The notes under the pieces were generated by a model. That model searched no databases, was not told the DNA's origin, and worked only from the letters and a program-made list of their open reading frames with translations. Shown here piece by piece: positions 1-64,000 of a DNA stretch of 64,000 bases. Location of the stretch: NCBI RefSeq assembly GCF_021168555.1, contig NZ_JAJOZS010000009.1, positions 1-64,000 of the forward strand. Reading direction: 5' to 3'. How positions within the stretch are numbered: position 1 is the first letter of the stretch; every line of letters starts with the position of its first letter. The stretch is from Stenotrophomonas sp. MMGLT7. Lineage in GTDB: Bacteria > Pseudomonadota > Gammaproteobacteria > Xanthomonadales > Xanthomonadaceae. Both the position numbers and the translations under genes were made by a program.

Positions 1-490
1 CCGCCTTGGAAGCCGAGTACGGCGAGTTCGGCGCGTAAGGGGTGGTCTCGCTGAACTTGCCGGTGGCCCCCAGCGTGCCGTAGACCTCGTCGGTGGACAC
101 GTGCAGGAAGCGGAACGCCTCGCGCGCGCCGGCCGGCAGCGCCTTCCAATGGTCGCGCACCGCCTCCAGCAGGCCCAGGGCACCGACCACGTTGGTCTGC
201 ACGAACGCGCCGGGACCGTCGATGGAGCGGTCCACATGGCTCTCGGCGGCGAAGTTGAGCACCGCGTCGGGCCGATGCTCGGCCAGCAGCCGGGCCACGA
301 GCTCGCGGTCGCCGATGTCGCCGTGCACGAACACGTGGTCCGGGTTGCCCTCGAGCGAGGCCAGCGTGTCCAGGTTGCCGGCGTAGGTCAGCGCGTCGAG
401 GTTGATCACGCGGACGCCGCGCGCCACCGCCTCCAGCACGAAGTTGCCGCCGATGAAACCGGCACCGCCGGTTACGAGCCAGGTTGGCAC
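1..490 (-). CDS. rfbB: dTDP-glucose 4,6-dehydratase, N-terminal part (cut by window edge)
   Basis: RfbB oxidises and dehydrates dTDP-glucose to dTDP-4-keto-6-deoxyglucose, the second step of dTDP-L-rhamnose synthesis for LPS. The visible N-terminus has the Rossmann motif GGAGFIGGNF, then NFAAESHVDRS and STDEVYGTL, which carries the family catalytic Asp-Glu pair. The fragment ends inside YSASKA, the YxxxK region, so roughly the first half of the protein is present. I prefer the GTG start at 490: an AAGGAG ribosome site sits 7 bases upstream of it, whereas the in-frame ATG at 496 is too close to that site. It is divergent from etfB. The rest of the rhamnose genes would lie to the left of the window, as in Xanthomonas (inference). 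Confidence 0.93.
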   Translation of the reverse strand, partial: MPTWLVTGGAGFIGGNFVLEAVARGVRVINLDALTYAGNLDTLASLEGNPDHVFVHGDIGDRELVARLLAEHRPDAVLNFAAESHVDRSIDGPGAFVQTNVVGALGLLEAVRDHWKALPAGAREAFRFLHVSTDEVYGTLGATGKFSETTPYAPNSPYSASKA

Positions 491-726
491 ACGCATTCTC
501 CTTTAGTTGAATCCGACGATGTTGCCACGACCGTCTCCGCGGTCGATGAACACACAAGGATAAGGCGTTCGCGCTTGTTTCGCGCCTCGGACGACTGCCC
601 TCGGGCGTGCCGACGCGACATCCGTACGCTGTCGCACGGAGCCGTGGCGACCGTTAGAATCGGCTACTGTCCCGAGCCAGCCGCCGCGGCCGGGCCTTCC
701 CGCACTGCCGAAGGATCTCGCAACCC

Positions 727-1473
727 ATGAAAATCCTCGTCGCCTACAAGCGCGTGGTGGACTACAACGTCCGCATCCAGGTCAAGCCGGACGGCTCCGG
801 CGTCATCACCGACGGCGTCAAGCTCTCGCCCAACCCGTTCGACGAGATCGCGCTGGAAGAAGCCCTGCGCCTGCGCGACAAGGGCATCGCCACCGAGGTG
901 GTGGTGGCCACCATCGCCCCGGCCGACGCCCAGCCGCATCTGCGCAACGGCCTGGCCATGGGCGCCAACCGCGCGATCCACGTGGTCAGCGACCAGCCGG
1001 TGCAGCCGCTGGCGGCCGCCCGCGCCCTGCTCAAGCTGGTCGAGAAGGAGCAGCCGGACCTGGTGATCCTGGGCAAGCAGGCCATCGACGACGACGCCAG
1101 CCAGACCGGGCAGATGCTGGCTACGCTGTGGGGCCGTCCGCAGGCCACCTTCGCTGGCAAGCTGGAAGTGAGCGATGGCAAGGCCACCGTGATCCGCGAA
1201 GTCGATGCCGGCCTGGAGACGCTGGAAGTGGACCTGCCGGCGGTGATCACCGCCGACCTGCGCCTGAACGAGCCGCGCTTCATCAAGCTGCCGGACATCA
1301 TGAAGGCCAAGAGCAAGCCGCTGGAAACGCTGCAACTGGCCGACCTGTCCGTCGACGCCGGCCCCGAACTGAAGACCACCCGGTACGCGCCGCCGAGCGG
1401 GCGCAGCAGGGGCGTGATGGTCAAGGACGCCGCCGAGCTGGTAGCCGCGCTGAAGGCCAAGGGCCTGCTTTGA
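727..1473 (+). CDS. etfB: electron transfer flavoprotein, beta subunit
   Basis: Small subunit of the FAD/AMP-binding heterodimer that carries electrons from acyl-CoA and other dehydrogenases to ETF-ubiquinone oxidoreductase. At 248 residues it has the family's usual length. It starts with the typical MKILVAYKRVVDYNVRI, and the beta-subunit signature region is visible around VITADLRLNEPRFIK. The AMP-site region GKQAIDDD is present. etfA follows after about 100 bases on the same strand, so the pair is probably co-transcribed. The divergent neighbour is rfbB, with a 236-base shared upstream region. The assignment is secure. Its wider value is that etfBA marks the left border of the variable LPS locus. 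Confidence 0.97.
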   Translation: MKILVAYKRVVDYNVRIQVKPDGSGVITDGVKLSPNPFDEIALEEALRLRDKGIATEVVVATIAPADAQPHLRNGLAMGANRAIHVVSDQPVQPLAAARALLKLVEKEQPDLVILGKQAIDDDASQTGQMLATLWGRPQATFAGKLEVSDGKATVIREVDAGLETLEVDLPAVITADLRLNEPRFIKLPDIMKAKSKPLETLQLADLSVDAGPELKTTRYAPPSGRSRGVMVKDAAELVAALKAKGLL

Positions 1474-1575
1474 TCCCCCCTTCCCCGCCTGCGGAGAGAA
1501 CCGGGATGAGAGCGCCGGCATCGGCCGCCTTCCCCGTTTCTGTCGCGCACGCGAACTGACCGGAGTTCCACAATC

Positions 1576-2523
1576 ATGTCCAAAGTCCTCGTCATCGCCG
1601 AACACCAGGGCGGCAAGCTCAACTCCGCCACCGCCAAGGCGGTCAGCGCCGCGCAGGCGCTCAAGCCGGAAGTCATCGACATCGCCGTGCTGGCCGCGGA
1701 TCCCGCCGCCGTGGCTGCCGAGGCCGCGCAGATCGCCGGCATCGCCCGCGTGCTGGGCGTTGCCAATCCTGCAAACGAGCATGCCATCGCCCAGGTGCTG
1801 GGGCCTCAGGTCGCACAGCTGGTCAAGGCCAACGGCTACACCCACGTGTTCGGCCCATCCACCACCTTCGGCAAGGACCTGATGCCGGTGGTCGCCGCAC
1901 TGCTCGGCGTCAACCAGGTCTCGGAACTGATGGCGGTCGAAGGCGCTCACACCTTCAAGCGCCCGATCTACGCCGGCAACGCCATCGTCACCGTGGAAGC
2001 GCCGGCCGACCAGGTCGTGGTCGCCACCGTGCGCAACGCCTCCTGGCCGGAAGCGGCGAAGGGCGGCAGCGCCGCCATCGAGACCGCGTCGGTGGCCGCC
2101 GACCTGCCCACGAACACCCGCTACCTCGGCCTGGCCGCAGGCAGCAGCGACCGTCCTGACCTGCAGAGCGCCAAGCGCGTGGTCTCCGGCGGCCGCGGCG
2201 TCGGCTCGGAGGAAAACTTCAAGGTGATCTACGCACTGGCCGACAAGCTCGGCGCCGCGGTCGGCGCCTCGCGCGCGGCGGTCGACGCCGGCTACGTCCC
2301 CAACGAACTGCAGGTCGGCCAGACCGGCAAGATCATCGCCCCGGAGCTGTACGTGGCGGTGGGCATCAGCGGCGCCATCCAGCACCTGACCGGCATCAAG
2401 GACGCCGGCACCATCGTGGCAATCAACAAGGACGCCGAGGCGCCGATCTTCGAGATCGCCGATATCGGGTTGGTCGGGGATTTGTTCACAATCCTGCCTG
2501 AACTAGAAAAGGGACTCAGCTGA
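1576..2523 (+). CDS. etfA: electron transfer flavoprotein, alpha subunit
   Basis: Large subunit of ETF, holding most of the FAD site. The protein has 315 residues, standard for the family. The C-terminal FAD domain is recognisable from [12 protein letters not shown] (about residue 197) through [17 protein letters not shown] and [18 protein letters not shown], the alpha-subunit signature. A GGAG sits about 10 bases before the ATG. It lies downstream of etfB in the same transcript. Base composition is high-GC and typical of the chromosome, but it drops immediately after the stop codon, where the LPS genes begin. In Xanthomonas, etfA and metB are the conserved flanks of the LPS cluster, and metB is at 13525-14721 here. 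Confidence 0.97.
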
Positions 2524-2691
2524 ATACCTACAACGAGACCAAGACAACAACTGCTGATCAACCGATGCTCGCTGGCAAAGCAATGCATTACGTATGCTTC
2601 TCGCCGTCGGCTTCGTGAGCCTTGGCCCTATTGACATAACCATAGACATGCAAATGGTTTCCTTGCATTTTGGGCTAGCGGTCTATATCCG

Positions 2692-3384
2692 ATGATCATC
2701 GGCTCCGGACTGGTCGCACGTGCCTTTGCACCACGTTACGAAGAAGACAGGACTACCGTCATCTTCGCTTCGGGCGTTTCCAATTCCAACGAGACCAACC
2801 CCGCGGCGTTCGCACGTGAACGCGCGATGCTAGTCGAGCAACTGGAAAGAAGTCACTGTCGGTTGGTCTACTTCGGTAGCTGCAACGTTGTAAACACGCT
2901 GGAGCATTCGTCCTATTTCCAACACAAGCGTGCGATGGAGGCGTTGGTTGTCGATTCCGGACACGGTACGGTGTTGCGCCTGCCACAGGTGGTCGGACAT
3001 ACCCGTAACCCGAATACCCTGACTAACTTCATACGCGATTGCATCTTGCAGGAACGCCAGTTGACGCTATGGGCAGGTGCACAACGCAATCTAATAGACA
3101 TCGACGATGTCGCCGCCATTGCCACCCACATTTTGGACAGCAGAACGGTGCCGCCTATAGTGACTATCGCTTCCCCTTGGTCACTGCCCATGCCGCGCAT
3201 CGTCGACCTATTCGAGCAGGTGCTTGGCCGCCGTGCGCATCGTGTCTTGGTGGATCGTGGCGAAGCAATGGCCATCGACAGCGCCCGGTCCGAACAGATA
3301 GCTCGCGACATCGGCATCGATTTTGGGCCAAGCTATCCGCTCCGCGTGCTCCAGAAGTACTACGCCCCCCGCCATGAAGCCTGA
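2692..3384 (+). CDS. short NAD-dependent sugar epimerase/dehydratase-like protein (SDR)
   Basis: Probably modifies a nucleotide-linked sugar for the O-antigen; substrate and reaction cannot be read from sequence. The start of the protein (IIGSGLVARAF) is a GxGxxA NAD-binding turn, YFQHK gives the YxxxK catalytic pair, and LIDIDDVAAI is the usual late-SDR motif. At 230 residues it is shorter than typical extended SDRs (about 300 or more). The N-terminal strand is very short, and no good ribosome site or upstream in-frame start is seen before ATG 2692. GC content is clearly lower than in etfA, as expected for a variable surface-polysaccharide gene. Its last 11 bases overlap the next gene, so the two are probably translated together. 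Confidence 0.8.
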   Translation: MIIGSGLVARAFAPRYEEDRTTVIFASGVSNSNETNPAAFARERAMLVEQLERSHCRLVYFGSCNVVNTLEHSSYFQHKRAMEALVVDSGHGTVLRLPQVVGHTRNPNTLTNFIRDCILQERQLTLWAGAQRNLIDIDDVAAIATHILDSRTVPPIVTIASPWSLPMPRIVDLFEQVLGRRAHRVLVDRGEAMAIDSARSEQIARDIGIDFGPSYPLRVLQKYYAPRHEA

Positions 3385-4339
3385 ACTTTCCGTCGTCATT
3401 CCCGTCTACGGCAGTGCCTCGATCCTGCCCAACTTGGTCCGTCGCCTGGAAGAGATGCTGATGCCCGAACTGGGCGCGGATGGCTTCGAGGTCGTGCTGG
3501 TCCACGATTCCGGCCCCGACGATGCATGGTCGGTGATCCGCGAGCAGGCCCGGCAACATCCCTGGCTACGGGGCGTGGACCTGCGCCGGAACGCCGGCCA
3601 GCATAATGCGATCATGGCCGGGCTTGGCTTCGCGAAGGGCCGCTACATCGTCACCATGGATGATGACCTGCAGCACGATCCGGCCGATATCCCGCGCATC
3701 CTACAGACCCTGCGCGATGGTGCGGACCTGTGCTATGTGCAGTTCGAAGGTCGCAAGCATGCGCTATGGAAACGCGCCGGCAGCCGGTTCAACGACATGG
3801 TCGCCGCGCGGCTGCTGAAAAAGCCCGAAGGCCTGTACCTGTCACCCTTCCGCGGCTTCGTGCGCGAACTGGGAGAGGAAGCGCGCCGCTACCAGGGTCC
3901 CTTCGTCTACCTCGATGGCCTGCTGCTGCAGAGCACCAGCCCCAAACGTATCGCGACCATCATTGGCAAGCACCATATGCGCAGCGACGGCCGCTCTGGC
4001 TACAGCCTGGGCAAGTCGATTTCGCTGTGGCTGCAGATGGCCACGAGTTTCTCCATCATGCCGCTGCGCTTCGTTTCTCTAGCCGGCGTGCTCGCATCGT
4101 GCGTCGCGTTCGCACTGGCCGTGGTCGTGTTCTGGCAGAAACTGCACAGCCCGCAGATGGCGGTCGGCTGGCCATCTCTGATCATCACAATCCTGTTCAT
4201 GGGAGGCTTGCAGCTTCTGGCGCTCGGCGTGATCGGCGAATACACCGGCCGCGTACTGCTAAATATCAACAACCGGCCGCAGTACATCATCGGCCACACC
4301 ACCAACATGGAAGGCCGGCACGAAGACGATCGCCCCTGA
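3374..4339 (+). CDS. GtrB/DPM1-like polyprenyl-phosphate glycosyltransferase
   Basis: A family-2 glycosyltransferase that, by family, moves a sugar from a nucleotide donor to undecaprenyl phosphate at the cytoplasmic face. The 321-residue protein opens with LSVVIPVYGSA. HDSGPDD lies at residues 44-50 and the metal-binding MDDDLQHDP at about 95-103. Two membrane helices follow near residues 230-260 and 265-290, the GtrB/ArnC layout. The start at ATG 3374 is chosen because the protein fold begins there; an in-frame start at 3323 would add residues read from inside the SDR gene. Its likely partner flippase, GtrA, is encoded on the opposite strand at 5193-5654. The donor sugar is unknown. Confidence 0.88.
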   Translation: MKPELSVVIPVYGSASILPNLVRRLEEMLMPELGADGFEVVLVHDSGPDDAWSVIREQARQHPWLRGVDLRRNAGQHNAIMAGLGFAKGRYIVTMDDDLQHDPADIPRILQTLRDGADLCYVQFEGRKHALWKRAGSRFNDMVAARLLKKPEGLYLSPFRGFVRELGEEARRYQGPFVYLDGLLLQSTSPKRIATIIGKHHMRSDGRSGYSLGKSISLWLQMATSFSIMPLRFVSLAGVLASCVAFALAVVVFWQKLHSPQMAVGWPSLIITILFMGGLQLLALGVIGEYTGRVLLNINNRPQYIIGHTTNMEGRHEDDRP

Positions 4340-4348
4340 CCTGCATGT

Positions 4349-4367
4349 GCGCGGCCTCAGGCCGCGC
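4349..4367. terminator. GC hairpin between convergent genes
   Basis: An 8-bp perfect stem (GCGCGGCC/GGCCGCGC) with a TCA loop lies where the plus-strand GtrB gene and the minus-strand GT2 gene meet. The loop is the stop codon of the minus-strand gene. There is no U-rich tail in either direction, so a role in ending or separating the two transcripts is only possible. Confidence 0.35.
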
Positions 4368-5196
4368 CCATCCGACGTCTCAGCCACAGGTAGGCCAGGC
4401 GCCGTGCGTGCGCCATCAGGCGGGCCTTGAGGTTGCCCAGGCGCAACGTCATCGGCGGCAGCAATTCCGGATCCGCAGTGGCCAGCGCGTTGTGGAAGTC
4501 GATGGCCTGCTGCGCCTGGTCATTCATCAGCCGCACGCTCCACTGCCCAGCATTGATGCGAAAACTGGCCAGGCTCTCGCGCAGCGCCACCATGTCGCCT
4601 TGCAGCATGATAGCCGAGTAGCTGGCCTGGTCGATGAGGTAAGGGTGCGAGTTGTCCCAGCCGCCCGCTCGTACCAACAGTTCACGCCGGAACATCACGC
4701 AACCCGGCTCGCCGAACAGATTGGTCCCGGCCAGCACTGACGCACGCACCGCATCGCGTCCGCTGACCAGCCCCTGCAACGTACCTAGTCCGCGCGCAGC
4801 GATCACCACCTTGCCATGCGCGTCCACGAGATCGCGTTTACTGGCCACCAGTACCGCCGACGGGTGCGCATCCATCGCCGCGACCTGGCGGCTGAGTGCA
4901 TTGGGCGCGATCAGGTCGTCTCCGCACACCAGCTTCAGCAGTTCGCCACGGGCGGCCATGCTTACCCGGTCCCAGTTGGCCTTGGCACCGCCGCCGATGG
5001 GCGTCGGGCTCAGCACGCGCACCTTGGGGTGATCCGCGTAACGGGCCAGCAGCGTGTCGCTACCGTCGTTGGAGGAATGGTCGGCCACGACCAGCTCGAA
5101 GTCTTCGTAGTCCTGCGCCAGGATCGAATCCAGGGTCTGCGCGAGGTACTCCACGTTCCTGTAGGCGGGCACGACGACCGAGACGCGAGGGCTCAT
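4357..5196 (-). CDS. family-2 glycosyltransferase
   Basis: Probably a cytoplasmic sugar transferase for O-antigen assembly. The 279-residue protein begins with RVSVVVPAYRNVEYLAQT. VVADHSSNDGS lies at about residues 37-47 and the metal-binding GDD at 92-94, all GT-A fold landmarks of GT2. There are no membrane helices. The open frame extends upstream to 5406, but those codons lie inside gtrA; ATG 5196 overlaps the gtrA stop as ATGA, and the GT2 fold starts there. It is the last gene of the minus-strand LPS run, which starts at or before wzm. Donor and acceptor are not predictable. The basic C-terminus (ARRLAYLWLRRRMG) may sit at the membrane. Confidence 0.88.
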   Translation of the reverse strand: MSPRVSVVVPAYRNVEYLAQTLDSILAQDYEDFELVVADHSSNDGSDTLLARYADHPKVRVLSPTPIGGGAKANWDRVSMAARGELLKLVCGDDLIAPNALSRQVAAMDAHPSAVLVASKRDLVDAHGKVVIAARGLGTLQGLVSGRDAVRASVLAGTNLFGEPGCVMFRRELLVRAGGWDNSHPYLIDQASYSAIMLQGDMVALRESLASFRINAGQWSVRLMNDQAQQAIDFHNALATADPELLPPMTLRLGNLKARLMAHARRLAYLWLRRRMGAA

Positions 5197-5654
5197 TCCT
5201 TCTTCTCCGCGGTAGGTTGCTTCGGCCTGCGCCGGAACGAGAAATACTTGTGGCCAACATAGTTGAAGATCACCACCAGCACGGTGATGGCGATCTGGAC
5301 AGGGATCGGCGGCAGGCCCAGCACATCCGCCAGCAGTGCCAGCGCGCCCATGTTCAATAGCAGGCTGCCGACATTGACGCTGGTGAAGCGTAGGAAATCT
5401 CGCCAACCATTGCCGGTGACGCGGAAGACCAGCCGCCGGTACACGAAGAACACCAGAACCAGCGATACCACCCAGGCAACACCCAGGCTGACTACGGAGG
5501 GCACCTCCGGCCCCAGCAGCAGCACTAGACCGGCGAACAGGGCGGTGCTGAAGGCGGTGTTGGCACCGCCGACCAACAGGAACAGCACCCGCTGATCCTT
5601 GATCAGCCGCTGCAGCGGGCCTGGCGGGCCGGAGCGTGGCAAGGGCACGCTCAC
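5193..5654 (-). CDS. GtrA-family membrane protein
   Basis: A 153-residue protein with four hydrophobic helices (around residues 22-47, 52-75, 90-110 and 116-135) and a basic C-terminus, the GtrA/PF04138 layout. GtrA proteins are thought to flip undecaprenyl-phosphate sugars made by GtrB to the periplasm, where a polytopic transferase attaches them to O-antigen. Both likely partners are nearby: the GtrB-type enzyme at 3374-4339 on the opposite strand, and the YfhO-like protein just upstream in the same transcript. The GTG start overlaps the upstream stop as GTGA, and its own stop overlaps the next start as ATGA, so translation of the three genes is probably coupled. Confidence 0.9.
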   Translation of the reverse strand: MSVPLPRSGPPGPLQRLIKDQRVLFLLVGGANTAFSTALFAGLVLLLGPEVPSVVSLGVAWVVSLVLVFFVYRRLVFRVTGNGWRDFLRFTSVNVGSLLLNMGALALLADVLGLPPIPVQIAITVLVVIFNYVGHKYFSFRRRPKQPTAEKKE

Positions 5655-7867
5655 GGTTCGCGGCCGACCGGTAGGCCAGCCAGCGTACCAGCTAGGGTCG
5701 CCGGGCGCCGGATGACGATGCTGTGCTTGCCGGCATCGCGGACGGCGAACGCGGTCTGGAAGCCGTTGATGGGCACCCCGCGCTGGACCTGTCCATCAAT
5801 AACGGCGTACCACCGCCCTTCCACGTCTTCATTGAGGATCAGCAATGCTGCCCCTCCGGTCTCGACGATGGCCTCGATCATCACCGGCGTGTTCTTCCAG
5901 GTCGGCACCAAGGTGGGCTGGAAGGCCCCCCGCTGCAGGAGGCCCACATCCACGCCCAACCCTGCCATGTCCCGTTTGCGCGCGTAGACATGTTCAACCT
6001 GGTCACCATTGGCGCCCTGCAGTGCAGCGGCCGGCGATGGGACCAGTTGCAGTCCGCCGCTGGTCAGGAACAGGCGGGGCAACGCTGATTTATCTTCCAG
6101 CAGCGCGTATGGCCCGATCACCTCGCTCGCCCCTTCCGTTCCGGCTGGCACTAATTGGTAGCGGATGCCGTAAAGACGGGAAACGGCGGTATTGGGGAAG
6201 TACAGAAGTTCGAACTTGGAACGCCTCTGCGGATTGAGATCGCCGCGGATGCCGCGTGCGCCCAGGTTTGCCAACTGATGGGTCAGCACCTTGTAGTCAT
6301 TGAACGCTTCGCTCACCTTGATCCGGTACCCCTGCGAATCCGGCAAGGCCGCGAACACTGCCGCCATAGCGTGACGCTGTTCGACACGATCGCTCCGCAA
6401 GATCATCGACTGGCCCAGCGAGGGCCGTTCGGCACTGACGAAAGGAATGGCCACGCACGCCAGCACGACTACCGCGATGACAGCTGGTGCAAATGCACGA
6501 CCGACTCGCATCGCAACCCAGAGCAGCGTGGCCATCGCAATTGCGACAAAAACCTGCCAGCGGAATTCACCGGTAACTACGATCCCAGCCAGCACCAGCA
6601 CCGGGATGGCTACCAGCACCAGGTCGTGCCAGGGACGCCGGCTTGCTTGGCGGACACGGCCAAGCAAGCGCAGCAGCCGCTGTAGGCATAGCGCACCCAC
6701 CGGCAGGGCCAGAGCAGCCACATAACAGGACCACCAGTTTACCTCGCGCACCTTATTGGCCATCGGCAGCATGTATAGCAGCCAGCTAACGAAGACGAAG
6801 CAAAACGCAGCCGACACCGCGATCGATGCCAGCAGACCCATCATCAACGGCCTGCGCCGGAATACCCACGGATAGGCGATGCACGCCAGGGCGAGCGGCG
6901 CGCCAACGTAGAGGTTGCCCACGACCTGCGTGAACTGCGAAGCAAACGCGAACGGAGCCAACAGTGCCTTGCCCCCCAGGGCATGGGCCATCAGTGCCGA
7001 CAGCGGCAGCTTGTCCTTGCCACTGATGTCGCGCCCATCCCCCAGCCAACGGATAGAGTCGCTGTGGAAGTCCATGACACCGGACAGATATGGATAGCAG
7101 GCCACGACGATGATCGCTGCGGCCAAAGCAAGCGATGCGTAGATAGGGCGCAGCAGAGCAAGGCCCTGCTGGCGTCCAGACCGGCGCAGCACCATCGCGC
7201 TGTACACCAAGCCCAATACTGCCGATCCCACGAAGGCCAGCACCAGGTTCTGTGCGGGTTGGGCGTAGATGAGCAGGGAGACAGACGCAGCCAGACCCAG
7301 TGCGGACCGCGGCGACCAACCCTGCCGGTAGATGCGGACTTGGAACAACATCACCCAGGGCAACCAGGCTAGCGAAGCGCTGATTGGTGGCCAGGTGGAA
7401 ACGCTCTGGAATGCGGGCAGGAAGGGCGCACCCACGCCCACCGCGATGGCCACCCACTGGCGCAGGCCGATGGTACGGCCGAGCAGGTAGGTGCCGGCCG
7501 CCTGGATGGCCATGTGGATGAAGAAGACCAGCTTCAGGCGGTCCAGGGTGTCGACAATGGTGACGTCGCTGCCCAACCAGTTGAAGTAGAACGGATACAG
7601 GGGATGGAAGCTGGGACTGCCCCAGTAGGAAAGGCCGGCAACCAGCCCAGAGTCGTACATGCCGGCGAACAGACCATGCTCACCGATCGCACGACTGATA
7701 TCGAAATACATAGGCACCAGCACATCGTCCGCGTCTGGTCCGTGCAGGATCGCAACGCCGGAGAAGTGGAGCACGGCTACCAGCATCACCAAGACGGCAA
7801 CCACCACGCAGCCACCCAGATTGGTGCGATGCTGGTTCATCGGGGTGTTCATAGCCACGATCGTCAC
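5651..7867 (-). CDS. YfhO-like polytopic membrane protein, putative GT-C transferase
   Basis: About 738 residues with many membrane helices and a large soluble C-terminal part (roughly the last 200 residues). The first periplasmic loop contains [15 protein letters not shown], an acidic loop after the first helix as in GT-C enzymes that use lipid-linked sugars. It resembles YfhO-family proteins. Together with GtrA and a GtrB-type enzyme it could be the sugar-specific third component of an O-antigen decoration system (inference from context). The start is uncertain. GTG 7867 overlaps the stop of the giant upstream gene as GTGA, matching the other junctions in this run, and has AAGGGG before it. 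ATG 7852 is the alternative. Confidence 0.82.
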
Positions 7868-10800
7868 GAGCCCCCCCTTCGCGACGTAGTGGCCGAGTCG
7901 AGCACCGACCACAGCGCTTCTCGGGAGTAGCCGTTGCGGATGAAGGCCTGCCCGGCAGCGGAGACCGCAAGCCACAGATCATCATCCCGCAGCAGCGCGA
8001 GGATATGGTCGGCCAGCGCTTGCGGTTCGTCGGCAAACCGCATGAAGACCTCCGCCTCGCGCAGCCCCTGCAGGCCAACGGACGTGGTGACGCACGGCAC
8101 GCCGTAGCGCAGACTCTCCAGGATCTTGCCTTTGACCCCGCCACCGAAGCGCAAGGGCGCCACGGATATCCGCGCCTGCTGGTAGTACGCTTCCAGACGC
8201 GCATCGCTGACATAGCCGGTCACCTGAATGCGCTCGGACGCCAGTGCCAGAACTTCAGGCCGCGGATCGGAGCCCACCAGGCTGACGCGCATGCCCGGCA
8301 TCTCACGATCGACCAGCGGCAGCACCTCGTTGACGAACCAGAGGGCGGCATCCACGTTGGGCGCGTGCGCGAAGCCGGCCACCAGCAAGATGCCTGCCCG
8401 TTGCTCCGGACCCGGCACAGCATCAATCTGCTCAAATGCATACAGGGGAATGGTCTCGGCACGCGTAACGGAGCCAGGCACATTGGCCGACAACCAATCG
8501 CGCACGTGATGGGTTTCCTCAGCCGAGGGATACAGCACCACGTCCGACTGACGCCATAGCGTATGCTCGAACTCGCGGAAGCGCTCCATCTCCCTCTGCA
8601 GTTCTTCGTCGGCCTTCAATGCCAACTGCTGCTGCATGCGCAGGTGATGGATATCATGGCCGTAGTAGACAAGCTTCGCATTGCCATGGCGGCGCACGCT
8701 GTCCATCAGTTCGATGGAGATGTGCGGCCGGTTCAGGATCGCCACATCGAGGTAACGCCCATGCTCGGCCATCCACGCATCAAAGCCGGAGGCGCCCACG
8801 CATTCGGAACCGTACATCACCTCGATACCCATGCGCTGCAGCGGCAAAGCATACTCTGCGTCATAGTAGGCATTGGCCGGCCAGAACGTGACTTGGCAAC
8901 CCTCTTGCACGAGCGTCTGCAACACTTGGCAGGTCGCGCGCGATCCCGCGTCACGGTCTGGCTGCGGGATGTAATGGTCAACCACGAGCACGTGGCGCTT
9001 GGCGCGCGAACGGTCTCGGGCCAGGAACACGTTCTCGCCGTTGGCGAACTGTCCTTCCTGCAGCGTCACCTGCCAGCGTTCAAAGAACTTGTCACGGTTG
9101 ATCGCCTGCCAGGCTTTCACCCCGCTGCCTTCATCAGTGCCGCTAGAGACACCTTCATAGTGCACCACCACCGATTCCGGCTGCAGGTAGACCTTCAGGC
9201 CGCGCGCGCGTACGCGGAAGGCAATGTCGGTATCCTCGTAGTAGGCCGGTGCGAAATGCTCATCGAAGCCACCGAGCTCGCGGAATAGGTCCAGCGGCAG
9301 CATGATCGAAGCGCCGGACACATAATCGGCTTCCTTCATGTAACTGTAGGCCGGGCGCGACGGATCCTGCAGGCGTCCGAAGTTCCAGGCACTACCATCG
9401 ACCCAGACGATGCCACCGGCTTCCTGCAGCCGTCCATCAGGATAGACCAGCTTGGAACCGACTAAACCAGCATCCGGATGCGACTGGAACACCTCGACCA
9501 AGGCATCCAGCCACCCCGGGCGGACCTCGGTGTCGTTGTTGAGCAGATAGACGTAGCGGCCCCTGGCCAGGGTCAAAGCCTGGTTACAGGAACGCAGGAA
9601 ACCCAGGTTCTTCGAATTGGCGTGGTAGCGTAGTCCGGGAATCCTGGCCAGCGCGCCGATCTTCGCATCGCCGGAGGCATCCTCCAACACCAGCACTTCG
9701 AACGGCACGTGCGCTCCAACACGTGCGATGGAGGCCACGCAGGCCAGGCTCTGTTCGTAGTTGCCATAGGTGGGGATGACAATACTCACCATCGGGTTGG
9801 GAAAGTCGGCGAAGCGCACGCTCTCCAAGATCGCCTGCGGGTTGCATCTGGCGTCTTCGAGCAACAGGCCGTCCAGCGGCGCCGGCGCCGACTCGCCCTG
9901 TCGCAGCAGCATGCGCTTGGCCATGGGTGCCATCGGCTTGAGCAACGGGTGCTGCGCCAGGCCGGAAGCGCGCAACGACTGCAGCACCACACGCCACTCG
10001 CCACGCAGGACACGCCCGGCAAAGCGCAGCGGCCTGGTGATGCGCCAGGAGCGCGAGCGGACCAACGAGCCGATCAAGTCCTGCAGCGACTGTAGCTCTG
10101 CGCAATAGGATGCCAACAGCGCCGAGATTTCTCTCCCCTCACCCTCAATGGTAGTGTCAGGCTGGATCGGCGAATGAGAAACCCCGGACTGCTGCATCAA
10201 CTGTTCGATCTGCTGGCGGCGCTGCTGCAATTCGGCGCGCGCCACGTCCGTGAAGCCGGAGGCCGACGTGATCTGCGCCTGTAGGCGGCTACGGGTCTCA
10301 TCTATCACACCCATCGCCGATTCCAGACGTGCGACCCGCGCCTTCTCTCTGGCATTCTGCTCCTGCAACTGCACGATCTGCGAATGGAGATCATCCAAGG
10401 TATCTCTCCCGCTCATTCCTTGGACGACCTTATCTAGCTCCAACGCCCAACGGGTTCGTTCTTGGAACTCTCCCTCCAATCGACGGTAGTCGCCTTGAGA
10501 GGTAACCAGATCGGCCTCGAGCGAGAGTGCCCACTTGTAGATCCGATCCTTCTCTTCGGACAGCTGGACCGCCTCAACCTGAGCCGTCTCGACCTGAACT
10601 CGATCGGCACACGCAGCACCCAAGCGCGAGAATGCTGCAAGCACATCGCGTTTTGCAGATACCACATCGGCACAAGCGAACAGGGCAGCCATCGATTCGT
10701 TGATTTCCGAGCCGACCGCGATCACGCCCAATCCGTTGCCATGCTGGAACTCGAAGCTAGGGTAGCGTTCACGCAGCGGAGCGAAGAACCGCTGCACACC

Positions 10801-11388
10801 GAACCCCTCAGTGTGAACGTTGGTGTCATGGAACAACACCACGCCGCGCTCGGACATCTTCGGCAGCCAAGTAGTGAAATCATGTGCAACCGCTTCATAG
10901 GTATGCAGGCCATCGATATGCAGCAGGTCCACCGTCCCATCCGGCACTTCATCCAGTGCTTGGTCGAACGTCATTCTTAAAAGTGTGGAAAAATCAGCGT
11001 AGTGGCGCTCGTTACGTTCGACCACGCTGCGATAGATGTCCTGCGCGTAATAGCCCGCCTGGGAGTCACCCTCCCAGGTATCCACAGCGCGGCAGTGAAC
11101 CGGTACGCCCAACAACTTCGCCGCTTGGCAGAACGCGAAATACGAGATTCCCCGGTGCGTACCCAGTTCGACCAGCGACCGAGGGCGGTGCGCCTGGATG
11201 ATCCAGAAGGCAAAAGGCACGTGCTCCAGCCAACCGGAGCTCTCGAGGAACTCGGGGAGCATGAACATCGCATGTTTGCTGAAAACCGGAATCGTAGGAT
11301 CAGCCGGCATGCCGTCAGTCAATTCACCCATCGCTGCCATCGTTGATTCCTTAAGGTCGGCATGAAGCCCTGACCGCTCATGCATCAT
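7864..11388 (-). CDS. giant methyltransferase - coiled coil - GT2 - GT4 protein of the LPS locus
   Basis: A 1174-residue multidomain protein. Residues about 60-235 form a class I SAM methyltransferase-like domain ([14 protein letters not shown], then [13 protein letters not shown] and VVLFHDTN). Residues about 255-430 are heptad-rich and charged, a predicted coiled coil. A linker with [12 protein letters not shown] follows. Residues about 540-785 are a GT2 domain ([33 protein letters not shown]). The C-terminus, about 810-1160, is GT4-like ([17 protein letters not shown]). It overlaps wzt by 11 bases and precedes the YfhO-like gene. In ABC-exported O-antigens a methyltransferase with a coiled coil (WbdD) caps the chain and sets its length, so this protein may combine polymerising and capping. 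That role is inference. Confidence 0.88.
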
Positions 11389-12739
11389 GTTTTTCCAGCG
11401 TGATTTCTAGCATCGGCAGGCCTAACAGACCGAACCGCATGGTCTCGTCAATCGCACGGAACTCCAGCGCATCATGGATCCAGTGCTGTTGGGTATGATC
11501 ATGCTGGTCGCCAGAGGCGACGGCGGCATCGATCATGTAGGAGCCGGACGGCATCACTGGCATGCGGAACAGGAACGATCCAACAACGGTCTCGCCCGGC
11601 TGTCCACCCACTGGTACGTCCTTGCATGCGAAATAGCTGTTGTCGCCAAACAGTCGCTGGCCCAACCGATCCTTCACATAGAAGCCGACAATCAGGTTGT
11701 CCAGCGCCTGTTCCAGGACTACACGAATTTCCAGCCGAACCAGCTCACCGCCTTCGAACATCAGTATCGGATTACCATCAGCGTCGGCAAGGCGAACATC
11801 GACTATGCGTGCACCCTGCGCACCGAACTCCTGGCCGACGTTGTCCGGGTCGAATTCGAACAGCGCGATTCGATTGCAAACCCCGGCTTCGCGCAATGCC
11901 TGCTGACGAAAATCGGCGGCACTGGCATCGGCACGGCGGGGCGCCTTGCGGGTCACCACCACTTCCTCATTGCCGACTTCGCGGCGCCCGACTACATGCT
12001 GCTCGGTCATATACGACTCCACCACCTCCTGCGAGGTGCCGGACAGGCGCATCTGGCCGTTTTGTAGCCACACCGCGTTCTCGCAGAGATTGGTCACTGC
12101 AGCGGCGTCGTGGCTGACAAACAGGAGCGTGCCATTCTTCTGGAATTCGCGCAGGAAGCGCATGCATTTCTGCGAGAAGAACGCATCGCCCACCGCCAGC
12201 GCTTCGTCGATAATCAGAATATCCGCGTCGACGTGGGCGATCACTGCGAAGGCCAGGCGCACCGACATGCCGCTGGAGTAGCTGCGCACCGGTTGGTCGA
12301 TGAACTCGCCGATGTCGGCGAAGGCGAGGATGCTGCCCATGCGCGCATCGATCTGCGGACGGGTCAGTCCCAAAATCGTCGCGTTGAGATATACGTTCTC
12401 GCGGCCGGTGAACTCCGGGTTGAAGCCGCTGCCCAATTCCAGCAGCGCAGCAACCCTGCCCTTGACCTGGATGCTGCCTTCGGTGGGGGTCAGAGTACCT
12501 GCAATCATCTGCAGCAGGGTGGACTTGCCCGAACCATTGCGGCCGACGATGCCGACTGTCTGCCCACGGCGCACGCTGAAGCTCACACCCCTCAAGGCCC
12601 AGAAATCTTTGTAGTAGGCCTTGCGCTTGCCAGCCAGCGCCTGCCACAGACGGTGCGAGGGGCGCTCGTACATGTGGTAACTCTTGCCGACCCCCCGTAC
12701 GTCGATTACCACGTCCGAATCGGCCCGGTCAGAGCACAT
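11378..12739 (-). CDS. wzt: O-antigen ABC exporter ATPase with C-terminal glycan-binding domain
   Basis: Drives ATP-dependent export of undecaprenyl-linked O-polysaccharide across the inner membrane with Wzm. The 453-residue protein has Walker A (GRNGSGKST, about residues 66-74), the signature [11 protein letters not shown] and Walker [16 protein letters not shown]-terminal extension from about residue 290 matches the Wzt carbohydrate-binding domain, which in well-studied systems recognises the modified non-reducing end of the glycan. Start ATG 12739 overlaps the wzm stop by 11 bases; the open frame upstream lies inside wzm. The extended form suggests that only finished, capped chains are exported. 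That fits the methyltransferase domain encoded by the next gene. Confidence 0.95.
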
Positions 12740-13523
12740 CGGCAAACCCCACGCGCAGCTTGTTGAATACACGATGGCCGATTAGGGCTATCACGCAGGC
12801 GATAAGGGTGTAGATGCCCAGACCGATCCAGTCCGGGAAGCGTCCCCAGATCACCACCTCACGCACCTGATTGATGATGAAAGTCAGCGGATTGAGTTCG
12901 AACACGATGCGATAGCTATCCGGCACCGACTCCAGCGGCACGATGGCCGAGGACAGGAATAGCATGGCGGTGGCGATCACGCCGGCAATCTGGCCGATAT
13001 CGCGCAGGTACACGCCCAGCGCTGAAACGATCCAACACACGCCGACGGTAAGGATGACCAACGGCAGCAGCACCAGCGGCACCAGTATGGCGGTTGCCGG
13101 GATGCTGCCCTTGACGCACAGGTGAAGCAGCAGCAGCACCACGATGTTCATAAAAAGATGGAACAACGCGGAAAACGCCACGCTCCAGCCCAGGATATCC
13201 AACGGGAACACGACGCGCTTCACGTAGCTGGTGTTGCTGATGATCAGTTGCGGGGCACGGGTGAAGCAGTCGGCGAAGAAACCGTGCACGATCAGGCCGG
13301 CGAACAGGATCAACGCGAAATCCGTGGTTGAGCCGGAGGAACCCGGCCAACGCCCTTTCATAATGAAGCCGAATGCCAGCGTATAAACCAACAGCATCAG
13401 GAATGGACTGATTAATGACCACATCAGCCCGAAACTGGCACCGCGATAGCGCCCGAGAATTTCACGTTGTGTCAGCTCAAAGGCCAGCGAGCGGTATCTG
13501 CCAAATACAGAGAAGATTCCCAT
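12729..13523 (-). CDS. wzm: O-antigen ABC exporter permease
   Basis: Membrane subunit of the Wzm-Wzt exporter. The 264-residue protein begins MGIFSVFGRYRSLAFELTQR, then has the ABC-2 core with REILGRYRGASFGLMWSLI and about six helices, ending with the typical [12 protein letters not shown]. Start ATG 13523 lies one base past the metB stop (TGA-A-ATG), so metB and the LPS genes very probably share a transcript. The open frame upstream is inside metB and was not used. wzt overlaps its 3' end by 11 bases. The ABC-transporter route means chain growth is completed in the cytoplasm before export, rather than by Wzy polymerisation. Confidence 0.95.
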   Translation of the reverse strand: MGIFSVFGRYRSLAFELTQREILGRYRGASFGLMWSLISPFLMLLVYTLAFGFIMKGRWPGSSGSTTDFALILFAGLIVHGFFADCFTRAPQLIISNTSYVKRVVFPLDILGWSVAFSALFHLFMNIVVLLLLHLCVKGSIPATAILVPLVLLPLVILTVGVCWIVSALGVYLRDIGQIAGVIATAMLFLSSAIVPLESVPDSYRIVFELNPLTFIINQVREVVIWGRFPDWIGLGIYTLIACVIALIGHRVFNKLRVGFADVL

Positions 13524-13524
13524 T

Positions 13525-14721
<1,197 letters not shown>

Positions 14722-15255
14722 GGATACTTCCGAGAATTAAGGCTGGGATTCTAGCAGCGGGTGCCGGGCGGAGCGTTATGCCGCGTGAATGCCGGTCTCG
14801 GCCTCGCCGGCGACGCTCCGGCACCAGTCGGCAGCCCGTTCCTGTGCCCCTAAGCGGGATGTCTCCGGCATCGGGGATTGCGCACCGAAGCCGCCGCCGC
14901 TCCCGCCTGTACCGCACTGCTGCCCGGAAAAGTATTGATTGATCGTCACGGGCAGGCGGAGGTCCATGGATGTCGTCGCGATCGGCCCGGACGTCCTTGG
15001 ATGACCAGCCATGATCTAGCCATTCAGCTGAAGCGTTTCGGCTGCCATGAGGCGCATCGGCTGCCGAAAACTCACCTCCCGCCGCTGCTGTGACACCGAG
15101 ACACAAGGTTTGGCGCGCAAGCCCCGAACCGAGCTCCGAGGGCGCCCTGGCGCGCCAGCAGCCGTACATTCCAAGCACCGCGCGCGTCACAGCGGCGAGA
15201 TTTCCCGTACGGATGCCAGTCCGCCCATGCCGGGACGGCGCCCAGGAACCCGCGC
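14722..15255. other. 534-bp intergenic region without a gene
   Basis: Separates metB from the cystathionine beta-synthase gene; both are on the minus strand. I see no credible coding frame. From about 14941 to 15242 it carries a diverged dispersed repeat whose other copy lies at about 40171-40470. The metB promoter may lie near 14722-14940, but no clear -35/-10 pair was found. Confidence 0.7.
14941..15242 (+). repeat. diverged ~300-bp dispersed repeat, copy A
   Basis: Aligns by eye along its length with 40171-40470. Shared blocks are GATCGTC at the left end, an ATGACCAGCCATG block, GGCGCGCAAGCC with flanking AAGG(C/T)TYGG, and TTCCCG...TGCCGGGACG near the right end. The order and orientation are the same in both copies. 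It is clearly decayed, with many substitutions and small indels, and has no coding frame common to both copies. Origin is unknown; it may be a non-autonomous element or the remnant of a duplicated gene end. Confidence 0.6.
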
Positions 15256-16626
15256 CTACTGCACCCGCCGCCGCAGGTAGTTCAGCAGGTCGATGCGGGT
15301 GATCAGGCCCAGGAACTGTGTGCTGTCCATGACGATGGCCACCTGGCCGCGGTCGAACACCGGCAGCAGCGCCTCGATCGGCGACTTCACGTCCAGCCGG
15401 TCGAGCTTGCTGACCATGGCGGTGGACACCGGGTCGCGGAAGCGCGCCTCGTCGCCGTACACGTGCAGCAGGACGTCGCTTTCGTCGACGATGCCGACCA
15501 GTTCGCTGCCGTCCATCACCGGAAGCTGCGACACGTCGTACAGTTTCATGCGCTGGTAGGCGGTGGTCAGGGCATCGTTGGGGCCGACCACCACGGTGTC
15601 GCGCTGGCTGTAGGGGCGCAGGATCAGGTCGCGAAGGTCGCCGTACTGCGGGCGCTCGAGGAAACCGTTGTCCAGCATCCAGTAGTCGTTGTACATCTTC
15701 GACAGGTACTTGTTGCCGGTGTCGCAGACCAGCACCAGCACCTTCTTGGGCTCGGTCTGCTCGCGGCAATACTTCAGCGCGGCCGCCAGCAGGGTGCCGG
15801 TGGACGAGCCGCCCAGCACACCCTCCCTGGCCAGCAGTTCGCGCGCGGTGTGGAAGCTCTCGGCGTCGGTGATCGCGTAGGCCTTCGATACCCGGCTGAA
15901 ATCGGAGATCGCCGGCAGGAAATCCTCGCCGATGCCTTCCACCAGCCAGCTGCCGGACTTCTCGTTCAGCGTGCCGTCGTTGATGTACTCGGCCAGGATC
16001 GAGCCGACCGGGTCGGCCAGCACCAGCTCGGTGTCCGGCGAGAGCTTGGCGAAGGCGCGCGACAGGCCGGTCATGGTGCCCGAGCTGCCGCAGCCGAAGA
16101 CGATGGCATCGAGCTCGCCGTCCATCTGCCGCAGGATCTCCGGGCCGGTGCCGAACTCGTGCGCGGCCGGGTTGTCCGGGTTGCCGAACTGGTTGATGAA
16201 GTAGGCCCCGGGGGTCTCGGCGGCGATGCGCGCGGCCAGGTCCTGGTAGTACTCGGGATGGCCCTTGGCGACGTCGGAGCGGGTCAGCACCACTTCGGCG
16301 CCCATCGCCTTGAGGTTGAAGATCTTCTCGCGGCTCATCTTGTCCGGCACCACCAGGATCAGCCGGTAGCCCTTCTGCTGCGCCACCAGCGCCAGGCCCA
16401 GGCCGGTGTTGCCGGCGGTGCCCTCCACCAGCGTCGCGCCGGGCACGAGATCGCCGCGCTTCTCCGCCGCCTCGATCATCGAAAGGCCGATACGGTCCTT
16501 GATCGAACCGCCGGGATTGCTGTTCTCGAGCTTGAGGTACAGCTCGCACACGCCGGTGTCCAGGTGCTGCGCCTTGACGATGGGGGTCTCGCCGATCAGT
16601 TCGAGTACCGAGGAATGGATAGCCAT
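15256..16626 (-). CDS. cystathionine beta-synthase (pyridoxal-phosphate plus CBS pair)
   Basis: Condenses serine and homocysteine to cystathionine, or acts as a cysteine synthase; the fold does not distinguish them. The 456-residue protein has the PLP lysine in NSNPGGSIKDRIG (about residue 40), the phosphate loop GTAGNTGLGLA and a C-terminal half from about residue 335 made of two CBS motifs (VSQLPVMDGSELVGIVDESD and the final FLGLITRIDLLNYLRR). There is no N-terminal haem domain, as usual for bacteria. Start ATG 16626 is chosen because the family N-terminus (HSSVLELIGETP) begins there; GTG 16632 and TTG 16635 are weaker options. With metB downstream it can form a reverse trans-sulfuration pair. 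Confidence 0.93.
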   Translation of the reverse strand: MAIHSSVLELIGETPIVKAQHLDTGVCELYLKLENSNPGGSIKDRIGLSMIEAAEKRGDLVPGATLVEGTAGNTGLGLALVAQQKGYRLILVVPDKMSREKIFNLKAMGAEVVLTRSDVAKGHPEYYQDLAARIAAETPGAYFINQFGNPDNPAAHEFGTGPEILRQMDGELDAIVFGCGSSGTMTGLSRAFAKLSPDTELVLADPVGSILAEYINDGTLNEKSGSWLVEGIGEDFLPAISDFSRVSKAYAITDAESFHTARELLAREGVLGGSSTGTLLAAALKYCREQTEPKKVLVLVCDTGNKYLSKMYNDYWMLDNGFLERPQYGDLRDLILRPYSQRDTVVVGPNDALTTAYQRMKLYDVSQLPVMDGSELVGIVDESDVLLHVYGDEARFRDPVSTAMVSKLDRLDVKSPIEALLPVFDRGQVAIVMDSTQFLGLITRIDLLNYLRRRVQ

Positions 16627-16820
16627 GTTCACCAATGCATGCTTGCGCCGACGGTCGGCATGAGTGGGACATTATCGGCGCGACGGCACCCGGAAGTCAG
16701 GTCCTGGGACGGAATGGACGGCGCCCGTCAAGAATTCGCCGCCGACGATGGCCAGCCGACGAGGAGGCTGCCATCGCCTGCGGCGATGAAATCGTCCAGC
16801 TGTCTGTCGAACGGGGGGAG

Positions 16821-17039
16821 TCAGTTCACCTTTTGATCGTAGAGCCGCTGCAGGCGCTCCTTGGCCAGCAGTTTCTCGCGCTTCATCTGCGCAAGCGTGT
16901 CCGCGTCGATGGGAAGCACGCCAAGCTCGGCATCCATGCACTTCTTGTCCAGGGTCTTGTGACGCTGGTAGAGCTGCTTGAACTCGGGATCGGCCTTGAC
17001 CAATGCGTCGATCTCGGATTGTGGTTGCCCTTCGAACAT
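16821..17039 (-). CDS. YdcH/DUF465-family small protein
   Basis: A 72-residue, highly charged, mainly helical protein containing DPEFKQLYQRHKTLDKK and MKREKLLAKERL, the pattern of the YdcH (DUF465) family. Members are small coiled-coil-like proteins of unknown function. A strong AAGGAGG ribosome site lies 5-6 bases before ATG 17039. No signal peptide or membrane helix. A terminator-like hairpin on the same strand (17055-17096) lies just upstream, so it may have its own promoter or depend on readthrough. The downstream neighbour is the cystathionine beta-synthase gene, about 195 bases away. Confidence 0.88.
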   Translation of the reverse strand: MFEGQPQSEIDALVKADPEFKQLYQRHKTLDKKCMDAELGVLPIDADTLAQMKREKLLAKERLQRLYDQKVN

Positions 17040-17050
17040 GTTGACCTCCT

Positions 17051-17197
17051 TCAGCCAAAAACAAGAACGCCCCATGCCTGCACGGCACGGGGCGTTGCCT
17101 GGGAGAGGGGCCCGAAGCCGAATGCCAGCGCTTCGTCATCGGCCGCAATGCCCTCGAACAACAGGCGATTGCGCTCCGATTCGTACCGCTGGTTCAT
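17051..17197 (-). CDS. possible 48-residue small protein or leader ORF
   Basis: ATG 17197 has a good GGAGG eight bases upstream and opens a 48-codon frame starting MNQRYESERNRLLFEGIAAD. The N-terminal half is hydrophilic and protein-like, but I recognise no family. The 3' third of the frame runs through a terminator-like hairpin with a U-rich tail (17055-17096), so a transcript ending there would lack the stop codon. It may be a real small protein with readthrough, a leader peptide or a chance frame. Its position 11 bases upstream of the YdcH-like gene on the same strand would allow coupling. Confidence 0.35.
   Translation of the reverse strand: MNQRYESERNRLLFEGIAADDEALAFGFGPLSQATPRAVQAWGVLVFG
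17055..17096 (-). terminator. Rho-independent-type terminator on the minus strand
   Basis: On the minus strand a 13-bp stem with one mismatch (arms AACGCCCCGTGCC and GGCATGGGGCGTT) and a 5-base loop is followed by CTTGTTTTTGG. It lies just upstream of the YdcH-like gene and inside the 3' part of the 48-codon ORF, so it could end a short upstream transcript or attenuate the YdcH-like gene. Confidence 0.6.
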
Positions 17198-17617
17198 CGC
17201 TGGGCCCTCCGTCGTATCCGGAAGGCCTTGAACGCCTCCCGGATAACCGACCCTACCCCTCCCCGTCGCATCCGGCAAGGGCAACGATCACGTCCTGCCG
17301 GCGGCACGCGCGGCGGGGTTCAGGGCAGTCTTCCGAAACCCTCAAATATCAATGAATTATTCGTTAAATCAATTACTTGAGAAAGCCCTGGAAGACGTCC
17401 GCCAGCCGATCGCGACGAAGCCTGGCATTGCATCGCGGCAATGGCCGCACGGCATGAGGCGCCCGCCATTCATGCTGGCTGGAGAAAGCCGCAGGAGGTC
17501 CTCCACAGGGCGTCAGGACCAAGTCCCAGGCCCCTCCGGCACTGCATGCCACCGCCACCGCAAGGCCGCGCTGCTCCGCGAGCGGGAGCAGAGCCGGCCG
17601 ATCGACCGCAGCGGCGA
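17198..17617. other. 420-bp intergenic region with an AT-rich patch
   Basis: Lies between the small-protein genes and the OmpA-like gene, all on the minus strand. It contains an AT-rich patch at about 17343-17390, unusual in this GC-rich window, with a possible minus-strand promoter. The rest is GC-rich with only short, implausible frames. Confidence 0.6.
17343..17372 (-). promoter_or_regulatory. possible minus-strand promoter in an AT-rich patch
   Basis: Reading the minus strand, TTGATT (17372-17367) is followed after 16 bases by GATATT, or after 18 by TATTTG. Direction and position would suit transcription of the 48-codon ORF and the terminator region. The match to the sigma-70 consensus is only moderate. 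Confidence 0.3.
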
Positions 17618-18502
17618 TCAGGGCGCGATCACCACCTCGGCACTGCGCGCGCTGGTCGCAGCCGCCTTCTTGCCGCTGGCCTGCAGCCGGCTTGCGCTCA
17701 CCCCGGCGGCCACCAGGGCGTCGCGCAGGGCGTCGGCACGTTTCTGCGCCACGCCGGCATTGCCGTCGTAGGCCTCGATCCGTACCCGCCCCTTCTTGCC
17801 GATCTGCAGGTACTGCGCCAGTGCCTGGCTCTGGCCCTTGGCCTCGGCCGAAAGCGTCGCGCTGCCGGACCCGAAGGCGGCGCCAGCGAAGGTGAAGACC
17901 TCGCCGCGGGACTCGAAGCGCGAGGCCGGCAACTTGCTGCCGGCCATCAGTTCGGCCTCCTCGCGCGCCAGCTGCGCGGCCTTCTGCTGGGCCGCGCCGA
18001 GCCTGGCGGTCTGCTGTCCGGCCACCTTGGTCAGTGCCTGCTCGGCGTCCTGCCGGGCCAGGGTCTCGGCCTCGGTGGCCTGGCGCAGGCGCTCGGCCTC
18101 CTCGGCCTGGATCTGTGCCTGCACCCGCAGCCGTTCGGCCTCCTGGCGCGCGCGCGTCGCCTCGCGGCGGCTGGCCTCGAGCAGCAGGTCGTTACGGGTG
18201 CCTTCCAGTTGCGCCAGCTGCTGCCGCAGCACGGCGGTACGGGCGCTGGTCTCGGCGATCTCCACCCGCCGCTCGGCCAGGTAGCGGGCATTGTCGAGGT
18301 CGCGGCGCTTGGCCTGCGCCAGCGTGGCGATGGCCTGCTGCGCCTGCAGGCGCTCGTAGCGCGCCGCGTCGGCGGTCTGCGGATCGGCCTGCAGCGCGCC
18401 CAGGCGCTGGGTGAGCTGGGCGACGGCGGGGTCATCGGCGGCCAGGGCGATGGCGGGCGAGGCCGCCAACGCGACCAGCAGGCAGGCGTGACGGAACTTC
18501 AT
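17618..18502 (-). CDS. exported OmpA-like protein with a long coiled-coil region
   Basis: A 294-residue protein with a signal peptide (KFRHACLLVALAASPAIALAAD), a charged Ala/Gln/Arg/Glu-rich coiled coil over about residues 45-190 and a C-terminal OmpA-like region. There, GSGSATLSAEAKGQSQALA and YDGNAGVAQKRADALRDAL resemble the peptidoglycan-binding fold. It probably sits in the periplasm or outer membrane and contacts the cell wall. The start ATG 18502 overlaps the upstream DUF4398 gene stop as ATGA, so the two form a translationally coupled pair. The much longer open frame upstream is antisense to pilU and is not coding. Its precise role is unknown. Confidence 0.88.
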   Translation of the reverse strand: MKFRHACLLVALAASPAIALAADDPAVAQLTQRLGALQADPQTADAARYERLQAQQAIATLAQAKRRDLDNARYLAERRVEIAETSARTAVLRQQLAQLEGTRNDLLLEASRREATRARQEAERLRVQAQIQAEEAERLRQATEAETLARQDAEQALTKVAGQQTARLGAAQQKAAQLAREEAELMAGSKLPASRFESRGEVFTFAGAAFGSGSATLSAEAKGQSQALAQYLQIGKKGRVRIEAYDGNAGVAQKRADALRDALVAAGVSASRLQASGKKAAATSARSAEVVIAP

Positions 18503-18882
18503 GGCGTCTCTCCCGTACCCAGGGTGCGCTGCAACTGGCGCACCTCGGCGCGGCGCTGCTCGAGCTGGGCGCTGGCCACCGCCTCCTCGCTGCGGCTGCG
18601 CGCCAGGTCGGCGTCGGCGGCGGCACGCTGGGCCAGCACCGGCGCCTGCTTGCGCTCGCGCCGGTCCAGCGCGGCCCGCTGGGCATTCTCCAGGCCCTGC
18701 CGGGCCTGGGCCAGCAGGTCCGGGGCGTACTGGTCGGCATCGGCCTGCGCGGCCCGCGCCACCGCCTGCTCGGCAGCCAGCAGTTCGGGAGGCAGGACCT
18801 GCGCCGGGGCGGCGAAGGACAGCGCGGATGCGCATCCGATCACGTACAGGGACCGGCGCATTTGTGCGAAGCTTGGATTCAT
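18499..18882 (-). CDS. DUF4398-type exported protein
   Basis: A 127-residue protein with an N-terminal hydrophobic stretch (YVIGCASALSFAAPAQ), likely a signal peptide, then an Ala/Arg/Gln-rich helical region containing AQARQGLENAQRAALDRRE, the DUF4398 pattern. Function is unknown; these proteins are often encoded beside OmpA-like proteins, as here with a 4-base overlap. Start ATG 18882 is the first Met with a plausible N-terminus; the Met nine residues later would give a cleaner signal peptide. It is divergent from pilU, with 94 bases between the starts. Confidence 0.85.
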   Translation of the reverse strand: MNPSFAQMRRSLYVIGCASALSFAAPAQVLPPELLAAEQAVARAAQADADQYAPDLLAQARQGLENAQRAALDRRERKQAPVLAQRAAADADLARSRSEEAVASAQLEQRRAEVRQLQRTLGTGETP

Positions 18883-18976
18883 GGGGAGTCGTGCCGAAGT
18901 TCGGTGCACGGCCATTGTCGGAAGCCAGCGGCGCGCTTGCAACGGGACGCCGCCGATCGTTGGGGAACCATTGCGC

Positions 18977-20110
18977 ATGGATATCGGCTACTTCCTGAAG
19001 CTGATGACCGAAAAGAACGCCTCGGACATGTTCCTGACCACCGGGGCACCGGTCTACATCAAGATCGAGGGCAAGCTGTACCCGCTGGGCAGCACCGGCC
19101 TGCCCCCGGGCATGGTGAAGAAGATCGCCTACTCGCTGATGGACGAGGGCCAGGTGCCGCAGTTCGAGCGCGAACTGGAGCTCAACATGGCCATCGCCCT
19201 GCAGGACGCCGGGCGCTTCCGCGTCAACGTGTTCAAGCAGCGCGGCGAGGTGGGCATGGTCATCCGCGCCATCCGCAGCAAGATCCCCAGCATCGAGGAG
19301 CTCAAGCTGCCGCAGGTGCTCAAGGACGTGATCATGACCCCGCGCGGGCTGGTGCTGGTGGTCGGATCGACCGGCTCGGGCAAGTCGACCTCGCTGGCGT
19401 CGATGATCGACCACCGCAACAGCACCACCACCGGCCACATCCTCACCATCGAGGACCCGATCGAGTACCTGCACCGGCACAAGCAGTCGATCGTCAACCA
19501 GCGCGAGGTCGGGCTGGACACCCACGCCTTCCACAACGCGCTGAGGAACGCCATGCGCGAGGCGCCGGACGTGATCCTGATCGGCGAGATCCTCGATGCG
19601 CAGACCATGGAGGCGGCCATCTCCTTCGCCGAGACCGGCCACCTATGCCTGGCCACCCTGCACTCCAACAACGCCGACCAGACCATCGAGCGCATCCTCA
19701 ACTTCTTCCCGGAGAACGCGCACAGGAACGTGCTGATGAACCTGGCCCTGAACCTGCGCGCAGTGGTCTCGCAGCGCCTGGTCAAGGGCAGCGACGGGCT
19801 CCGGCTGCCGGCCACCGAGGTGCTGATCAACACCCCGGTGATCCGCGACCTGCTGCGCCGCGGCCAGGTGCACGAGATCAAGCAGGCGATGGAGAACTCG
19901 CTGGAGGAGGGCATGGAGACCTTCGACCAGTGCCTGTTCCGCATGGTCAAGCAGGGCAAGATCGAGCAGGAGGAAGCGCTGCGCGCGGCCGACTCGCGCG
20001 ACGGCCTGGCGCTGAAGTTCCGCCTGTCCGAGGGCGCTCCGGGCGAGCACGACCCGTACGCCGACTACGACAGCGCCAGCGCCCCGCGCATCAGCCACGG
20101 CTTCGGCTGA
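18977..20110 (+). CDS. pilU: type IV pilus retraction ATPase, PilU type
   Basis: A hexameric cytoplasmic ATPase that supports PilT in retracting type IV pili for twitching. The 377-residue protein has the N-terminal PAS-like half (KNASDMFLTTGAPVYIKIEG), Walker A GSTGSGKST (about residue 134), LTIEDPIEYLH, the His-box (HLCLATLHSNNADQ) and a PilU-like C-terminal tail. The Walker B region reads DVILIGEILDAQTM, so the arginine of the common GE(M/I)RD motif is absent. The long open frame upstream is antisense to the DUF4398/OmpA genes; ATG 18977 fits the family N-terminus. No pilT is adjacent in the window; the downstream neighbour is convergent maiA. Confidence 0.93.
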   Translation: MDIGYFLKLMTEKNASDMFLTTGAPVYIKIEGKLYPLGSTGLPPGMVKKIAYSLMDEGQVPQFERELELNMAIALQDAGRFRVNVFKQRGEVGMVIRAIRSKIPSIEELKLPQVLKDVIMTPRGLVLVVGSTGSGKSTSLASMIDHRNSTTTGHILTIEDPIEYLHRHKQSIVNQREVGLDTHAFHNALRNAMREAPDVILIGEILDAQTMEAAISFAETGHLCLATLHSNNADQTIERILNFFPENAHRNVLMNLALNLRAVVSQRLVKGSDGLRLPATEVLINTPVIRDLLRRGQVHEIKQAMENSLEEGMETFDQCLFRMVKQGKIEQEEALRAADSRDGLALKFRLSEGAPGEHDPYADYDSASAPRISHGFG

Positions 20111-20155
20111 GGGTTCGCGTACGGGCGTGAAGCCCGGTCGTGGCGTATGCGCCGG

Positions 20156-20815
20156 TCAGGCCGGCGCGTCGGGCTGGTTCTCCGGCCGGGCGGCGGCGAA
20201 GGCCGGCAATGCCAGGCAGTGCGCCTCGATCCGGCGGATCCGCGGATACGGCGTCAGGTCGACGTCGAAGCGGTGCGCGTTGTACAGCTGCGGCAGCAGG
20301 CAGCAATCGGCCAGGCCGGGGACGTCGCCATGGCAGAAGCGCCCGGCATGCGGATCGGCCAGCAGTTGTTCGAAGGCGTGCAGGCCGATCCCGATCCAGT
20401 GCGCGATCCAGGCCTGGCGCTGCGGCGTCGGCACGTCCCAGCGTTCTTCGAGGAAGCGCAGCACCCGCAGGTTGTTGAGCGGGTGGATGTCGCAGGCGAC
20501 CAGTTGCGCCAATGCCCGCACGCGCGCGCGGCCGGCGGCATCGGGCGGCAGCAGCGGCGGCGCCGGCCACAGTTCGTCCAGGTACTCCAGGATCGCCAGC
20601 GACTGGCGGACCACCTGCCCCTCGTGGCGCAGCACGGGCACCAGCTGCTGCGGGTTGACCCGGGCGTAGGCCGGCAGGCGCTGTTCGCCACCGCCGTGCA
20701 CCAGGCTGACCGGCACCGGTTCGTACTCGAGCGACTTCAGCGCCAGGCCGATGCGGACCCGGTAGGCCGCGCTCGAGCGCCAGTAGCCGTAAAGCCGCAG
20801 GCGCTCGTCAGCCAT
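20156..20815 (-). CDS. maiA: maleylacetoacetate isomerase (zeta-class GST)
   Basis: A glutathione-dependent isomerase converting maleylacetoacetate to fumarylacetoacetate in tyrosine/homogentisate breakdown. The 219-residue protein has the zeta-class N-terminus LYGYWRSSAAYRVRI, whose SSxxYR glutathione site is diagnostic, then NPQQLVPVL and the GSH-binding turn RQSLAILEYL. HPLNNLRVLRFL in the C-terminal domain also fits. It follows the fumarylacetoacetase gene on the same strand after 45 bases, so two consecutive steps of the pathway are probably co-transcribed. Earlier pathway genes (hpd, hmgA) are not in the window. Confidence 0.95.
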   Translation of the reverse strand: MADERLRLYGYWRSSAAYRVRIGLALKSLEYEPVPVSLVHGGGEQRLPAYARVNPQQLVPVLRHEGQVVRQSLAILEYLDELWPAPPLLPPDAAGRARVRALAQLVACDIHPLNNLRVLRFLEERWDVPTPQRQAWIAHWIGIGLHAFEQLLADPHAGRFCHGDVPGLADCCLLPQLYNAHRFDVDLTPYPRIRRIEAHCLALPAFAAARPENQPDAPA

Positions 20816-20860
20816 GCCGGCGTGTCCCGGGCGGGACCGGGCCGCGGCCGCCGGTTGGCA

Positions 20861-21850
20861 TCACGGCTGCGGCAGCGGCTCGATCCGCTGCTCGATCGCG
20901 CCGAAGATGCTGGCGCCGGCGGCGTCGAGCATCTCGATCCGCACCACGTCGCCGAAACCCAGGAACGGCGTGGACGGCTGGCCGTCGCGCAGCGTTTCCA
21001 CGGTGCGCAGCTCGGCCAGGCACGAGGCCCCGCGCGAGGTGTCGTGGTTGGCGATGGTGCCCGAGCCGACCAGCGTACCCGCCTCCAGCGGCCGGGTCCG
21101 CGCGGCGTGGGCCAGCAGCTGGGCGAAATCGAACTGCATGTCCTCCCCCGCCTCGGGCGCGCCGAACCAGCGTCCGTTGACATGCGTGAGCAGCGGCCGG
21201 TGCAGCCTGTTGCCGTGCCAGGCCGGCCCGAGCTCGTCCGGGGTGACGAACACCGGCGACAGCGCCGAGCGCGGCTTGGACTGCAGGAAGCCGAAGCCCT
21301 TGGCCAGCTCGCCCGGGATCAGGTTGCGCAGCGAGACGTCGTTGACCAGCCCGACCAGGCGGATGTGGCCGCCGGCCCGGGCCGGCGTCACCGCCATCGG
21401 CACGTCGTCGGTGACCACCACGATCTCCGCCTCCAGGTCGATGCCGTAGTCCTCGCTGGCCACCTTCACCGCGTCGCGCGGGCCGAGGAAGGCGGCGCTG
21501 GTGGCCTGGTACATCAAGGGGTCGGTGTAGAAGCTGGCCGGCACCTCGGCGCCGCGCGCGCGGCGCACGCGCTCGACATGCGGCAGGTAGGCGCTGCCGT
21601 CGACGAACTCGTAGGCACGCGGCAGCGGTGCGGCCAGCGCGGAAGCCTCCAGCGCGAACGCGCCCGCGGCGGTACCGTCCTCCAGCGCCCGTGCCAGCGC
21701 CTGCAGCCGCTGCTGCGTGTCCTGCCAGGTCTCCAGCGCGCGCTGCAGGGTCGGCGCGACGGCGGTGGCCCGCACCGCCTGCGACAGGTCGCGGGAGACC
21801 ACGATCAGCGTGCCGTCGCGGCCGCCTTCCTTGAGGGATCCGAGCTTCAT
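20861..21850 (-). CDS. fumarylacetoacetate hydrolase family protein
   Basis: By family and context, fumarylacetoacetase, which splits fumarylacetoacetate to fumarate and acetoacetate at the end of tyrosine degradation. The 329-residue protein has SEDYGIDLEAEIVVV, with the metal-binding acidic residues of the FAH fold, RLVGLVNDVSLRN, LVGSGTIANHDTS and FLGFGDVVRIEML. At about 330 residues it is the shorter bacterial form. ATG 21850 is the natural start; the frame further upstream enters the rhlE promoter region. maiA follows after 45 bases. Other FAH-family hydrolases look similar, but the maiA linkage supports this assignment. Confidence 0.9.
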   Translation of the reverse strand: MKLGSLKEGGRDGTLIVVSRDLSQAVRATAVAPTLQRALETWQDTQQRLQALARALEDGTAAGAFALEASALAAPLPRAYEFVDGSAYLPHVERVRRARGAEVPASFYTDPLMYQATSAAFLGPRDAVKVASEDYGIDLEAEIVVVTDDVPMAVTPARAGGHIRLVGLVNDVSLRNLIPGELAKGFGFLQSKPRSALSPVFVTPDELGPAWHGNRLHRPLLTHVNGRWFGAPEAGEDMQFDFAQLLAHAARTRPLEAGTLVGSGTIANHDTSRGASCLAELRTVETLRDGQPSTPFLGFGDVVRIEMLDAAGASIFGAIEQRIEPLPQP

Positions 21851-21930
21851 GGGCCAACCGGGATTGAGCGGAGAGCCGGCGATTGTAGGCAGCCGCGCGC
21901 CCTCGCCTCCCGCTGCAGCGCCGCATGTCT

Positions 21931-21959
21931 TTGTGGCCCCGTGCATTTGCCTGTATACT
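21931..21959 (+). promoter_or_regulatory. sigma-70-type promoter for rhlE
   Basis: TTGTGG (21931-21936) and TATACT (21954-21959) are separated by exactly 17 bases. Transcription would start near 21966, giving a leader of about 290 bases before the rhlE start codon. No other good promoter lies closer to the gene. Confidence 0.55.
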
Positions 21960-21965
21960 CGGCCG

Positions 21966-22252
21966 GTCTGCCTGCGCTCGTCCGTTTCCCTTCCGGGATC
22001 GCCGGTGCCCGGAATCCCTAGCGATTCCGCACCCGCCCCCAACCCGACGCCCTTCGTCATGCATTCCAGCCTGCGCATCCGCGCCGGTTGTTCCCCCTGC
22101 TCGCAGCGCGGTTCACGGGAACGCTCCGAGTCACCGATCTATTGGATCATCCGTACGCCGCAGGGTGTGCGTCGTTTTGCGAATCCTTCGCAACAGCGCC
22201 GCTCATCAATGTGCGGGGCCCTAAATTTTTGCTTCTTGGAGCGTCTCCACCA
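21966..22252 (+). promoter_or_regulatory. long 5' leader of rhlE with the ribosome site in a small hairpin
   Basis: About 290 bases lie between the predicted promoter and the rhlE ATG. Directly before the gene the only Shine-Dalgarno-like GGAG (22238-22241) lies within the hairpin TGGAG-CGT-CTCCA (22237-22249), 11 bases from the ATG. An AU-rich patch (TAAATTTTTG) precedes it. This could give structure-dependent translation, for example temperature-dependent, as in other cold-induced helicase mRNAs. That is inference; the fold was not computed. Confidence 0.4.
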
Positions 22253-23632
22253 ATGTCTTTCGAATCCATGGGCCTTGCGCCCTTCCTGCTGCGTGCGCTG
22301 ACCGAACAGGGCTACGAGAATCCCACCCCGATCCAGGAACAGGCCATCCCGCTTGCGCTGGAAGGCCACGACCTTCTGGCCGGCGCACAGACCGGCACAG
22401 GCAAGACCGCCGCGTTCGGCCTGCCGCTGCTGCAGCACCTGGGCACCACCCCGCAGCCGGTCAACGGCCCGCGCCGGCCGCGCGCGCTGATACTGACCCC
22501 GACCCGCGAACTGGCGGCGCAGGTGCACGACAGCCTGCGCGGCTACAGCAAGTACCTGCGCATCCCCAGCGCGGTGATCTACGGCGGCGTCGGCATGGGC
22601 AACCAGATCGATGCGCTGCGCCGCGGCGTGGACCTGGTGATCGCCTGCCCGGGCCGCCTGATCGACCACCTCGAGCGCCGCAGCGTGGACCTGTCCGGGG
22701 TCGAGATCCTGGTGCTGGACGAGGCCGACCGCATGCTCGACATGGGCTTCATGCCCTCGATCAAGCGCATCCTCGCCAAGCTGCCCAAGCAGAACCGCCA
22801 GACCCTGCTGTTCTCGGCCACCTTCGAGGAGAACATCAAGCAGCTGGCGCTGGAGTTCATGCACAACCCGAAGCAGGTGCAGGTCACCCCGAGCAACACC
22901 GTGGCCGACACCATCGCCCACCGCGTGCACCCGGTCGACGGCAGCCGCAAGCGCGAGCTGCTGCTGCACCTGCTGAGCGCGGACGCGCGCGTGCAGACGC
23001 TGGTGTTCGCCCGCACCAAGCACGGCAGCGACAAGCTGGCGATGTTCCTGGACAAGTCCGGGGTGAAGACCGCGGCGATCCACGGCAACAAGAGCCAGGG
23101 CCAGCGCCAGCGCGCGCTAAGCGACTTCAAGGCCGGCCGCGTCAACGTGCTGGTGGCCACCGACATCGCCGCGCGCGGCATCGACATCGACCAGCTGCCG
23201 CGGGTGATCAACTTCGACCTGCCGATGGTGGCCGAGGACTACGTGCACCGCATCGGCCGCACCGGCCGCAACGGTTCCACCGGCGAGGCGATCTCGCTGG
23301 TGGCGCAGGACGAGGCCAAGCTGCTGCGGCAGATCGTGCGCATGCTCGGCCGCGACATGGACATCCGCGACGTGCCCGGCTTCGAGCTGCAGACCCCGAT
23401 CCGCTGGGGCAACAGCGCCCCGGGCAAGGCCGAGCAGCCCGGCGGCGAGCGCGCCCCGCGCAAGAGCCACGCCCGCCGTCCGCACCCGCAGGGCGAGGCC
23501 CCGCGCCGCGCCCATGCCGGGCCGAAGAAGCCCGGCGGCGGCCAGCGCAACGCCGGACCGCGCCAGCAGCAGCCCAGCGGCGGACGCCGCGACGGCGGCC
23601 AGCGCCGCAGCTCGGCGCCGCGCCAGGGCTGA
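22253..23632 (+). CDS. rhlE: ATP-dependent DEAD-box RNA helicase, RhlE type
   Basis: Unwinds short RNA duplexes in ribosome assembly and RNA turnover. The 459-residue protein has the Q motif (GYENPTPIQEQAIP), motif I AQTGTGKT, Ia PTRELAAQ, II VLDEADRMLDMGF, III SAT, IV-V (VLVATDIAARGID) and VI HRIGRTGRNG. A basic, low-complexity tail from about residue 400, rich in Arg, Gly, Pro and Gln, probably binds RNA. ATG 22253 matches the family N-terminus (SFESMGLAPFLLRAL). The frame is open a further 55 codons upstream, but those lie in the leader. The gene is followed by a strong terminator. Confidence 0.95.
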   Translation: MSFESMGLAPFLLRALTEQGYENPTPIQEQAIPLALEGHDLLAGAQTGTGKTAAFGLPLLQHLGTTPQPVNGPRRPRALILTPTRELAAQVHDSLRGYSKYLRIPSAVIYGGVGMGNQIDALRRGVDLVIACPGRLIDHLERRSVDLSGVEILVLDEADRMLDMGFMPSIKRILAKLPKQNRQTLLFSATFEENIKQLALEFMHNPKQVQVTPSNTVADTIAHRVHPVDGSRKRELLLHLLSADARVQTLVFARTKHGSDKLAMFLDKSGVKTAAIHGNKSQGQRQRALSDFKAGRVNVLVATDIAARGIDIDQLPRVINFDLPMVAEDYVHRIGRTGRNGSTGEAISLVAQDEAKLLRQIVRMLGRDMDIRDVPGFELQTPIRWGNSAPGKAEQPGGERAPRKSHARRPHPQGEAPRRAHAGPKKPGGGQRNAGPRQQQPSGGRRDGGQRRSSAPRQG

Positions 23633-23662
23633 GCGTCGCCGCACGGCGCCCACGGCAAACGG

Positions 23663-23700
23663 AACGAAGAAGGCTGCGCATTGCGCAGCCTTCTTCGTTT
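23663..23700. terminator. strong bidirectional terminator after rhlE
   Basis: A perfect 17-bp stem (AACGAAGAAGGCTGCGC and its complement) with the loop ATT. The arms themselves end in A- and T-containing runs. It lies between the convergent rhlE and M14 peptidase genes and could stop transcripts from both sides. Confidence 0.8.
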
Positions 23701-23738
23701 GCGATCGGCTTCGCAATCCCGGCCCCGGCCGGCAGGCG

Positions 23739-26321
23739 CTACTCCCCGCGCTGGCGCGCCGGGTTGAGGTGGTTGGAAAACAGCACCGCGTTCAGCAGCA
23801 GGCGTTCGGTGCCGTGCCAGTACTTGCGATGGCCGGGATCGTCGGCGAACAGCACCACGTTGCCCTGCCCGGCCGGCGATACCTGTAGGTACACCGAGCC
23901 GGCCACGCGCGCGCGGTTGGCCTCGGACAGGTAGCCGTTGACGCGCGGCGGATCGTCGATGCGCACCACGTCCAGGTAGCGGTTGTCGCCCGGTTCCAGC
24001 GCCAGCGCGGTTTCCTTGTTCACCAGCAGCGCGCGCTGCTGCACGCCGAACCCGAGCGGATGGGTGGGGTCGATGTCGGCGCTGAGGATGTTGCCGCTGA
24101 CCCGGTCCAGCGCGAACACGTCGCGCTGGGTGCCGAAGTCCCGGCGCTCGCGCGGCGGCTCGCCGCCCTGGCGGATCCTGGCCCGGGCCAGGCCCTTGTC
24201 GATCGCCCAGCGCGCGCCCGTGCCCCAGGCCACCAGCGAGCCGCCGTTCTCGCTCCAGCGCCTGAGCGCGGCCACCGCGTCGTCGCCGAGCCGCTCGTAG
24301 CGGCCGCTGGCCAGCACGATGGTGGTGTAGCGGCCCAGGTCCGCCGTGGCCAGCTGCGCGGGATCGATCTTGCTGGAGGCCAGGCCCAGCGAATGGTCGA
24401 GCGCATACCAGGCCGAACCGATCTCGGTGGCGGTCACCCCCTCGCCCATCACCAGTGCCACCGCCGGCTTGCGCAGCGCCTTGATGCTGTCGCTGCCCAG
24501 ATCGATGCCGGCCAGGCTGCGACCACTGGCCAGTGCCTGTACCCGCACGCCGCTCGCGCGCGCCAGCGCGTCGATTCGGCGCCACAGCGCCTCGCCCTGC
24601 AGCGCCTGCCCGGCCACCGGGATCACCAGCGTGCCGTGGCCGTATGCCGTCTCCGCGGACGCCGCGCCGGCAGTGAACGGCGCGAACGCCGCGCGCAGGC
24701 GCAGGTCCTCGGCGAGCAGGCGGCCGACCAGCCGGTAGGCGCCGAAGTCGCGCAGGTCCACGGCATAGGCATAGCCGGCCACTCCTCCGGCCACCCCGCC
24801 TTCGCCGGCCGCTGCCGCGGTCACCGCGGCGCCGGCCGGCAGCGCGCGGCGGCTGCCGGCGTAGTGCAGGCCGTAGGCCGGCGCCAGCGCGTACGAGGTA
24901 CCGCCGTAGAACACGTCGCCCTTCACCGGCGGGGTGAACTCGAAGATCGCGTGCGCCAGCCGGAACTGGCGCTGGCGCACCGGCACCACGTAGGCCGAGC
25001 CCGGCTCGAAGCGGCGGCCGTCCACCGCCACCGGCTGCGCCAGCGCGCGTACCTCGACGTGGTGCTGCAGCAGCACCTGCAGCAACTGGCGGGTCAGGGT
25101 CGGGTCGGCGGCGTCGCCGAACACCCAGTCGCGCACCGGATACTTGGCGGCCTGCTCCAGCGCGCTGCGGAAGAACGACTTCTGCAGCGCGAGCAGCCGC
25201 GGCTTCTCCTCCACCGCGCCGCGCACCGAGGCCAGGCCGGTGGCGACCTGATTGCGGATGGTGAAACGGAATTCCAGCAGCCCGTTGGCCGATTCCTGCA
25301 CCAGCCCGCGCGAGCTGGCCTGCTCCACGGTGACGCCGACGCCGCCGTGGAAGTCGGGATAGGTCGAGCCGTACACCGGCGAGAAGTTGTCGAAGTTCTC
25401 GCCGGTGTAGTACAGCGAGCCAAGCGCATCCAGCGCCTGGGCGTGGTAGCGCGCCAGCCACCGGTTGGCCTCGTAGGAGGTGCGCGGCAACAGCGGGCTC
25501 TCGGTGCTGCGCGGCGAAGGCTCGAAATAGTAGGTGCTGTCCTTGCCCATCTCGTGGAAGTCGATCTGGACGTTGGGATACCAGCGGTGGAAGTGTGCCA
25601 CTTTGGGCCGGCTGTCGGCCTGGGCCAGCGCCAGCCAGTCGCGGTTGAGGTCGGTGAGGTAGTGGTTGACGCGGCCGTTGGGGAACGGCTCGACGTGCTC
25701 CTTGTCGGCCGGGTCGGGCGAGGCCGGCCGCGAGCCCCAGGCGTTGTGCCAGTTGGCGGCGCGGTCGCGGCCATCCGGGTTCTGCGCCGGGTCGATCAGC
25801 ACCACCGACTCGCGCAGCCAGCGCTGCGTCTGCGCCCCGCGCTCGGCGGCCAGGTAGTAGGCGGTCAGCAGCGCGGCCTCGCCGCTGGAGGTCTCGTTGC
25901 CGTGCACGCTGTAGGCCAGCCAGGTCACCACCGGCGCCTGCGCCGCGGCCGACTCCGGCGCCGCCGGATCGGCCAGGCTGGCATGGGCCTGGCGCAGCCG
26001 TTCCAGGTCCGCATGGTTCTCCGCCGCGGTGATGGTGGCCAGCAGCAGCGGGCGCCCCTCGTAGCTGCGGCCGATCTGCTCCACGCTGACGCGGTCCGAC
26101 AGCCGGTCCAGTTCCTTCAGGTAGGCCACCAGCTCGTCGTGGCGGGTGTAGCGGCTGCCGATCGGATAGCCGAGGAACTGCTCGGGCGAGGGAATGGCGG
26201 GATCGAAGTCGCCGCCGGCCGGGAAGAAGTAACCGGACTGGGCGAGGGCGGCATTGCCCGAGGCGAGGACCGCCAGCAGCAGCAAGGCGGCCCAGCGGCG
26301 GAAACGGTGGCGGAACGGCAT
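23739..26321 (-). CDS. secreted M14-family zinc carboxypeptidase-like protein
   Basis: An 860-residue exported protein. The signal peptide (AALLLLAVLASGNAALAQ) is followed by an M14 domain with the zinc motif HGNE in YSVHGNETSSGE, the third ligand in QIDFHEMG and the catalytic-type Glu in VTVEQASSRG. A long C-terminal region from about residue 430 contains a glutamine-amidotransferase-like patch (YTTIVLASGRYERL), as in other bacterial M14 proteins of this size. It probably trims peptides in the periplasm or outside the cell. The TBDR gene upstream on the same strand may import the products. The frame stays open far upstream through that receptor gene, but ATG 26321 begins the signal peptide. 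Confidence 0.92.
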   Translation of the reverse strand: MPFRHRFRRWAALLLLAVLASGNAALAQSGYFFPAGGDFDPAIPSPEQFLGYPIGSRYTRHDELVAYLKELDRLSDRVSVEQIGRSYEGRPLLLATITAAENHADLERLRQAHASLADPAAPESAAAQAPVVTWLAYSVHGNETSSGEAALLTAYYLAAERGAQTQRWLRESVVLIDPAQNPDGRDRAANWHNAWGSRPASPDPADKEHVEPFPNGRVNHYLTDLNRDWLALAQADSRPKVAHFHRWYPNVQIDFHEMGKDSTYYFEPSPRSTESPLLPRTSYEANRWLARYHAQALDALGSLYYTGENFDNFSPVYGSTYPDFHGGVGVTVEQASSRGLVQESANGLLEFRFTIRNQVATGLASVRGAVEEKPRLLALQKSFFRSALEQAAKYPVRDWVFGDAADPTLTRQLLQVLLQHHVEVRALAQPVAVDGRRFEPGSAYVVPVRQRQFRLAHAIFEFTPPVKGDVFYGGTSYALAPAYGLHYAGSRRALPAGAAVTAAAAGEGGVAGGVAGYAYAVDLRDFGAYRLVGRLLAEDLRLRAAFAPFTAGAASAETAYGHGTLVIPVAGQALQGEALWRRIDALARASGVRVQALASGRSLAGIDLGSDSIKALRKPAVALVMGEGVTATEIGSAWYALDHSLGLASSKIDPAQLATADLGRYTTIVLASGRYERLGDDAVAALRRWSENGGSLVAWGTGARWAIDKGLARARIRQGGEPPRERRDFGTQRDVFALDRVSGNILSADIDPTHPLGFGVQQRALLVNKETALALEPGDNRYLDVVRIDDPPRVNGYLSEANRARVAGSVYLQVSPAGQGNVVLFADDPGHRKYWHGTERLLLNAVLFSNHLNPARQRGE

Positions 26322-26382
26322 GTGCGTGGCCCCTGTCGTGCGGCCGCCATCGCGGCCGCGAGTGGGAAAGGGAGCCTGATTG

Positions 26383-26593
26383 GCATCGAGTGTCGGTTTC
26401 CCTTCTCCCCGCAGGACCACGGCCCCCTTTTCGGGAAGAGCCTGCCCCGCGAGGGTGCGGGTGTCCTCTGAAGGGGCGGATGAAGGTACGGGCGAAGCCT
26501 CATGTAGCCGGACATCGCGAGGGCTTCGCCCCTTACCCTCACCCCACCCCCTCTCCCGCAGGGAGAGGGGCTTTGATTGCTGGCACTCGATGC
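26383..26593. repeat. MITE-like inverted-repeat element between TBDR and peptidase genes
   Basis: A 211-bp segment bounded by perfect 10-bp inverted ends (GCATCGAGTG at 26383-26392 and CACTCGATGC at 26584-26593). Inside are a CCCTTCTCCCCGCAGG block on the left and a CCCTCTCCCGCAGGGAGAGGG hairpin on the right, motifs shared with the elements at 47026 and 48595. It has no coding frame. It lies in the 293-base gap between two co-oriented genes and could act as a transcript-processing or termination structure. Confidence 0.65.
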
Positions 26594-26614
26594 TGATCAG
26601 GACCGGGAATACGA

Positions 26615-29239
26615 TCAGAAGCGGTAGTCGAAGCCGACGGTGAAGTAGCGCCCGCGCAGGTCGTACTGGGTAAAGTCGTAGGGCGCGCGCACGCCGGGGA
26701 AGGTGGCATCGTAGGGCGGCTCGCGGTCGCCGAGGTTCTGCACCTTGGCGTACACGGTCAGCCGCTCGATGCCCTCGTAGCCCAGGTACAGGTCGAGCTG
26801 GCTGTAGCTGGCCACCGTGTCCTGCACCGCCGAGGCGGCGGCGCTGCCCTTCTGGTCGTAGCCGCTGGTGTAGTACCAGGTCAGCGCGCTGCGCCAGTCG
26901 CCGACCGACCAGTCCAGCGTGGTGGTGGCCTTGGTGTCGGGCAGCGACGGGCCGAGGTTGCTGCCGGCGTAGTCCACCGTTTCCCCGCCGACCACCTGCG
27001 GGCGCTTGTAGTCGATCACGTAGGTCAGCGCGCTGGACAGGCCGAACTGGCCCCAGCGCTCGCTGTTCCAGCGCTGGCGCAGTTCCACGTCGATGCCGGA
27101 TGTCTCCAGCTCGGACAGGTTCTGGTAGCGGTTGTAGACCGCCAGCAGCTTGCCGCGCTCGTCGCGCGAGACGTTGGCCGGATCGTTCTGCTCCACCAGC
27201 GTGGTGCTGTTGTTGGTGCCGATCAGGTTGTCCAGCTTGATGCGGTAATAGTCCACGCTCAGGCTGGTGCCGGCCCACGGCGACAGCACGAAGCCGGCGT
27301 TGAAGCTGCGGGTGCGCTCCGGGTCCAGGTCGGCATTGCCGACGGTGAAGAAGGTCGGGCTCTGGCGCGAGCCCGGCACGTCCGGGTCGTATGGATCGAC
27401 CACGGTGCCGTAGGAGATGCTGGTGCTGCGCGAGTTCTCCGACAGCGACGGCGCGCGGAAGCCGCGCGAGGCGGCCGCGCGCAGCAGCAGCCAGTCGGCC
27501 GGCTGCCAGCGCAGGCCGAGCTTGGGCGAGAACGCATCGCCGAAGTCGCTGTAGCGGTCGCCGCGCGCGGCCGCCTGCAGTTCCAGCGTGCTGGCCAGCG
27601 GCACGTTGACCTCGGCGTAGGCCGCGGTCACCTGGCGCTGGCCGTGCACCTCGGCGATCGCCGGACGCACCTGCAGGCCGGCATCGATCTGCCACGGGTT
27701 GTAGGAATCCAGCTTCTCCTGCCGCCATTCCGCGCCGGCGGCGAAGCCGATGCTGCCGGCCGGCAGCTCGCCCAGGGTGCCGGTGATGCGGGCATCGACG
27801 CCCTTGAGTACCGAATCGGCCGGGCGCAGCGTGCTCAGGTTGATCGCCTGCAGCACCTCCGGCGCAGTCGCCGCCGGGTCCAGCAGGTTGTAGCTGCCGC
27901 TGGCCAGCGCGTCGGCCAGCGCCCACCGGTCGGCGAAGCCGCCGGCCACGGTCTCGCGCTCGTGGCTCTCGGCCTGGAACGCGCCCACTTCCCAGTCCCA
28001 GCCCGCTAGCGAGCCGCGCAGGCCCAGCACCCCGCGGTAGGCCCGCGAGCGGTTGGTCTTGATGCTGCTGCCGAGGTTGAAGAAGGTGTACTCGATCGGC
28101 ACGTCGTAGCCGTACGGGTTGTACGGATTGCCGGCCGGCAGCAGCGAGGACACCGGCTCGGCCAGCCCGCTGTCGGCATTGAGCGCGAAGCGGCCGCCCT
28201 CCAGGGTGAAGAACGGGCTGGAGCCGAACCAGGACACGCCCTTGATGTCGCTATAGAGCACCTCGCCGAACGCCTCGACGTTGTCGCCCAGGCGGAAGGT
28301 ACCGCTGGCGTAGCCCTGCCAGCGCTTGGTGGAAGGGATCAGCGTGGTGTACGGCGCCTGGTTGAAGGCACAGGTGTCGCCGGCCAGGCCATCGATCGGC
28401 GCGCTGGCGGTGAGTACGCTGCCGGCCGGGCAGTTGCCATCGGCATCGAGCATCGGCACCGACGCACCATCGATCAGGAACCGCGCGCCCTTGGCCGACC
28501 AGCCGTTCCAGCGCCCGCCCGGCAGGTCGGTATAGATGCCCGAGCGGGTCAGGCGGCGCTGGTCCTGGTCCAGGCGCTCGCGGTTGTAGCCCTCCAGCGA
28601 TACCAGGATGTTGTAGCCGTCGCGCTCCAGGTCGCCCAGGCCGCCGACGAACCTGACGCTGTGCTCGTCCAGCCCGCCCTGGTCGGAAGTGCCGGCGCTG
28701 GCGCCCAGTTCGGCGCCCTCGAAGCCCTGCCGGGTGATGATGTTGACCACGCCGGCCACGGCGTCCGAGCCGTACACCGCCGAGGCGCCGTCCTTGAGCA
28801 CCTCGATGCGCTCCACCGCCACCAGCGGCAGCGCATTGAGGTTGACGAAGGTGTCCGACAGGCCGCCGGCGGGGAAACCGTAGTTGGCCAGCCGGCGCCC
28901 GTTGAGCAGCACCAGGGTGTTCTTCTGGCTCAGCCCGCGCAGGCCGATGCCGGCCGAGCCGGAGGCCCAGCCGCTGTTGCTGGTCTCGTTGGCGGCGTTG
29001 CCGGTGTTGGCCGAGATCGAGCGCAGCACGTCGGCCACCGTGGCCTTGCCGGACTGCTCCAGCTGCTGGCGCTCGATCACCTGCACCGGATTGGCGGTCT
29101 CGGTATCGGTGCGCTTGATGTTGGAGCCGGTGACGGTGACCGTGGCCAGGGTCTTGCTGTCGGAGCCATCCTGCGCGGCGGCGGGCAGGGCCGACAACGA
29201 CAGCGCCAGGGCGGCCGCCAGGGGTGCAGCTTTCGGCAT
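26615..29239 (-). CDS. TonB-dependent receptor
   Basis: An 874-residue outer-membrane transporter energised by TonB. It has a signal peptide (ALSLSALPAAAQ), a TonB-box-like segment (TLATVTVTGSNIK), a plug domain (residues about 45-170, with NTLVLLNGRRLANYGF and RIEVLKDGASAVYGSDAVAG) and a C-terminal beta-barrel ending in YFTVGFDYRF. The plug resembles the large xanthomonad/caulobacterial receptor group associated with sugars or peptides rather than classical siderophore receptors. The M14 peptidase gene lies downstream on the same strand after about 290 bases, suggesting peptide uptake. The substrate is not known. It is divergent from queD. Confidence 0.93.
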   Translation of the reverse strand: MPKAAPLAAALALSLSALPAAAQDGSDSKTLATVTVTGSNIKRTDTETANPVQVIERQQLEQSGKATVADVLRSISANTGNAANETSNSGWASGSAGIGLRGLSQKNTLVLLNGRRLANYGFPAGGLSDTFVNLNALPLVAVERIEVLKDGASAVYGSDAVAGVVNIITRQGFEGAELGASAGTSDQGGLDEHSVRFVGGLGDLERDGYNILVSLEGYNRERLDQDQRRLTRSGIYTDLPGGRWNGWSAKGARFLIDGASVPMLDADGNCPAGSVLTASAPIDGLAGDTCAFNQAPYTTLIPSTKRWQGYASGTFRLGDNVEAFGEVLYSDIKGVSWFGSSPFFTLEGGRFALNADSGLAEPVSSLLPAGNPYNPYGYDVPIEYTFFNLGSSIKTNRSRAYRGVLGLRGSLAGWDWEVGAFQAESHERETVAGGFADRWALADALASGSYNLLDPAATAPEVLQAINLSTLRPADSVLKGVDARITGTLGELPAGSIGFAAGAEWRQEKLDSYNPWQIDAGLQVRPAIAEVHGQRQVTAAYAEVNVPLASTLELQAAARGDRYSDFGDAFSPKLGLRWQPADWLLLRAAASRGFRAPSLSENSRSTSISYGTVVDPYDPDVPGSRQSPTFFTVGNADLDPERTRSFNAGFVLSPWAGTSLSVDYYRIKLDNLIGTNNSTTLVEQNDPANVSRDERGKLLAVYNRYQNLSELETSGIDVELRQRWNSERWGQFGLSSALTYVIDYKRPQVVGGETVDYAGSNLGPSLPDTKATTTLDWSVGDWRSALTWYYTSGYDQKGSAAASAVQDTVASYSQLDLYLGYEGIERLTVYAKVQNLGDREPPYDATFPGVRAPYDFTQYDLRGRYFTVGFDYRF

Positions 29240-29414
29240 CGCTGAATCCAGAGGACGTAGGGAGAATCCGCAATTGGGCCATCCGCCGGTTCAGGGAAAA
29301 AATGGCCTTGGCTCATGTCCTCATGGCGAAATGTGACGACGCGTGTCGGCGACGACACATTGCCTTTCGTGGCACCGCCCTGCCGGAGCACGCGCGCCCG
29401 CTACAATGCCCCCC

Positions 29415-29768
29415 ATGGATATCTTCAAGGTCTTCACCCTGGAAGCGGCGCACCGGCTGCCGAACGTGCCGCCCGGCCACAAGTGCGCACGGCTGCACGG
29501 GCACTCGTTCCGGGTCGAGCTGCACGTCTCCGGCCAGGCCGATCCGCACAGCGGCTGGGTGATGGACTTCGGCGACATCAAGGCCGCGTTCCAGCCGCTG
29601 TACGACCAGCTCGACCACCACTATCTCAACGAGATCGAAGGCCTGGACAACCCGACCAGCGAACGCCTGTCGATGTGGATCTGGGAGCGCCTGAAGCCCG
29701 CGCTGCCGCAGTTGAGCGAGGTCGTGGTCCACGAGACCTGCACTTCCGGCTGCCGCTACCGCGGCTGA
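29415..29768 (+). CDS. queD: 6-carboxy-5,6,7,8-tetrahydropterin synthase
   Basis: Converts 7,8-dihydroneopterin triphosphate to 6-carboxytetrahydropterin for queuosine synthesis. The 117-residue protein has the family landmarks: AAHRLP for the first zinc histidine, [10 protein letters not shown] with the catalytic Cys and the other two zinc histidines, VMDFGDIK and DHHYLNE, and a C-terminal [15 protein letters not shown] 29415 gives the standard length; the open frame extending to 29343 adds a Pro/Arg-rich segment not typical of the family. The preceding divergent gene is a TonB-dependent receptor. No other queuosine gene is next to it in the window. Confidence 0.95.
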
Positions 29769-29841
29769 CCGCCGCCGCCACCTGCCAACCCGTTGATTTT
29801 CAATGGATATCCCGGCGCAGGTAAATTTTTCGCGCAGGTTG

Positions 29842-29869
29842 TTGCAACGCAGCACGGATGCGGTATGCT
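29842..29869 (+). promoter_or_regulatory. possible promoter for the phasin gene
   Basis: TTGCAA (29842-29847) and TATGCT (29864-29869) are 16 bases apart and lie 33 bases before the phasin ATG, in a locally AT-richer stretch. The spacing and match are reasonable for sigma-70. Confidence 0.45.
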
Positions 29870-29901
29870 GCGAACCAATAGGGAAGTTCGTGGTTTTGCA
29901 G

Positions 29902-30294
29902 ATGGCAGCGCCGTTCAACGAAGACCTCAGCAGCTACACGCACCAGTTCGCGGCGACCGCGGCCCGTGCGAACCGGTTGGCGCTGGAGAACGCGGAGAGC
30001 GTGTTCGGCATGCAGCTCAAGACTTTCGAGAAGAACATCAACGCGGCGGCCGGCTTTCTCGGCCAGTTCGCCGAGATCCGCGACATCGGCGCCTACCAGA
30101 CGCTGCTGCCGCAAGGCTGGAAGATCGTTCGCGACAACCTGGACCGCCTGGCCTCGGCCAACCACGAAGCGGTGGACCTGAGCCTGAAGACCGGCGAGGC
30201 CATCGGCCAGCTGGCCAGGAAGGAGATGGAAGCGGCAAGCGATCGGTTCCAGAGCGCCGCAGTGAAGGCCGCCAGGGCCACGCGCGGACGCTGA
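29902..30294 (+). CDS. phasin-family protein
   Basis: A 130-residue, all-helical amphipathic protein with the phasin pattern (FAATAARANRLALENAESVFGMQLKTF, seen in two adjacent stretches, and HEAVDLSLKTGEAIG). Phasins coat polyhydroxyalkanoate granules, but many xanthomonads carry phasin-like proteins without obvious PHA genes nearby, as here, so the role may be general. ATG 29902 is preferred: it lies at a sensible distance from the predicted promoter, and the frame upstream (to 29803) would include the promoter itself. A pair of hairpins, the second with a U tail, follows the gene. Confidence 0.85.
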   Translation: MAAPFNEDLSSYTHQFAATAARANRLALENAESVFGMQLKTFEKNINAAAGFLGQFAEIRDIGAYQTLLPQGWKIVRDNLDRLASANHEAVDLSLKTGEAIGQLARKEMEAASDRFQSAAVKAARATRGR

Positions 30295-30311
30295 CAACAC
30301 GAGTTCACCGA

Positions 30312-30386
30312 ATTTGCATGGGGTCCCTCCCCCCCATGCAAATCCAAGGTCCGGCAGATCCCTCCCTCTGCCGGGCCTTTTCTTTT
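30312..30386 (+). terminator. tandem hairpins with identical TCCCTCCC loops; second is a terminator
   Basis: Hairpin 1: a 12-bp perfect stem (ATTTGCATGGGG, 30312-30323, with 30332-30343) and loop TCCCTCCC. Hairpin 2: an 11-bp stem with one G-U pair (GGTCCGGCAGA, 30348-30358, with 30367-30377), the same loop TCCCTCCC, then TTTTCTTTT. The second is a classic Rho-independent terminator for the phasin transcript. Two unrelated stems presenting the same C-rich loop recall C-rich-loop small RNAs (sX13 in Xanthomonas, CcsR RNAs in alphaproteobacteria). The region may therefore yield a 3'-UTR-derived small RNA (inference). Confidence 0.75.
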
Positions 30387-30550
30387 GCGCGGTCGTTTCT
30401 TCGGCACGATCCTTCCGCGCGGAGCGACGCCCGCGCGCGCCCGGCCGGGAGCGGGGCGGCCGCAATCGACGGCAGCCGCGCATCGTCCCGCCGCTATAAT
30501 CGCGGGCCGCTGCGAACGGCAGCGACCGTTGCACCGGCAAGGACACGCGC

Positions 30551-31105
30551 TTGACTCCCCAGCGACAACCCGGCCGCCTCAGGACGGCACTGACGATCTT
30601 CGGCGGATTCCTGCTGCTCCTGGCGGGACTCGGTGCCATCGCCGGCGGCATCTTCGTGGCCTTCAACGGCATGGTGTTCCTGGACGGCTTCGCCAGCTGC
30701 CTGCTGCTGGCGGTGTTCGTGCTGCTGCTGTGGAAATTCCGCCTGAACTGGAACGGCCCGACCACAGCCTCGATCGCGGTGTGCCTGTTCGCCTTCTTCG
30801 GCATGTTGATGGACTCGCGCGGCAACACGCTCTACAACGCACCTCTGCAATGGCTGTTCGCGCCGGCGGGAGCGACGCTTGCGGTGGACGAGATCATCAG
30901 CCATGGCGGCGGCAGCACCGGGATCAACTACGACTTCGTCTTCGTCGACGCCTCCGGCAGCAAGGTCGGCGGGATCAGCAGCTGGATCGTCATGCCGTTC
31001 CGCTTGCTGGAATACCTGGTGCTGGGCTCGCTGCTGGTGGCCCTCGTCGGCTGGCTGCGGCCGCGCATCCGCCGCGGCGCGGACTGGCTGCCGCCGCCGG
31101 GCTGA
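30551..31105 (+). CDS. membrane protein of unknown function
   Basis: A 184-residue protein not assigned to a family. It has three hydrophobic segments near the N-terminus (about residues 14-36, 42-60 and 72-88), a soluble segment of about 50 residues containing DEIISHGGGSTGINYDFVF, and a final membrane helix (LLEYLVLGSLLVALVGWL). TTG 30551 is taken as start because AAGGA lies seven to eight bases upstream and the first helix would be lost from later starts. It stands alone between the phasin transcript and convergent bioD, so neighbours give no hint of function. Confidence 0.75.
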   Translation: MTPQRQPGRLRTALTIFGGFLLLLAGLGAIAGGIFVAFNGMVFLDGFASCLLLAVFVLLLWKFRLNWNGPTTASIAVCLFAFFGMLMDSRGNTLYNAPLQWLFAPAGATLAVDEIISHGGGSTGINYDFVFVDASGSKVGGISSWIVMPFRLLEYLVLGSLLVALVGWLRPRIRRGADWLPPPG

Positions 31106-31141
31106 GGCGCCGGCGAGAGCCGCTGACGCGGCCGCTGCCCG

Positions 31142-31819
31142 TCAATCCGGCAGCGACAACCGCCCGGCGAGCCGGCGCGGCTCGGTGCCGGGAGCCCACG
31201 GCAACCGTCCCCAGCACGGCATCGCCAGGCGCCGGCGCAGCATCGCGAAGTTCTCGTCGCGGCGCGCCATCTGCGGATCCACCTCGTTGGCGATCCAGCC
31301 GATGCATTCCAGCCCAGCCTCGGCGATCGCCGCCGCGGTGAGCCGCGCATGGTTGATGCAGCCCAGGCGCAGGCCCACCACCATCAGTACCGGCAGCTGC
31401 AGCGCGCGCACCAGGTCGGCCTGGTCGATGTCCGCGCTCAATGGCGCCGCCCAGCCGCCGACGCCTTCCACCACCACGGTATCGGCCAGCGACCGCAGGC
31501 GGCCGTAGGCAGTGGCGACGAGATCCAGTCCGATGTCCACGCCGGCCTCGGCGGCGGCCAGTTCCGGCGCCAGCGGCTGCGGCAACGCGTATGGATTGAG
31601 GTCGGCATAGGACGGCTGCGGATCGCTGGCCGACAGCAGCGCCAGCGCGTCCTCGTTACGCCACTGGCCGTCGACCCGTTCGCAGCCGCTGGCGACCGGC
31701 TTCATGCCCACGGCGCGCAGGCCGGCGGCGCGCAGCGCATGCAGCAGCACGCAGCTGGAGAAGGTCTTGCCGATGCCGGTATCGGTACCGGTGACGTACA
31801 ACGAGGCGATGGGACTCAA
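31142..31819 (-). CDS. bioD: dethiobiotin synthetase
   Basis: Closes the ureido ring of dethiobiotin from 7,8-diaminopelargonate, CO2 and ATP, the penultimate biotin step. The 225-residue protein has the P-loop GTDTGIGKT near the N-terminus, KPVASGCE, NPYALPQPLAPELAA, VVVEGVGGWAAPL and the nucleotide-binding NEVDPQM. TTG 31819 is taken as start because it gives SPIASLYVTGTDTG, the usual N-terminus, and standard length; the longer open frame upstream overlaps the divergent gene. No other bio genes are adjacent, so it is separated from the rest of the pathway. Confidence 0.93.
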   Translation of the reverse strand: MSPIASLYVTGTDTGIGKTFSSCVLLHALRAAGLRAVGMKPVASGCERVDGQWRNEDALALLSASDPQPSYADLNPYALPQPLAPELAAAEAGVDIGLDLVATAYGRLRSLADTVVVEGVGGWAAPLSADIDQADLVRALQLPVLMVVGLRLGCINHARLTAAAIAEAGLECIGWIANEVDPQMARRDENFAMLRRRLAMPCWGRLPWAPGTEPRRLAGRLSLPD

Positions 31820-31987
31820 GGTGGGTTTCCGCTGCGGCCACGATGGTGGCCGGAATCCGCCATTCTCGCGTCTCGCCGCGCCCGTGGCACCCCCGCCGGG
31901 TCGACGGATACGGGCGCGCGCCGGCACTCCGCCGCCACGTGGCGTCCGGCGTACGCGGCGCCGGCCGATTGGCTCTAGAATCGGCCG

Positions 31988-32473
31988 ATGTCCTTTTCCA
32001 CTTCCACGCTCGCCGGCAGCAAGCCGGAACAGTACGCCCAGCTGCTGGCGCAGGCACAGGCCCTCGTCGATGGCGAAGGCGACCGCATCGCCAACGCCGC
32101 CAACCTGTCGGCGCTGGTCTACCACGCGTTGCCCGACCTGAACTGGGCAGGCTTCTACTTCTTCGACGGCCGCGAGCTGGTGGTCGGCCCGTTCCAGGGC
32201 CTGCCGGCGTGCGTGCGCATCGCGCTGGACAAGGGCGTGTGCGGCGCGGCGGCCAGCAGCCGGCAGACCCAGCGCATCGAGGACGTGCACGCCTTCCCCG
32301 GGCATATCGCCTGCGATGCGGCGTCGCGCTCGGAACTGGTGGTCCCGCTGGTCAAGGACGGCGCGCTGGTCGGGGTGTTCGACCTGGACAGCCCGCTGCC
32401 GGCGCGCTTCGACGCGGACGACCAGCGCGGGCTGGAAGCCATCGCCGGAGTCTTCCTCGGCGCACTGGCGTGA
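31988..32473 (+). CDS. msrC: free methionine-(R)-sulfoxide reductase (GAF domain)
   Basis: Reduces free L-methionine-R-sulfoxide using thioredoxin. The 161-residue GAF protein starts with the family N-terminus (EQYAQLLAQAQALVDGE, then NWAGFYF). It retains all three conserved cysteines, in LPACVRIAL, KGVCGAA and HIACDAASRSE, matching the catalytic set of the Escherichia coli enzyme. It is soluble and cytoplasmic. Its stop overlaps the GTG start of the TfoX-C gene as GTGA, so the two are translationally coupled. It is divergent from bioD. Confidence 0.94.
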   Translation: MSFSTSTLAGSKPEQYAQLLAQAQALVDGEGDRIANAANLSALVYHALPDLNWAGFYFFDGRELVVGPFQGLPACVRIALDKGVCGAAASSRQTQRIEDVHAFPGHIACDAASRSELVVPLVKDGALVGVFDLDSPLPARFDADDQRGLEAIAGVFLGALA

Positions 32474-32838
32474 GCACCTCGCAGCTGCGCAACATCGGCC
32501 CCAAGAGCGCGGCCTGGCTGCGCCAGGTCGGCGTGCGCACGCAGCAGGACCTGGCCGATGCGGGTGCGGTCGCCGCCTTCGTCAAGGTCAGGCGCGCCGG
32601 CTTCAAGCCCAGCCTCAACCTGCTGTACTCGCTGGAGGGTGCGCTGATCGGCTGCCACTGGCAGGACATCCCCGCCGCGCGCCGGCAACAACTGGTGGCC
32701 GAGTACGAGGCGGCCGCTGCCGACCTGCCGCCGCCGCGCGGACGCCCGGTCGCCGCGCCGGTGTATTCGAGCCATCCGCAACAGGCCGACGACGCCGACA
32801 GCGGCGAGGAAGCGGCGGAGACGCACGACGCCCCCTGA
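32470..32838 (+). CDS. TfoX C-terminal domain protein
   Basis: A 122-residue protein. Residues 1-85 match the TfoX/Sxy C-terminal helical domain (QLRNIGPKSAAWLRQVGVRT, then FKPSLNLLYSLEGALIG and the HWQDIPAARRQQL end). A disordered acidic/Pro tail follows. Full TfoX/Sxy activates competence with CRP, but this protein has only the C-terminal domain, so that role is not implied. The GTG start at 32470 overlaps the msrC stop by four bases, so the two products may work in the same context. Confidence 0.88.
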   Translation: MSTSQLRNIGPKSAAWLRQVGVRTQQDLADAGAVAAFVKVRRAGFKPSLNLLYSLEGALIGCHWQDIPAARRQQLVAEYEAAAADLPPPRGRPVAAPVYSSHPQQADDADSGEEAAETHDAP

Positions 32839-33031
32839 AGTCCATGGATCGGCGCCGCACGGAACGGACGGCGCCTGCCCCGGCCGCAGGCTTCACCGGT
32901 AGAACCTTGGCCACGCAGCCCGGGGAGGCAAAGCGCACCCGGGGTCTCACGGCATGCCGGGCGCGCTTCGCTTGCCCGGGCCACGCCCCGGGTTCAAGGG
33001 ACGGAATCGACGGCCCCGCCGCATCCGGGGC

Positions 33032-33850
<819 letters not shown>

Positions 33851-33864
33851 CGGTCCGTTCCCTC

Positions 33865-34914
33865 TCAAGCCTTGCGCGTCCGGGTCAGCAGCCACATCAG
33901 GTAGATCCCGCCGACGATCCCGGTCGTGCGCCCGATCGGCAAGGTCAAGCGCCATGGCAGCGACTGCGTGAGCAGGTCGGCGAACAGCAGCAGGCACGCG
34001 GCCATGGCGGCCGAGGCCAGCACCGGCAGCCTGCCGCCGCCGCACAGCCGTGCCGCCAGCTGCGGCGCGGCCAGCGCGACGAAGGCGATCGGCCCGGCGG
34101 CGCCGGTGGCCAGTGCCGCCAGCACCACCGCGGCGGCGATCGCCAGCAGGCGCGTGCGCTCCACCGCGATGCCGAGCTGGCGGGCCATGTCGTCGCCCAT
34201 CTCGATGAGTTCCAGCCGGCGTGCCAGCGCCTGCACGCACGGCAGCAGCAGCACGCCGATCGCCACCGGGACGACATGGTTCCAGCCGCGCGCGTCCAGC
34301 GAGCCGGCACGCCACAGGTTGGCCATCACCGCGTTGTCGAGATCGCCCTTGACCAGCATCAGCCCGTTGAGCGCGTCCAGGATCGCGCCGACGCCGACGC
34401 CGACCAGCACCAGCCGGTAGCCGCCGGTCACGCCCGAGCGCAGCGACAGCAGGTAGACCAGCACCGCGGTGGCGAGGCCGCCGGCGACCGCGGCCAGCGC
34501 CACCTGCAGCACGCCCTGGTCGAACAGCACGATCTGCGCGATCGCGCCGGCCGCCGCGCCGGTGGTGAAGCCGATCACGTCCGGCGAGCCCAGCGGATTG
34601 CGTGACACCGACTGGAACACCGCGCCCGACACCCCCAGCGCGGCGCCGGCGAACAGCGCGGTGAGCGCGCGCGGCAGGCGGATCTCGAGCACGACGCGGT
34701 CGACGATACCGCCGTCGCCGCGGCCCAGCAGCGCGTCGAGCACCTGTGCCGGCGCCAGCGCCATGCGCCCGGCCAGCAGCTCGGCCGCGACGAACGCCAG
34801 CGCCAGCAGCGACAGCACCGCGGCGACCGTCCACGCCCGCGGGTACAGCACCACCGACCAGTCGGCACCGCGCCAGGCCCGGCCCGGGCCGATGCGGGAG
34901 AGGCTGCCGCTCAC
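33865..34914 (-). CDS. fepG: ferric siderophore ABC permease (FepG type)
   Basis: One of two FecCD/BtuC-family permease subunits. The 349-residue protein has about nine to ten helices and the FepG-like stretch SRNPLGSPDVIGFTTGAAAG; GPIAFVALAAPQLAARL is the ATPase-coupling region. It starts with GTG 34914, which overlaps the fepD stop as GTGA, so the two permease subunits are made in step. fepC follows after 14 bases. The open frame continues upstream through fepD in another frame but is not used. Confidence 0.92.
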   Translation of the reverse strand: MSGSLSRIGPGRAWRGADWSVVLYPRAWTVAAVLSLLALAFVAAELLAGRMALAPAQVLDALLGRGDGGIVDRVVLEIRLPRALTALFAGAALGVSGAVFQSVSRNPLGSPDVIGFTTGAAAGAIAQIVLFDQGVLQVALAAVAGGLATAVLVYLLSLRSGVTGGYRLVLVGVGVGAILDALNGLMLVKGDLDNAVMANLWRAGSLDARGWNHVVPVAIGVLLLPCVQALARRLELIEMGDDMARQLGIAVERTRLLAIAAAVVLAALATGAAGPIAFVALAAPQLAARLCGGGRLPVLASAAMAACLLLFADLLTQSLPWRLTLPIGRTTGIVGGIYLMWLLTRTRKA

Positions 34915-35945
34915 AGGTGCGCGATCCGGCGCCGGCGTGCCAGCGCCACGAAGAACGGCCCGCAGATCAGCGCGGCCATGATGCCCACGCCGATCTCGCC
35001 CGGGCGCGCGACGATCCGGCCCAGGGTATCGGCCGCCACCAGCAGGATCGCCGCGACCAGCATCGAGTACGGGATCAGCCAGCGGTGCTCCGGCCCCACC
35101 ACCCTGCGCGCCAGGTGCGGCGCGGTCAGGCCGATGAAGCTCAACGGCCCGGCGGCCGCGGTGGCGGCGCCGGCCAGGATCACCACCGACAGCATCGCCA
35201 GGGTCCAGACCCGGGCCGGGTTGGCGCCCAGCGCATGCCCGAGCTCCTCGCCCAGCATCACCGCATCCAGCGGCCGCGCCAGCACCAGCGCCAGCCCCAG
35301 CCCCAGTGCCGCCGTCACCGCCACCGGCAGCAGCACGCCCTGGCCGCGTCCCTGCAGCGAACCCACCGACCAGTGGCGGAACTGGTCGAACACCGAATCG
35401 TCGCTGTTGAGCAGGATCACCTGGGCCACCGCCTGCAGCACCACGGTCAGCGCCACGCCGGCCAGCACCAGCCGCACCGGGTCGATGCCGCGGCGGGCGC
35501 CGCCCAGCAGGTAGACCCCGCCGCCGGCCAGTGCCGCGCCGGCCAGCGCGAACCACAGGTAGCCGACGACGTCGGTGATGCCGAAGAACGCCACCGCGAC
35601 CACGATCGCGGTCGCCGCACCGCCGTTGACCCCGAGCAGCCCGGGATCGGCCAGCGGATTGCGGGTCAGCGCCTGCATCACCGCGCCGGCCGCGCCCAGC
35701 GCACAGCCGACGACCACCGCGATCAGCGTGCGCGGAACCCGCAGCAGCCGCACCAGCAGATGGTCGCTGTTGCCCGGGTCGAACGCATGCAGCGCCTCCC
35801 AGGTCACCGCCAGCGGGATCGTGTGGGTACCCACGCAGAAGCTGGCCGCCACCAGCAACACCAGCACCAGCAGGCCCAGCAGCAGGCCGTCGCGGCGCCG
35901 CCGCGCGCGCGCGCGCGGCCCCAGGCGGGATACCTCAACCGTCAC
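34911..35945 (-). CDS. fepD: ferric siderophore ABC permease (FepD type)
   Basis: Second FecCD-family permease subunit, 344 residues. The FepD signature ALTRNPLADPGLLGVNGGAA is present, as is the coupling region GPLSFIGLTAPHLARRVVG. GTG 35945 is the start; a basic N-terminal tail (RARARRRRD) precedes the first helix. It follows the binding-protein gene after about 50 bases and overlaps fepG by four. With fepB, fepG and fepC it forms a complete inner-membrane siderophore importer. Confidence 0.92.
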   Translation of the reverse strand: MTVEVSRLGPRARARRRRDGLLLGLLVLVLLVAASFCVGTHTIPLAVTWEALHAFDPGNSDHLLVRLLRVPRTLIAVVVGCALGAAGAVMQALTRNPLADPGLLGVNGGAATAIVVAVAFFGITDVVGYLWFALAGAALAGGGVYLLGGARRGIDPVRLVLAGVALTVVLQAVAQVILLNSDDSVFDQFRHWSVGSLQGRGQGVLLPVAVTAALGLGLALVLARPLDAVMLGEELGHALGANPARVWTLAMLSVVILAGAATAAAGPLSFIGLTAPHLARRVVGPEHRWLIPYSMLVAAILLVAADTLGRIVARPGEIGVGIMAALICGPFFVALARRRRIAHL

Positions 35946-35996
35946 GGTTCGTGCCTATGCCCTGCGCATGCCTGCGTCCCACACCCGGGCCGTGCA

Positions 35997-36971
35997 TCAC
36001 TTGGCGAATTTTTCGACGATGCCGTCGACGATCTCGGTCGCGCTGAAATAGTCGATGCGGAACGAATTGCGCCCCAGCCCGTGCACCTGGCGTGCGCGTA
36101 CGGACGGCAGGTTGGCCAGCACCGGATCGGCGAGGAAGGCGCGCGTGCCGTCGTCGTCGACGCTGAGCAGGAAGGTGGTGCGCGCGCTCAAGCGGCCCAG
36201 GTTCTCGTACGGCGCCCACACGAAGTCCTTGCGCGAACCGGCGCTGTTGGTCTGCCAGGACGGATCCGGCTCCTCGATGTCGAAGCCCAGCGCGCCGAGA
36301 AGGCGCCCGTGGGCGCTTTCGCGGGTGGCGATCGGGTTGCCCATGCCGGGGCCGTTGAAGCTGATGATGTTGGTCTTGCCCTCGGGCACGCGGATCTTCG
36401 CCCTGGCCTCGGCGACATGGCGGTCGAAGGCGGCGATGCGCGCCTGCGCCTGGGCCTCGTGCCCGGTGGCGCGGCCCAGCTCGACGGCCAGGTCCTGCCA
36501 GGTCCGGTCGCCGTAGTCGAGCACGATGGTCGGCGCGATCTTCCTCAGCTCGGCCAGCTGCTGCATCGCCGAATCGTTGCCGGTGCGGGCCACCACGATC
36601 AGGTCCGGCTTGGCCGCGTAGGCGGTCTCCAGGTCGACACTGCCCGCCGGCCAGACGTTCTCCACGCTGCGCTGCCCGGCCACGTCGGCCCATTGCGCGA
36701 AGAACTGGTTCTTCGACGTCGATGCGCTGGCCGCCACCGGCGCGTCGATCGCCAGCAAGGTGCCGGTGATCGCCACCGAGGTGGACAGGATGCGTTCGGG
36801 CGGCTTCGGGATCGCGGTGACGGTGCCATCGGCGTTGTCGAAGCTGCGCCAGGCCGCAGCAGCCTGCGTTTCCGACGTCGCCACGCCCGCACCCTCGCGG
36901 CTGCAGGCAGCCAGGGCCAGGCCCAGACCGCACACAGCCAGCCAACCGAATCCACGCTTCAATGCCGACAT
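35997..36971 (-). CDS. fepB: ferric siderophore-binding lipoprotein (FepB type)
   Basis: Periplasmic binding protein that delivers ferric siderophore to FepDG. The 324-residue protein has a lipoprotein signal (LAVCGLGLALAAC, cysteine at about residue 23). Its fold markers follow FepB: AIPKPPERILSTSVAITGT, PDLIVVARTGNDS, and ISFNGPGMGNPIATRES. It begins the operon, followed by fepD, fepG and fepC on the same strand. ATG 36971 is used; ATG 36980 three codons earlier is also possible, and neither has a clear ribosome site. I found no convincing Fur box in the 167 bases upstream. Confidence 0.92.
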   Translation of the reverse strand: MSALKRGFGWLAVCGLGLALAACSREGAGVATSETQAAAAWRSFDNADGTVTAIPKPPERILSTSVAITGTLLAIDAPVAASASTSKNQFFAQWADVAGQRSVENVWPAGSVDLETAYAAKPDLIVVARTGNDSAMQQLAELRKIAPTIVLDYGDRTWQDLAVELGRATGHEAQAQARIAAFDRHVAEARAKIRVPEGKTNIISFNGPGMGNPIATRESAHGRLLGALGFDIEEPDPSWQTNSAGSRKDFVWAPYENLGRLSARTTFLLSVDDDGTRAFLADPVLANLPSVRARQVHGLGRNSFRIDYFSATEIVDGIVEKFAK

Positions 36972-37138
36972 CTCGCCCATCCGCCAAAGATCGATGTATC
37001 GCCTACAGTTTGCCCGAACCGCCTGCCGTTGTCGGCCGCCGGGCGGGCCGATCGCGGCGACCTGCGCCGCCGCGATCGTTCGTCGCTGCCGCTCCCTGGC
37101 GGTGTCGCGGCGCCGGCGGCGGCGCGACACGCGAGCGC

Positions 37139-38563
37139 CTATTTCGCCTTGTGCGAAATGCGGGTGACGCGGTCGCCCTTCGGGTCGTCCTCGCCGCGCG
37201 ACTTGTTGACCGCGAACACCGCGCCCGCGCCGTCGGCGTGGACGTGGTTGGGGAAGGTGCCGCCGTCGAGGTTGGCGACCAGCGTACCGGCGCGGTCGAC
37301 CACCGCGATGGTGCCCGAGGCGCGGTTGCTGACGTAGGCCAGGCCCGACACCGGATCCACCGCCACGTTCAGCGGGCCGGCGCCCACCGCCACGTCGTGC
37401 TCGATCCTGCCGCTGGCCGGATCGACGATCAGCAGGTTGTCGCTGCCCTGCGCCACCACCAGCAGGCGCCTGGCACCCGGGTCCCAGGCCAGGCCGATGG
37501 CGCTGGTGACGTTGCTGAGCGGGATCACCTTGTCCACCTGGTCGCTGGCGGTATCGATCACCACCGCCTCGGGGGTGGACAGGCTCACGCTGAACAGCTT
37601 GCCGCCGGCCTCGTCCAGCGCCAGGCTGGTCGGGGTGAACTTCTCGCCGCGCTGGCGGGTGGCGATCTCGATGTCCTTGACGTGCTCGAGCGTGCGGGTG
37701 TCGAACACCGACACGTGGGTCTCGCCTACCGCCGACACGTAGGCCTTGCCGCGCTTGCCGTCGATCACCACGTCGCGCGAATGCGGCACGGCCTCGGCCG
37801 GGAACTGCTTGACCAGCGACAGGTCGGACTGGCGGTACACCGCCACCGTGCCCTGGCGGGTGTTGGTCACCCACACGTTGCCGTTGGCGTCGTCCACGCC
37901 CACGCCGTAGACCGCGTACACCCCGCCCTCGCGCGGCGGCTGGCCCGGGCGCGCTTCCGGGGCCGGGGCCGCCGCCGGGGTGACGCGGGCGACGATCTTC
38001 AGCGTCTTCGGATCGACCTTGACCAGCTCGGACTGCTTGACCGGCGGACGCCCGACCGCCGCGGTGACGAACAGCGCGTGGTTCCTGGCGCTGTACGCGG
38101 ACTGGTAAAGCCCGCGCACCAGCGGCTCGGAACGGATGCTGAAATCCTGCTCTCCCTTCAGCGCCAGCTTCGGCGAGACCTTCAGCTCGAACACCTGGGC
38201 CGCATCCGGGCCGTCCACCCGCACCAGCAGCGGATGGCGACCGGCGGCGGCATCGGCCGGCAGCGCCAGCTCGGCGCCGAACTTGCCCTCGGCATCGGCC
38301 ACGTAGGGCTGCGCGTTGAGCACCGAGGCACCGCGCAGCAGGGTGATCTTCTGGCCCGGCTTGAAACCCTCGCCAGCCAGCTCGACGCGGTCGCCGGCAT
38401 AGGCCACCGGGGTCTTGAGGCTGAGGCGGCCGGCGAAGCTGGTGTCGGGCGCGGTGAACGCACTCTGCGCCAGCGCCAGCGGCGTGGCAGAACCCAGCAC
38501 CAGCGCCAGCAAAGCCGTACGCAGGAGCCGGGAGGAACGGAAGGCGGAGGAGCGGTGTTTCAT
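37139..38563 (-). CDS. exported YncE-like beta-propeller protein
   Basis: A 474-residue periplasmic protein. After a signal peptide (LLALVLGSATPLALAQ), residues about 35-130 form an Ig-like domain (RVELAGEGFKPGQKITLL). The rest is a seven-bladed propeller of the YncE/YVTN type, with repeats such as GNVWVTNTRQGTVAVY, GKAYVSAVGETHVSVFD and GLAYVSNRASGTIAVVD. In Escherichia coli, yncE is iron-regulated and next to a TonB-dependent receptor gene, and here it sits between fepB and an esterase gene in an iron-uptake block. Its molecular role is unsettled. Confidence 0.9.
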   Translation of the reverse strand: MKHRSSAFRSSRLLRTALLALVLGSATPLALAQSAFTAPDTSFAGRLSLKTPVAYAGDRVELAGEGFKPGQKITLLRGASVLNAQPYVADAEGKFGAELALPADAAAGRHPLLVRVDGPDAAQVFELKVSPKLALKGEQDFSIRSEPLVRGLYQSAYSARNHALFVTAAVGRPPVKQSELVKVDPKTLKIVARVTPAAAPAPEARPGQPPREGGVYAVYGVGVDDANGNVWVTNTRQGTVAVYRQSDLSLVKQFPAEAVPHSRDVVIDGKRGKAYVSAVGETHVSVFDTRTLEHVKDIEIATRQRGEKFTPTSLALDEAGGKLFSVSLSTPEAVVIDTASDQVDKVIPLSNVTSAIGLAWDPGARRLLVVAQGSDNLLIVDPASGRIEHDVAVGAGPLNVAVDPVSGLAYVSNRASGTIAVVDRAGTLVANLDGGTFPNHVHADGAGAVFAVNKSRGEDDPKGDRVTRISHKAK

Positions 38564-38806
38564 GGCTTGGACCTCTTCAGGGGCGCCGCAAGGCGCGGTT
38601 GCGATCTGCCTGGGATGGAGCTGCCTCGGCAACATGGGATGGAACGAACAATGGTGGATGGACCGGCTCGCACCCGACGGGCGCAACGACCGGTTACGGC
38701 AGCAGCTCCCCCGGCAGCGCCTCGATGCCGGTCCAGCGCAGGTCCCCGCGGGCCGGCTGCCCGGCACGGGCATGCTCGTGCAGCGCAGGTCGGCAGGCAC
38801 CGCCGT

Positions 38807-39820
38807 TCATTGCCGCGCGTCGCCGCTGTGATCGGGGATGCCGGCGACCACGTGCAATGCATACAGCAGCGAGGCGCGCAGCATCGGGCCATGGCCCAGG
38901 CCGGGGAACTCGTGGTACTCGACCTCGAGGCCGGGCAGCTTGCGCAGCCGCTCGGACAGCTGGAACGCCGAATCCGACGGTACGCATGCCACGCAGCGCA
39001 TATGCGCGGCAACGCGCGGATCGGCCATGTTGCGACCGGACCGGTCGGGATGGCGCTCGCCGCCGCCGAGCATCAACAGCACGCGCGCAGTGCGTCCCGC
39101 GTTGCCGGCGAAGAAGCGCTGCTCCGGCTCCCCGAGCATGTAGCCCTCGCCCCACCACAGCGAAGGACTCGCCGGCGCATAGGTCTGGAAACCGCCGGCA
39201 CCGCTGTACAGCGCATGCAGCGTGAACAGCCCGCCGAACGAATGTCCCCACAGCGTCTGCTGACGCGCGTCCAGCGGCGCGCGCCGGGCCACCTCCTGGC
39301 GGATCGCGCCCAGGATGACGTCGAGGAAGGCGTCGGCGTCGCCGCCGACCATGGCGGCCTGCTCGCCCTCGCCGCGCATGGCCGCCACCGGAGTGTAGTC
39401 GCGGGTGCGCGCGGCGGTATCCACGCGCTTCTCGTTGTCGTAGCCGACGAACACCAGCACCTGCGGCTGGCCTGCGGCCAACTCGTCCAGCAGCGCGTCG
39501 TCGAATTCCATCAGCGCGGCATTGCCATCGAGCATCCAGAACGCCGGGAAGCCTCTCTCCGGAGGTGGCACCTTGGGAATTCCCAGGTTGACCCGCCAGC
39601 TGCGCGCGCCGTCGGCGCTGGTGACGACGAAACGCTCGAAACGGTACTGCGCCGCGGTGTGGTCGGCGATCGTGGGGCCGATCTCGCGCTGGAAATCGCG
39701 CCGCTGCGCGGCCGCCTCCGGCGCTGCCGACAGCAACGCGAGCACGAACAGCCCGGAAAGCCAGGGCAGGGGCACTCCATCCCGGCCCCGAGGACCGCCA
39801 CGCCGATCTACTTGCTTCAT
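38807..39820 (-). CDS. exported alpha/beta-hydrolase, IroE-like siderophore esterase
   Basis: A 337-residue putative serine esterase. It has a signal peptide (LSGLFVLALLSAAPEAAA), FWMLDGNAALMEF (the oxyanion-side motif of the Fes/IroE group), VFVGYDNEKR, the nucleophile elbow LWGHSFGGLFTLHALY and a C-terminal GLGHGPML that supplies the His. IroE-type enzymes linearise trilactone siderophores such as enterobactin in the periplasm. Flanking FepA-type receptor and FepBDGC genes support that substrate class. ATG 39820 is preferred (GGGG six bases before); ATG 39826 is the alternative. It precedes the propeller gene with about 240 bases between. Confidence 0.88.
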   Translation of the reverse strand: MKQVDRRGGPRGRDGVPLPWLSGLFVLALLSAAPEAAAQRRDFQREIGPTIADHTAAQYRFERFVVTSADGARSWRVNLGIPKVPPPERGFPAFWMLDGNAALMEFDDALLDELAAGQPQVLVFVGYDNEKRVDTAARTRDYTPVAAMRGEGEQAAMVGGDADAFLDVILGAIRQEVARRAPLDARQQTLWGHSFGGLFTLHALYSGAGGFQTYAPASPSLWWGEGYMLGEPEQRFFAGNAGRTARVLLMLGGGERHPDRSGRNMADPRVAAHMRCVACVPSDSAFQLSERLRKLPGLEVEYHEFPGLGHGPMLRASLLYALHVVAGIPDHSGDARQ

Positions 39821-40051
39821 CCTCATCCCCGGATCAGAACTCAATGTCCGGGCTGGCCCAGTCGGCACGGCCGGATTCGTTGCAGGCATCGCAGCGGCCG
39901 CCGGCAGCCGCAGGAACGGCACGTTCCTCATCCGCCGACAGTCCGGTGAGATGCTGACCACGCCCGTGGAAGACCGCCTGCGGCAATGCATCGGCTCGCT
40001 GTTGGAAACGGGCTGGACGATGCAGGAGCCATCGCGGCCATTCTACAAAGA

Positions 40052-40066
40052 TGCGAGTGATTATCA
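40052..40066. promoter_or_regulatory. weak Fur-box-like site
   Basis: TGCGAGTGATTATCA matches the 7-1-7 Fur pattern TGATAATNATTATCA at 11 of 14 positions, with a perfect right half. It lies about 230 bases upstream of the esterase gene, in a locally AT-rich patch, and would fit iron control of the esterase. The distance and the poor left half make it doubtful. Confidence 0.3.
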
Positions 40067-40170
40067 ACCAAATCCGGCCGCTCCGGCCGGAACGGGCACT
40101 GCGGCCCCGCTGGCGGTGCGGCCGGGCCCCGTTTCACGCCCAGGTCCGCGCTGCCGTCCGGGCGAACTGC

Positions 40171-40470
40171 GATCGTCGCTCCCGCGCAGGCGGGAGCCCA
40201 TGACATTGCCGTGATTCGGCCCGGGCGTCCCGCCATGACCAGCCATGGCCGGCCATTCGGCTGTAATGAAGCGCCCGGCCGTAGTAAAGCGCTCGGCGGT
40301 GGTGAGGCGTCCGGCTGCGGTGAAACTCGGGAACGCAAGGCTCGGCGCGCAAGCCTCGGCCCGGGCTCCAAGCGCGCCCAGGCAGCCGCAGGCCCCTTGC
40401 TTTCCGCCATTGGGCGCTCCATCGGAGCGCCGTTCCCGGACGCCAGCGCGGCCGTGCCGGGACGCCGCAT
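40171..40470 (+). repeat. diverged ~300-bp dispersed repeat, copy B
   Basis: Same orientation as copy A (14941-15242). The left end begins GATCGTC and continues with a CCCGCGCAGGCGGGAGCCCA block that resembles the arms of the inverted repeat at 49849-49972. Shared blocks with copy A continue to TGCCGGGACG at the right end, which abuts the stop codon of the receptor gene. No coding frame is common to both copies. Confidence 0.6.
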
Positions 40471-40472
40471 CG

Positions 40473-42785
40473 TCAGAACCCGATGTTCAGGGTGGCCCAG
40501 TAGGCGCGCCCCGGCTCGTTGTAGCTCGATGCATTGACCGAGCCGGAGCTGTTCCGGACGGCGGTGCGGTATAGGCGCTTGTCGGCCAGGTTGTTGACGC
40601 CGAGGCCGAGGCTGACCTTGGACGTGATGCGATAGCGGCCGCTGATGCCGAGCACGTGGTACGCGCCGAGTTCGTCGCCCTCGACCGCGGCGCCGGTGGA
40701 GTCCTGCGTGGCCGAATGCTGCCGGCCGTAGAAGGTGCCGGTCAACGCCAGCGAGAGCGCCTCGGTCGCGTGCCAGTCCAGCGAGGTGTTGACGGTGTAG
40801 TCGGGGATCACCGACAGCGGCTGGTCGGTCTGCTTGTTCTTGTTCTCGATCATCCAGGTGACGTTGGTGTTCCACTTCAGCACGTCGCCGCGCTCGCCCA
40901 GCAGCGGCACCCCGAGGTTGCCTTCCATGCCCTGCACGATGGCCTTGGAAGCGTTCTCCCACAGGTAGACGTAGCGCGTGCCGACCGCGCCCACCGGCGT
41001 CGTGCTGACCGTGATCTTGTTCTGGTAGTCGTTGTGGAAGTAGGTCAGCGAGGCGTGCCAGCCGGTGTCCGGCGCCCACTCCACGCCGATCTCCTTGTTG
41101 ATGCTGGTCTCCGGGTCCAGGTCGGCGTTGCCGAGGATGTAGCAGCTGCCGCCGTAGGCGTAGTAGCAGCCGCCGCCGTTGGACTGGTACAGGTAGTTCG
41201 GGTTGGACTGGTACAGGTTGGGTGCCTTGAACGCACGCGCCACGCCGCCCTTGAGCAGCCAGTCGCCGCCGAGCTTGTACTGCGCGTTGAGGCTGGGGCT
41301 GAAATTGTTGCCGAACTGGTCGTAGTGGTCGAGGCGCAGGCCGGGGGTGAGGATCCAGCGCTCGCCCAGGTAGATGTTGTCCTCGACGAACAGCGCCGCC
41401 GACTTCTGCTCGTTGACGTCGCTGCCGTCACCGTAGTCGACGCCGTCGACGAAGGTGGTGGCGCTGGAGCTGACCGAATAGGGATCGTCGAGCTTGTTGT
41501 CGCGCGCCTCGAAACCGACCGTCCAGATGTTGTCCACGCCGCCCAGGACGCTGGGGATGTTCAGTTCGCCGTCGAGCATCCAGTTCTTCAGCAGCGAGGT
41601 CGACCAGGTGCTGGTCAGTGCGCCTTCGGTCCTGCCGGCCATACCTTCGTCCAGGCGGGTGTTGTCGGTCTCCTCGTAGGACAGGCTCACGCGCGAGGTG
41701 CCGAAGCCCCACTTGCCGCGGTGGGTGATCGCGGCGGTGCGGCGGATCATGATGTTGGTCTCGGCGCCGCCTTCGGCCAGCGTGCCCATCAGGTCGGCGT
41801 TGTAGGTGGACGCCAGGCCGCGCTCGCCGGCGTAGATGTTGCCCTGGCGGCTGAAGCCGGCCTCGAACTCGACCACCTGGTTCTCGCTCGGGTCCCAGCG
41901 CAGCAGTCCGTTGATGTCCTTGTTGCGCACGCCCTCGCGGCCGGCCGGCGACATGTCGCCGTTGTCGGCGGCGTAGGCGGAGTTCAGCTCCAGCGAATCG
42001 GCATCGGTCTTGTTGAGGTTGCCGTACATGCGGAACGACCAGTCGCGCGCCAGCGGGCCGCTGAGGGTGAAGCCCACGCGCTGGCTGCCGCCTTCGTCGC
42101 TGTGCTCGGGCACCAGGCCGTACAGGCTGAGCGAACCTTCGAGGTCGCCGGTCGGCTTCCTGGTGACGATGTTGACCACGCCGCCGGAAGCGCCGGAACC
42201 GTAGCGCGCCGCCGCCGGGCCGCGCAGCACCTCGATCCGCTCGATCGCCTCGGCCGGTACCCAGTTGGTGTCGCCGCGGGTGTTGCGCTCGCCGCTGCGG
42301 CCCATGCGCACCGAGTCGCGCGAGCCGACGCGCTTGCCGTCGACCAGGATCAGGGTGTTCTCCGGGCCCATGCCGCGCAGGTCGATCTGGCGGTTGTTGC
42401 CGTACTGGCCGGAGGCGCTGTTGCCGGTCAGGTTGACGCCGGGCATGGTGCGCAGCAGTTCGGACAGGTCGTTGGCCGGCGGGCGGCTCTCGATGTCCTC
42501 GCGGGTGATGATCGAGGTGCCCAGCGCCTGCCTGGCGATCTGCTCGGCGGTGACGTGGATGGTATCGAAGGTGGTCGCGTCGTCCCCGTCCCCGTGGCGC
42601 CCGCCGCGGGGATGATCGTCGCGGTGGCGGGCCTCGTCGGCCTTGTCCTTCTCCGCGTCCTGGGCGGCTGCCGGGAGGCTCAGCGCGAGCATCGCCGCAG
42701 CCAGCGCGGCGGCCAGCGGCCGGCGGATCGAACGGGACGGGAAATGCGGATGCGCGGACATCCGGAAACGACTGCAAGCAGGCAT
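40473..42785 (-). CDS. FepA-type TonB-dependent catecholate siderophore receptor
   Basis: A 770-residue outer-membrane receptor. The signal peptide (LAAALAAAMLALSLPAAAQ) is followed by a charged His/Asp-rich stretch, a plug (SDLSELLRTMPGVNL-like region at about residues 105-120, NTLILVDGKRVGSRDS, RIEVLRGPAAARYGSGASGG) and a 22-strand-type barrel ending in ATLNIGF. The extracellular loop has two close cysteines (GGCYYAYGGSCYILGNADL), and the sequence follows the FepA/PfeA group for ferric enterobactin-like catecholates. ATG 42785 has GAGG eight bases upstream. It shares the strand and context of the esterase and fepBDGC, together giving outer-membrane to cytosol uptake. Confidence 0.92.
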   Translation of the reverse strand: MPACSRFRMSAHPHFPSRSIRRPLAAALAAAMLALSLPAAAQDAEKDKADEARHRDDHPRGGRHGDGDDATTFDTIHVTAEQIARQALGTSIITREDIESRPPANDLSELLRTMPGVNLTGNSASGQYGNNRQIDLRGMGPENTLILVDGKRVGSRDSVRMGRSGERNTRGDTNWVPAEAIERIEVLRGPAAARYGSGASGGVVNIVTRKPTGDLEGSLSLYGLVPEHSDEGGSQRVGFTLSGPLARDWSFRMYGNLNKTDADSLELNSAYAADNGDMSPAGREGVRNKDINGLLRWDPSENQVVEFEAGFSRQGNIYAGERGLASTYNADLMGTLAEGGAETNIMIRRTAAITHRGKWGFGTSRVSLSYEETDNTRLDEGMAGRTEGALTSTWSTSLLKNWMLDGELNIPSVLGGVDNIWTVGFEARDNKLDDPYSVSSSATTFVDGVDYGDGSDVNEQKSAALFVEDNIYLGERWILTPGLRLDHYDQFGNNFSPSLNAQYKLGGDWLLKGGVARAFKAPNLYQSNPNYLYQSNGGGCYYAYGGSCYILGNADLDPETSINKEIGVEWAPDTGWHASLTYFHNDYQNKITVSTTPVGAVGTRYVYLWENASKAIVQGMEGNLGVPLLGERGDVLKWNTNVTWMIENKNKQTDQPLSVIPDYTVNTSLDWHATEALSLALTGTFYGRQHSATQDSTGAAVEGDELGAYHVLGISGRYRITSKVSLGLGVNNLADKRLYRTAVRNSSGSVNASSYNEPGRAYWATLNIGF

Positions 42786-43005
42786 CGATAGACCTCTCAG
42801 AGTGGGTGGTACCTCTGGCGATGGCTTGAGGTCGAATGAGGGAAGCCGGTCATCCCGTGCGCATCCCTCTTGCGGGGAAGGCTGGCCACGGCTTCATCAC
42901 GAATAATTTACGAGATCGGTCCGCGTTCCCAATGCCCGTGGCGATGCGCTTTGTTGCGCACCCGGCATGCCGCGCCACATCGCGGCACGCAGTTGCCGCC
43001 GTGCC

Positions 43006-43659
43006 TCAGCGCAGCGCCAGCAGTTCGCGCAGGTCGTCGACCGCCGCCACCGCATGCGCCCGCTCGATGTCGAAGCCGCGCAGGTAGCCGTAGCGCACCA
43101 TCGCCAGGGGCATGCCGGCCGCTTGCGCCGCGGCGGCGTCGGTGGCCGAATCGCCGACCATCAGGCAACGCTGCGGCGGCTGTCCGAACATCCCGGCCAG
43201 GTACTGCAGCGGCAGCGCGCTGGGTTTGCGCTCGGCCAGGGAATCGCCGCCGACCTCGGCGGAAAAGTAGCCGGCCAGCCCGAGGTGCTCCAGCAGCGGC
43301 TCGACGAAACCGATCGGCTTGTTGGTGCAGATCGCCATGGTGACGCCTTCGCCCTGGAGCAGGGCCAGCGCCTCGCGCACGCCCGGGTACACCTGCGGGT
43401 GGTGCAGCAGGCATTGGCCGTAGTTGCGCATCATGTCCGGCATGACCTCGTCCACCGCGACCCCAGCGCGCAGTTCGCGCAGGGCGGTGGCGGTCAGCGC
43501 GCGCACGCCCTCGCCGATCCACTGGCGCACCGCGGCCTCGTCGACCTGCGGCAGCCGCCACTGCTGCAGGGTGAGGTTGAGCGCCTCGGCGATGTCGGAG
43601 ACGCTGTCCACCAGCGTGCCATCCAGGTCGAAGATCACCAGCGGGTACGGGAACGGCAT
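43006..43659 (-). CDS. gph: phosphoglycolate phosphatase (HAD family)
   Basis: Removes phosphate from 2-phosphoglycolate, a product of oxidative DNA repair. The 217-residue protein has HAD motif I VIFDLDGTLVDS, the helical cap, motif II ICTNKP, the motif III lysine in AERKPSALP and motif IV MVGDSATDAAAA. Length and the N-terminus match Gph, though other HAD phosphatases of this size look similar. It stands alone; upstream (43660-43987) are repeats and then dinB on the same strand. Confidence 0.9.
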   Translation of the reverse strand: MPFPYPLVIFDLDGTLVDSVSDIAEALNLTLQQWRLPQVDEAAVRQWIGEGVRALTATALRELRAGVAVDEVMPDMMRNYGQCLLHHPQVYPGVREALALLQGEGVTMAICTNKPIGFVEPLLEHLGLAGYFSAEVGGDSLAERKPSALPLQYLAGMFGQPPQRCLMVGDSATDAAAAQAAGMPLAMVRYGYLRGFDIERAHAVAAVDDLRELLALR

Positions 43660-43851
43660 GTCGGCACGGCAGCAACGGGATGGTTCATTCTAGGATGCGT
43701 GCCGCTGCCGGCCTACCCGTGGCCGGATGCCGCACCCCCTCGACTTCTCGATGCGCCGGATGCGCTGCGACCGGTTCGCGGCCTGCAGCCAGGGGCCGTC
43801 GATAGCGAGCCACCCGCAGCGATAGCAGCCGCGCCCGACCCGTAGTCGACC

Positions 43852-43915
43852 GTAGGAGCGACTTCAGTCGCGATGCTCTACCGGTAAAGCCCATCGCGAC
43901 TGAAGTCGCTCCTAC
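43852..43915. repeat. paired REP palindrome (BIME-like)
   Basis: Two inverted copies of GTAGGAGCGACTTCAGTCGC face each other across a short spacer containing TCTACCGGTAAAG. Each half is itself an imperfect palindrome and both outer ends carry GTAG, the hallmark of RAYT-linked REP elements. A near-identical pair is at 52198-52265. Confidence 0.85.
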
Positions 43916-43918
43916 AAA

Positions 43919-43978
43919 AGCGCAAACAAGAGCGCAAACAAGAGCGCAGGCAAGCGCGCAGGCAAGCGCGCAGGCAAG
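43919..43978. repeat. 12-bp tandem repeat, five units
   Basis: Five consecutive 12-base units: two of AGCGCAAACAAG, one AGCGCAGGCAAG and two CGCGCAGGCAAG, with a partial sixth running toward the dinB stop codon. It starts three bases after the REP pair. Copy number is likely to vary between strains. Confidence 0.85.
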
Positions 43979-43987
43979 CGCGCAAGG

Positions 43988-45058
43988 CTATTCGCCGTGC
44001 GCGAACAGGTCCGACTGCAGCGCCACCTCGTCGCGGTCGCGGAAGCCGGACAGGCCGACGCCGACCAGTCGATAGCGGGTGGCCTCCGGCATCCGCACCC
44101 GCTCGCGCAGCGCCAGCGCGATGCCGGCCAGCGCCGCGGCCGAGGCCGGCGGCGTCTCGAGCGTGAGGCTGCGGGTGAGGATGCGGAACTGCGAGGTCTT
44201 GAGCTTGAGCACCACGGTGCGGGCGATGCGCTCGGTCTTGCGCGTCGCGCTCCAGGTCTTGTCGGCGAGTTGCCGGATGGCCGGCTCCAGCGCCTCCAGC
44301 GGCAGGTCCTCGGCGAAGGTGTCTTCCGAGGAGATCGACTGCACCGGCTGGTCCGGCTCGACCGGGCGCTCGTCGATGCCGCGCGCGCGGTTGTGCAGGC
44401 GCCGGCCGAAGCTGCCGAAGCGGACCTCCAGTTCCTCGAGCGCCAGTTCGCGCAGCTGCCCTACCGTGGTCACCCCCAGTGCCGCCAGCTTCGCCTCCAT
44501 CACCTTGCCCACGCCCGGCACGCGACTGACCGGCAGCGTGGTGAGGAAGGCCTCGACCCGGTGCGGGCCGATCACGAACTGGCCGTTGGGCTTGCGCCAG
44601 TCCGAGGCGATCTTGGCCAGGAACTTGTTGGGCGCGATGCCGGCCGAGGCGGTGAGCGAGGTTTCCTCCAGGATCTGCGCGCGGATGGTCTGCGCGATCT
44701 CGGTGGCGGTGGCGATGCCGCTCCTGGGCGCGGTGACGTCGAGGTAAGCCTCGTCCAGCGACAGCGGCTCGACCAGGTCGGTATGGCGCAGGAAGATCTC
44801 CCGGACCTGCCGCGACACCGCCTTGTAGCGGACGAAGTCCGGCGGCACGAACACCGCGTCCGGACACAGCCGCTCGGCACGCAGCGCCGGCATCGCCGAG
44901 CGCACGCCGAACACCCGCGCCTCGTAGGATGCCGCGCACACCACCGAGCGCGCGCCGCGCCAGGCCACCACCACCGGGCGCCCGCGCAGCGCGGGATCGT
45001 CACGTTGTTCCACGGAGGCGTAGAACGCGTCCATGTCCACGTGGATGATCTTGCGCAT
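43988..45058 (-). CDS. dinB: DNA polymerase IV (Y family)
   Basis: Error-prone lesion-bypass polymerase. The 356-residue protein has HVDMDAFYASVEQRDDP (first catalytic Asp), the VVCAASYEARVFGVRS finger region, PLSLDEAYLDVT (second acidic pair), ASAGIAPNKFLAKIASDWRKP and the HhH segment VPGVGKVMEAKL. The C-terminal little-finger domain is complete, but the protein lacks an obvious extended beta-clamp tail beyond QSDLFAHGE. GTG/ATG choice is clear: ATG 45058 gives the standard RKIIHVDMD start. No LexA box was identified upstream. Repeats lie directly downstream. Confidence 0.95.
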   Translation of the reverse strand: MRKIIHVDMDAFYASVEQRDDPALRGRPVVVAWRGARSVVCAASYEARVFGVRSAMPALRAERLCPDAVFVPPDFVRYKAVSRQVREIFLRHTDLVEPLSLDEAYLDVTAPRSGIATATEIAQTIRAQILEETSLTASAGIAPNKFLAKIASDWRKPNGQFVIGPHRVEAFLTTLPVSRVPGVGKVMEAKLAALGVTTVGQLRELALEELEVRFGSFGRRLHNRARGIDERPVEPDQPVQSISSEDTFAEDLPLEALEPAIRQLADKTWSATRKTERIARTVVLKLKTSQFRILTRSLTLETPPASAAALAGIALALRERVRMPEATRYRLVGVGLSGFRDRDEVALQSDLFAHGE

Positions 45059-45262
45059 GTAAGGCGACCCTACGGCGGCGAACGGTGGATGCCCATGATA
45101 AGGGCGTTGTTCGCAGGCGCTGCGAATAACGCATACAACTCATGCAGATAGCCCGGCATCCGCAATCCACGCTACGCCTGCGTACGGATAAAACGTTTGA
45201 TTGAATGCTTTGGCCTCGTGCACGCTTGTTGACTGTTACTGCCAATGCACCTGGAAATCCCT

Positions 45263-45781
45263 GTGACACAACGCCCCAACGCATTTTCACGCGAACAGCT
45301 GCTTGCCAGCGCGCACGGCGAGCTGTTCGGCCCGGGACGCGGCCGCCTCCCCAACGATCCGATGCTGATGTTCGACCGGATCACCGAAGTCCGTGAAGAC
45401 GGCGGCTCCCAGGGCAAGGGCATCGTGCGCGCGGAGCTGGATATCCGCCCGGACCTGTGGTTCTTCCAGTGCCACTTCATCGGCGACCCGGTGATGCCCG
45501 GCTGCCTGGGACTGGATGCGATGTGGCAGCTCACCGGCTTCTTCCTGACCTGGGGCGGCGCCGTCGGCCGCGGCCGCGCACTGGGCTGCGGCGAGGTCAA
45601 GTTCACCGGCCAGGTGCTGCCCAGCGCCAAGCTGGTCAGCTACGAGATCGACATCACCCGCGTCATCAACCGCAAGCTGGTGATGGCGCAGTCCGACGCG
45701 CGCATGCTGGTGGACGGCCGCGAGATCTACACCGCCAAGGACCTGCGCGTGGGCATGTTCAGCTCGACGGAGAACTTCTGA
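45263..45781 (+). CDS. fabA: 3-hydroxydecanoyl-ACP dehydratase/isomerase
   Basis: Dehydrates 3-hydroxydecanoyl-ACP and isomerises the trans-2 to the cis-3 double bond, the entry to unsaturated fatty acids. [20 protein letters not shown] holds the active-site His and [11 protein letters not shown] the Asp region. GTG 45263 gives 172 residues, the same length as the Escherichia coli enzyme, and has GGA seven bases upstream. ATG 45245, six codons earlier, is the alternative but lacks a ribosome site. The stop overlaps the fabB start by one base (TGATG). The soluble dimer acts in the cytoplasm with FabB. Confidence 0.95.
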
Positions 45782-46989
45782 TGCGCCGCGTCGTCGTCAC
45801 CGGCATGGGCATCACTTCGTGCCTGGGCAATGACCTGGACACGGTCTCGGCAGCGCTGCGCGAGGGCCGCTCCGGCATCGTCGCGATCCCGCAGTACACC
45901 GAGATGGGCCTGCGCAGCCAGGTCGCCGGCGCGGTCGAGCTGGACCTGGACGCGCTGATCGACCGCAAGCTCAAGCGCTTCATGGGCGATGCCAGCGCCT
46001 ACGCCTACCTGGCCATGCGCGATGCGCTGGCCGACGCCGGCCTGGACGCCGACGCCATCGCCGATCCGCGCATCGGCCTGATCGCCGGTTCCGGCGGCGG
46101 CTCCAGCCGCTGGCAGGTGGAAGGCGCCGACATCATGCGCGCGCGCGGCGTGCGCAAGGTCGGCCCGTACATGGTGCCGCGCACGATGTGCTCGGCGGTG
46201 TCGGCCTCGCTGGCCACCGCGTTCCACATCAAGGGCCTGAGCTATTCGATCTCGGCCGCCTGCGCGACCTCGGCGCACTGCATCGGCGCGGCCGCCGACC
46301 TGATCCGCCATGGCGCGCAGGACGTGATGTTCGCCGGCGGCGGCGAGGAGCTGGACTGGGCGATGACCTGCATGTTCGATGCGATGGGCGCGCTGTCGGG
46401 CGGCTTCAACGACCGCCCGGCGGTGGCCTCGCGCCCCTACGACTCGCAGCGCGACGGCTTCGTCATCGCCTCCGGCGGCGGCATGCTGGTGCTGGAGGAG
46501 TACGAGCACGCCAAGGCGCGCGGCGCGCGCATCCACGCCGAGCTGCTCGGCTACGGCGTCACCTCCGACGGCGCCGACATGGTGGCCCCCTCAGGCGAGG
46601 GCGCGGTGCGCTGCATGAACATGGCGATGGCCGGGCTGGACCGCCCGATCGACTACCTCAACACCCACGGCACCTCCACCCCGCTGGGCGACGTCACCGA
46701 GCTGGGCGCGGTGCGCGAGGCCTTCGGCGAGGCGGTGCCGCCGCTGTCCTCGACCAAGGCGCTGTCCGGGCACTCGCTGGGCGCGGCGAGCGTGCACGAG
46801 GCAATCTACAGCCTGCTGATGCTGCGCGACGGCTTCATCGCCGGCTCGGCCCATATCGACGAACTCGATCCGCGCGCCGAGGGCTTCCCGATCGTGCGCG
46901 AGAGCCGCGAGGCGAAGCTGGACACGGTGATGTCCAACAGCTTCGGCTTCGGCGGCACCAACGCGGCGCTGGTGTTCGGGCGCGTTTGA
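45781..46989 (+). CDS. fabB: 3-oxoacyl-ACP synthase I
   Basis: Condensing enzyme that elongates the cis-3-decenoyl-ACP made by FabA. The 402-residue protein has the catalytic Cys in [14 protein letters not shown], the two histidines in [11 protein letters not shown] and [13 protein letters not shown], and the C-terminal [14 protein letters not shown]. Translation is coupled to fabA by TGATG, the usual fabAB pairing in gammaproteobacteria. A MITE-like repeat begins about 40 bases after the stop. Confidence 0.96.
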
Positions 46990-47025
46990 CCGGCGGCGTC
47001 CGGCCCGGCACGGGGTCGGACGCTG

Positions 47026-47147
47026 CTCCTCTTCCGCTTGCGGGGCCTGGACCCTCGGGGAAGGTTTCGCGGCGGCGCCGATAGGCGCATGAAAAGCGCC
47101 CTCATCCGCCCCTGCGGGGCACCTTCTCCCGCAGGCGGGAGAAGGTC
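47026..47147. repeat. degenerate MITE-like element, copy of the 48595 family
   Basis: Shares with 48595-48745, in the same order and orientation, a CCGCTTGCGGGGCC block at the left, a central GCCCTCATCCG block and a CACCTTCTCCCGC...GCGGGAGAAGG hairpin at the right. The left terminal repeat is degraded. The two copies flank the FatB-like gene as direct repeats. Confidence 0.6.
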
Positions 47148-47444
47148 CGGATGCCCGCGCCTCCGGCCACGACGGCTCCCCCGGAAGCGGACAGAAGCCA
47201 GTTTCCCGGTTTTCCTGTGTCGCGACGCAACGGCATCCGCGTCCCCATCCCCGCGTAGGGCGACGCATGTCCTGGGGCGGACGATCCCTCGCCTGCCCGG
47301 CCGATCGCGGGGCAGCCACGCATGCGCGCATGGCGACGGCACCGGTGCACTCCCCCCTCAGGCGTTCCGGCGCGGCGGGCATGCAGCAACGACGACGCCA
47401 ACGCATGGCTCGCGTTGCCCGCTGCCGGCCCGTATCATCGCCAG

Positions 47445-47459
47445 TGAAAATGATTCTCA
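47445..47459. promoter_or_regulatory. Fur-box-like operator for the FatB-like gene
   Basis: TGAAAATGATTCTCA matches the 7-1-7 Fur pattern TGATAATNATTATCA at 12 of 14 positions and is nearly palindromic. It lies 70 bases before the start codon of the orphan siderophore-binding protein gene, the expected place for iron repression. Confidence 0.65.
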
Positions 47460-47529
47460 GGACGCATCGGCCGCGATCGATGGTCCGATGCCTGCGTCGA
47501 CCTTCGCCAACGCCCCACGGGAGCCTTCC

Positions 47530-48522
47530 ATGTCCATCGCCACCCGCCGCCGCGCTCGCGCCCGGCTGATTCCCGGCCTCGTCGCGCTGCTGGCCTGCGG
47601 CCAGCTCCTTTCCGCGCCTGCGGCCGCCAACGAGATCCGCGTCGCGCATGCCCAAGGCGAGACGGTGCTGCCCGGCATCCCGCAGAAGGTCGCCGTGCTC
47701 AACCTGGCCGCGCTCGACGCCCTGCAGGCGCTGGGCGTCGAGGTCGCGGGCGTGCCGAAGGCGAACTTCCCGTCCTACCTGTCCGCCTACCGCGATCCCC
47801 GCCATCGCCAGGTCGGCAGCCTGTTCGAACCGGACCAGGCCGCGCTGCAGGCGCTGGCCCCGGACCTGATCGTGGTCGGCGGCCGCTCGCGTTCGGCCTA
47901 TCCGGCGCTGAGCAAGCTGGCGCCGACGCTCGACCTGGACAGCGGGGACGAGGGCTTCATCGACCGGGCGATCGCCAACGTGCGCACGCTGGGCCGCATC
48001 TTCGCGCGGGAAGAGCAGGCGCAGGCGCTGGCCGGGCAGTTGCAGGCCACCGTAGCCGACCTGCATGCCAAGGCCAGGTCCCAGGGCACCGGGCTGATGC
48101 TGTTCGCGGTGAACGGCAACATCAACGCGCAGGCGCCGGGTTCGCGCTTCGGCGTCGTCCACGAACTTGCCGGCATTCCCTCGGTGCTGCCGCGCCAGGA
48201 TGCCGAGGCCGGTCCCCGCCCCGCCGCCGGCTCGCCGGAGGCACAGGCCGCGCGGCGCAAGCAGGAGGCCATGCTGGCGCAGGCGCTGGCGGCCGAGCCG
48301 GACTGGCTGTTCGTGCTCGACCGCGACACCGCCACCGGCGGCGAAAGCAAGCTGGCCGAGGCGCTGGCCAGGCACCCGCAGATCGTCCAGAGCGCGGCGT
48401 GGAAGGCGCAGCGGGTGATCCACCTGGACGCGCCGACCTGGTACCTGGTCGGCAACGGTCCCGGCGCGATCCAGCAAAGCGCCGCGCAGATCGCCGCGGC
48501 GTTCGAGGCCGCCGAGCGCTGA
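47530..48522 (+). CDS. orphan siderophore-binding protein (FatB/CeuE-like)
   Basis: A periplasmic binding protein of the iron-siderophore family, 330 residues. The signal peptide (LIPGLVALLACGQLLSAPAAA) precedes the two-lobed fold with KVAVLNLAALDALQALGVE, PDLIVVGGRSRSAYPAL and a long helix. WYLVGNGPGAIQQSAAQI closes the second lobe. It resembles the FatB/VctP/CeuE group. No permease or ATPase gene is next to it, so it may feed another importer such as FepDGC, or work in sensing. A GGGAG lies about six bases before ATG 47530. A Fur-box-like site lies 70 bases upstream, and MITE-like direct repeats flank the gene. Confidence 0.88.
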   Translation: MSIATRRRARARLIPGLVALLACGQLLSAPAAANEIRVAHAQGETVLPGIPQKVAVLNLAALDALQALGVEVAGVPKANFPSYLSAYRDPRHRQVGSLFEPDQAALQALAPDLIVVGGRSRSAYPALSKLAPTLDLDSGDEGFIDRAIANVRTLGRIFAREEQAQALAGQLQATVADLHAKARSQGTGLMLFAVNGNINAQAPGSRFGVVHELAGIPSVLPRQDAEAGPRPAAGSPEAQAARRKQEAMLAQALAAEPDWLFVLDRDTATGGESKLAEALARHPQIVQSAAWKAQRVIHLDAPTWYLVGNGPGAIQQSAAQIAAAFEAAER

Positions 48523-48942
48523 GCAAGGCGCGAGCAGCGGTCTCGATCACGACTTCGACCCGCGCTGCCTCTTGCTCACATTTGAAGTCCGCCACTCCCT
48601 TCTCCCGCTTGCGGGGCCGGGCACCCTCGGGGGTGGAAGGTGCCCGGAGGGCGGATGGGGGCTGCCTGGAGCATGGGAAAGCCAAAGCAAAAGCTCCCTC
48701 ATCCGGCGCTGCGCGCCACCTTCTCCCGCACGCGGGAGAAGGGAGCCGGCCCGTTGCCGTTCGCAATGAAGAGACAGCAATCTGCAGGGCGCGCCTTGTC
48801 GGATTCGGCTGCGTCCGGGTTGTTTAGCCAGCACGCGTTGGAAACACAGCCGGGCAGGCTGCCTCGCTGCCGGATCGCGCCGCAGCGGCGGGACGACGCT
48901 ACCCGGAGATGGCCGCGCTACGCCGCGCCGGCGCGGCGCCCG
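48523..48942. other. 420-bp intergenic region with a MITE-like element
   Basis: Between the FatB-like gene and the convergent SH3-type protein gene. Apart from the element at 48595-48745 it shows no coding or clear regulatory signal. Confidence 0.7.
48595..48745. repeat. MITE-like element with perfect 14-bp inverted ends
   Basis: A 151-bp element bounded by CTCCCTTCTCCCGC (48595-48608) and its exact reverse complement (48732-48745). Internally it carries GCGGGGCCGGGCACCCTC, a second inner GGGTGGAAGGTGCCC pairing and CCCTCATCCG. It has no coding frame. Related elements lie at 47026 and 26383. Confidence 0.75.
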
Positions 48943-49635
48943 CTACAGCGGGCGTTTTTCTTCCGGCTTGCCGTGTTGCCCCTGGGGCTGGCCGGCGGCG
49001 GGCCTGGCCGATGGTTGCGTTTGGTGCTGCGGTGCCTGTTGCGACGGCTTGGGCCCCTGCTGCGGACGCGCCGGCGCCTGCGACGGCCGCGCTTGCTGTT
49101 GCGGCCGCGCTTGCTGATGCGGTTGCGCCTGCTGCTGCGGACGCGACTGTGCTTGCGCCGGCCGCTGCGGTTGCTGCGGGCGTTGCTGCTGCGGACGCGA
49201 CGGCTGCTGCGGGCGTTGCGCGACCGGCGTCGGCCGATGGCCGCGCCAGCGCTCGCGGTCGTTGTACCAGGACCTGCTGCGGTAATGGTCGTTCCAGTAG
49301 CTGTCGAAGACGAAGCTCAGGACCGGCAGGCCGATCTGCGCGCCGTACCCGGACACGTGGACCCGGCGGCCGGAATAGTCGTAGTCCAGCAGCGCCGCCG
49401 ACAGCCAGCCGCGCTCGCCGCGCCAGGCGACGTCGCACCAAGACCAGTCGTTGATGCAGCCGTAGACCTGCACCGGCGAGCCGCCCGGGATCGTCGCGAT
49501 GCGGGGATAGCCCGCATCCGGACCCGCGCGCAGGTTGGCGTTGGTGTTGGTATAGCCCCTGTCCGACTGCGCCAGCGCCGTGGGCGCGGCCAGCAAGGCC
49601 GCCAGCGATAGCGCGATCCACCCGATCGATTTCAT
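48943..49635 (-). CDS. exported SH3-type protein with a Gln/Pro/Arg-rich tail
   Basis: A 230-residue protein. The signal peptide (LSLAALLAAPTALAQ) is followed by a bacterial SH3 domain over about residues 27-90 (NTNANLRAGPDAGYPRIATI, GCINDWSWCDVAWRGERGWL). A conserved-looking segment (IGLPVLSFVFDSYWNDHYRS) comes next, then about 100 residues of low complexity made almost only of Gln, Pro, Arg and Ala in short repeats. SH3-type domains often bind peptidoglycan; the tail could cross the periplasm or bind anionic polymers (inference). Repeat-rich DNA in the tail may vary in length between strains. Confidence 0.88.
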   Translation of the reverse strand: MKSIGWIALSLAALLAAPTALAQSDRGYTNTNANLRAGPDAGYPRIATIPGGSPVQVYGCINDWSWCDVAWRGERGWLSAALLDYDYSGRRVHVSGYGAQIGLPVLSFVFDSYWNDHYRSRSWYNDRERWRGHRPTPVAQRPQQPSRPQQQRPQQPQRPAQAQSRPQQQAQPHQQARPQQQARPSQAPARPQQGPKPSQQAPQHQTQPSARPAAGQPQGQHGKPEEKRPL

Positions 49636-50002
49636 GTTGCGGACTCCTGTGCACGAATGCGGCCATGGCCCCATGGCCGCCAGTAGCAAGCAATATCACG
49701 GGCAGACGCTGCGCGAGGTGAACCGGAGCATCGCTACGGATGGCGGTCGTGCCGTCGTCTCCGCGAAGGCGGACTGCCGTTCGGAGAAAACACCGGAGCG
49801 GGCAACCGTCAGCCGGAGCGGCAACGCCCAGGTTCGAAAAACTTGAACTCGTCGTCCCTGCGCAGGCGGGGACCCAGGGACTTTCGCGGTGGAATCAATC
49901 GGCTGCGGAATCTCGCGGCAACCGCCGTTCAAGGCGCAGGCGCTGGATCCCCGCCTGCGCGGGGACGACGAGCACGAAGATGAGGTCCGGTTTAAAGGGG
50001 AA
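49636..50002. other. 367-bp intergenic region with a long inverted repeat
   Basis: Between the SH3-type protein gene and prlC, both on the minus strand. It holds an inverted repeat (49849-49972) that could form a long hairpin close to the 3' end of prlC. The remainder, next to the SH3-type gene start, shows nothing recognisable. Confidence 0.65.
49849..49972. repeat. long inverted repeat with ~28-bp arms
   Basis: The left arm begins TCGTCGTCCCTGCGCAGG and continues GCGGGGACCCAG (49849-49877). The right arm (49943-49972) is its near-perfect complement, ending GCGGGGACGACGAG. The 65-base spacer is not coding. One arm resembles the left end of repeat copy B at 40171. This is a common proteobacterial intergenic palindrome type and may act as the prlC terminator. 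Confidence 0.75.
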
Positions 50003-52027
50003 TCAGCCCGCCATGCCGCTGTGCCGCAGCAGCGCGTCGATCCTCGGCGCGCGACCGCGGAAGGCCTGGAAGTTGGCCGCCGCGTCGCGGCTGCCGCCGC
50101 GCGCCAGCACTTCGCGGCGGAAGCGCGCGCCGGTCTCGGCGACCTGGTCTGGCGCTTCCTCGAAGGCGGCGTAGGCATCGGCGCTGAGTACCTCGGCCCA
50201 CTTGTAGCTGTAGTAGCCGGCGCCGTAGCCGCCGGCGAAGATGTGGTTGAACTGTTGAGGGAAGCGGTGCCACGCCGGCGGCCGGTTCACCGCCACCTCG
50301 TCGCGCACGCGTTCGAGCAGTTCCAGCACGTCGTCGCTGGCCGGGTCGAACTGGCTGTGCAGCAGCATGTCGAACAGGGCGAACTCCAGCTGGCGCACGG
50401 TGAACATGCCGCTCTGGAAGTTCTTCGCCGCCAGCATCCGGTCGAACAGCGCGCGCGGCAGTGGCTCGCCGCTGTCCACGTGCGCGGTCATCGCCCGCAC
50501 CCGCTGCCACTCCCAGCAAAAGTTCTCCATGAACTGGCTGGGCAGCTCCACCGCGTCCCACTCCACGCCGTTGATGCCGGCCACGCCCAGCTCGCCGACG
50601 CGGGTCAGCAGCTGGTGCAGGCCATGGCCCATCTCGTGGAACAGGGTGGTGACCTCGCGGTGGCTGAAGGTGGCCGGGCGGCCGTCGCCGCCCTTGCCGA
50701 AGTTGCACACCAGGTACACCAGCGGGGTCTGCACGCCGTCCGCGGTGTCGCGGCGGTTGCGGCAATCGTCCATCCAGGCGCCGCCGCGCTTGCCCTCGCG
50801 CGCGTACAGGTCGAGGTAGAACTGGCCCACCAGCCGCCCGTCGCCGTCGACCAGGCGGAAGAAGCGCACGTCCGGGTGCCACACCGGCGCGCTGTCGGGC
50901 TGCACCTTGAGCCCGTACAGGCCCTCGATCACGTCGAACAGCCCGCCCAGCACCTTGTCCTCGGTGAAGTACGGCTTCACCTCCTGCTCGGAGAAGCTGT
51001 AGCGCGCCTGCTTGAGCTTGTCGCTGGCATAGGCCAGGTCCCAAGCCTGGAGCGTGGGCAGGCCGAGTTCGTCGCGCGCGAACGCCTCCAGCTCGGCACG
51101 GTCGCGCTGGGCATGGGGCCGGGCGCGCGCGGCCAGGTCGCGCAGGAACTCCAGCACCTGCGCCGGGCTGTCGGCCATCTTGGTGGCGACGGAGTACTCG
51201 GCGTAGCTGGCGAAGCCCAGCAGCGCGGCCAGCTCGGCTCGCAGGGCGAGGATGCGGCCGATGTTGCCGCCGTTGTCCAGTGCAGGGTCCGGGCCGAGCT
51301 CGGAGGCCAGCACCGCGTTGGCGCGATAGAGCCGCTCGCGCAGCGCGCGATCGTCGGCATAGGCCAGCACCGGCAGGTAGCACGGCATCTGCAGGGTCAG
51401 CTTGTAACCGGGCTTGCCGTCCCTGTCGGCGGCGGCGCGGCAGGCGGAGAGCACGTCGGCCGGCAGCCCGGCCAGCTCGGCCGGGTCCTGCACGTACAGC
51501 GACCAGGCGTCGGTGGCGTCGAGCACGTTCTCGGAGAACTTCGCCGACAGCGACGACAGCTCCTCGCGGATGGCGGCGAAGCGTGCCTTGCCGGCCTCGT
51601 CCAGTTCGGCGCCACCGAGGCGGAAGTCGCGCAGCGCGTTGTCCAGCACCTTGCGCCGCGCCGCGTCGTAGCCGGCCGCTTCCGGCGCCGCCGCCAGCGC
51701 CTTGTACTGCGCATACAGCGCCAGGTTCTGCGACAGCGCGCTGCCGAAGCGGGTGATGCGCGGCAGGTTGGCGTTGTAGGCCTCGCGCAGGGCCGGCGAA
51801 TTGACCACGCCCTGCAGGTGGTTGACCAGGCCCCAGGCGCGATAGAGCCGCTCGGTGGCATCGTCCAGCGGCACCACGAACGCCTCCCAGCTCGGCGGCG
51901 CGGTCTCGGCGGTTTTCACCGCCGCCTCGGCCTCGGCCAGCAACCGGTCGATGGCGGGGCCGACGTGCTCGGGGCGGATCTGGTCGAAACGCGGCAGGCC
52001 GGAGAAATCGAGCAGGGGATTGGTCAT
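50003..52027 (-). CDS. prlC: oligopeptidase A (M3 family)
   Basis: A cytoplasmic zinc peptidase that degrades short peptides, including cleaved signal peptides. The 674-residue protein is close to the 680 of Escherichia coli PrlC/OpdA. The zinc site is HEMGH at residues 464-468 with the third ligand Glu in GVEWDAVELPSQFMEN (about 494); the Tyr-rich GGYGAGYYSYKWAE near the C-terminus is also typical. No signal peptide with ATG 52027; longer frames upstream overlap the REP region. It lies downstream of the X-S9 peptidase gene on the same strand, separated by 299 bases with a REP pair. Confidence 0.95.
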   Translation of the reverse strand: MTNPLLDFSGLPRFDQIRPEHVGPAIDRLLAEAEAAVKTAETAPPSWEAFVVPLDDATERLYRAWGLVNHLQGVVNSPALREAYNANLPRITRFGSALSQNLALYAQYKALAAAPEAAGYDAARRKVLDNALRDFRLGGAELDEAGKARFAAIREELSSLSAKFSENVLDATDAWSLYVQDPAELAGLPADVLSACRAAADRDGKPGYKLTLQMPCYLPVLAYADDRALRERLYRANAVLASELGPDPALDNGGNIGRILALRAELAALLGFASYAEYSVATKMADSPAQVLEFLRDLAARARPHAQRDRAELEAFARDELGLPTLQAWDLAYASDKLKQARYSFSEQEVKPYFTEDKVLGGLFDVIEGLYGLKVQPDSAPVWHPDVRFFRLVDGDGRLVGQFYLDLYAREGKRGGAWMDDCRNRRDTADGVQTPLVYLVCNFGKGGDGRPATFSHREVTTLFHEMGHGLHQLLTRVGELGVAGINGVEWDAVELPSQFMENFCWEWQRVRAMTAHVDSGEPLPRALFDRMLAAKNFQSGMFTVRQLEFALFDMLLHSQFDPASDDVLELLERVRDEVAVNRPPAWHRFPQQFNHIFAGGYGAGYYSYKWAEVLSADAYAAFEEAPDQVAETGARFRREVLARGGSRDAAANFQAFRGRAPRIDALLRHSGMAG

Positions 52028-52197
52028 GGAATCTTCCATCGAGGTGGGCACGCTCACCAGGGTCGGGGCGAGACGGTGCATTGCAAGGGTTGGCCGGGGG
52101 ATCGATCGTTTCCCGGCCGCCGGGGTGTCGCCAATGTTCAAATGCCGGTCGTAATTCTCCATCAATCGCATCCGCGACCACGTTCACCGAACGGCCC

Positions 52198-52265
52198 GTA
52201 GCAGCGACTTCAGTCGCGATGGGGCCTTCCCGGTAAAGCCCCATCGCGACTGAAGTCGCTCCTAC
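52198..52265. repeat. paired REP palindrome (BIME-like)
   Basis: Second copy of the pair seen at 43852. GTAGCAGCGACTTCAGTCGC and its inverted partner (ending GCGACTGAAGTCGCTCCTAC) face each other across GGGGCCTTCCCGGTAAAGCC. It separates prlC from the end of the X-S9 peptidase gene and may end or stabilise that long transcript. Confidence 0.85.
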
Positions 52266-52326
52266 GGAAGCGGGCGGCTGCGCTTCACGGCCTGTTCGCC
52301 GCCGGCATTCGGACGTTGGCGCGACG

Positions 52327-55104
52327 CTAGAGTTGCAGGGTACTGCCCGGGAACCCGTCCGCGGGCGCCGGCTCCGCGCGGCCGCCGAGGTGGCGGGCTA
52401 GGAAGTCCTCCACCAGCGCGTTGAACGACATCCGGTTGGGCTCGCGCACGAAGCCGTGGCCTTCGTCCGGGTACAGCGCGTACTCGACCGCGATGCCGTT
52501 GCCGCGCAGCGCCGCCACCATCTGCTCGGACTCGGCCTGCTTCACCCGCGGGTCGTTGCCGCCCTGGGCGATCAGCAGCGGCGCGCGGATCGCGGCGGCG
52601 CGGTGCAGCGGCGAGCGCTCGCGCAGCAGCGCGCGGCCCGGCTCCGTCTCCGGGTTGCCCAGGGCGCGGTACTGCATGGCGCGGGCCGCCTCCCAGTACG
52701 GCGGGATCGACGCCAGCAGGGTCTCCAGGTTGGACGGGCCGACCACGTCGATGCCGCAGGCGTAGCGCTGCGGGTAGCGGGTCAGCGCCGACAGCACCGC
52801 GTAACCGCCGTAGCTGCCGCCGAAGATCGCCAGCCGCACCGGGTCGGCGATGCCGCGCGCGATCGCCCACTGCACCGCATCCTCCAGGTCTTCGTCCATC
52901 TTCCGCCCCCACTCGCCGTCGCCGGCGGCGATGAAGGCCTTGCCGAAGCCGGTGGAGCCGCGGAAGTTGACCGACAGCACCGCGTAGCCGCGGTTGGCCA
53001 GCCACTGGTGCATGCCGCTGTAGCCGAAGCCGTCGCGCGACCAGGGACCGCCGTGCACCAGCAGCACCAGCGGCAGCGGCCGGCGCGCGCGCAGCTCGCC
53101 GGCATCGGCCTCCACCGGCACGGTCAGGTACGAGACCAGCTTCAGGCCATCGCGCGACTCGATCACGGTGGACTGCATCCGCGCCAGATGCGCGTCGGCC
53201 AGCTGCGGGCGCAGCTCCAGCAGCCTGTCCAGCGTGCGGGCGCGGCGGTCGTACAGGTAGACCACGCCCGGCCGCACGTCGGACGAGGCCGAGACCAGCC
53301 ACAACGCCCCGTCCTCGGTGCGGCCGCCCAGCCGCCACTCGCCGATGCCCTGGGCATCGAGGAACGCGATGTCCGGGGCGATCGCCTCGTCCAGCACGTG
53401 CAGGCGGTAGCGCTCGTAGGTAGCGGCGTAGGCCAGCGGGTGGAAATCGTCCTGGTCGTTGATGGTGCCGCCAATGTCGGCGCGCGGATCCTCGGCCAGC
53501 ACGGTCGTCGCGCCGCTGTCGAAGTCGATGGCGACCAGCGCGGCGGTGTCGCGGCCGCGGCTGTCGCGGAAGTACAGGGTGCGGCCATCCACGCTGAAAT
53601 GGGTGGGACCGGAGCTGCGCGCGTCCTCGGCCGACAGCGCCAGCCACGGCTGCCACTGCCCGGCCGGGTCGCGGCGCAGCAGCTCGCTGCCACCATCGGC
53701 GGTGCTGCGCGAGGCCAGGCGGACGCGATAGTGGGCATCGGCCAGGTAACCGGAGAAGCCGGGATTCTCCTCCAGCAGTTCCAGCTCGCCGCTGCGCAGC
53801 GCCAGCCGGTACAGGTCCGGATAGCGGCGGTCGCGCTGGTTCAGCGTCACCAGCACGTGGTCCGGGTGGAACCGGCTGACACTGAACACACCGGCGCGCA
53901 CGCCCTGCGTCGCCGGCGTCAGCGCGCGCACCTCGCCGCTGGCGACGTCGGCGGCGAACAGGCGCCAGTTCTCGTCGCCGTCGCGGTCCTGCGAGAACAG
54001 CAGCAGGCCCGGCAGCCGGCTCCAGCTGAAGCCCTGCACCCCGCGGCGCGCGTCGAAGGTGACCTGCCGTGCCTGCTCCATGGCTGTGCGCGGAGCGGCC
54101 CAGATGTTCATCACTCCGTCGCCGTTGGCCAGCCAGGCCAGCCACTGCCCGTCCGGACTGATGCCGATGCCGGCGCGTGCCGGGTTGGCGAACAGGTGCG
54201 CGCGCGGGATCAACGGCGGCAAGGCGGGTTCGGCGGCGGCAAGCGCGGCCTGCAGCACCTCCACGGCCCGCCTCCACTGCACGGCTGCCTGCCCGCGACC
54301 ATGCGCCATGTGCGCCTTCAGCCGCGTCGCCTGCTGCGGATGCTTGCGCTCCAGCAGTTGGAACACGTCGATGAAGGCGCCATCGTAGTCCGCCGCGGCC
54401 TTGGCCTCGGCATGCAGCTGCCCCAGCAGCGCCTTGATGCGTTCGTCGTCGGCCTCGCCCCAGTCCTCGCGCGCCACCGCCGCGGCCGTCATTGCCCGCA
54501 GCCAGCCGTGCAGCGTGTCCGACACCGCCGTGCGCGAGCTGGCCGGATCCCAGGCCGCGGCCTCGATGCAGGCGCCGACCGCGGCGTCGGCGCTGTCCGG
54601 CGGCAGCGCATCGACCCGCGCGACCACATCGCGGCGCAGCTGGCGCCATTGCGCCGGCGCGATTTCGGCACCCGACAGCCGGCGCCGGTGCAGCCCGGCC
54701 ACCGCCGCCAGTGCCGCGGCCGCCGCATCGCCGGGATGCAGCGTGGCCAGTCCATGTTCGTCACCGTCCAGCAAGGCGAGCACGCAGCGGCTGCCGGCGG
54801 CGTCCGCATCGGCGCCCACCTCCAGCGCTTCCAGCAGGGCGGCTGCGCGCGCGATGCCTTCCGGCAGCGCCGGCGCCGCGACCAGCAGGCCGTCCAGCAG
54901 CAGCGCCAGCCACTTCGGCAGTCCGAAACGCTGCTCCCAGGCGTCGAGATCCTCGCCCTGCAGCAGGCTGCCGACCAGGCTGCCGGCCTCGCCGTTCCAG
55001 TGGATCGGGCGCGCCACCCAGCTTCCCTTGCGCTCCAGTTCGCGCAGGCGTTCGAGCAGCTGCTGCTTGCATGCGGCTTCGCCGCGATAGGCCGGCATGC
55101 GCAT
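52327..55104 (-). CDS. X domain fused to an S9 (prolyl oligopeptidase-type) peptidase
   Basis: A 925-residue protein. Residues 1 to about 285 are a domain I do not recognise (X), also present in the thioredoxin fusion at 55569-56846. From about 300 an S9 peptidase begins (LIPRAHLFANPARAG), with a WD-like propeller and a C-terminal hydrolase domain: LVHGGPWSRDG, the nucleophile Ser764 in GGSYGGYAVL, Asp851 in GGNDPRV and His883 in DEGHGF. No signal peptide is present, so it should be cytoplasmic, unlike many exported S9 enzymes. The start at 55104 overlaps the thioredoxin stop as TGATG. The frame upstream is antisense to or within the thioredoxin gene. It ends a five-gene operon; its substrate is presumably a peptide. 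Confidence 0.9.
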   Translation of the reverse strand: MRMPAYRGEAACKQQLLERLRELERKGSWVARPIHWNGEAGSLVGSLLQGEDLDAWEQRFGLPKWLALLLDGLLVAAPALPEGIARAAALLEALEVGADADAAGSRCVLALLDGDEHGLATLHPGDAAAAALAAVAGLHRRRLSGAEIAPAQWRQLRRDVVARVDALPPDSADAAVGACIEAAAWDPASSRTAVSDTLHGWLRAMTAAAVAREDWGEADDERIKALLGQLHAEAKAAADYDGAFIDVFQLLERKHPQQATRLKAHMAHGRGQAAVQWRRAVEVLQAALAAAEPALPPLIPRAHLFANPARAGIGISPDGQWLAWLANGDGVMNIWAAPRTAMEQARQVTFDARRGVQGFSWSRLPGLLLFSQDRDGDENWRLFAADVASGEVRALTPATQGVRAGVFSVSRFHPDHVLVTLNQRDRRYPDLYRLALRSGELELLEENPGFSGYLADAHYRVRLASRSTADGGSELLRRDPAGQWQPWLALSAEDARSSGPTHFSVDGRTLYFRDSRGRDTAALVAIDFDSGATTVLAEDPRADIGGTINDQDDFHPLAYAATYERYRLHVLDEAIAPDIAFLDAQGIGEWRLGGRTEDGALWLVSASSDVRPGVVYLYDRRARTLDRLLELRPQLADAHLARMQSTVIESRDGLKLVSYLTVPVEADAGELRARRPLPLVLLVHGGPWSRDGFGYSGMHQWLANRGYAVLSVNFRGSTGFGKAFIAAGDGEWGRKMDEDLEDAVQWAIARGIADPVRLAIFGGSYGGYAVLSALTRYPQRYACGIDVVGPSNLETLLASIPPYWEAARAMQYRALGNPETEPGRALLRERSPLHRAAAIRAPLLIAQGGNDPRVKQAESEQMVAALRGNGIAVEYALYPDEGHGFVREPNRMSFNALVEDFLARHLGGRAEPAPADGFPGSTLQL

Positions 55105-55436
55105 CAGGCTTCCAGGTGGCGGTCGATGAGCCCGGCGATGCGCGTCTTCGACGTCAACCCGAGCACGCGCTCGCGTTCGACCCCATCGACGAACAGGATC
55201 AGCGTCGGCAGGCCGCGCACGCCGAAGCGGGCGGCGACATCCTTGTTGTCGTCGGCGTTGACCTTGCAGACACCGACCTCGCCGGCGTACTGCTCGGCCA
55301 CGTCGTCGAGCACCGGCGACAGCTGCTTGCAGGGGCCGCACCACTCGGCCCAGAAATCCACCAGCACCGGGCCGCGCGCCTGCAGCACGTGTTGGTCGAA
55401 GGTGGCGTCGGTGGCGTGTAAGACATGGTCGGACAT
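55104..55436 (-). CDS. thioredoxin
   Basis: A 110-residue classical thioredoxin: FWAEWCGPCKQLSPVL with the CGPC active site, VCKVNADDNKDVAARFGV, and the cis-proline in RGLPTLILF. No signal peptide, so it is cytoplasmic. It lies between two X-domain genes; its stop shares a base with the X-S9 start (TGATG), so the two are translationally coupled. Together with that X domain it mirrors the upstream thioredoxin-X fusion, suggesting that a duplicated thioredoxin-X gene was split here. Whether it also serves as the general cellular thioredoxin is unknown. Confidence 0.93.
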   Translation of the reverse strand: MSDHVLHATDATFDQHVLQARGPVLVDFWAEWCGPCKQLSPVLDDVAEQYAGEVGVCKVNADDNKDVAARFGVRGLPTLILFVDGVERERVLGLTSKTRIAGLIDRHLEA

Positions 55437-55568
55437 GGGAATCTCCTGGTGATGCGGTGCTTGGATGGATCTGTTGGCGTCGGCTGCCGGCTCTGGCGTT
55501 GCCAGTCGCTCCGGCGTCAGCCCGGAGAGCCGCCGGGCAAGCCGGGCGCTACGGCAAGGGTTTGGCGG

Positions 55569-56846
55569 TCATGGCGCGGGCGGGGCGGCTTCGAGCAGTT
55601 CGACCAGGCGGGCGCGCAGCCTGTCGGCGCGCGGGGTTCCCAGCTCCGGCATCCGGCGCCAGAACCCATCGTTCAGTCGCATCCAGTCGGCGTTCTCGCC
55701 TTCCCATTGCGCACGCAGCTGCCGCAGCTGCTCCTGGTCCAGGTTGCCCTCGGCATCGCGCCTGGCACGCTGCTCGAACCAGTGGAAGCGCAGCTCGTCG
55801 GTGGCGATCTGCTCGCCGCTCCAGCCCTGGTCGACCTGGAGGATCTGGTGCTGCAACTGGATGCCCATCAGCAGCAGCGCACCGACCCATGCGCCCTCGT
55901 CGCCCGGTTCGGGCAACGGACTCAGGCCGGCGATCATGTCGGCGAAGGCGTACTGCGCGCCTTTGCGCGGATCGCGCGGGTTGCGCAGCGGCTGCACCAC
56001 CTCGCGCAGCGCGTGCCAGTGCGCCCGCGGCACCGCCTCGCCGGCACGCTCGGCGCGGCGCAGCCGCAGCCAGCCCTCGCGCAGTTCCACCACCGCCGGG
56101 TCGTGCTCCAGCAGCGTCGGCCAGTCGATGCTCGCGTCGTCCAGCCAGGCCTCGAACAGTGCGGGGGCGACGCCGTCCACGTCGCTGCCGGGACGGATCG
56201 CGCCGAGCACCTCGGTCACGTGCTCCTCGACCATGACGCCGGCGAAATGCAGGGCGCAGCCCAGCGAGAACGGCAACCCGCTCACCCGCTCGAACACCTG
56301 CCCGTTCTGGCTGTGCACCAGCGCCGCGGAAACCGTGCCCTTGCCTTCATGCCAGAACGGGAAGCGCGAGACCACGACCTCCCCGGTTGCCGCATGCCGG
56401 CGCAGGCGCTGCATCAGGAAGTCCTTCAACTCCGGATCGCCGTAGAACGCACCGCCCAGCGATGCCGCGGCCGCCGCATCGTCGGCCGCCGTAGCTGGGG
56501 CAGTGGCAGGGGCAGTGGCCTGAATCCCGTGCCGGCCCAGCCACTGGCGCAGCTGCGGCAGCGTCTGGGTGCCGGTATGGCGCACCTGCTCCTCGCCATC
56601 CTTGAACAGCACCAGCAACGGAATGCTGCGCACGGCCAGGCGCTCGGCCAGCTGCGGATAGGCCTGGATATCGAGCTTGGCGATGCGCAACGTGCCCTCG
56701 TACTCGGGCGCCAATCTTTCCAGCAGCGGCGACAGCGTGCGGCACGGCACGCACCAGTCGGCCCAGCAATCGAGCAGTAGCGTGCCACCGGCGCGCAGCT
56801 CGTCCTCCAGCGAGTTGGCGGTGACATCAACGATGGGAACGGACAT
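55569..56846 (-). CDS. thioredoxin fused to a C-terminal X domain
   Basis: A 425-residue cytoplasmic protein. Residues 1-108 are a thioredoxin fold with the active site WCVPC (31-35) and cis-Pro at about 76 (RSIPLLVLF). After an Ala/Thr/Pro linker, residues about 135-425 form domain X, starting LKDFLMQRLRRHAATGEVVV. The X domain shows matching stretches with the N-terminus of the S9 protein at 52327 (for example RRAERAGEAVPRAHWHALREVV against RRRLSGAEIAPAQWRQLRRDVV, read as aligned halves). ATG 56846 has AAGGA five bases upstream; ATG 56852 is too close. It follows the ABC transporter gene by 59 bases. CVPC is an uncommon variant of CGPC. Confidence 0.9.
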   Translation of the reverse strand: MSVPIVDVTANSLEDELRAGGTLLLDCWADWCVPCRTLSPLLERLAPEYEGTLRIAKLDIQAYPQLAERLAVRSIPLLVLFKDGEEQVRHTGTQTLPQLRQWLGRHGIQATAPATAPATAADDAAAAASLGGAFYGDPELKDFLMQRLRRHAATGEVVVSRFPFWHEGKGTVSAALVHSQNGQVFERVSGLPFSLGCALHFAGVMVEEHVTEVLGAIRPGSDVDGVAPALFEAWLDDASIDWPTLLEHDPAVVELREGWLRLRRAERAGEAVPRAHWHALREVVQPLRNPRDPRKGAQYAFADMIAGLSPLPEPGDEGAWVGALLLMGIQLQHQILQVDQGWSGEQIATDELRFHWFEQRARRDAEGNLDQEQLRQLRAQWEGENADWMRLNDGFWRRMPELGTPRADRLRARLVELLEAAPPAP

Positions 56847-56905
56847 GGACATCCTTGCGGTATCGATAAGGGAGGTGGAACGTCGCCCAGAGCGTGCTAT
56901 GCGCC

Positions 56906-58618
56906 TCAGGCCGGTGCCGCCGCGGCGGCACCCGTGCCTTCGAGCTCGAAGACGCGGTCGTGGAAGGCTTCCAGTTCGCGGCGATGGGCGACGCTGACCA
57001 ACGTGCTGCCGGGCAGCCGTTCCAGCAGCGTGGCGTACAGCGCCTGCTCGGTGTCCGGATCGAGCGCACTGGTGGCCTCGTCCAGGAACAGGAAGTCCGG
57101 CCGATGCAGCAGCGCGCGGGCGATCGCCAGGCGCTGCTGCTCGCCGCCGGACAGCTTCTGCTGCCAGCGGTCGCGCTCGCCCAGCCGTTCGGCCAGCGCC
57201 GGCAGGCGCACTGCCACCAGCGCCTCGCGGCAGGCCTCGTCGCTGAACGCATGGGGCTCGCCGGGATAGCACAGCGCCGCCTTCAACGAACCGTAGGGGA
57301 TGTAGCTGCGCTGCGGCAGGAACATCAGCCGGGCCGAGGCGGGCAGGCTCACCCGGCCACGGCCGTAGGGCCAGATGCCAGCGACCGCACGCAGCAACGT
57401 GCTCTTGCCGGCGCCCGAGTTGCCACGGATCAGCCAGCGCTCGCCGCGGCCAAGTTGCAACGGTGGCAGCGTCGCAATCGACTCGCCCGCTGGGCGCGCC
57501 AGCGTGATCGGGCCGGTGGCGATCTCCTGTCCGGTGATGCGCTCAAGCTCGATTCCCCGCGGCATGTCCCGGGCGTGGGCGATTGCCGCAGACAGATCGC
57601 GCAGGCGATTGCCCACCGCGCGCCACGTGGTGAAGCTGACGTAGGCCTGGGTAAAAAAGGACAGGCTGCCGTAGAGCGTATTGAAGGCGCCCGTGATCCG
57701 GGTCACGTCGCCCAGCGAGATCGCGCCGGACAGATAGCGCGGCAGGGACGCCAGCGTCGGCAGGATCGATCCGACCTCCACGTACATGTCGCGTGCCAGC
57801 ATCATCTTGCAGGTCCGCAGCATGATGGCCAGCCAGTTGCCACGCACGTCGTCGAAGCTGCTGAGCAGGCGCTGGCGCTCGCGCTCGCCGCCATCGTAGA
57901 AGGCGACCTGCTCGGCATTCTCGCGCAGTTGCATGCCGCGGTAGCGGAAATCGGCCTCCACTGTCTGGCGGCGATTGAACAGGCCTATCAACTGGCGGCC
58001 GGCCAGGTGCGAGACCAGCAGGCTGCCCAGCGCATAGGCATAGGCCAGGTACACCATGTAGCCCGGGATGGCGAAATGGCGGCCGCCGACATCGAACTCC
58101 AGCGTGCCCGACAGCCCCCATAGCACCGCGGTGAAGGTGACGGTGGTCACCACGACCCGGATCGTTCCCAGCGTCAGGCTCAGGGTCAGCTCGACGAACA
58201 TCTCGATGTCCTGGGAGATGCGCTGGTCGGCATTGTCCACGGAGGCATCGCGTTCGATGCCGTAGTAGGTGCCGTGCTGCGTCCAGGCATCCACGTACCA
58301 GCGGGTCAGCCAGCTGCGCCACTGATACTTGAGCCCCTCGCTGGTCAGGTAGGCCGACAGCAACCGCACCATCACCGCCAGCAGGCCGGCACACAGCGCC
58401 AGCGCCAGCACCTGCCACAAGCCGTCCCATTGCCGGCCGACCATGGCATCGACGACGAGGCCATCCAGCTTGTTGGACCACACCGCGATGTAGACGCCGC
58501 CGAACATCAGCGTCAGCTGCAGCGCCAGCAGCAGCCAGCCCTTCCAGCTCTGCCGCGACTTCCAGTAGGGAAGGATGATCTGCATTACGCCGGGCCGGGC
58601 ATTGGCCGAGGAATTCAT
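56906..58618 (-). CDS. YddA/SbmA-type ABC transporter (membrane and ATPase in one chain)
   Basis: A 570-residue half-transporter. Residues 1 to about 330 are the membrane domain of the ABC_membrane_2 (SbmA/BacA/YddA, ABCD) family: six helices and the family stretch YDGGERERQRL, close to the conserved EAA-like region. The ATPase domain follows, with Walker A GNSGAGKST, LPQRSYIPYGSL, signature LSGGEQQRLAIARAL and Walker B FLFLDEATSALD. The family handles peptides, lipids or cobalamin; YddA and FusD are encoded beside TonB-dependent receptors and peptidases. Here the receptor gene is directly upstream and thioredoxin/peptidase genes downstream. ATG 58618 is the start; TTG 58621 precedes it. Direction of transport is not certain. 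Confidence 0.9.
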   Translation of the reverse strand: MNSSANARPGVMQIILPYWKSRQSWKGWLLLALQLTLMFGGVYIAVWSNKLDGLVVDAMVGRQWDGLWQVLALALCAGLLAVMVRLLSAYLTSEGLKYQWRSWLTRWYVDAWTQHGTYYGIERDASVDNADQRISQDIEMFVELTLSLTLGTIRVVVTTVTFTAVLWGLSGTLEFDVGGRHFAIPGYMVYLAYAYALGSLLVSHLAGRQLIGLFNRRQTVEADFRYRGMQLRENAEQVAFYDGGERERQRLLSSFDDVRGNWLAIMLRTCKMMLARDMYVEVGSILPTLASLPRYLSGAISLGDVTRITGAFNTLYGSLSFFTQAYVSFTTWRAVGNRLRDLSAAIAHARDMPRGIELERITGQEIATGPITLARPAGESIATLPPLQLGRGERWLIRGNSGAGKSTLLRAVAGIWPYGRGRVSLPASARLMFLPQRSYIPYGSLKAALCYPGEPHAFSDEACREALVAVRLPALAERLGERDRWQQKLSGGEQQRLAIARALLHRPDFLFLDEATSALDPDTEQALYATLLERLPGSTLVSVAHRRELEAFHDRVFELEGTGAAAAAPA

Positions 58619-58709
58619 CAAGGCTTTTTCCTGTCGTCACAGCGACAAGCCTGCCACCGCGCTTGATGCGCAGCGGCAGGCTTGCCGGAGATTGCTGCAA
58701 GAGCGATGG

Positions 58710-61073
58710 TCAGAAGCTCTTGCGCCATGTCAGGGCCACCGTTCGCCCTTCCTGGACCGGAACGTACATGGTCGACGCCGAGTAGCCATAGAGCTGGCGG
58801 TCGAACAGGTTCTTCACGCCCAGCCGCAGCGACCAGTCCGGCTGCTGGTAGGAGATGCCGGCATCCACCCGCGCCGCGCCCGGCGCAACCACCGATGCGC
58901 TGGTGGTCCCCAGGCGGGTCCAGCTGTAGCCGGTGACGCCCAGCGACACGCCGAATCCCTGCAATCCGCCAGACTGGAAGTCGTAGGTGGACCACACGCT
59001 GGCCTGGTGCCTGGGCTCGGCCGCATAAAGCGTGGTCGAGTTGCCGGTATCCTCCGACTTGGCATAGGTGTAGTTGAAGATCAGGTTCAAGCCCGGCAGC
59101 AGCTGCCCGGCGGCCTCGGTCTCGAAACCGCGCACCCGCTTGGCTTCGCGCACGTCGTAGCAGGCGCCGGCGCTGTCGTACTGCAGGGTGTTGGACTGGT
59201 CCAGCTGGTAGACCGCGGAGGTCCACGCGAAGGCCCCGTCGCGGCTGTTGACCTTGATGCCGGCTTCCTTGTTATTGGTTTCCATCGGCGGGAAATCGCC
59301 GTTGCCGCCGGTACCGCAGTTCTTCACGGTGACGAACTGCGGCAGGAAGCCCTCGGCGTAGCTCGCATACAGCGAGACGTTCGAAGTGAGGTTGTAGACC
59401 AGCCCCACGTTCGGCGTGGTCTGCTCCATGCGGCTCTTGATGGTCAAGGTGGTCCTGCCGGACTGCACGTACCCCGTGCTGGCGGGACCACTCTCGTAGC
59501 GGGTCCTGCGCACGCCAAGCAGTGCATGCCAGTCGCCGAAGCTGATCAGGTCCTGGGCGAACAACGCATACTGCTGGGTGGTCGAGTCGTAGTACGAGTA
59601 CAGCGTGTCGGCATTGCGCGGCAAGGCGACGAAGTCGTATTGCTCGGCCTGGTAGACCGGCACCGGGATGTTGCTGCCCGAGTAGCTGACCACGTTGCTG
59701 GCCATGCGGGTGTGATTGAAGCCGGTCGACAGCTTGTGTGCGAACGGCCCGGTATCGAAGGTCATGCGCAGGTAATGATCGCCGCTGGTGGTGCGAAAGT
59801 CCGAAACGGTGCTTCCTGGCGCCATCGAGATGATCATGTCCGCCGTGCTCTGCGGGAACTGGGGCGTGTATATCTGCAGATCCTGGGTGCTGAGCGTGCG
59901 CTGCATCCGGCTCACCAGGGTCAGCCAGGGCGCAAACGCATGCTCCACGCTGTAGAACAACGCCTTGTTGCGTACCCGCATGCCGTCGGTGGCGGCGCCG
60001 AGGCGCATGCTGGGGATCGGCTGGATGCCGGCCAGGCCGAAGGTATAACGATTCTGCGGCGAATACTGGTTGTCGTAGGAAAGGCCAACCAAGGCGTCGG
60101 TGGCCTCGTCCTTCCAGCGCAGTTCGGCCAGGACGGAATCGGATTCGCGACCATCGAAGCCGGCATCGTTGCGATCGGCGCGCGCGGACGAGCCGATCAG
60201 CCGGTAGCTCAGCCGCTTGTCGTCGGTGACTGCACCGGACAAGTCGAGCGAGCCGCTCTTGTCCGCGTGCGAGCCGTACTGCAGGCTGAGGTCGCGGATG
60301 GTCTCGGCCGAGGGCTTCTTGGTCACGATGTTGACCGCACCGCCGAGCGATTCGCCCCCGGAGAGGATGGCCTGCGGCCCCTTGAGTACCTCGACCCGCT
60401 CGACGTTGGCGATATTGACAGTGCCCGAGTACGGATTGGTGACGCCGTTGGACAGCGTGCTGGTCTGGGTGAAGCCGCGGATGGAGTAGCTGGGCAGGCC
60501 CTGCGCACTCTCGCGGGTCACCACGCCCGAGACGTTCTGCAGCACGTCCTGCACCGACTGCGCCTGCTGGGTCTCGATCACCTTGGCAGTGATGACGGTG
60601 ACCGACTGCGGCACGTCCAGCAGGTCGCTGCCGCTGCGGGTGGCGGTGTCCGAACTGGAGGCCTTGAACCCGGTCTCGGCCTCGTCGCGGGTGGCGACGA
60701 CGTGCAGCGTGTCCAGTTGCGGCACGAACACCACCAGTTCGCCGCTGGCGTTGCTGGTCATGGTCAGGCGGCTGCCGGCGATCACTTCCTGCACCGCCGC
60801 GACCGCATTGCGGCGCCCGACCAGGGCCGGGGCCTGTTGCCCCTGCACGTCCCGGGCCTCGAAGCGGACCGGCCTGCCGCTGATCCGCGCGATCTCCTTC
60901 AGCGTCGTGGCCAGCGGTCCGGCGGGAATCGCGTAGTCGTTGCCGGCTTCGGCCACGACCGGCGCGACGGCGGACGTCTGCGCACGGGCCGGCTGCAGCA
61001 TCGCCGCGAACAGCGCGGCACACAGCAGCGAGAGTGGAGCACGGCCCGTGATCGGGCAATGTGTACTGAACAA
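58710..61073 (-). CDS. TonB-dependent siderophore-type receptor with N-terminal STN domain
   Basis: A 787-residue outer-membrane receptor. The signal peptide (LSLLCAALFAAMLQPARAQ) is followed by an STN domain (about residues 45-115, AIPAGPLATTLKEIARISG) as in FecA/FpvA-type transducers. The plug has DVPQSVTVITAKVIE, VTRESAQGLPSYSIRGF and RVEVLKGPQAILSGGESLGG, and the barrel ends in GRTVALTWRKSF. The start codon is TTG 61073 with AGGAG seven bases upstream. It opens the operon with the ABC transporter, thioredoxin and S9 genes. No sigma/anti-sigma (FecI/FecR) pair is nearby to receive an STN signal; a MocR-type regulator is divergent instead. Confidence 0.92.
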   Translation of the reverse strand: MFSTHCPITGRAPLSLLCAALFAAMLQPARAQTSAVAPVVAEAGNDYAIPAGPLATTLKEIARISGRPVRFEARDVQGQQAPALVGRRNAVAAVQEVIAGSRLTMTSNASGELVVFVPQLDTLHVVATRDEAETGFKASSSDTATRSGSDLLDVPQSVTVITAKVIETQQAQSVQDVLQNVSGVVTRESAQGLPSYSIRGFTQTSTLSNGVTNPYSGTVNIANVERVEVLKGPQAILSGGESLGGAVNIVTKKPSAETIRDLSLQYGSHADKSGSLDLSGAVTDDKRLSYRLIGSSARADRNDAGFDGRESDSVLAELRWKDEATDALVGLSYDNQYSPQNRYTFGLAGIQPIPSMRLGAATDGMRVRNKALFYSVEHAFAPWLTLVSRMQRTLSTQDLQIYTPQFPQSTADMIISMAPGSTVSDFRTTSGDHYLRMTFDTGPFAHKLSTGFNHTRMASNVVSYSGSNIPVPVYQAEQYDFVALPRNADTLYSYYDSTTQQYALFAQDLISFGDWHALLGVRRTRYESGPASTGYVQSGRTTLTIKSRMEQTTPNVGLVYNLTSNVSLYASYAEGFLPQFVTVKNCGTGGNGDFPPMETNNKEAGIKVNSRDGAFAWTSAVYQLDQSNTLQYDSAGACYDVREAKRVRGFETEAAGQLLPGLNLIFNYTYAKSEDTGNSTTLYAAEPRHQASVWSTYDFQSGGLQGFGVSLGVTGYSWTRLGTTSASVVAPGAARVDAGISYQQPDWSLRLGVKNLFDRQLYGYSASTMYVPVQEGRTVALTWRKSF

Positions 61074-61360
61074 TTCGCTACTCCTAACTGTGGGGGAGGA
61101 CGATCGCAGCAGCGGGCAACGGTGGTGTCATGCAGCGGGGAGCCAGGGCGGATCCCGCAGCATTTCCTTGTGACATAAGGATGTCCGTGTCTTTGCCGTT
61201 ACAAGAAACAGCGGACCGGGTTCGACTATGCGCAGGCGACACGGCGATGGGGCATACAATTTCTCGCGCTCTTAACGAAACTGTTATGATCAATTACCTC
61301 TAACGATTTCCGATCCCACGAGTATCCGGTCGTTTCCGCGGCGGCTCATGGCCTTTGCTC
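61074..61360. promoter_or_regulatory. divergent control region between TBDR operon and MocR regulator
   Basis: 287 bases between the receptor and regulator start codons. The half nearer the regulator is AT-richer (GGGGCATACAATTTC, then AACGAAACTGTTATGATC) and probably holds promoters and regulator sites for both directions. MocR proteins usually bind direct repeats in such regions. I could not pick a convincing -35/-10 pair or a Fur box. Confidence 0.4.
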
Positions 61361-62845
61361 ATGTCGACATCGCCCAAGCACATGCGCGCAGCACGCGCCA
61401 ACGCCGCCTCGGGTAGCGCCAACGCCGCCACCCGCGTCGACCGGATCGCGCAATCGCTGGCCGAGCGCATCCGCAGCGGGGAACTGGCCGCGGGCACGCG
61501 GCTGCAGTCGGTGCGCAGCCTCGCCCGGCAGGCCGGCACCAGCATCCAGACGGTGCTGCGCGCCTACGACAAGCTGGTCGCGCAGGGCTACCTGGAGGCG
61601 CGGCGCGGCTCCGGCTTCTACGTCAGGTACAAGGAACGCGTCGCCACCTCAGCCGAGCCCTCCTGGCTGCAGGCCAAGCCTGCGGCCAGCGACTGGCGCC
61701 GGCTGCTGCATGCCGACCGCCCCTACGAGCGCCGGATCGGCTGCGGCACGCTGCCCGAGGCCTGGCTGGACAAGCCGGCGCTGGCTTCGGCGATCCGCGC
61801 CATCGGCGCCACCTCGCTGCAGTCGCTGGCCGGCCACGCCGACCCGCATGGCTACCTGCCGCTGCGCCAGCAGCTGCAGCTGAAACTGCTGGAGCACGGG
61901 ATCGAAGCCGATCCGCGGCAGATCGTGACCTGCGCGGGCGCGGCGGACGCGCTGCACCTGTTCGTCTGGTCGCATTTCCATCCGGGCACCTACGTGCTGC
62001 TGGAGGACCCGGCCCCGTTCCTGCACGTGCAGCGCATGCTGGCCAGCGGCCTGGAGATCGTGCGCGTGCCGCGGCTGGCCGACGGTCCCGACATCGAGGC
62101 CATGCGCGAGGTCTGCGCCCGGCACCGGCCGCGCGCATTCTTCTGCAGTTCGCTGCTGCACAACCCCACCTCGTCCAGCCTCTCGCCGGGCAAGGCCTTC
62201 CAGATCCTGCAGCTGGCCGAAGAATTCGACCTGACCGTCGTCGACGACTGCACCTACGCCGACCTGCTGCCGTCTTCGCCACTGGTCCAGCGGGTTCCGC
62301 TGGCGGCGCTGGACCAGTTGCGCCGGGTCGTCCACGTCGGCAGCTTCTCCAAGACCCTGGCCGCGGGCCTGCGGGTGGGCTTCCTCGCCGCCAGCCCCGC
62401 CTGCGTGGAGCGCATCGCACTGCACAAGTCGGTCGGCGCGATCAACAGCCCCGTCCTCGGCGAACGCCTGGTCTACCACCTGCTGTCCCAGGGCAAGTAC
62501 CGCCACCACTGCGAACGGCTGCAATCGCGCCTGCACGCGTGCCGGGAGCGGCTGATCGCACAGCTCGCGGCGCGCGGCTTCGTGCCGGAGCCGACCGCCT
62601 CTGGCATGTACCTGTGGCTGTCGCTGGGCCAGGGCGTGAACGGCAAGGCGATCGCGCAGGCGCTGGACCGGCGCGGCCACGTCGCCGCGCCGGCCCAGGA
62701 CGTCTTCAGCCATTCACCGCGCAACACCTCCCACATGCGCCTGAATGTCGCCGTGGCCTGCGACAACCCGGTGCTGGACATCCTGGCCGAGGAAGTCGCC
62801 ATCGCCCGGCAGGCCGGCGACGGCGGCACGCGAACGCGGCGCTGA
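61361..62845 (+). CDS. MocR/PdxR-type transcription regulator (GntR HTH + aminotransferase)
   Basis: A 494-residue regulator. An N-terminal GntR winged helix (about residues 25-95: DRIAQSLAERIRSGELAAGTRLQSVRSLARQ, given here as two consecutive stretches of DRIAQSLAERIRSGELA and GTRLQSVRSLARQ) is followed by a fold-type I aminotransferase domain with LLHNPTSSSLSPGK, VVDDCTYADLLP and the PLP lysine in SFSKTLAAGLRVG. Such proteins bind PLP and often an amino-compound effector. ATG 61361 is used (TTG 61355 possible). It is divergent from the TBDR-ABC-thioredoxin-peptidase operon and is its likely regulator, by position only. Confidence 0.92.
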   Translation: MSTSPKHMRAARANAASGSANAATRVDRIAQSLAERIRSGELAAGTRLQSVRSLARQAGTSIQTVLRAYDKLVAQGYLEARRGSGFYVRYKERVATSAEPSWLQAKPAASDWRRLLHADRPYERRIGCGTLPEAWLDKPALASAIRAIGATSLQSLAGHADPHGYLPLRQQLQLKLLEHGIEADPRQIVTCAGAADALHLFVWSHFHPGTYVLLEDPAPFLHVQRMLASGLEIVRVPRLADGPDIEAMREVCARHRPRAFFCSSLLHNPTSSSLSPGKAFQILQLAEEFDLTVVDDCTYADLLPSSPLVQRVPLAALDQLRRVVHVGSFSKTLAAGLRVGFLAASPACVERIALHKSVGAINSPVLGERLVYHLLSQGKYRHHCERLQSRLHACRERLIAQLAARGFVPEPTASGMYLWLSLGQGVNGKAIAQALDRRGHVAAPAQDVFSHSPRNTSHMRLNVAVACDNPVLDILAEEVAIARQAGDGGTRTRR

Positions 62846-63100
62846 GTGGCGGGAGGCGTGGATGCCGGGCACGGCGATGGCCGGCGCCACGCAAAAACGG
62901 ACCGATGGCGGCCGCGTAGCGGGACGCGGCCAGGGCCCGGAGCCATAGATCGCAAGAACGGATCGACCGCATGCGCCGGCCATGGCATCGCCGGCTAGAC
63001 ATGGCGCATGCGGCGCGGCGCGTAAAATCCACCATTCCATCCCATTGCCGGGCAGCGCCACGACCCGCGCCGCCCGTCCCTTCCCCGCAGCGAGGCCCCG

Positions 63101-63628
63101 ATGACATTCCAATCCATCCAGACCCAGCCGGGCGTGGCAGCCCAGCGCGACCCGCAGACCACCGGATTCGTCTTCAACCACACCATGCTGCGGGTCAAGG
63201 ACATCGTGAAGTCGCTGGACTTCTACACGCGCGTGCTCGGCTTCCGCCTGATCGACCGCCGCGAGTTCCCCGAGGCCGAGTTCAGCCTGTACTTCCTCGC
63301 GATCCTGCCGCCGCAGGCGCCGCTGCCCGAGGACGATGCCGAGCGCCGCACCTGGATGGCCGGCATACCCGGCGTGCTCGAGCTCACCCACAACCACGGC
63401 AGCGAGCGGCAGGAAGGCCCGGTCTACCACGACGGCAACAGCGATCCGCGCGGCTTCGGCCACATCTGCGTGTCGGTGCCGGACATCGAATCGGCCTGTG
63501 CCCGTTTCGAGCAGCTGCAGGTGCCGTTCCAGAAGCGCCTGAGCGATGGCCGCATGAAGAACATCGCCTTCATCAAGGATCCGGACGGCTACTGGGTGGA
63601 GATCATTTCCAACACTTCGCGCGCATGA
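63101..63628 (+). CDS. gloA: lactoylglutathione lyase (glyoxalase I)
   Basis: Converts the methylglyoxal-glutathione adduct to S-lactoylglutathione. The 175-residue protein carries the metal ligands in the usual places: His in FNHTMLRVKD, Glu in LELTHNHG, His in FGHICVSVPD and Glu in GYWVEII. FYTRVLGFRL and KRLSDGRMKNIAFIKDPDG are glyoxalase I signatures. The length suits the longer gammaproteobacterial/eukaryotic-type enzyme. Cytoplasmic. ATG 63101 begins a short non-conserved leader before the fold. No operon partner is apparent. Confidence 0.96.
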   Translation: MTFQSIQTQPGVAAQRDPQTTGFVFNHTMLRVKDIVKSLDFYTRVLGFRLIDRREFPEAEFSLYFLAILPPQAPLPEDDAERRTWMAGIPGVLELTHNHGSERQEGPVYHDGNSDPRGFGHICVSVPDIESACARFEQLQVPFQKRLSDGRMKNIAFIKDPDGYWVEIISNTSRA

Positions 63629-63691
63629 TGTACCGGGGCCGGCACTGATGCGCCTGCGGCCGGCCCTCCTTCCTCCCTGCCAGGCCCGCCC

Positions 63692-64000
63692 ATGAACCGC
63701 CAACGGTTCCAGGTCATCGCCGTCGCGTCATTGCTCGCCGTGCTCGGCGCCGTCGTGCCACTGGTGATCTCGCTGCGGCTTTCCTGGTCGCAGTCCGTCG
63801 CCCAGCAGCAACAACAGCTGCACACGCTCGCCCTGCGCGCGCTGCAGCGCACCGGCAGCACGCTGGCCGATATCCGCGCCACGCTGGATGCACTGAACGC
63901 ACTGCAGGCCGCGCCCTGCTCGAGGGAACACGTGGCGCGCATGCGCGCGCTGGTGGTCGAGGCCTCGCCGGTGCTGGAGGCCGGCTACTTCGACGGCGGC
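63692..64000 (+). CDS. CSS-motif membrane protein, probably an EAL c-di-GMP phosphodiesterase (3' end missing)
   Basis: The first 103 codons lie in the window. An N-terminal membrane helix (VIAVASLLAVLGAVVPLVISL) leads into a periplasmic domain with a long helix (QQQQQLHTLALRALQRTGS). The stretch AAPCSREHVARMRALVVEASPVLEAGYFDGG, read here as APCSREHVARMRAL then SPVLEAGYF, matches the start of the CSS-motif domain, whose cysteines form a redox-sensitive disulfide. In known proteins this domain is followed by a second helix and a cytoplasmic EAL domain that degrades cyclic di-GMP. That part is outside the window, so the enzymatic call is inferred. Confidence 0.75.
   Translation, partial: MNRQRFQVIAVASLLAVLGAVVPLVISLRLSWSQSVAQQQQQLHTLALRALQRTGSTLADIRATLDALNALQAAPCSREHVARMRALVVEASPVLEAGYFDGG

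Follow-up and report, generated by a model that had tools for sequence, protein, structure and literature searches.

Two neighbouring genes in the window (the whole 64,000-nucleotide stretch of Stenotrophomonas sp. MMGLT7 DNA analyzed here) raise the question of what unannotated region, termed X, they have in common, how both came by it, and what the surrounding operon does. The first gene (55569..56846, minus strand) encodes a 425 aa thioredoxin-X fusion, with thioredoxin at residues 6-103 (PF00085, 2.3e-20; WCVPC) and X, recognized by its profile match, at about residues 131-425. This protein scored 82.3 bits against TIGR01068 (cut-off 96.8), with CxxC present; an alternative ATG start is possible at 56852. 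The second gene (52327..55104, minus strand) encodes a 925 aa X-S9 fusion peptidase (PF00326, 2e-43; GGSYGG, NDPRV and GHG motifs). Between them lies a free thioredoxin of 110 aa (55104..55436, minus strand; TIGR01068 115.9 bits, cut-off 96.8; WCGPC), whose stop overlaps the X-S9 start by one base in TGATG, as the first-pass annotation had read it. Profile matches and the X tree placed copy A of X (55572..56459, minus strand) in a thioredoxin-fused lineage and copy B (54235..55104, minus strand) in an S9/free lineage.

That both fusions share a domain had been proposed on four pairs of segments, which were found in register in a single Smith-Waterman alignment apart from two or three residues at the end of the fourth. 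The alignment scored 101, which none of 1000 shuffles of one sequence reached (mean 40, sd 6.8). Composition-adjusted BLASTP of the pair alone gave a non-significant E of 0.47, so the two sequences by themselves leave the kinship of X unsettled. The proposal was borne out by profile-profile comparison of five thioredoxin-fused-type with five S9/free-type X domains (probability 98.2%, E 5.5e-14, score 100); the controls scored 14.8 (reversed profile) and at most 22.8 (100 column shuffles). The type-versus-type alignment spans 204 columns and stops near residue 215-218 of a domain of ~290 residues, covering the first ~215; kinship in the last third is seen only within profiles holding both types, a full-length match being obtained with the profile containing both copies. 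On this sequence evidence, X is a real, unannotated domain common to both proteins. Nothing in Pfam exceeded its cut-off in X (best match OGG_N in a Klebsiella protein, E 0.003, 18.1 bits, cut-off 23), no NCBIfam or PHROGs model covers it (best PHROGs E 0.09), and X profile A4 had no significant match among PDB sequences (best E 0.07).

AlphaFold2 prediction of thioredoxin-X from its single sequence was unusable (pLDDT 39.5). A model of X from the two window copies was all-helical and weak (pLDDT 55.4, pTM 0.52). Foldseek found nothing in the PDB for this model at E<=0.001, and the best VIA-align Z of 6.8 lay within the helical background, pointing to no known fold. One outlier was obtained from a viral structure library, an uncharacterised Caudovirales protein (probability 0.99, E 0.053), which carries no weight because the X model is too weak. 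Across 25 X domains only G59, G95 and W151 are invariant, and the best-kept polar residue, D7, is present in 20. Such scarce polar conservation suits binding better than catalysis. A catalytic role for X itself, on the imported peptide or one of its modified residues, appears distinctly unlikely: the family is old, has domains of about 290 residues and almost always keeps the same gene company, but no polar residue is invariant and the weak model is all-helical.

The order thioredoxin-X, then free thioredoxin and X-S9, had been taken to reflect a tandem duplication of a thioredoxin-X unit within the operon, with a split of one copy and its fusion to a peptidase. The phylogeny of both X copies and both thioredoxins speaks against this, the copies falling in different old lineages of both trees. 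The window thioredoxin-X copy joined nine thioredoxin-X proteins (support 100/99), eight from family f193 genomes and one from a Klebsiella plasmid; the X-S9 copy joined three X-S9 proteins (100/99) and then free X (100/97). Forcing the window X copies to be sisters lowered lnL by 122 and was rejected (p-AU 9e-5), and the less resolved thioredoxin tree agreed (p-AU 0.003). G1245 was left out of the trees as a partial match, though counted among the 25 loci compared below, and G716 was kept in the X tree though it has no thioredoxin. In the three genomes whose X-S9 operons are closest to that of the window, TonB-dependent receptor (TBDR), ABC protein, thioredoxin and X-S9 occur without a thioredoxin-X gene, and each genome has one X match; in G987 and G1109, thioredoxin, X and S9 each have a gene of their own. 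With the AU tests rejecting it under the model used, sister operons holding a single thioredoxin and X-S9 unit, and others keeping the genes separate, in-operon duplication is hardly credible. Judged from the trees, the sister operons and the separate genes elsewhere, the genes probably started out unfused and became fused later, and the window brings two lineages together.

Gene neighbourhoods were compared at 25 X loci, window included. Thioredoxin is fused or adjacent to X in 24 of them; a TBDR is present in 23, an SbmA/BacA-like ABC protein in 20 and a peptidase in 20 (S9 in 7, M3 in 6, TldD/TldE in 10 and M16 in 3, some loci having two kinds). TldD/TldE or M16 replace S9 in 13 loci, and a peptidase is absent from five within the stretches examined. 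TrxB was found in five, sigma/FecR in 12, ExbB/ExbD in 11, a MocR regulator in nine (one probably accidental) and Lrp in four. CxxC is kept in all 24 thioredoxins of the tree. In G716, X adjoins a different TBDR and no thioredoxin. The loci are not independent, those of G141 and G1333 being nearly identical and five being close Trx-X-TldD-TldE operons, and several were labelled using query proteins from the same loci. Four weak matches with no system genes were left out: L048 (G929, a prophage-like relative), L049 (G729), L050 (G703) and L072 (G993). The fusion partner of X is thioredoxin in some genomes and S9 in others, and where unfused the genes run in the order Trx-X-S9, as expected if X sits between thioredoxin and peptidase. 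Of the first-pass suggestion that X presents peptides to these two partners, the tie to thioredoxin and peptidase stood, and fusions and gene order fit; the presenting function is compatible with them.

The remaining genes of the window operon were assigned by profile. The TBDR (58710..61073, minus strand; PF07715, PF00593) is of the siderophore-receptor type (TIGR01783, 301.6 bits, cut-off 223.5) and has a hydrophobic N-terminus in a simple hydropathy scan. Its best solved chains were FhuA and then FoxA, with no chain under the name FusA or YddB among 31 listed matches (phmmer against the PDB, 1e-10). The ABC protein (56906..58621, minus strand) has an SbmA/BacA-type membrane domain and a fused ATPase, all over cut-off (PF06472, 170.1 bits, cut-off 24.4; PF05992, 89.1 bits, cut-off 24; PF00005), with ABC motifs intact (Walker A, LSGGE) and 6tqe as best solved chain. 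An oligopeptidase A-like M3 peptidase (50003..52027, minus strand; PF01432, 7e-137; HEMGH) scored 794.7 bits against PRK10911, under the cut-off of 927; its start was set by eye at MTNPLL. A MocR-type regulator with GntR and aminotransferase domains (61355..62845, plus strand; PF00392, PF00155) is divergent. The S9 and M3 motifs are intact, and the same hydropathy scan found no hydrophobic (signal-like) N-terminus on S9, M3 or either thioredoxin. No sigma-70-like promoter was found in 49.8-63 kb. The thioredoxin-X gene (GC 0.70, GC3 0.88) gives no sign of foreign origin in its composition.

We propose, with a probability of about one half, that the operon serves to import peptides by a TonB-dependent route and take them apart: a disulfide peptide would be imported, reduced and digested. 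The FhuA/FoxA-like receptor would carry the peptide across the outer membrane and the SbmA/BacA-type ABC protein would bring it into the cytosol; SbmA and BacA are described as importers of peptides and hydrophilic compounds (PMC13316013, PMC10960864). Thioredoxin, free and X-fused, would there reduce the disulfide(s), and X would bind the opened peptide and hold it between the reductase and the peptidase. Cleavage would fall to S9 and M3, or to TldD/TldE or M16 in other genomes, and the cell would gain amino acids or a bound ligand. We infer the import direction, the peptide substrate, the reduction by thioredoxin and the role of X as adaptor, not enzyme. At the Sphingomonas NY01 locus the M16 peptidase has a hydrophobic N-terminus, so digestion there may be periplasmic.

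Since the receptor falls in the siderophore-receptor class, an iron chelate is a conceivable cargo. One reading, possible though doubtful, has a small iron protein or a ferric peptide siderophore imported, with thioredoxin helping to free iron and peptidases only clearing the carrier, as proposed for Fus/PqqL-type systems. It would suit the TIGR01783 assignment, the FhuA and FoxA likeness, and the sigma/FecR (12/25) and ExbB/ExbD (11/25) genes near X. TBDR-plus-protease clusters for iron are described for Fus of Pectobacterium, which, like YddB/PqqL of E. coli, groups a TBDR with a processing peptidase (PMC6793856). Against it, no Fur-box-like site was found in the window when up to three mismatches to a consensus were allowed, a weak test; the MocR and Lrp regulators would point to amino acids, and thioredoxin with up to two peptidases would exceed the needs of iron release. 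FusC and PqqL are periplasmic M16 peptidases (PMC6793856), whereas those of the window are S9 and M3 enzymes that lack signal-like N-termini and are accompanied by thioredoxin and X; a FusC-type M16 peptidase is not in the window and M16 occurs in 3/25 loci. Fus clusters are sporadic in Proteobacteria and include the inner-membrane transporter FusD; FusC is missing from 12 of 24, with other proteases beside some FusA homologues, according to PMC6793856, the main text of which never mentions thioredoxin, disulfide, TldD, YddA, SbmA or prolyl.

The proposed system also shares parts with lasso peptide clusters and with two protein families. The window receptor resembles FhuA, which one lasso peptide uses as its receptor. 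The operon is nevertheless unlikely to serve for scavenging of, or immunity to, lasso peptides or other ribosomal peptide antibiotics, on the plan of the isopeptidase-containing lasso clusters minus the biosynthetic genes. Those clusters (AtxE2, SpI-IsoP) likewise hold a prolyl-oligopeptidase-type isopeptidase, a TonB-dependent transporter and a GntR-like regulator, together with a sigma/anti-sigma pair (PMC9266682), and the window S9 matches the lasso isopeptidase model NF033523 at 1e-22. Its 80.8 bits are, however, far under the cut-off of 400 and Dpp5 scores alike; S9 gives way to TldD/TldE or M16 in 13/25 loci. Compared with those clusters, the window also has the SbmA/BacA-type ABC protein, thioredoxin and X. 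CnoX/YbbN chaperedoxins likewise join an N-terminal thioredoxin to a C-terminal domain, there a TPR, and CnoX combines holdase and redox roles (PMC6282202). Thioredoxin-X differs in being placed in an import operon and in its X, no TPR being detected in it or four relatives at E<=1 (Pfam). The window ABC protein has the PF06472/PF05992 membrane domain of SbmA/BacA-like transporters, with the ATPase fused as in 6tqe; unlike the known ones, it is tied to a receptor, thioredoxin, X and peptidases.

To our knowledge, few systems that import peptides or proteins through a TonB receptor with a dedicated peptidase have been worked out. Those known best involve periplasmic M16 peptidases and iron (PMC6793856). 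Receptor-plus-peptidase import is already known and the cytosolic thioredoxin-X module appears new; no paper on the thioredoxin-X-peptidase-receptor combination was found in the open-access literature by title and abstract opening. If true, cytosolic thiol reduction coupled through X to interchangeable peptidases would explain the use or detoxification of disulfide-locked peptides, and would give a function to a family now annotated 'hypothetical protein' or 'thioredoxin domain-containing protein'. It also offers two testable pairings, of X with thioredoxin and of X with S9.

More tentatively, X, recruited from a phage/plasmid domain superfamily, may be the common docking hub of a mobile cassette for a hitherto undescribed reductive peptide-dismantling pathway, by which bacteria would take up and eat the disulfide-locked peptides of rivals or hosts. 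X would join thioredoxin on one side and S9, TldD/TldE, M16 or M3, fitting the local peptide, on the other; the cassette would be spread over chromosomes as well as plasmids in alpha-, beta- and gammaproteobacteria. The family was almost overlooked in searches with single sequences: with X copy A as the only query, 0/199 other genomes of the order and 13/368 others in the class gave a match, each of them weak (E 0.0017 to 0.043), and the whole thioredoxin-X protein gave three matches to genome contigs, in the thioredoxin part only. One of the 13, L014, was rejected as efflux-like by eye. The family was opened by plasmid tblastn, one such search returning nothing beyond the query's own source. 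In phages, tblastn of X gave no match or E 3, and viral contig scans with L048, NY01 X and window X as queries gave none.

X-like uncharacterised proteins were found in a prophage (L048, G929), in Xanthomonas phage phiXaf18 (QFR59591) and on Roseicitreum and Roseomonas plasmids. Their first ~130 residues match X with a probability of 97.6% (E 2.8e-12; 4-row profile against 25 X rows); alone, the L048 protein reached 95.5% and the phage protein 25.0% (E 8e-4). Paraburkholderia X reached 98.8% against the S9/free type and 24.9% (E 8e-4), not a match, against the thioredoxin-fused type alone. No thioredoxin or receptor was seen near the prophage, phage and plasmid proteins in the stretches examined. 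These proteins keep a GC..GC motif that X lacks, and those of L048 and phiXaf18 have Ala-rich tails.

The first-pass annotation had proposed that the thioredoxin-X and X-S9 peptidase fusions of the window share an unnamed domain, X, and this was borne out; X spans ~290 residues. Significant profile-profile similarity, the lack of which was to count against the claim, was found between the two X types (probability 98.2%, E 5.5e-14, 204 columns), with a score of 100 versus ≤23 for the reversed and 100 column-shuffled controls. The match stops near residue 215, and the last third of X was aligned only within profiles containing both types. The four segment pairs originally picked out by eye all fall within one local alignment, whose score was unmatched by shuffles (0/1000); composition-adjusted BLASTP with the window X pair alone gave only E 0.47. 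Searches of plasmids with tblastn located thioredoxin-X encoded by a plasmid of Klebsiella (27.5% over 91%, E 3e-14), as well as X genes standing alone in plasmids of Sphingomonas (two) and Novosphingobium (one). A weak match in Paraburkholderia (E 0.03) turned out to be a thioredoxin-X gene adjoining the same ABC and TldD/TldE genes. The X domain and its system are real.

On the minus strand of the window the first two genes encode a receptor of the TonB-dependent kind (61073-58710) and an ABC protein that is SbmA/BacA-like and fused to an ATPase (58621-56906). Next come thioredoxin-X (56846-55569) and the free thioredoxin (55436-55104), and then the two peptidases, X-S9 (55104-52327) and M3 (about 52027-50003). 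A MocR-type regulator (61355-62845) is divergent from them. Intergenic spacings are 59, 88 and 132 bases plus one overlap, TGATG, shared by the free thioredoxin stop and the X-S9 start; 200 to 300 bases lie ahead of the M3 gene. Shared strand, gene order and spacing suggest a single operon. About 1.5 kb past the M3 gene an ORF (47038-48522, plus strand) resembles, by eye only, a periplasmic siderophore-binding protein. A small minus-strand protein (48943-49689) has tandem repeats (49052-49219) in its Gln/Pro-rich tail, and a glyoxalase I-like ORF, again by eye, lies downstream of the MocR gene (63101-63628, plus strand).

Neighbours of X were compared in 25 loci, comprising the window, 5 plasmid records and 19 genome stretches of ≤20 kb each. 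Gene labels, assigned from similarity to window or locus proteins and from the X profile and in some cases self-matches because the query proteins came from these same loci, placed a thioredoxin fused to or adjoining X in 24 loci, a TonB-dependent receptor in 23, an SbmA-type ABC protein in 20 and a peptidase in 20 (TldD/TldE 10, S9 7, M3 6, M16 3). Sigma factor and FecR were labelled in 12 of the 25, ExbB/ExbD in 11, TonB in 10, MocR in 9 (in L073 probably by accident), TrxB in 5, Lrp in 4 and a PALP-type PLP enzyme in 2. Pfam searches upheld the S9 label in L070, the M16 label in L088 and the PLP enzyme label in L029, as well as those regulators that were checked. No peptidase label was present in five of the 25 labelled loci (L047, L068, L071, L074 and L075), and L075 holds thioredoxin-X without the rest of the system. 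The ABC gene is absent from L030, L044 and L045, where it may sit outside the stretch covered. In L047 a stand-alone X (9607-10536, plus strand) adjoins a TonB receptor of a different kind; the thioredoxin, ABC protein and peptidase of the X system were not found within 20 kb. The PLP enzyme is encoded 3' of the operon (L043:12362-13636; L029:15904-16980, the latter annotated as cysteine synthase family) and its substrate may be an unusual amino acid freed from the peptide. On the Klebsiella plasmid (L028; NZ_CP055068.1 11451-36275), typed as mobilizable, the system lies amid insertion sequences with its own TonB-ExbB-ExbD, two ABC proteins, FecR, sigma factor and two M16 peptidases that show no clear signal-like N-terminus.

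X is rare and scattered. Profile A4 (7 rows) matched 9 of 398 phylum genomes at E≤0.01, including the window's own and G929, which carries a prophage-like relative; G729 and G703 were dismissed as weak matches without system genes. With profile A5 (12 rows; counts include centre genomes) matches were obtained in 6/220 genomes of family f118, 8/149 of family f193 (G1245 partial, E 2.7e-7), 4/259 of the window's order and, at E≤1e-4, 6/398 of the phylum. The f118 count includes G993 (E 7.7e-4), dismissed on the same grounds.

An X tree was calculated from 25 rows, omitting G1245; its root is not fixed and four rows have long branches. Nine other thioredoxin-X proteins clustered with the window thioredoxin-X copy (100/99). 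The window X-S9 copy fell beside three further X-S9 proteins (100/99), and this group next joined free X genes (100/97). Forcing the window copies together was 122 lnL units worse (p-AU 9e-5), and forcing the thioredoxin-X copy into the X-S9 clade, 103 units worse, was also rejected. The less resolved thioredoxin tree (24 rows) likewise rejected the window pair (p-AU 0.003). Tandem duplication of a thioredoxin-X unit followed by a split and a peptidase fusion, as first suggested for this operon, is therefore rejected. The same operon occurs without the thioredoxin-X gene in three genomes (G141, G1333 and G769), and thioredoxin, X and S9 are three separate genes in two (G987 and G1109). The simplest history would start from adjacent, separate thioredoxin and X genes, which were then fused or split several times (3 such changes in the tree), and would include one X-S9 fusion, both X lineages having probably been joined in the window operon through transfer or old paralogy.

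From their protein families, the receptor and ABC protein would import a peptide. Excerpts of PMC10960864 and PMC13316013 describe import of antimicrobial peptides by SbmA and of cobalamin, bleomycin and Bac7 by BacA, for which export is also hinted. Digestion would take place in the cytosol, since the window receptor has a hydrophobic N-terminus, which S9, M3 and the thioredoxins of the window lack; the catalytic motifs are preserved. The M16 peptidase of the Sphingomonas locus NY01 has a hydrophobic N-terminus and may act in the periplasm. Reduction of peptide disulfide(s) would be a natural step for a thioredoxin that is present at almost all of the loci, accompanied by TrxB in five and equipped with CxxC in 24/24 tree sequences. 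X has no polar residue identical in all 25 rows, is fused to reductase or peptidase and lies between them in unfused operons, from which we infer an adaptor or holdase. The mechanism as a whole is plausible, at about even odds.

The window system is grouped as a variant of protease-associated import. Its overall plan is like that of Fus and YddB/PqqL as outlined in PMC6793856, where other proteases adjoin some FusA homologues, but the FusC-type periplasmic M16 is missing from the window. Isopeptidase lasso clusters (PMC9266682) are also alike in plan, although the window S9 protein scored under the model cut-off for lasso isopeptidase. Thioredoxin-X resembles chaperedoxin (PMC6282202) in plan but lacks the TPR. 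No published description of the X domain or system was found in the literature searched.

Further relatives, annotated 'hypothetical', were located in prophage-like, phage and plasmid sequences (L048:9621-10283, minus strand; L051:2965-3819, plus strand; L089:2908-3801; L090:2001-2654). A profile of the G929 prophage-like (L048), Xanthomonas phage and two alphaproteobacterial plasmid proteins matched X over its first ~130 residues (probability 97.6%, E 2.8e-12). Its score was 82, whereas the reversed control reached 11 and none of 60 shuffles exceeded 22. Single-sequence matches to X were weaker (L048 95.5%, phage protein 25.0%). These uncharacterised relatives conserve a GC..GC motif, at whose positions X has other residues, and those of L048 and L051 carry Ala-rich repeat tails.
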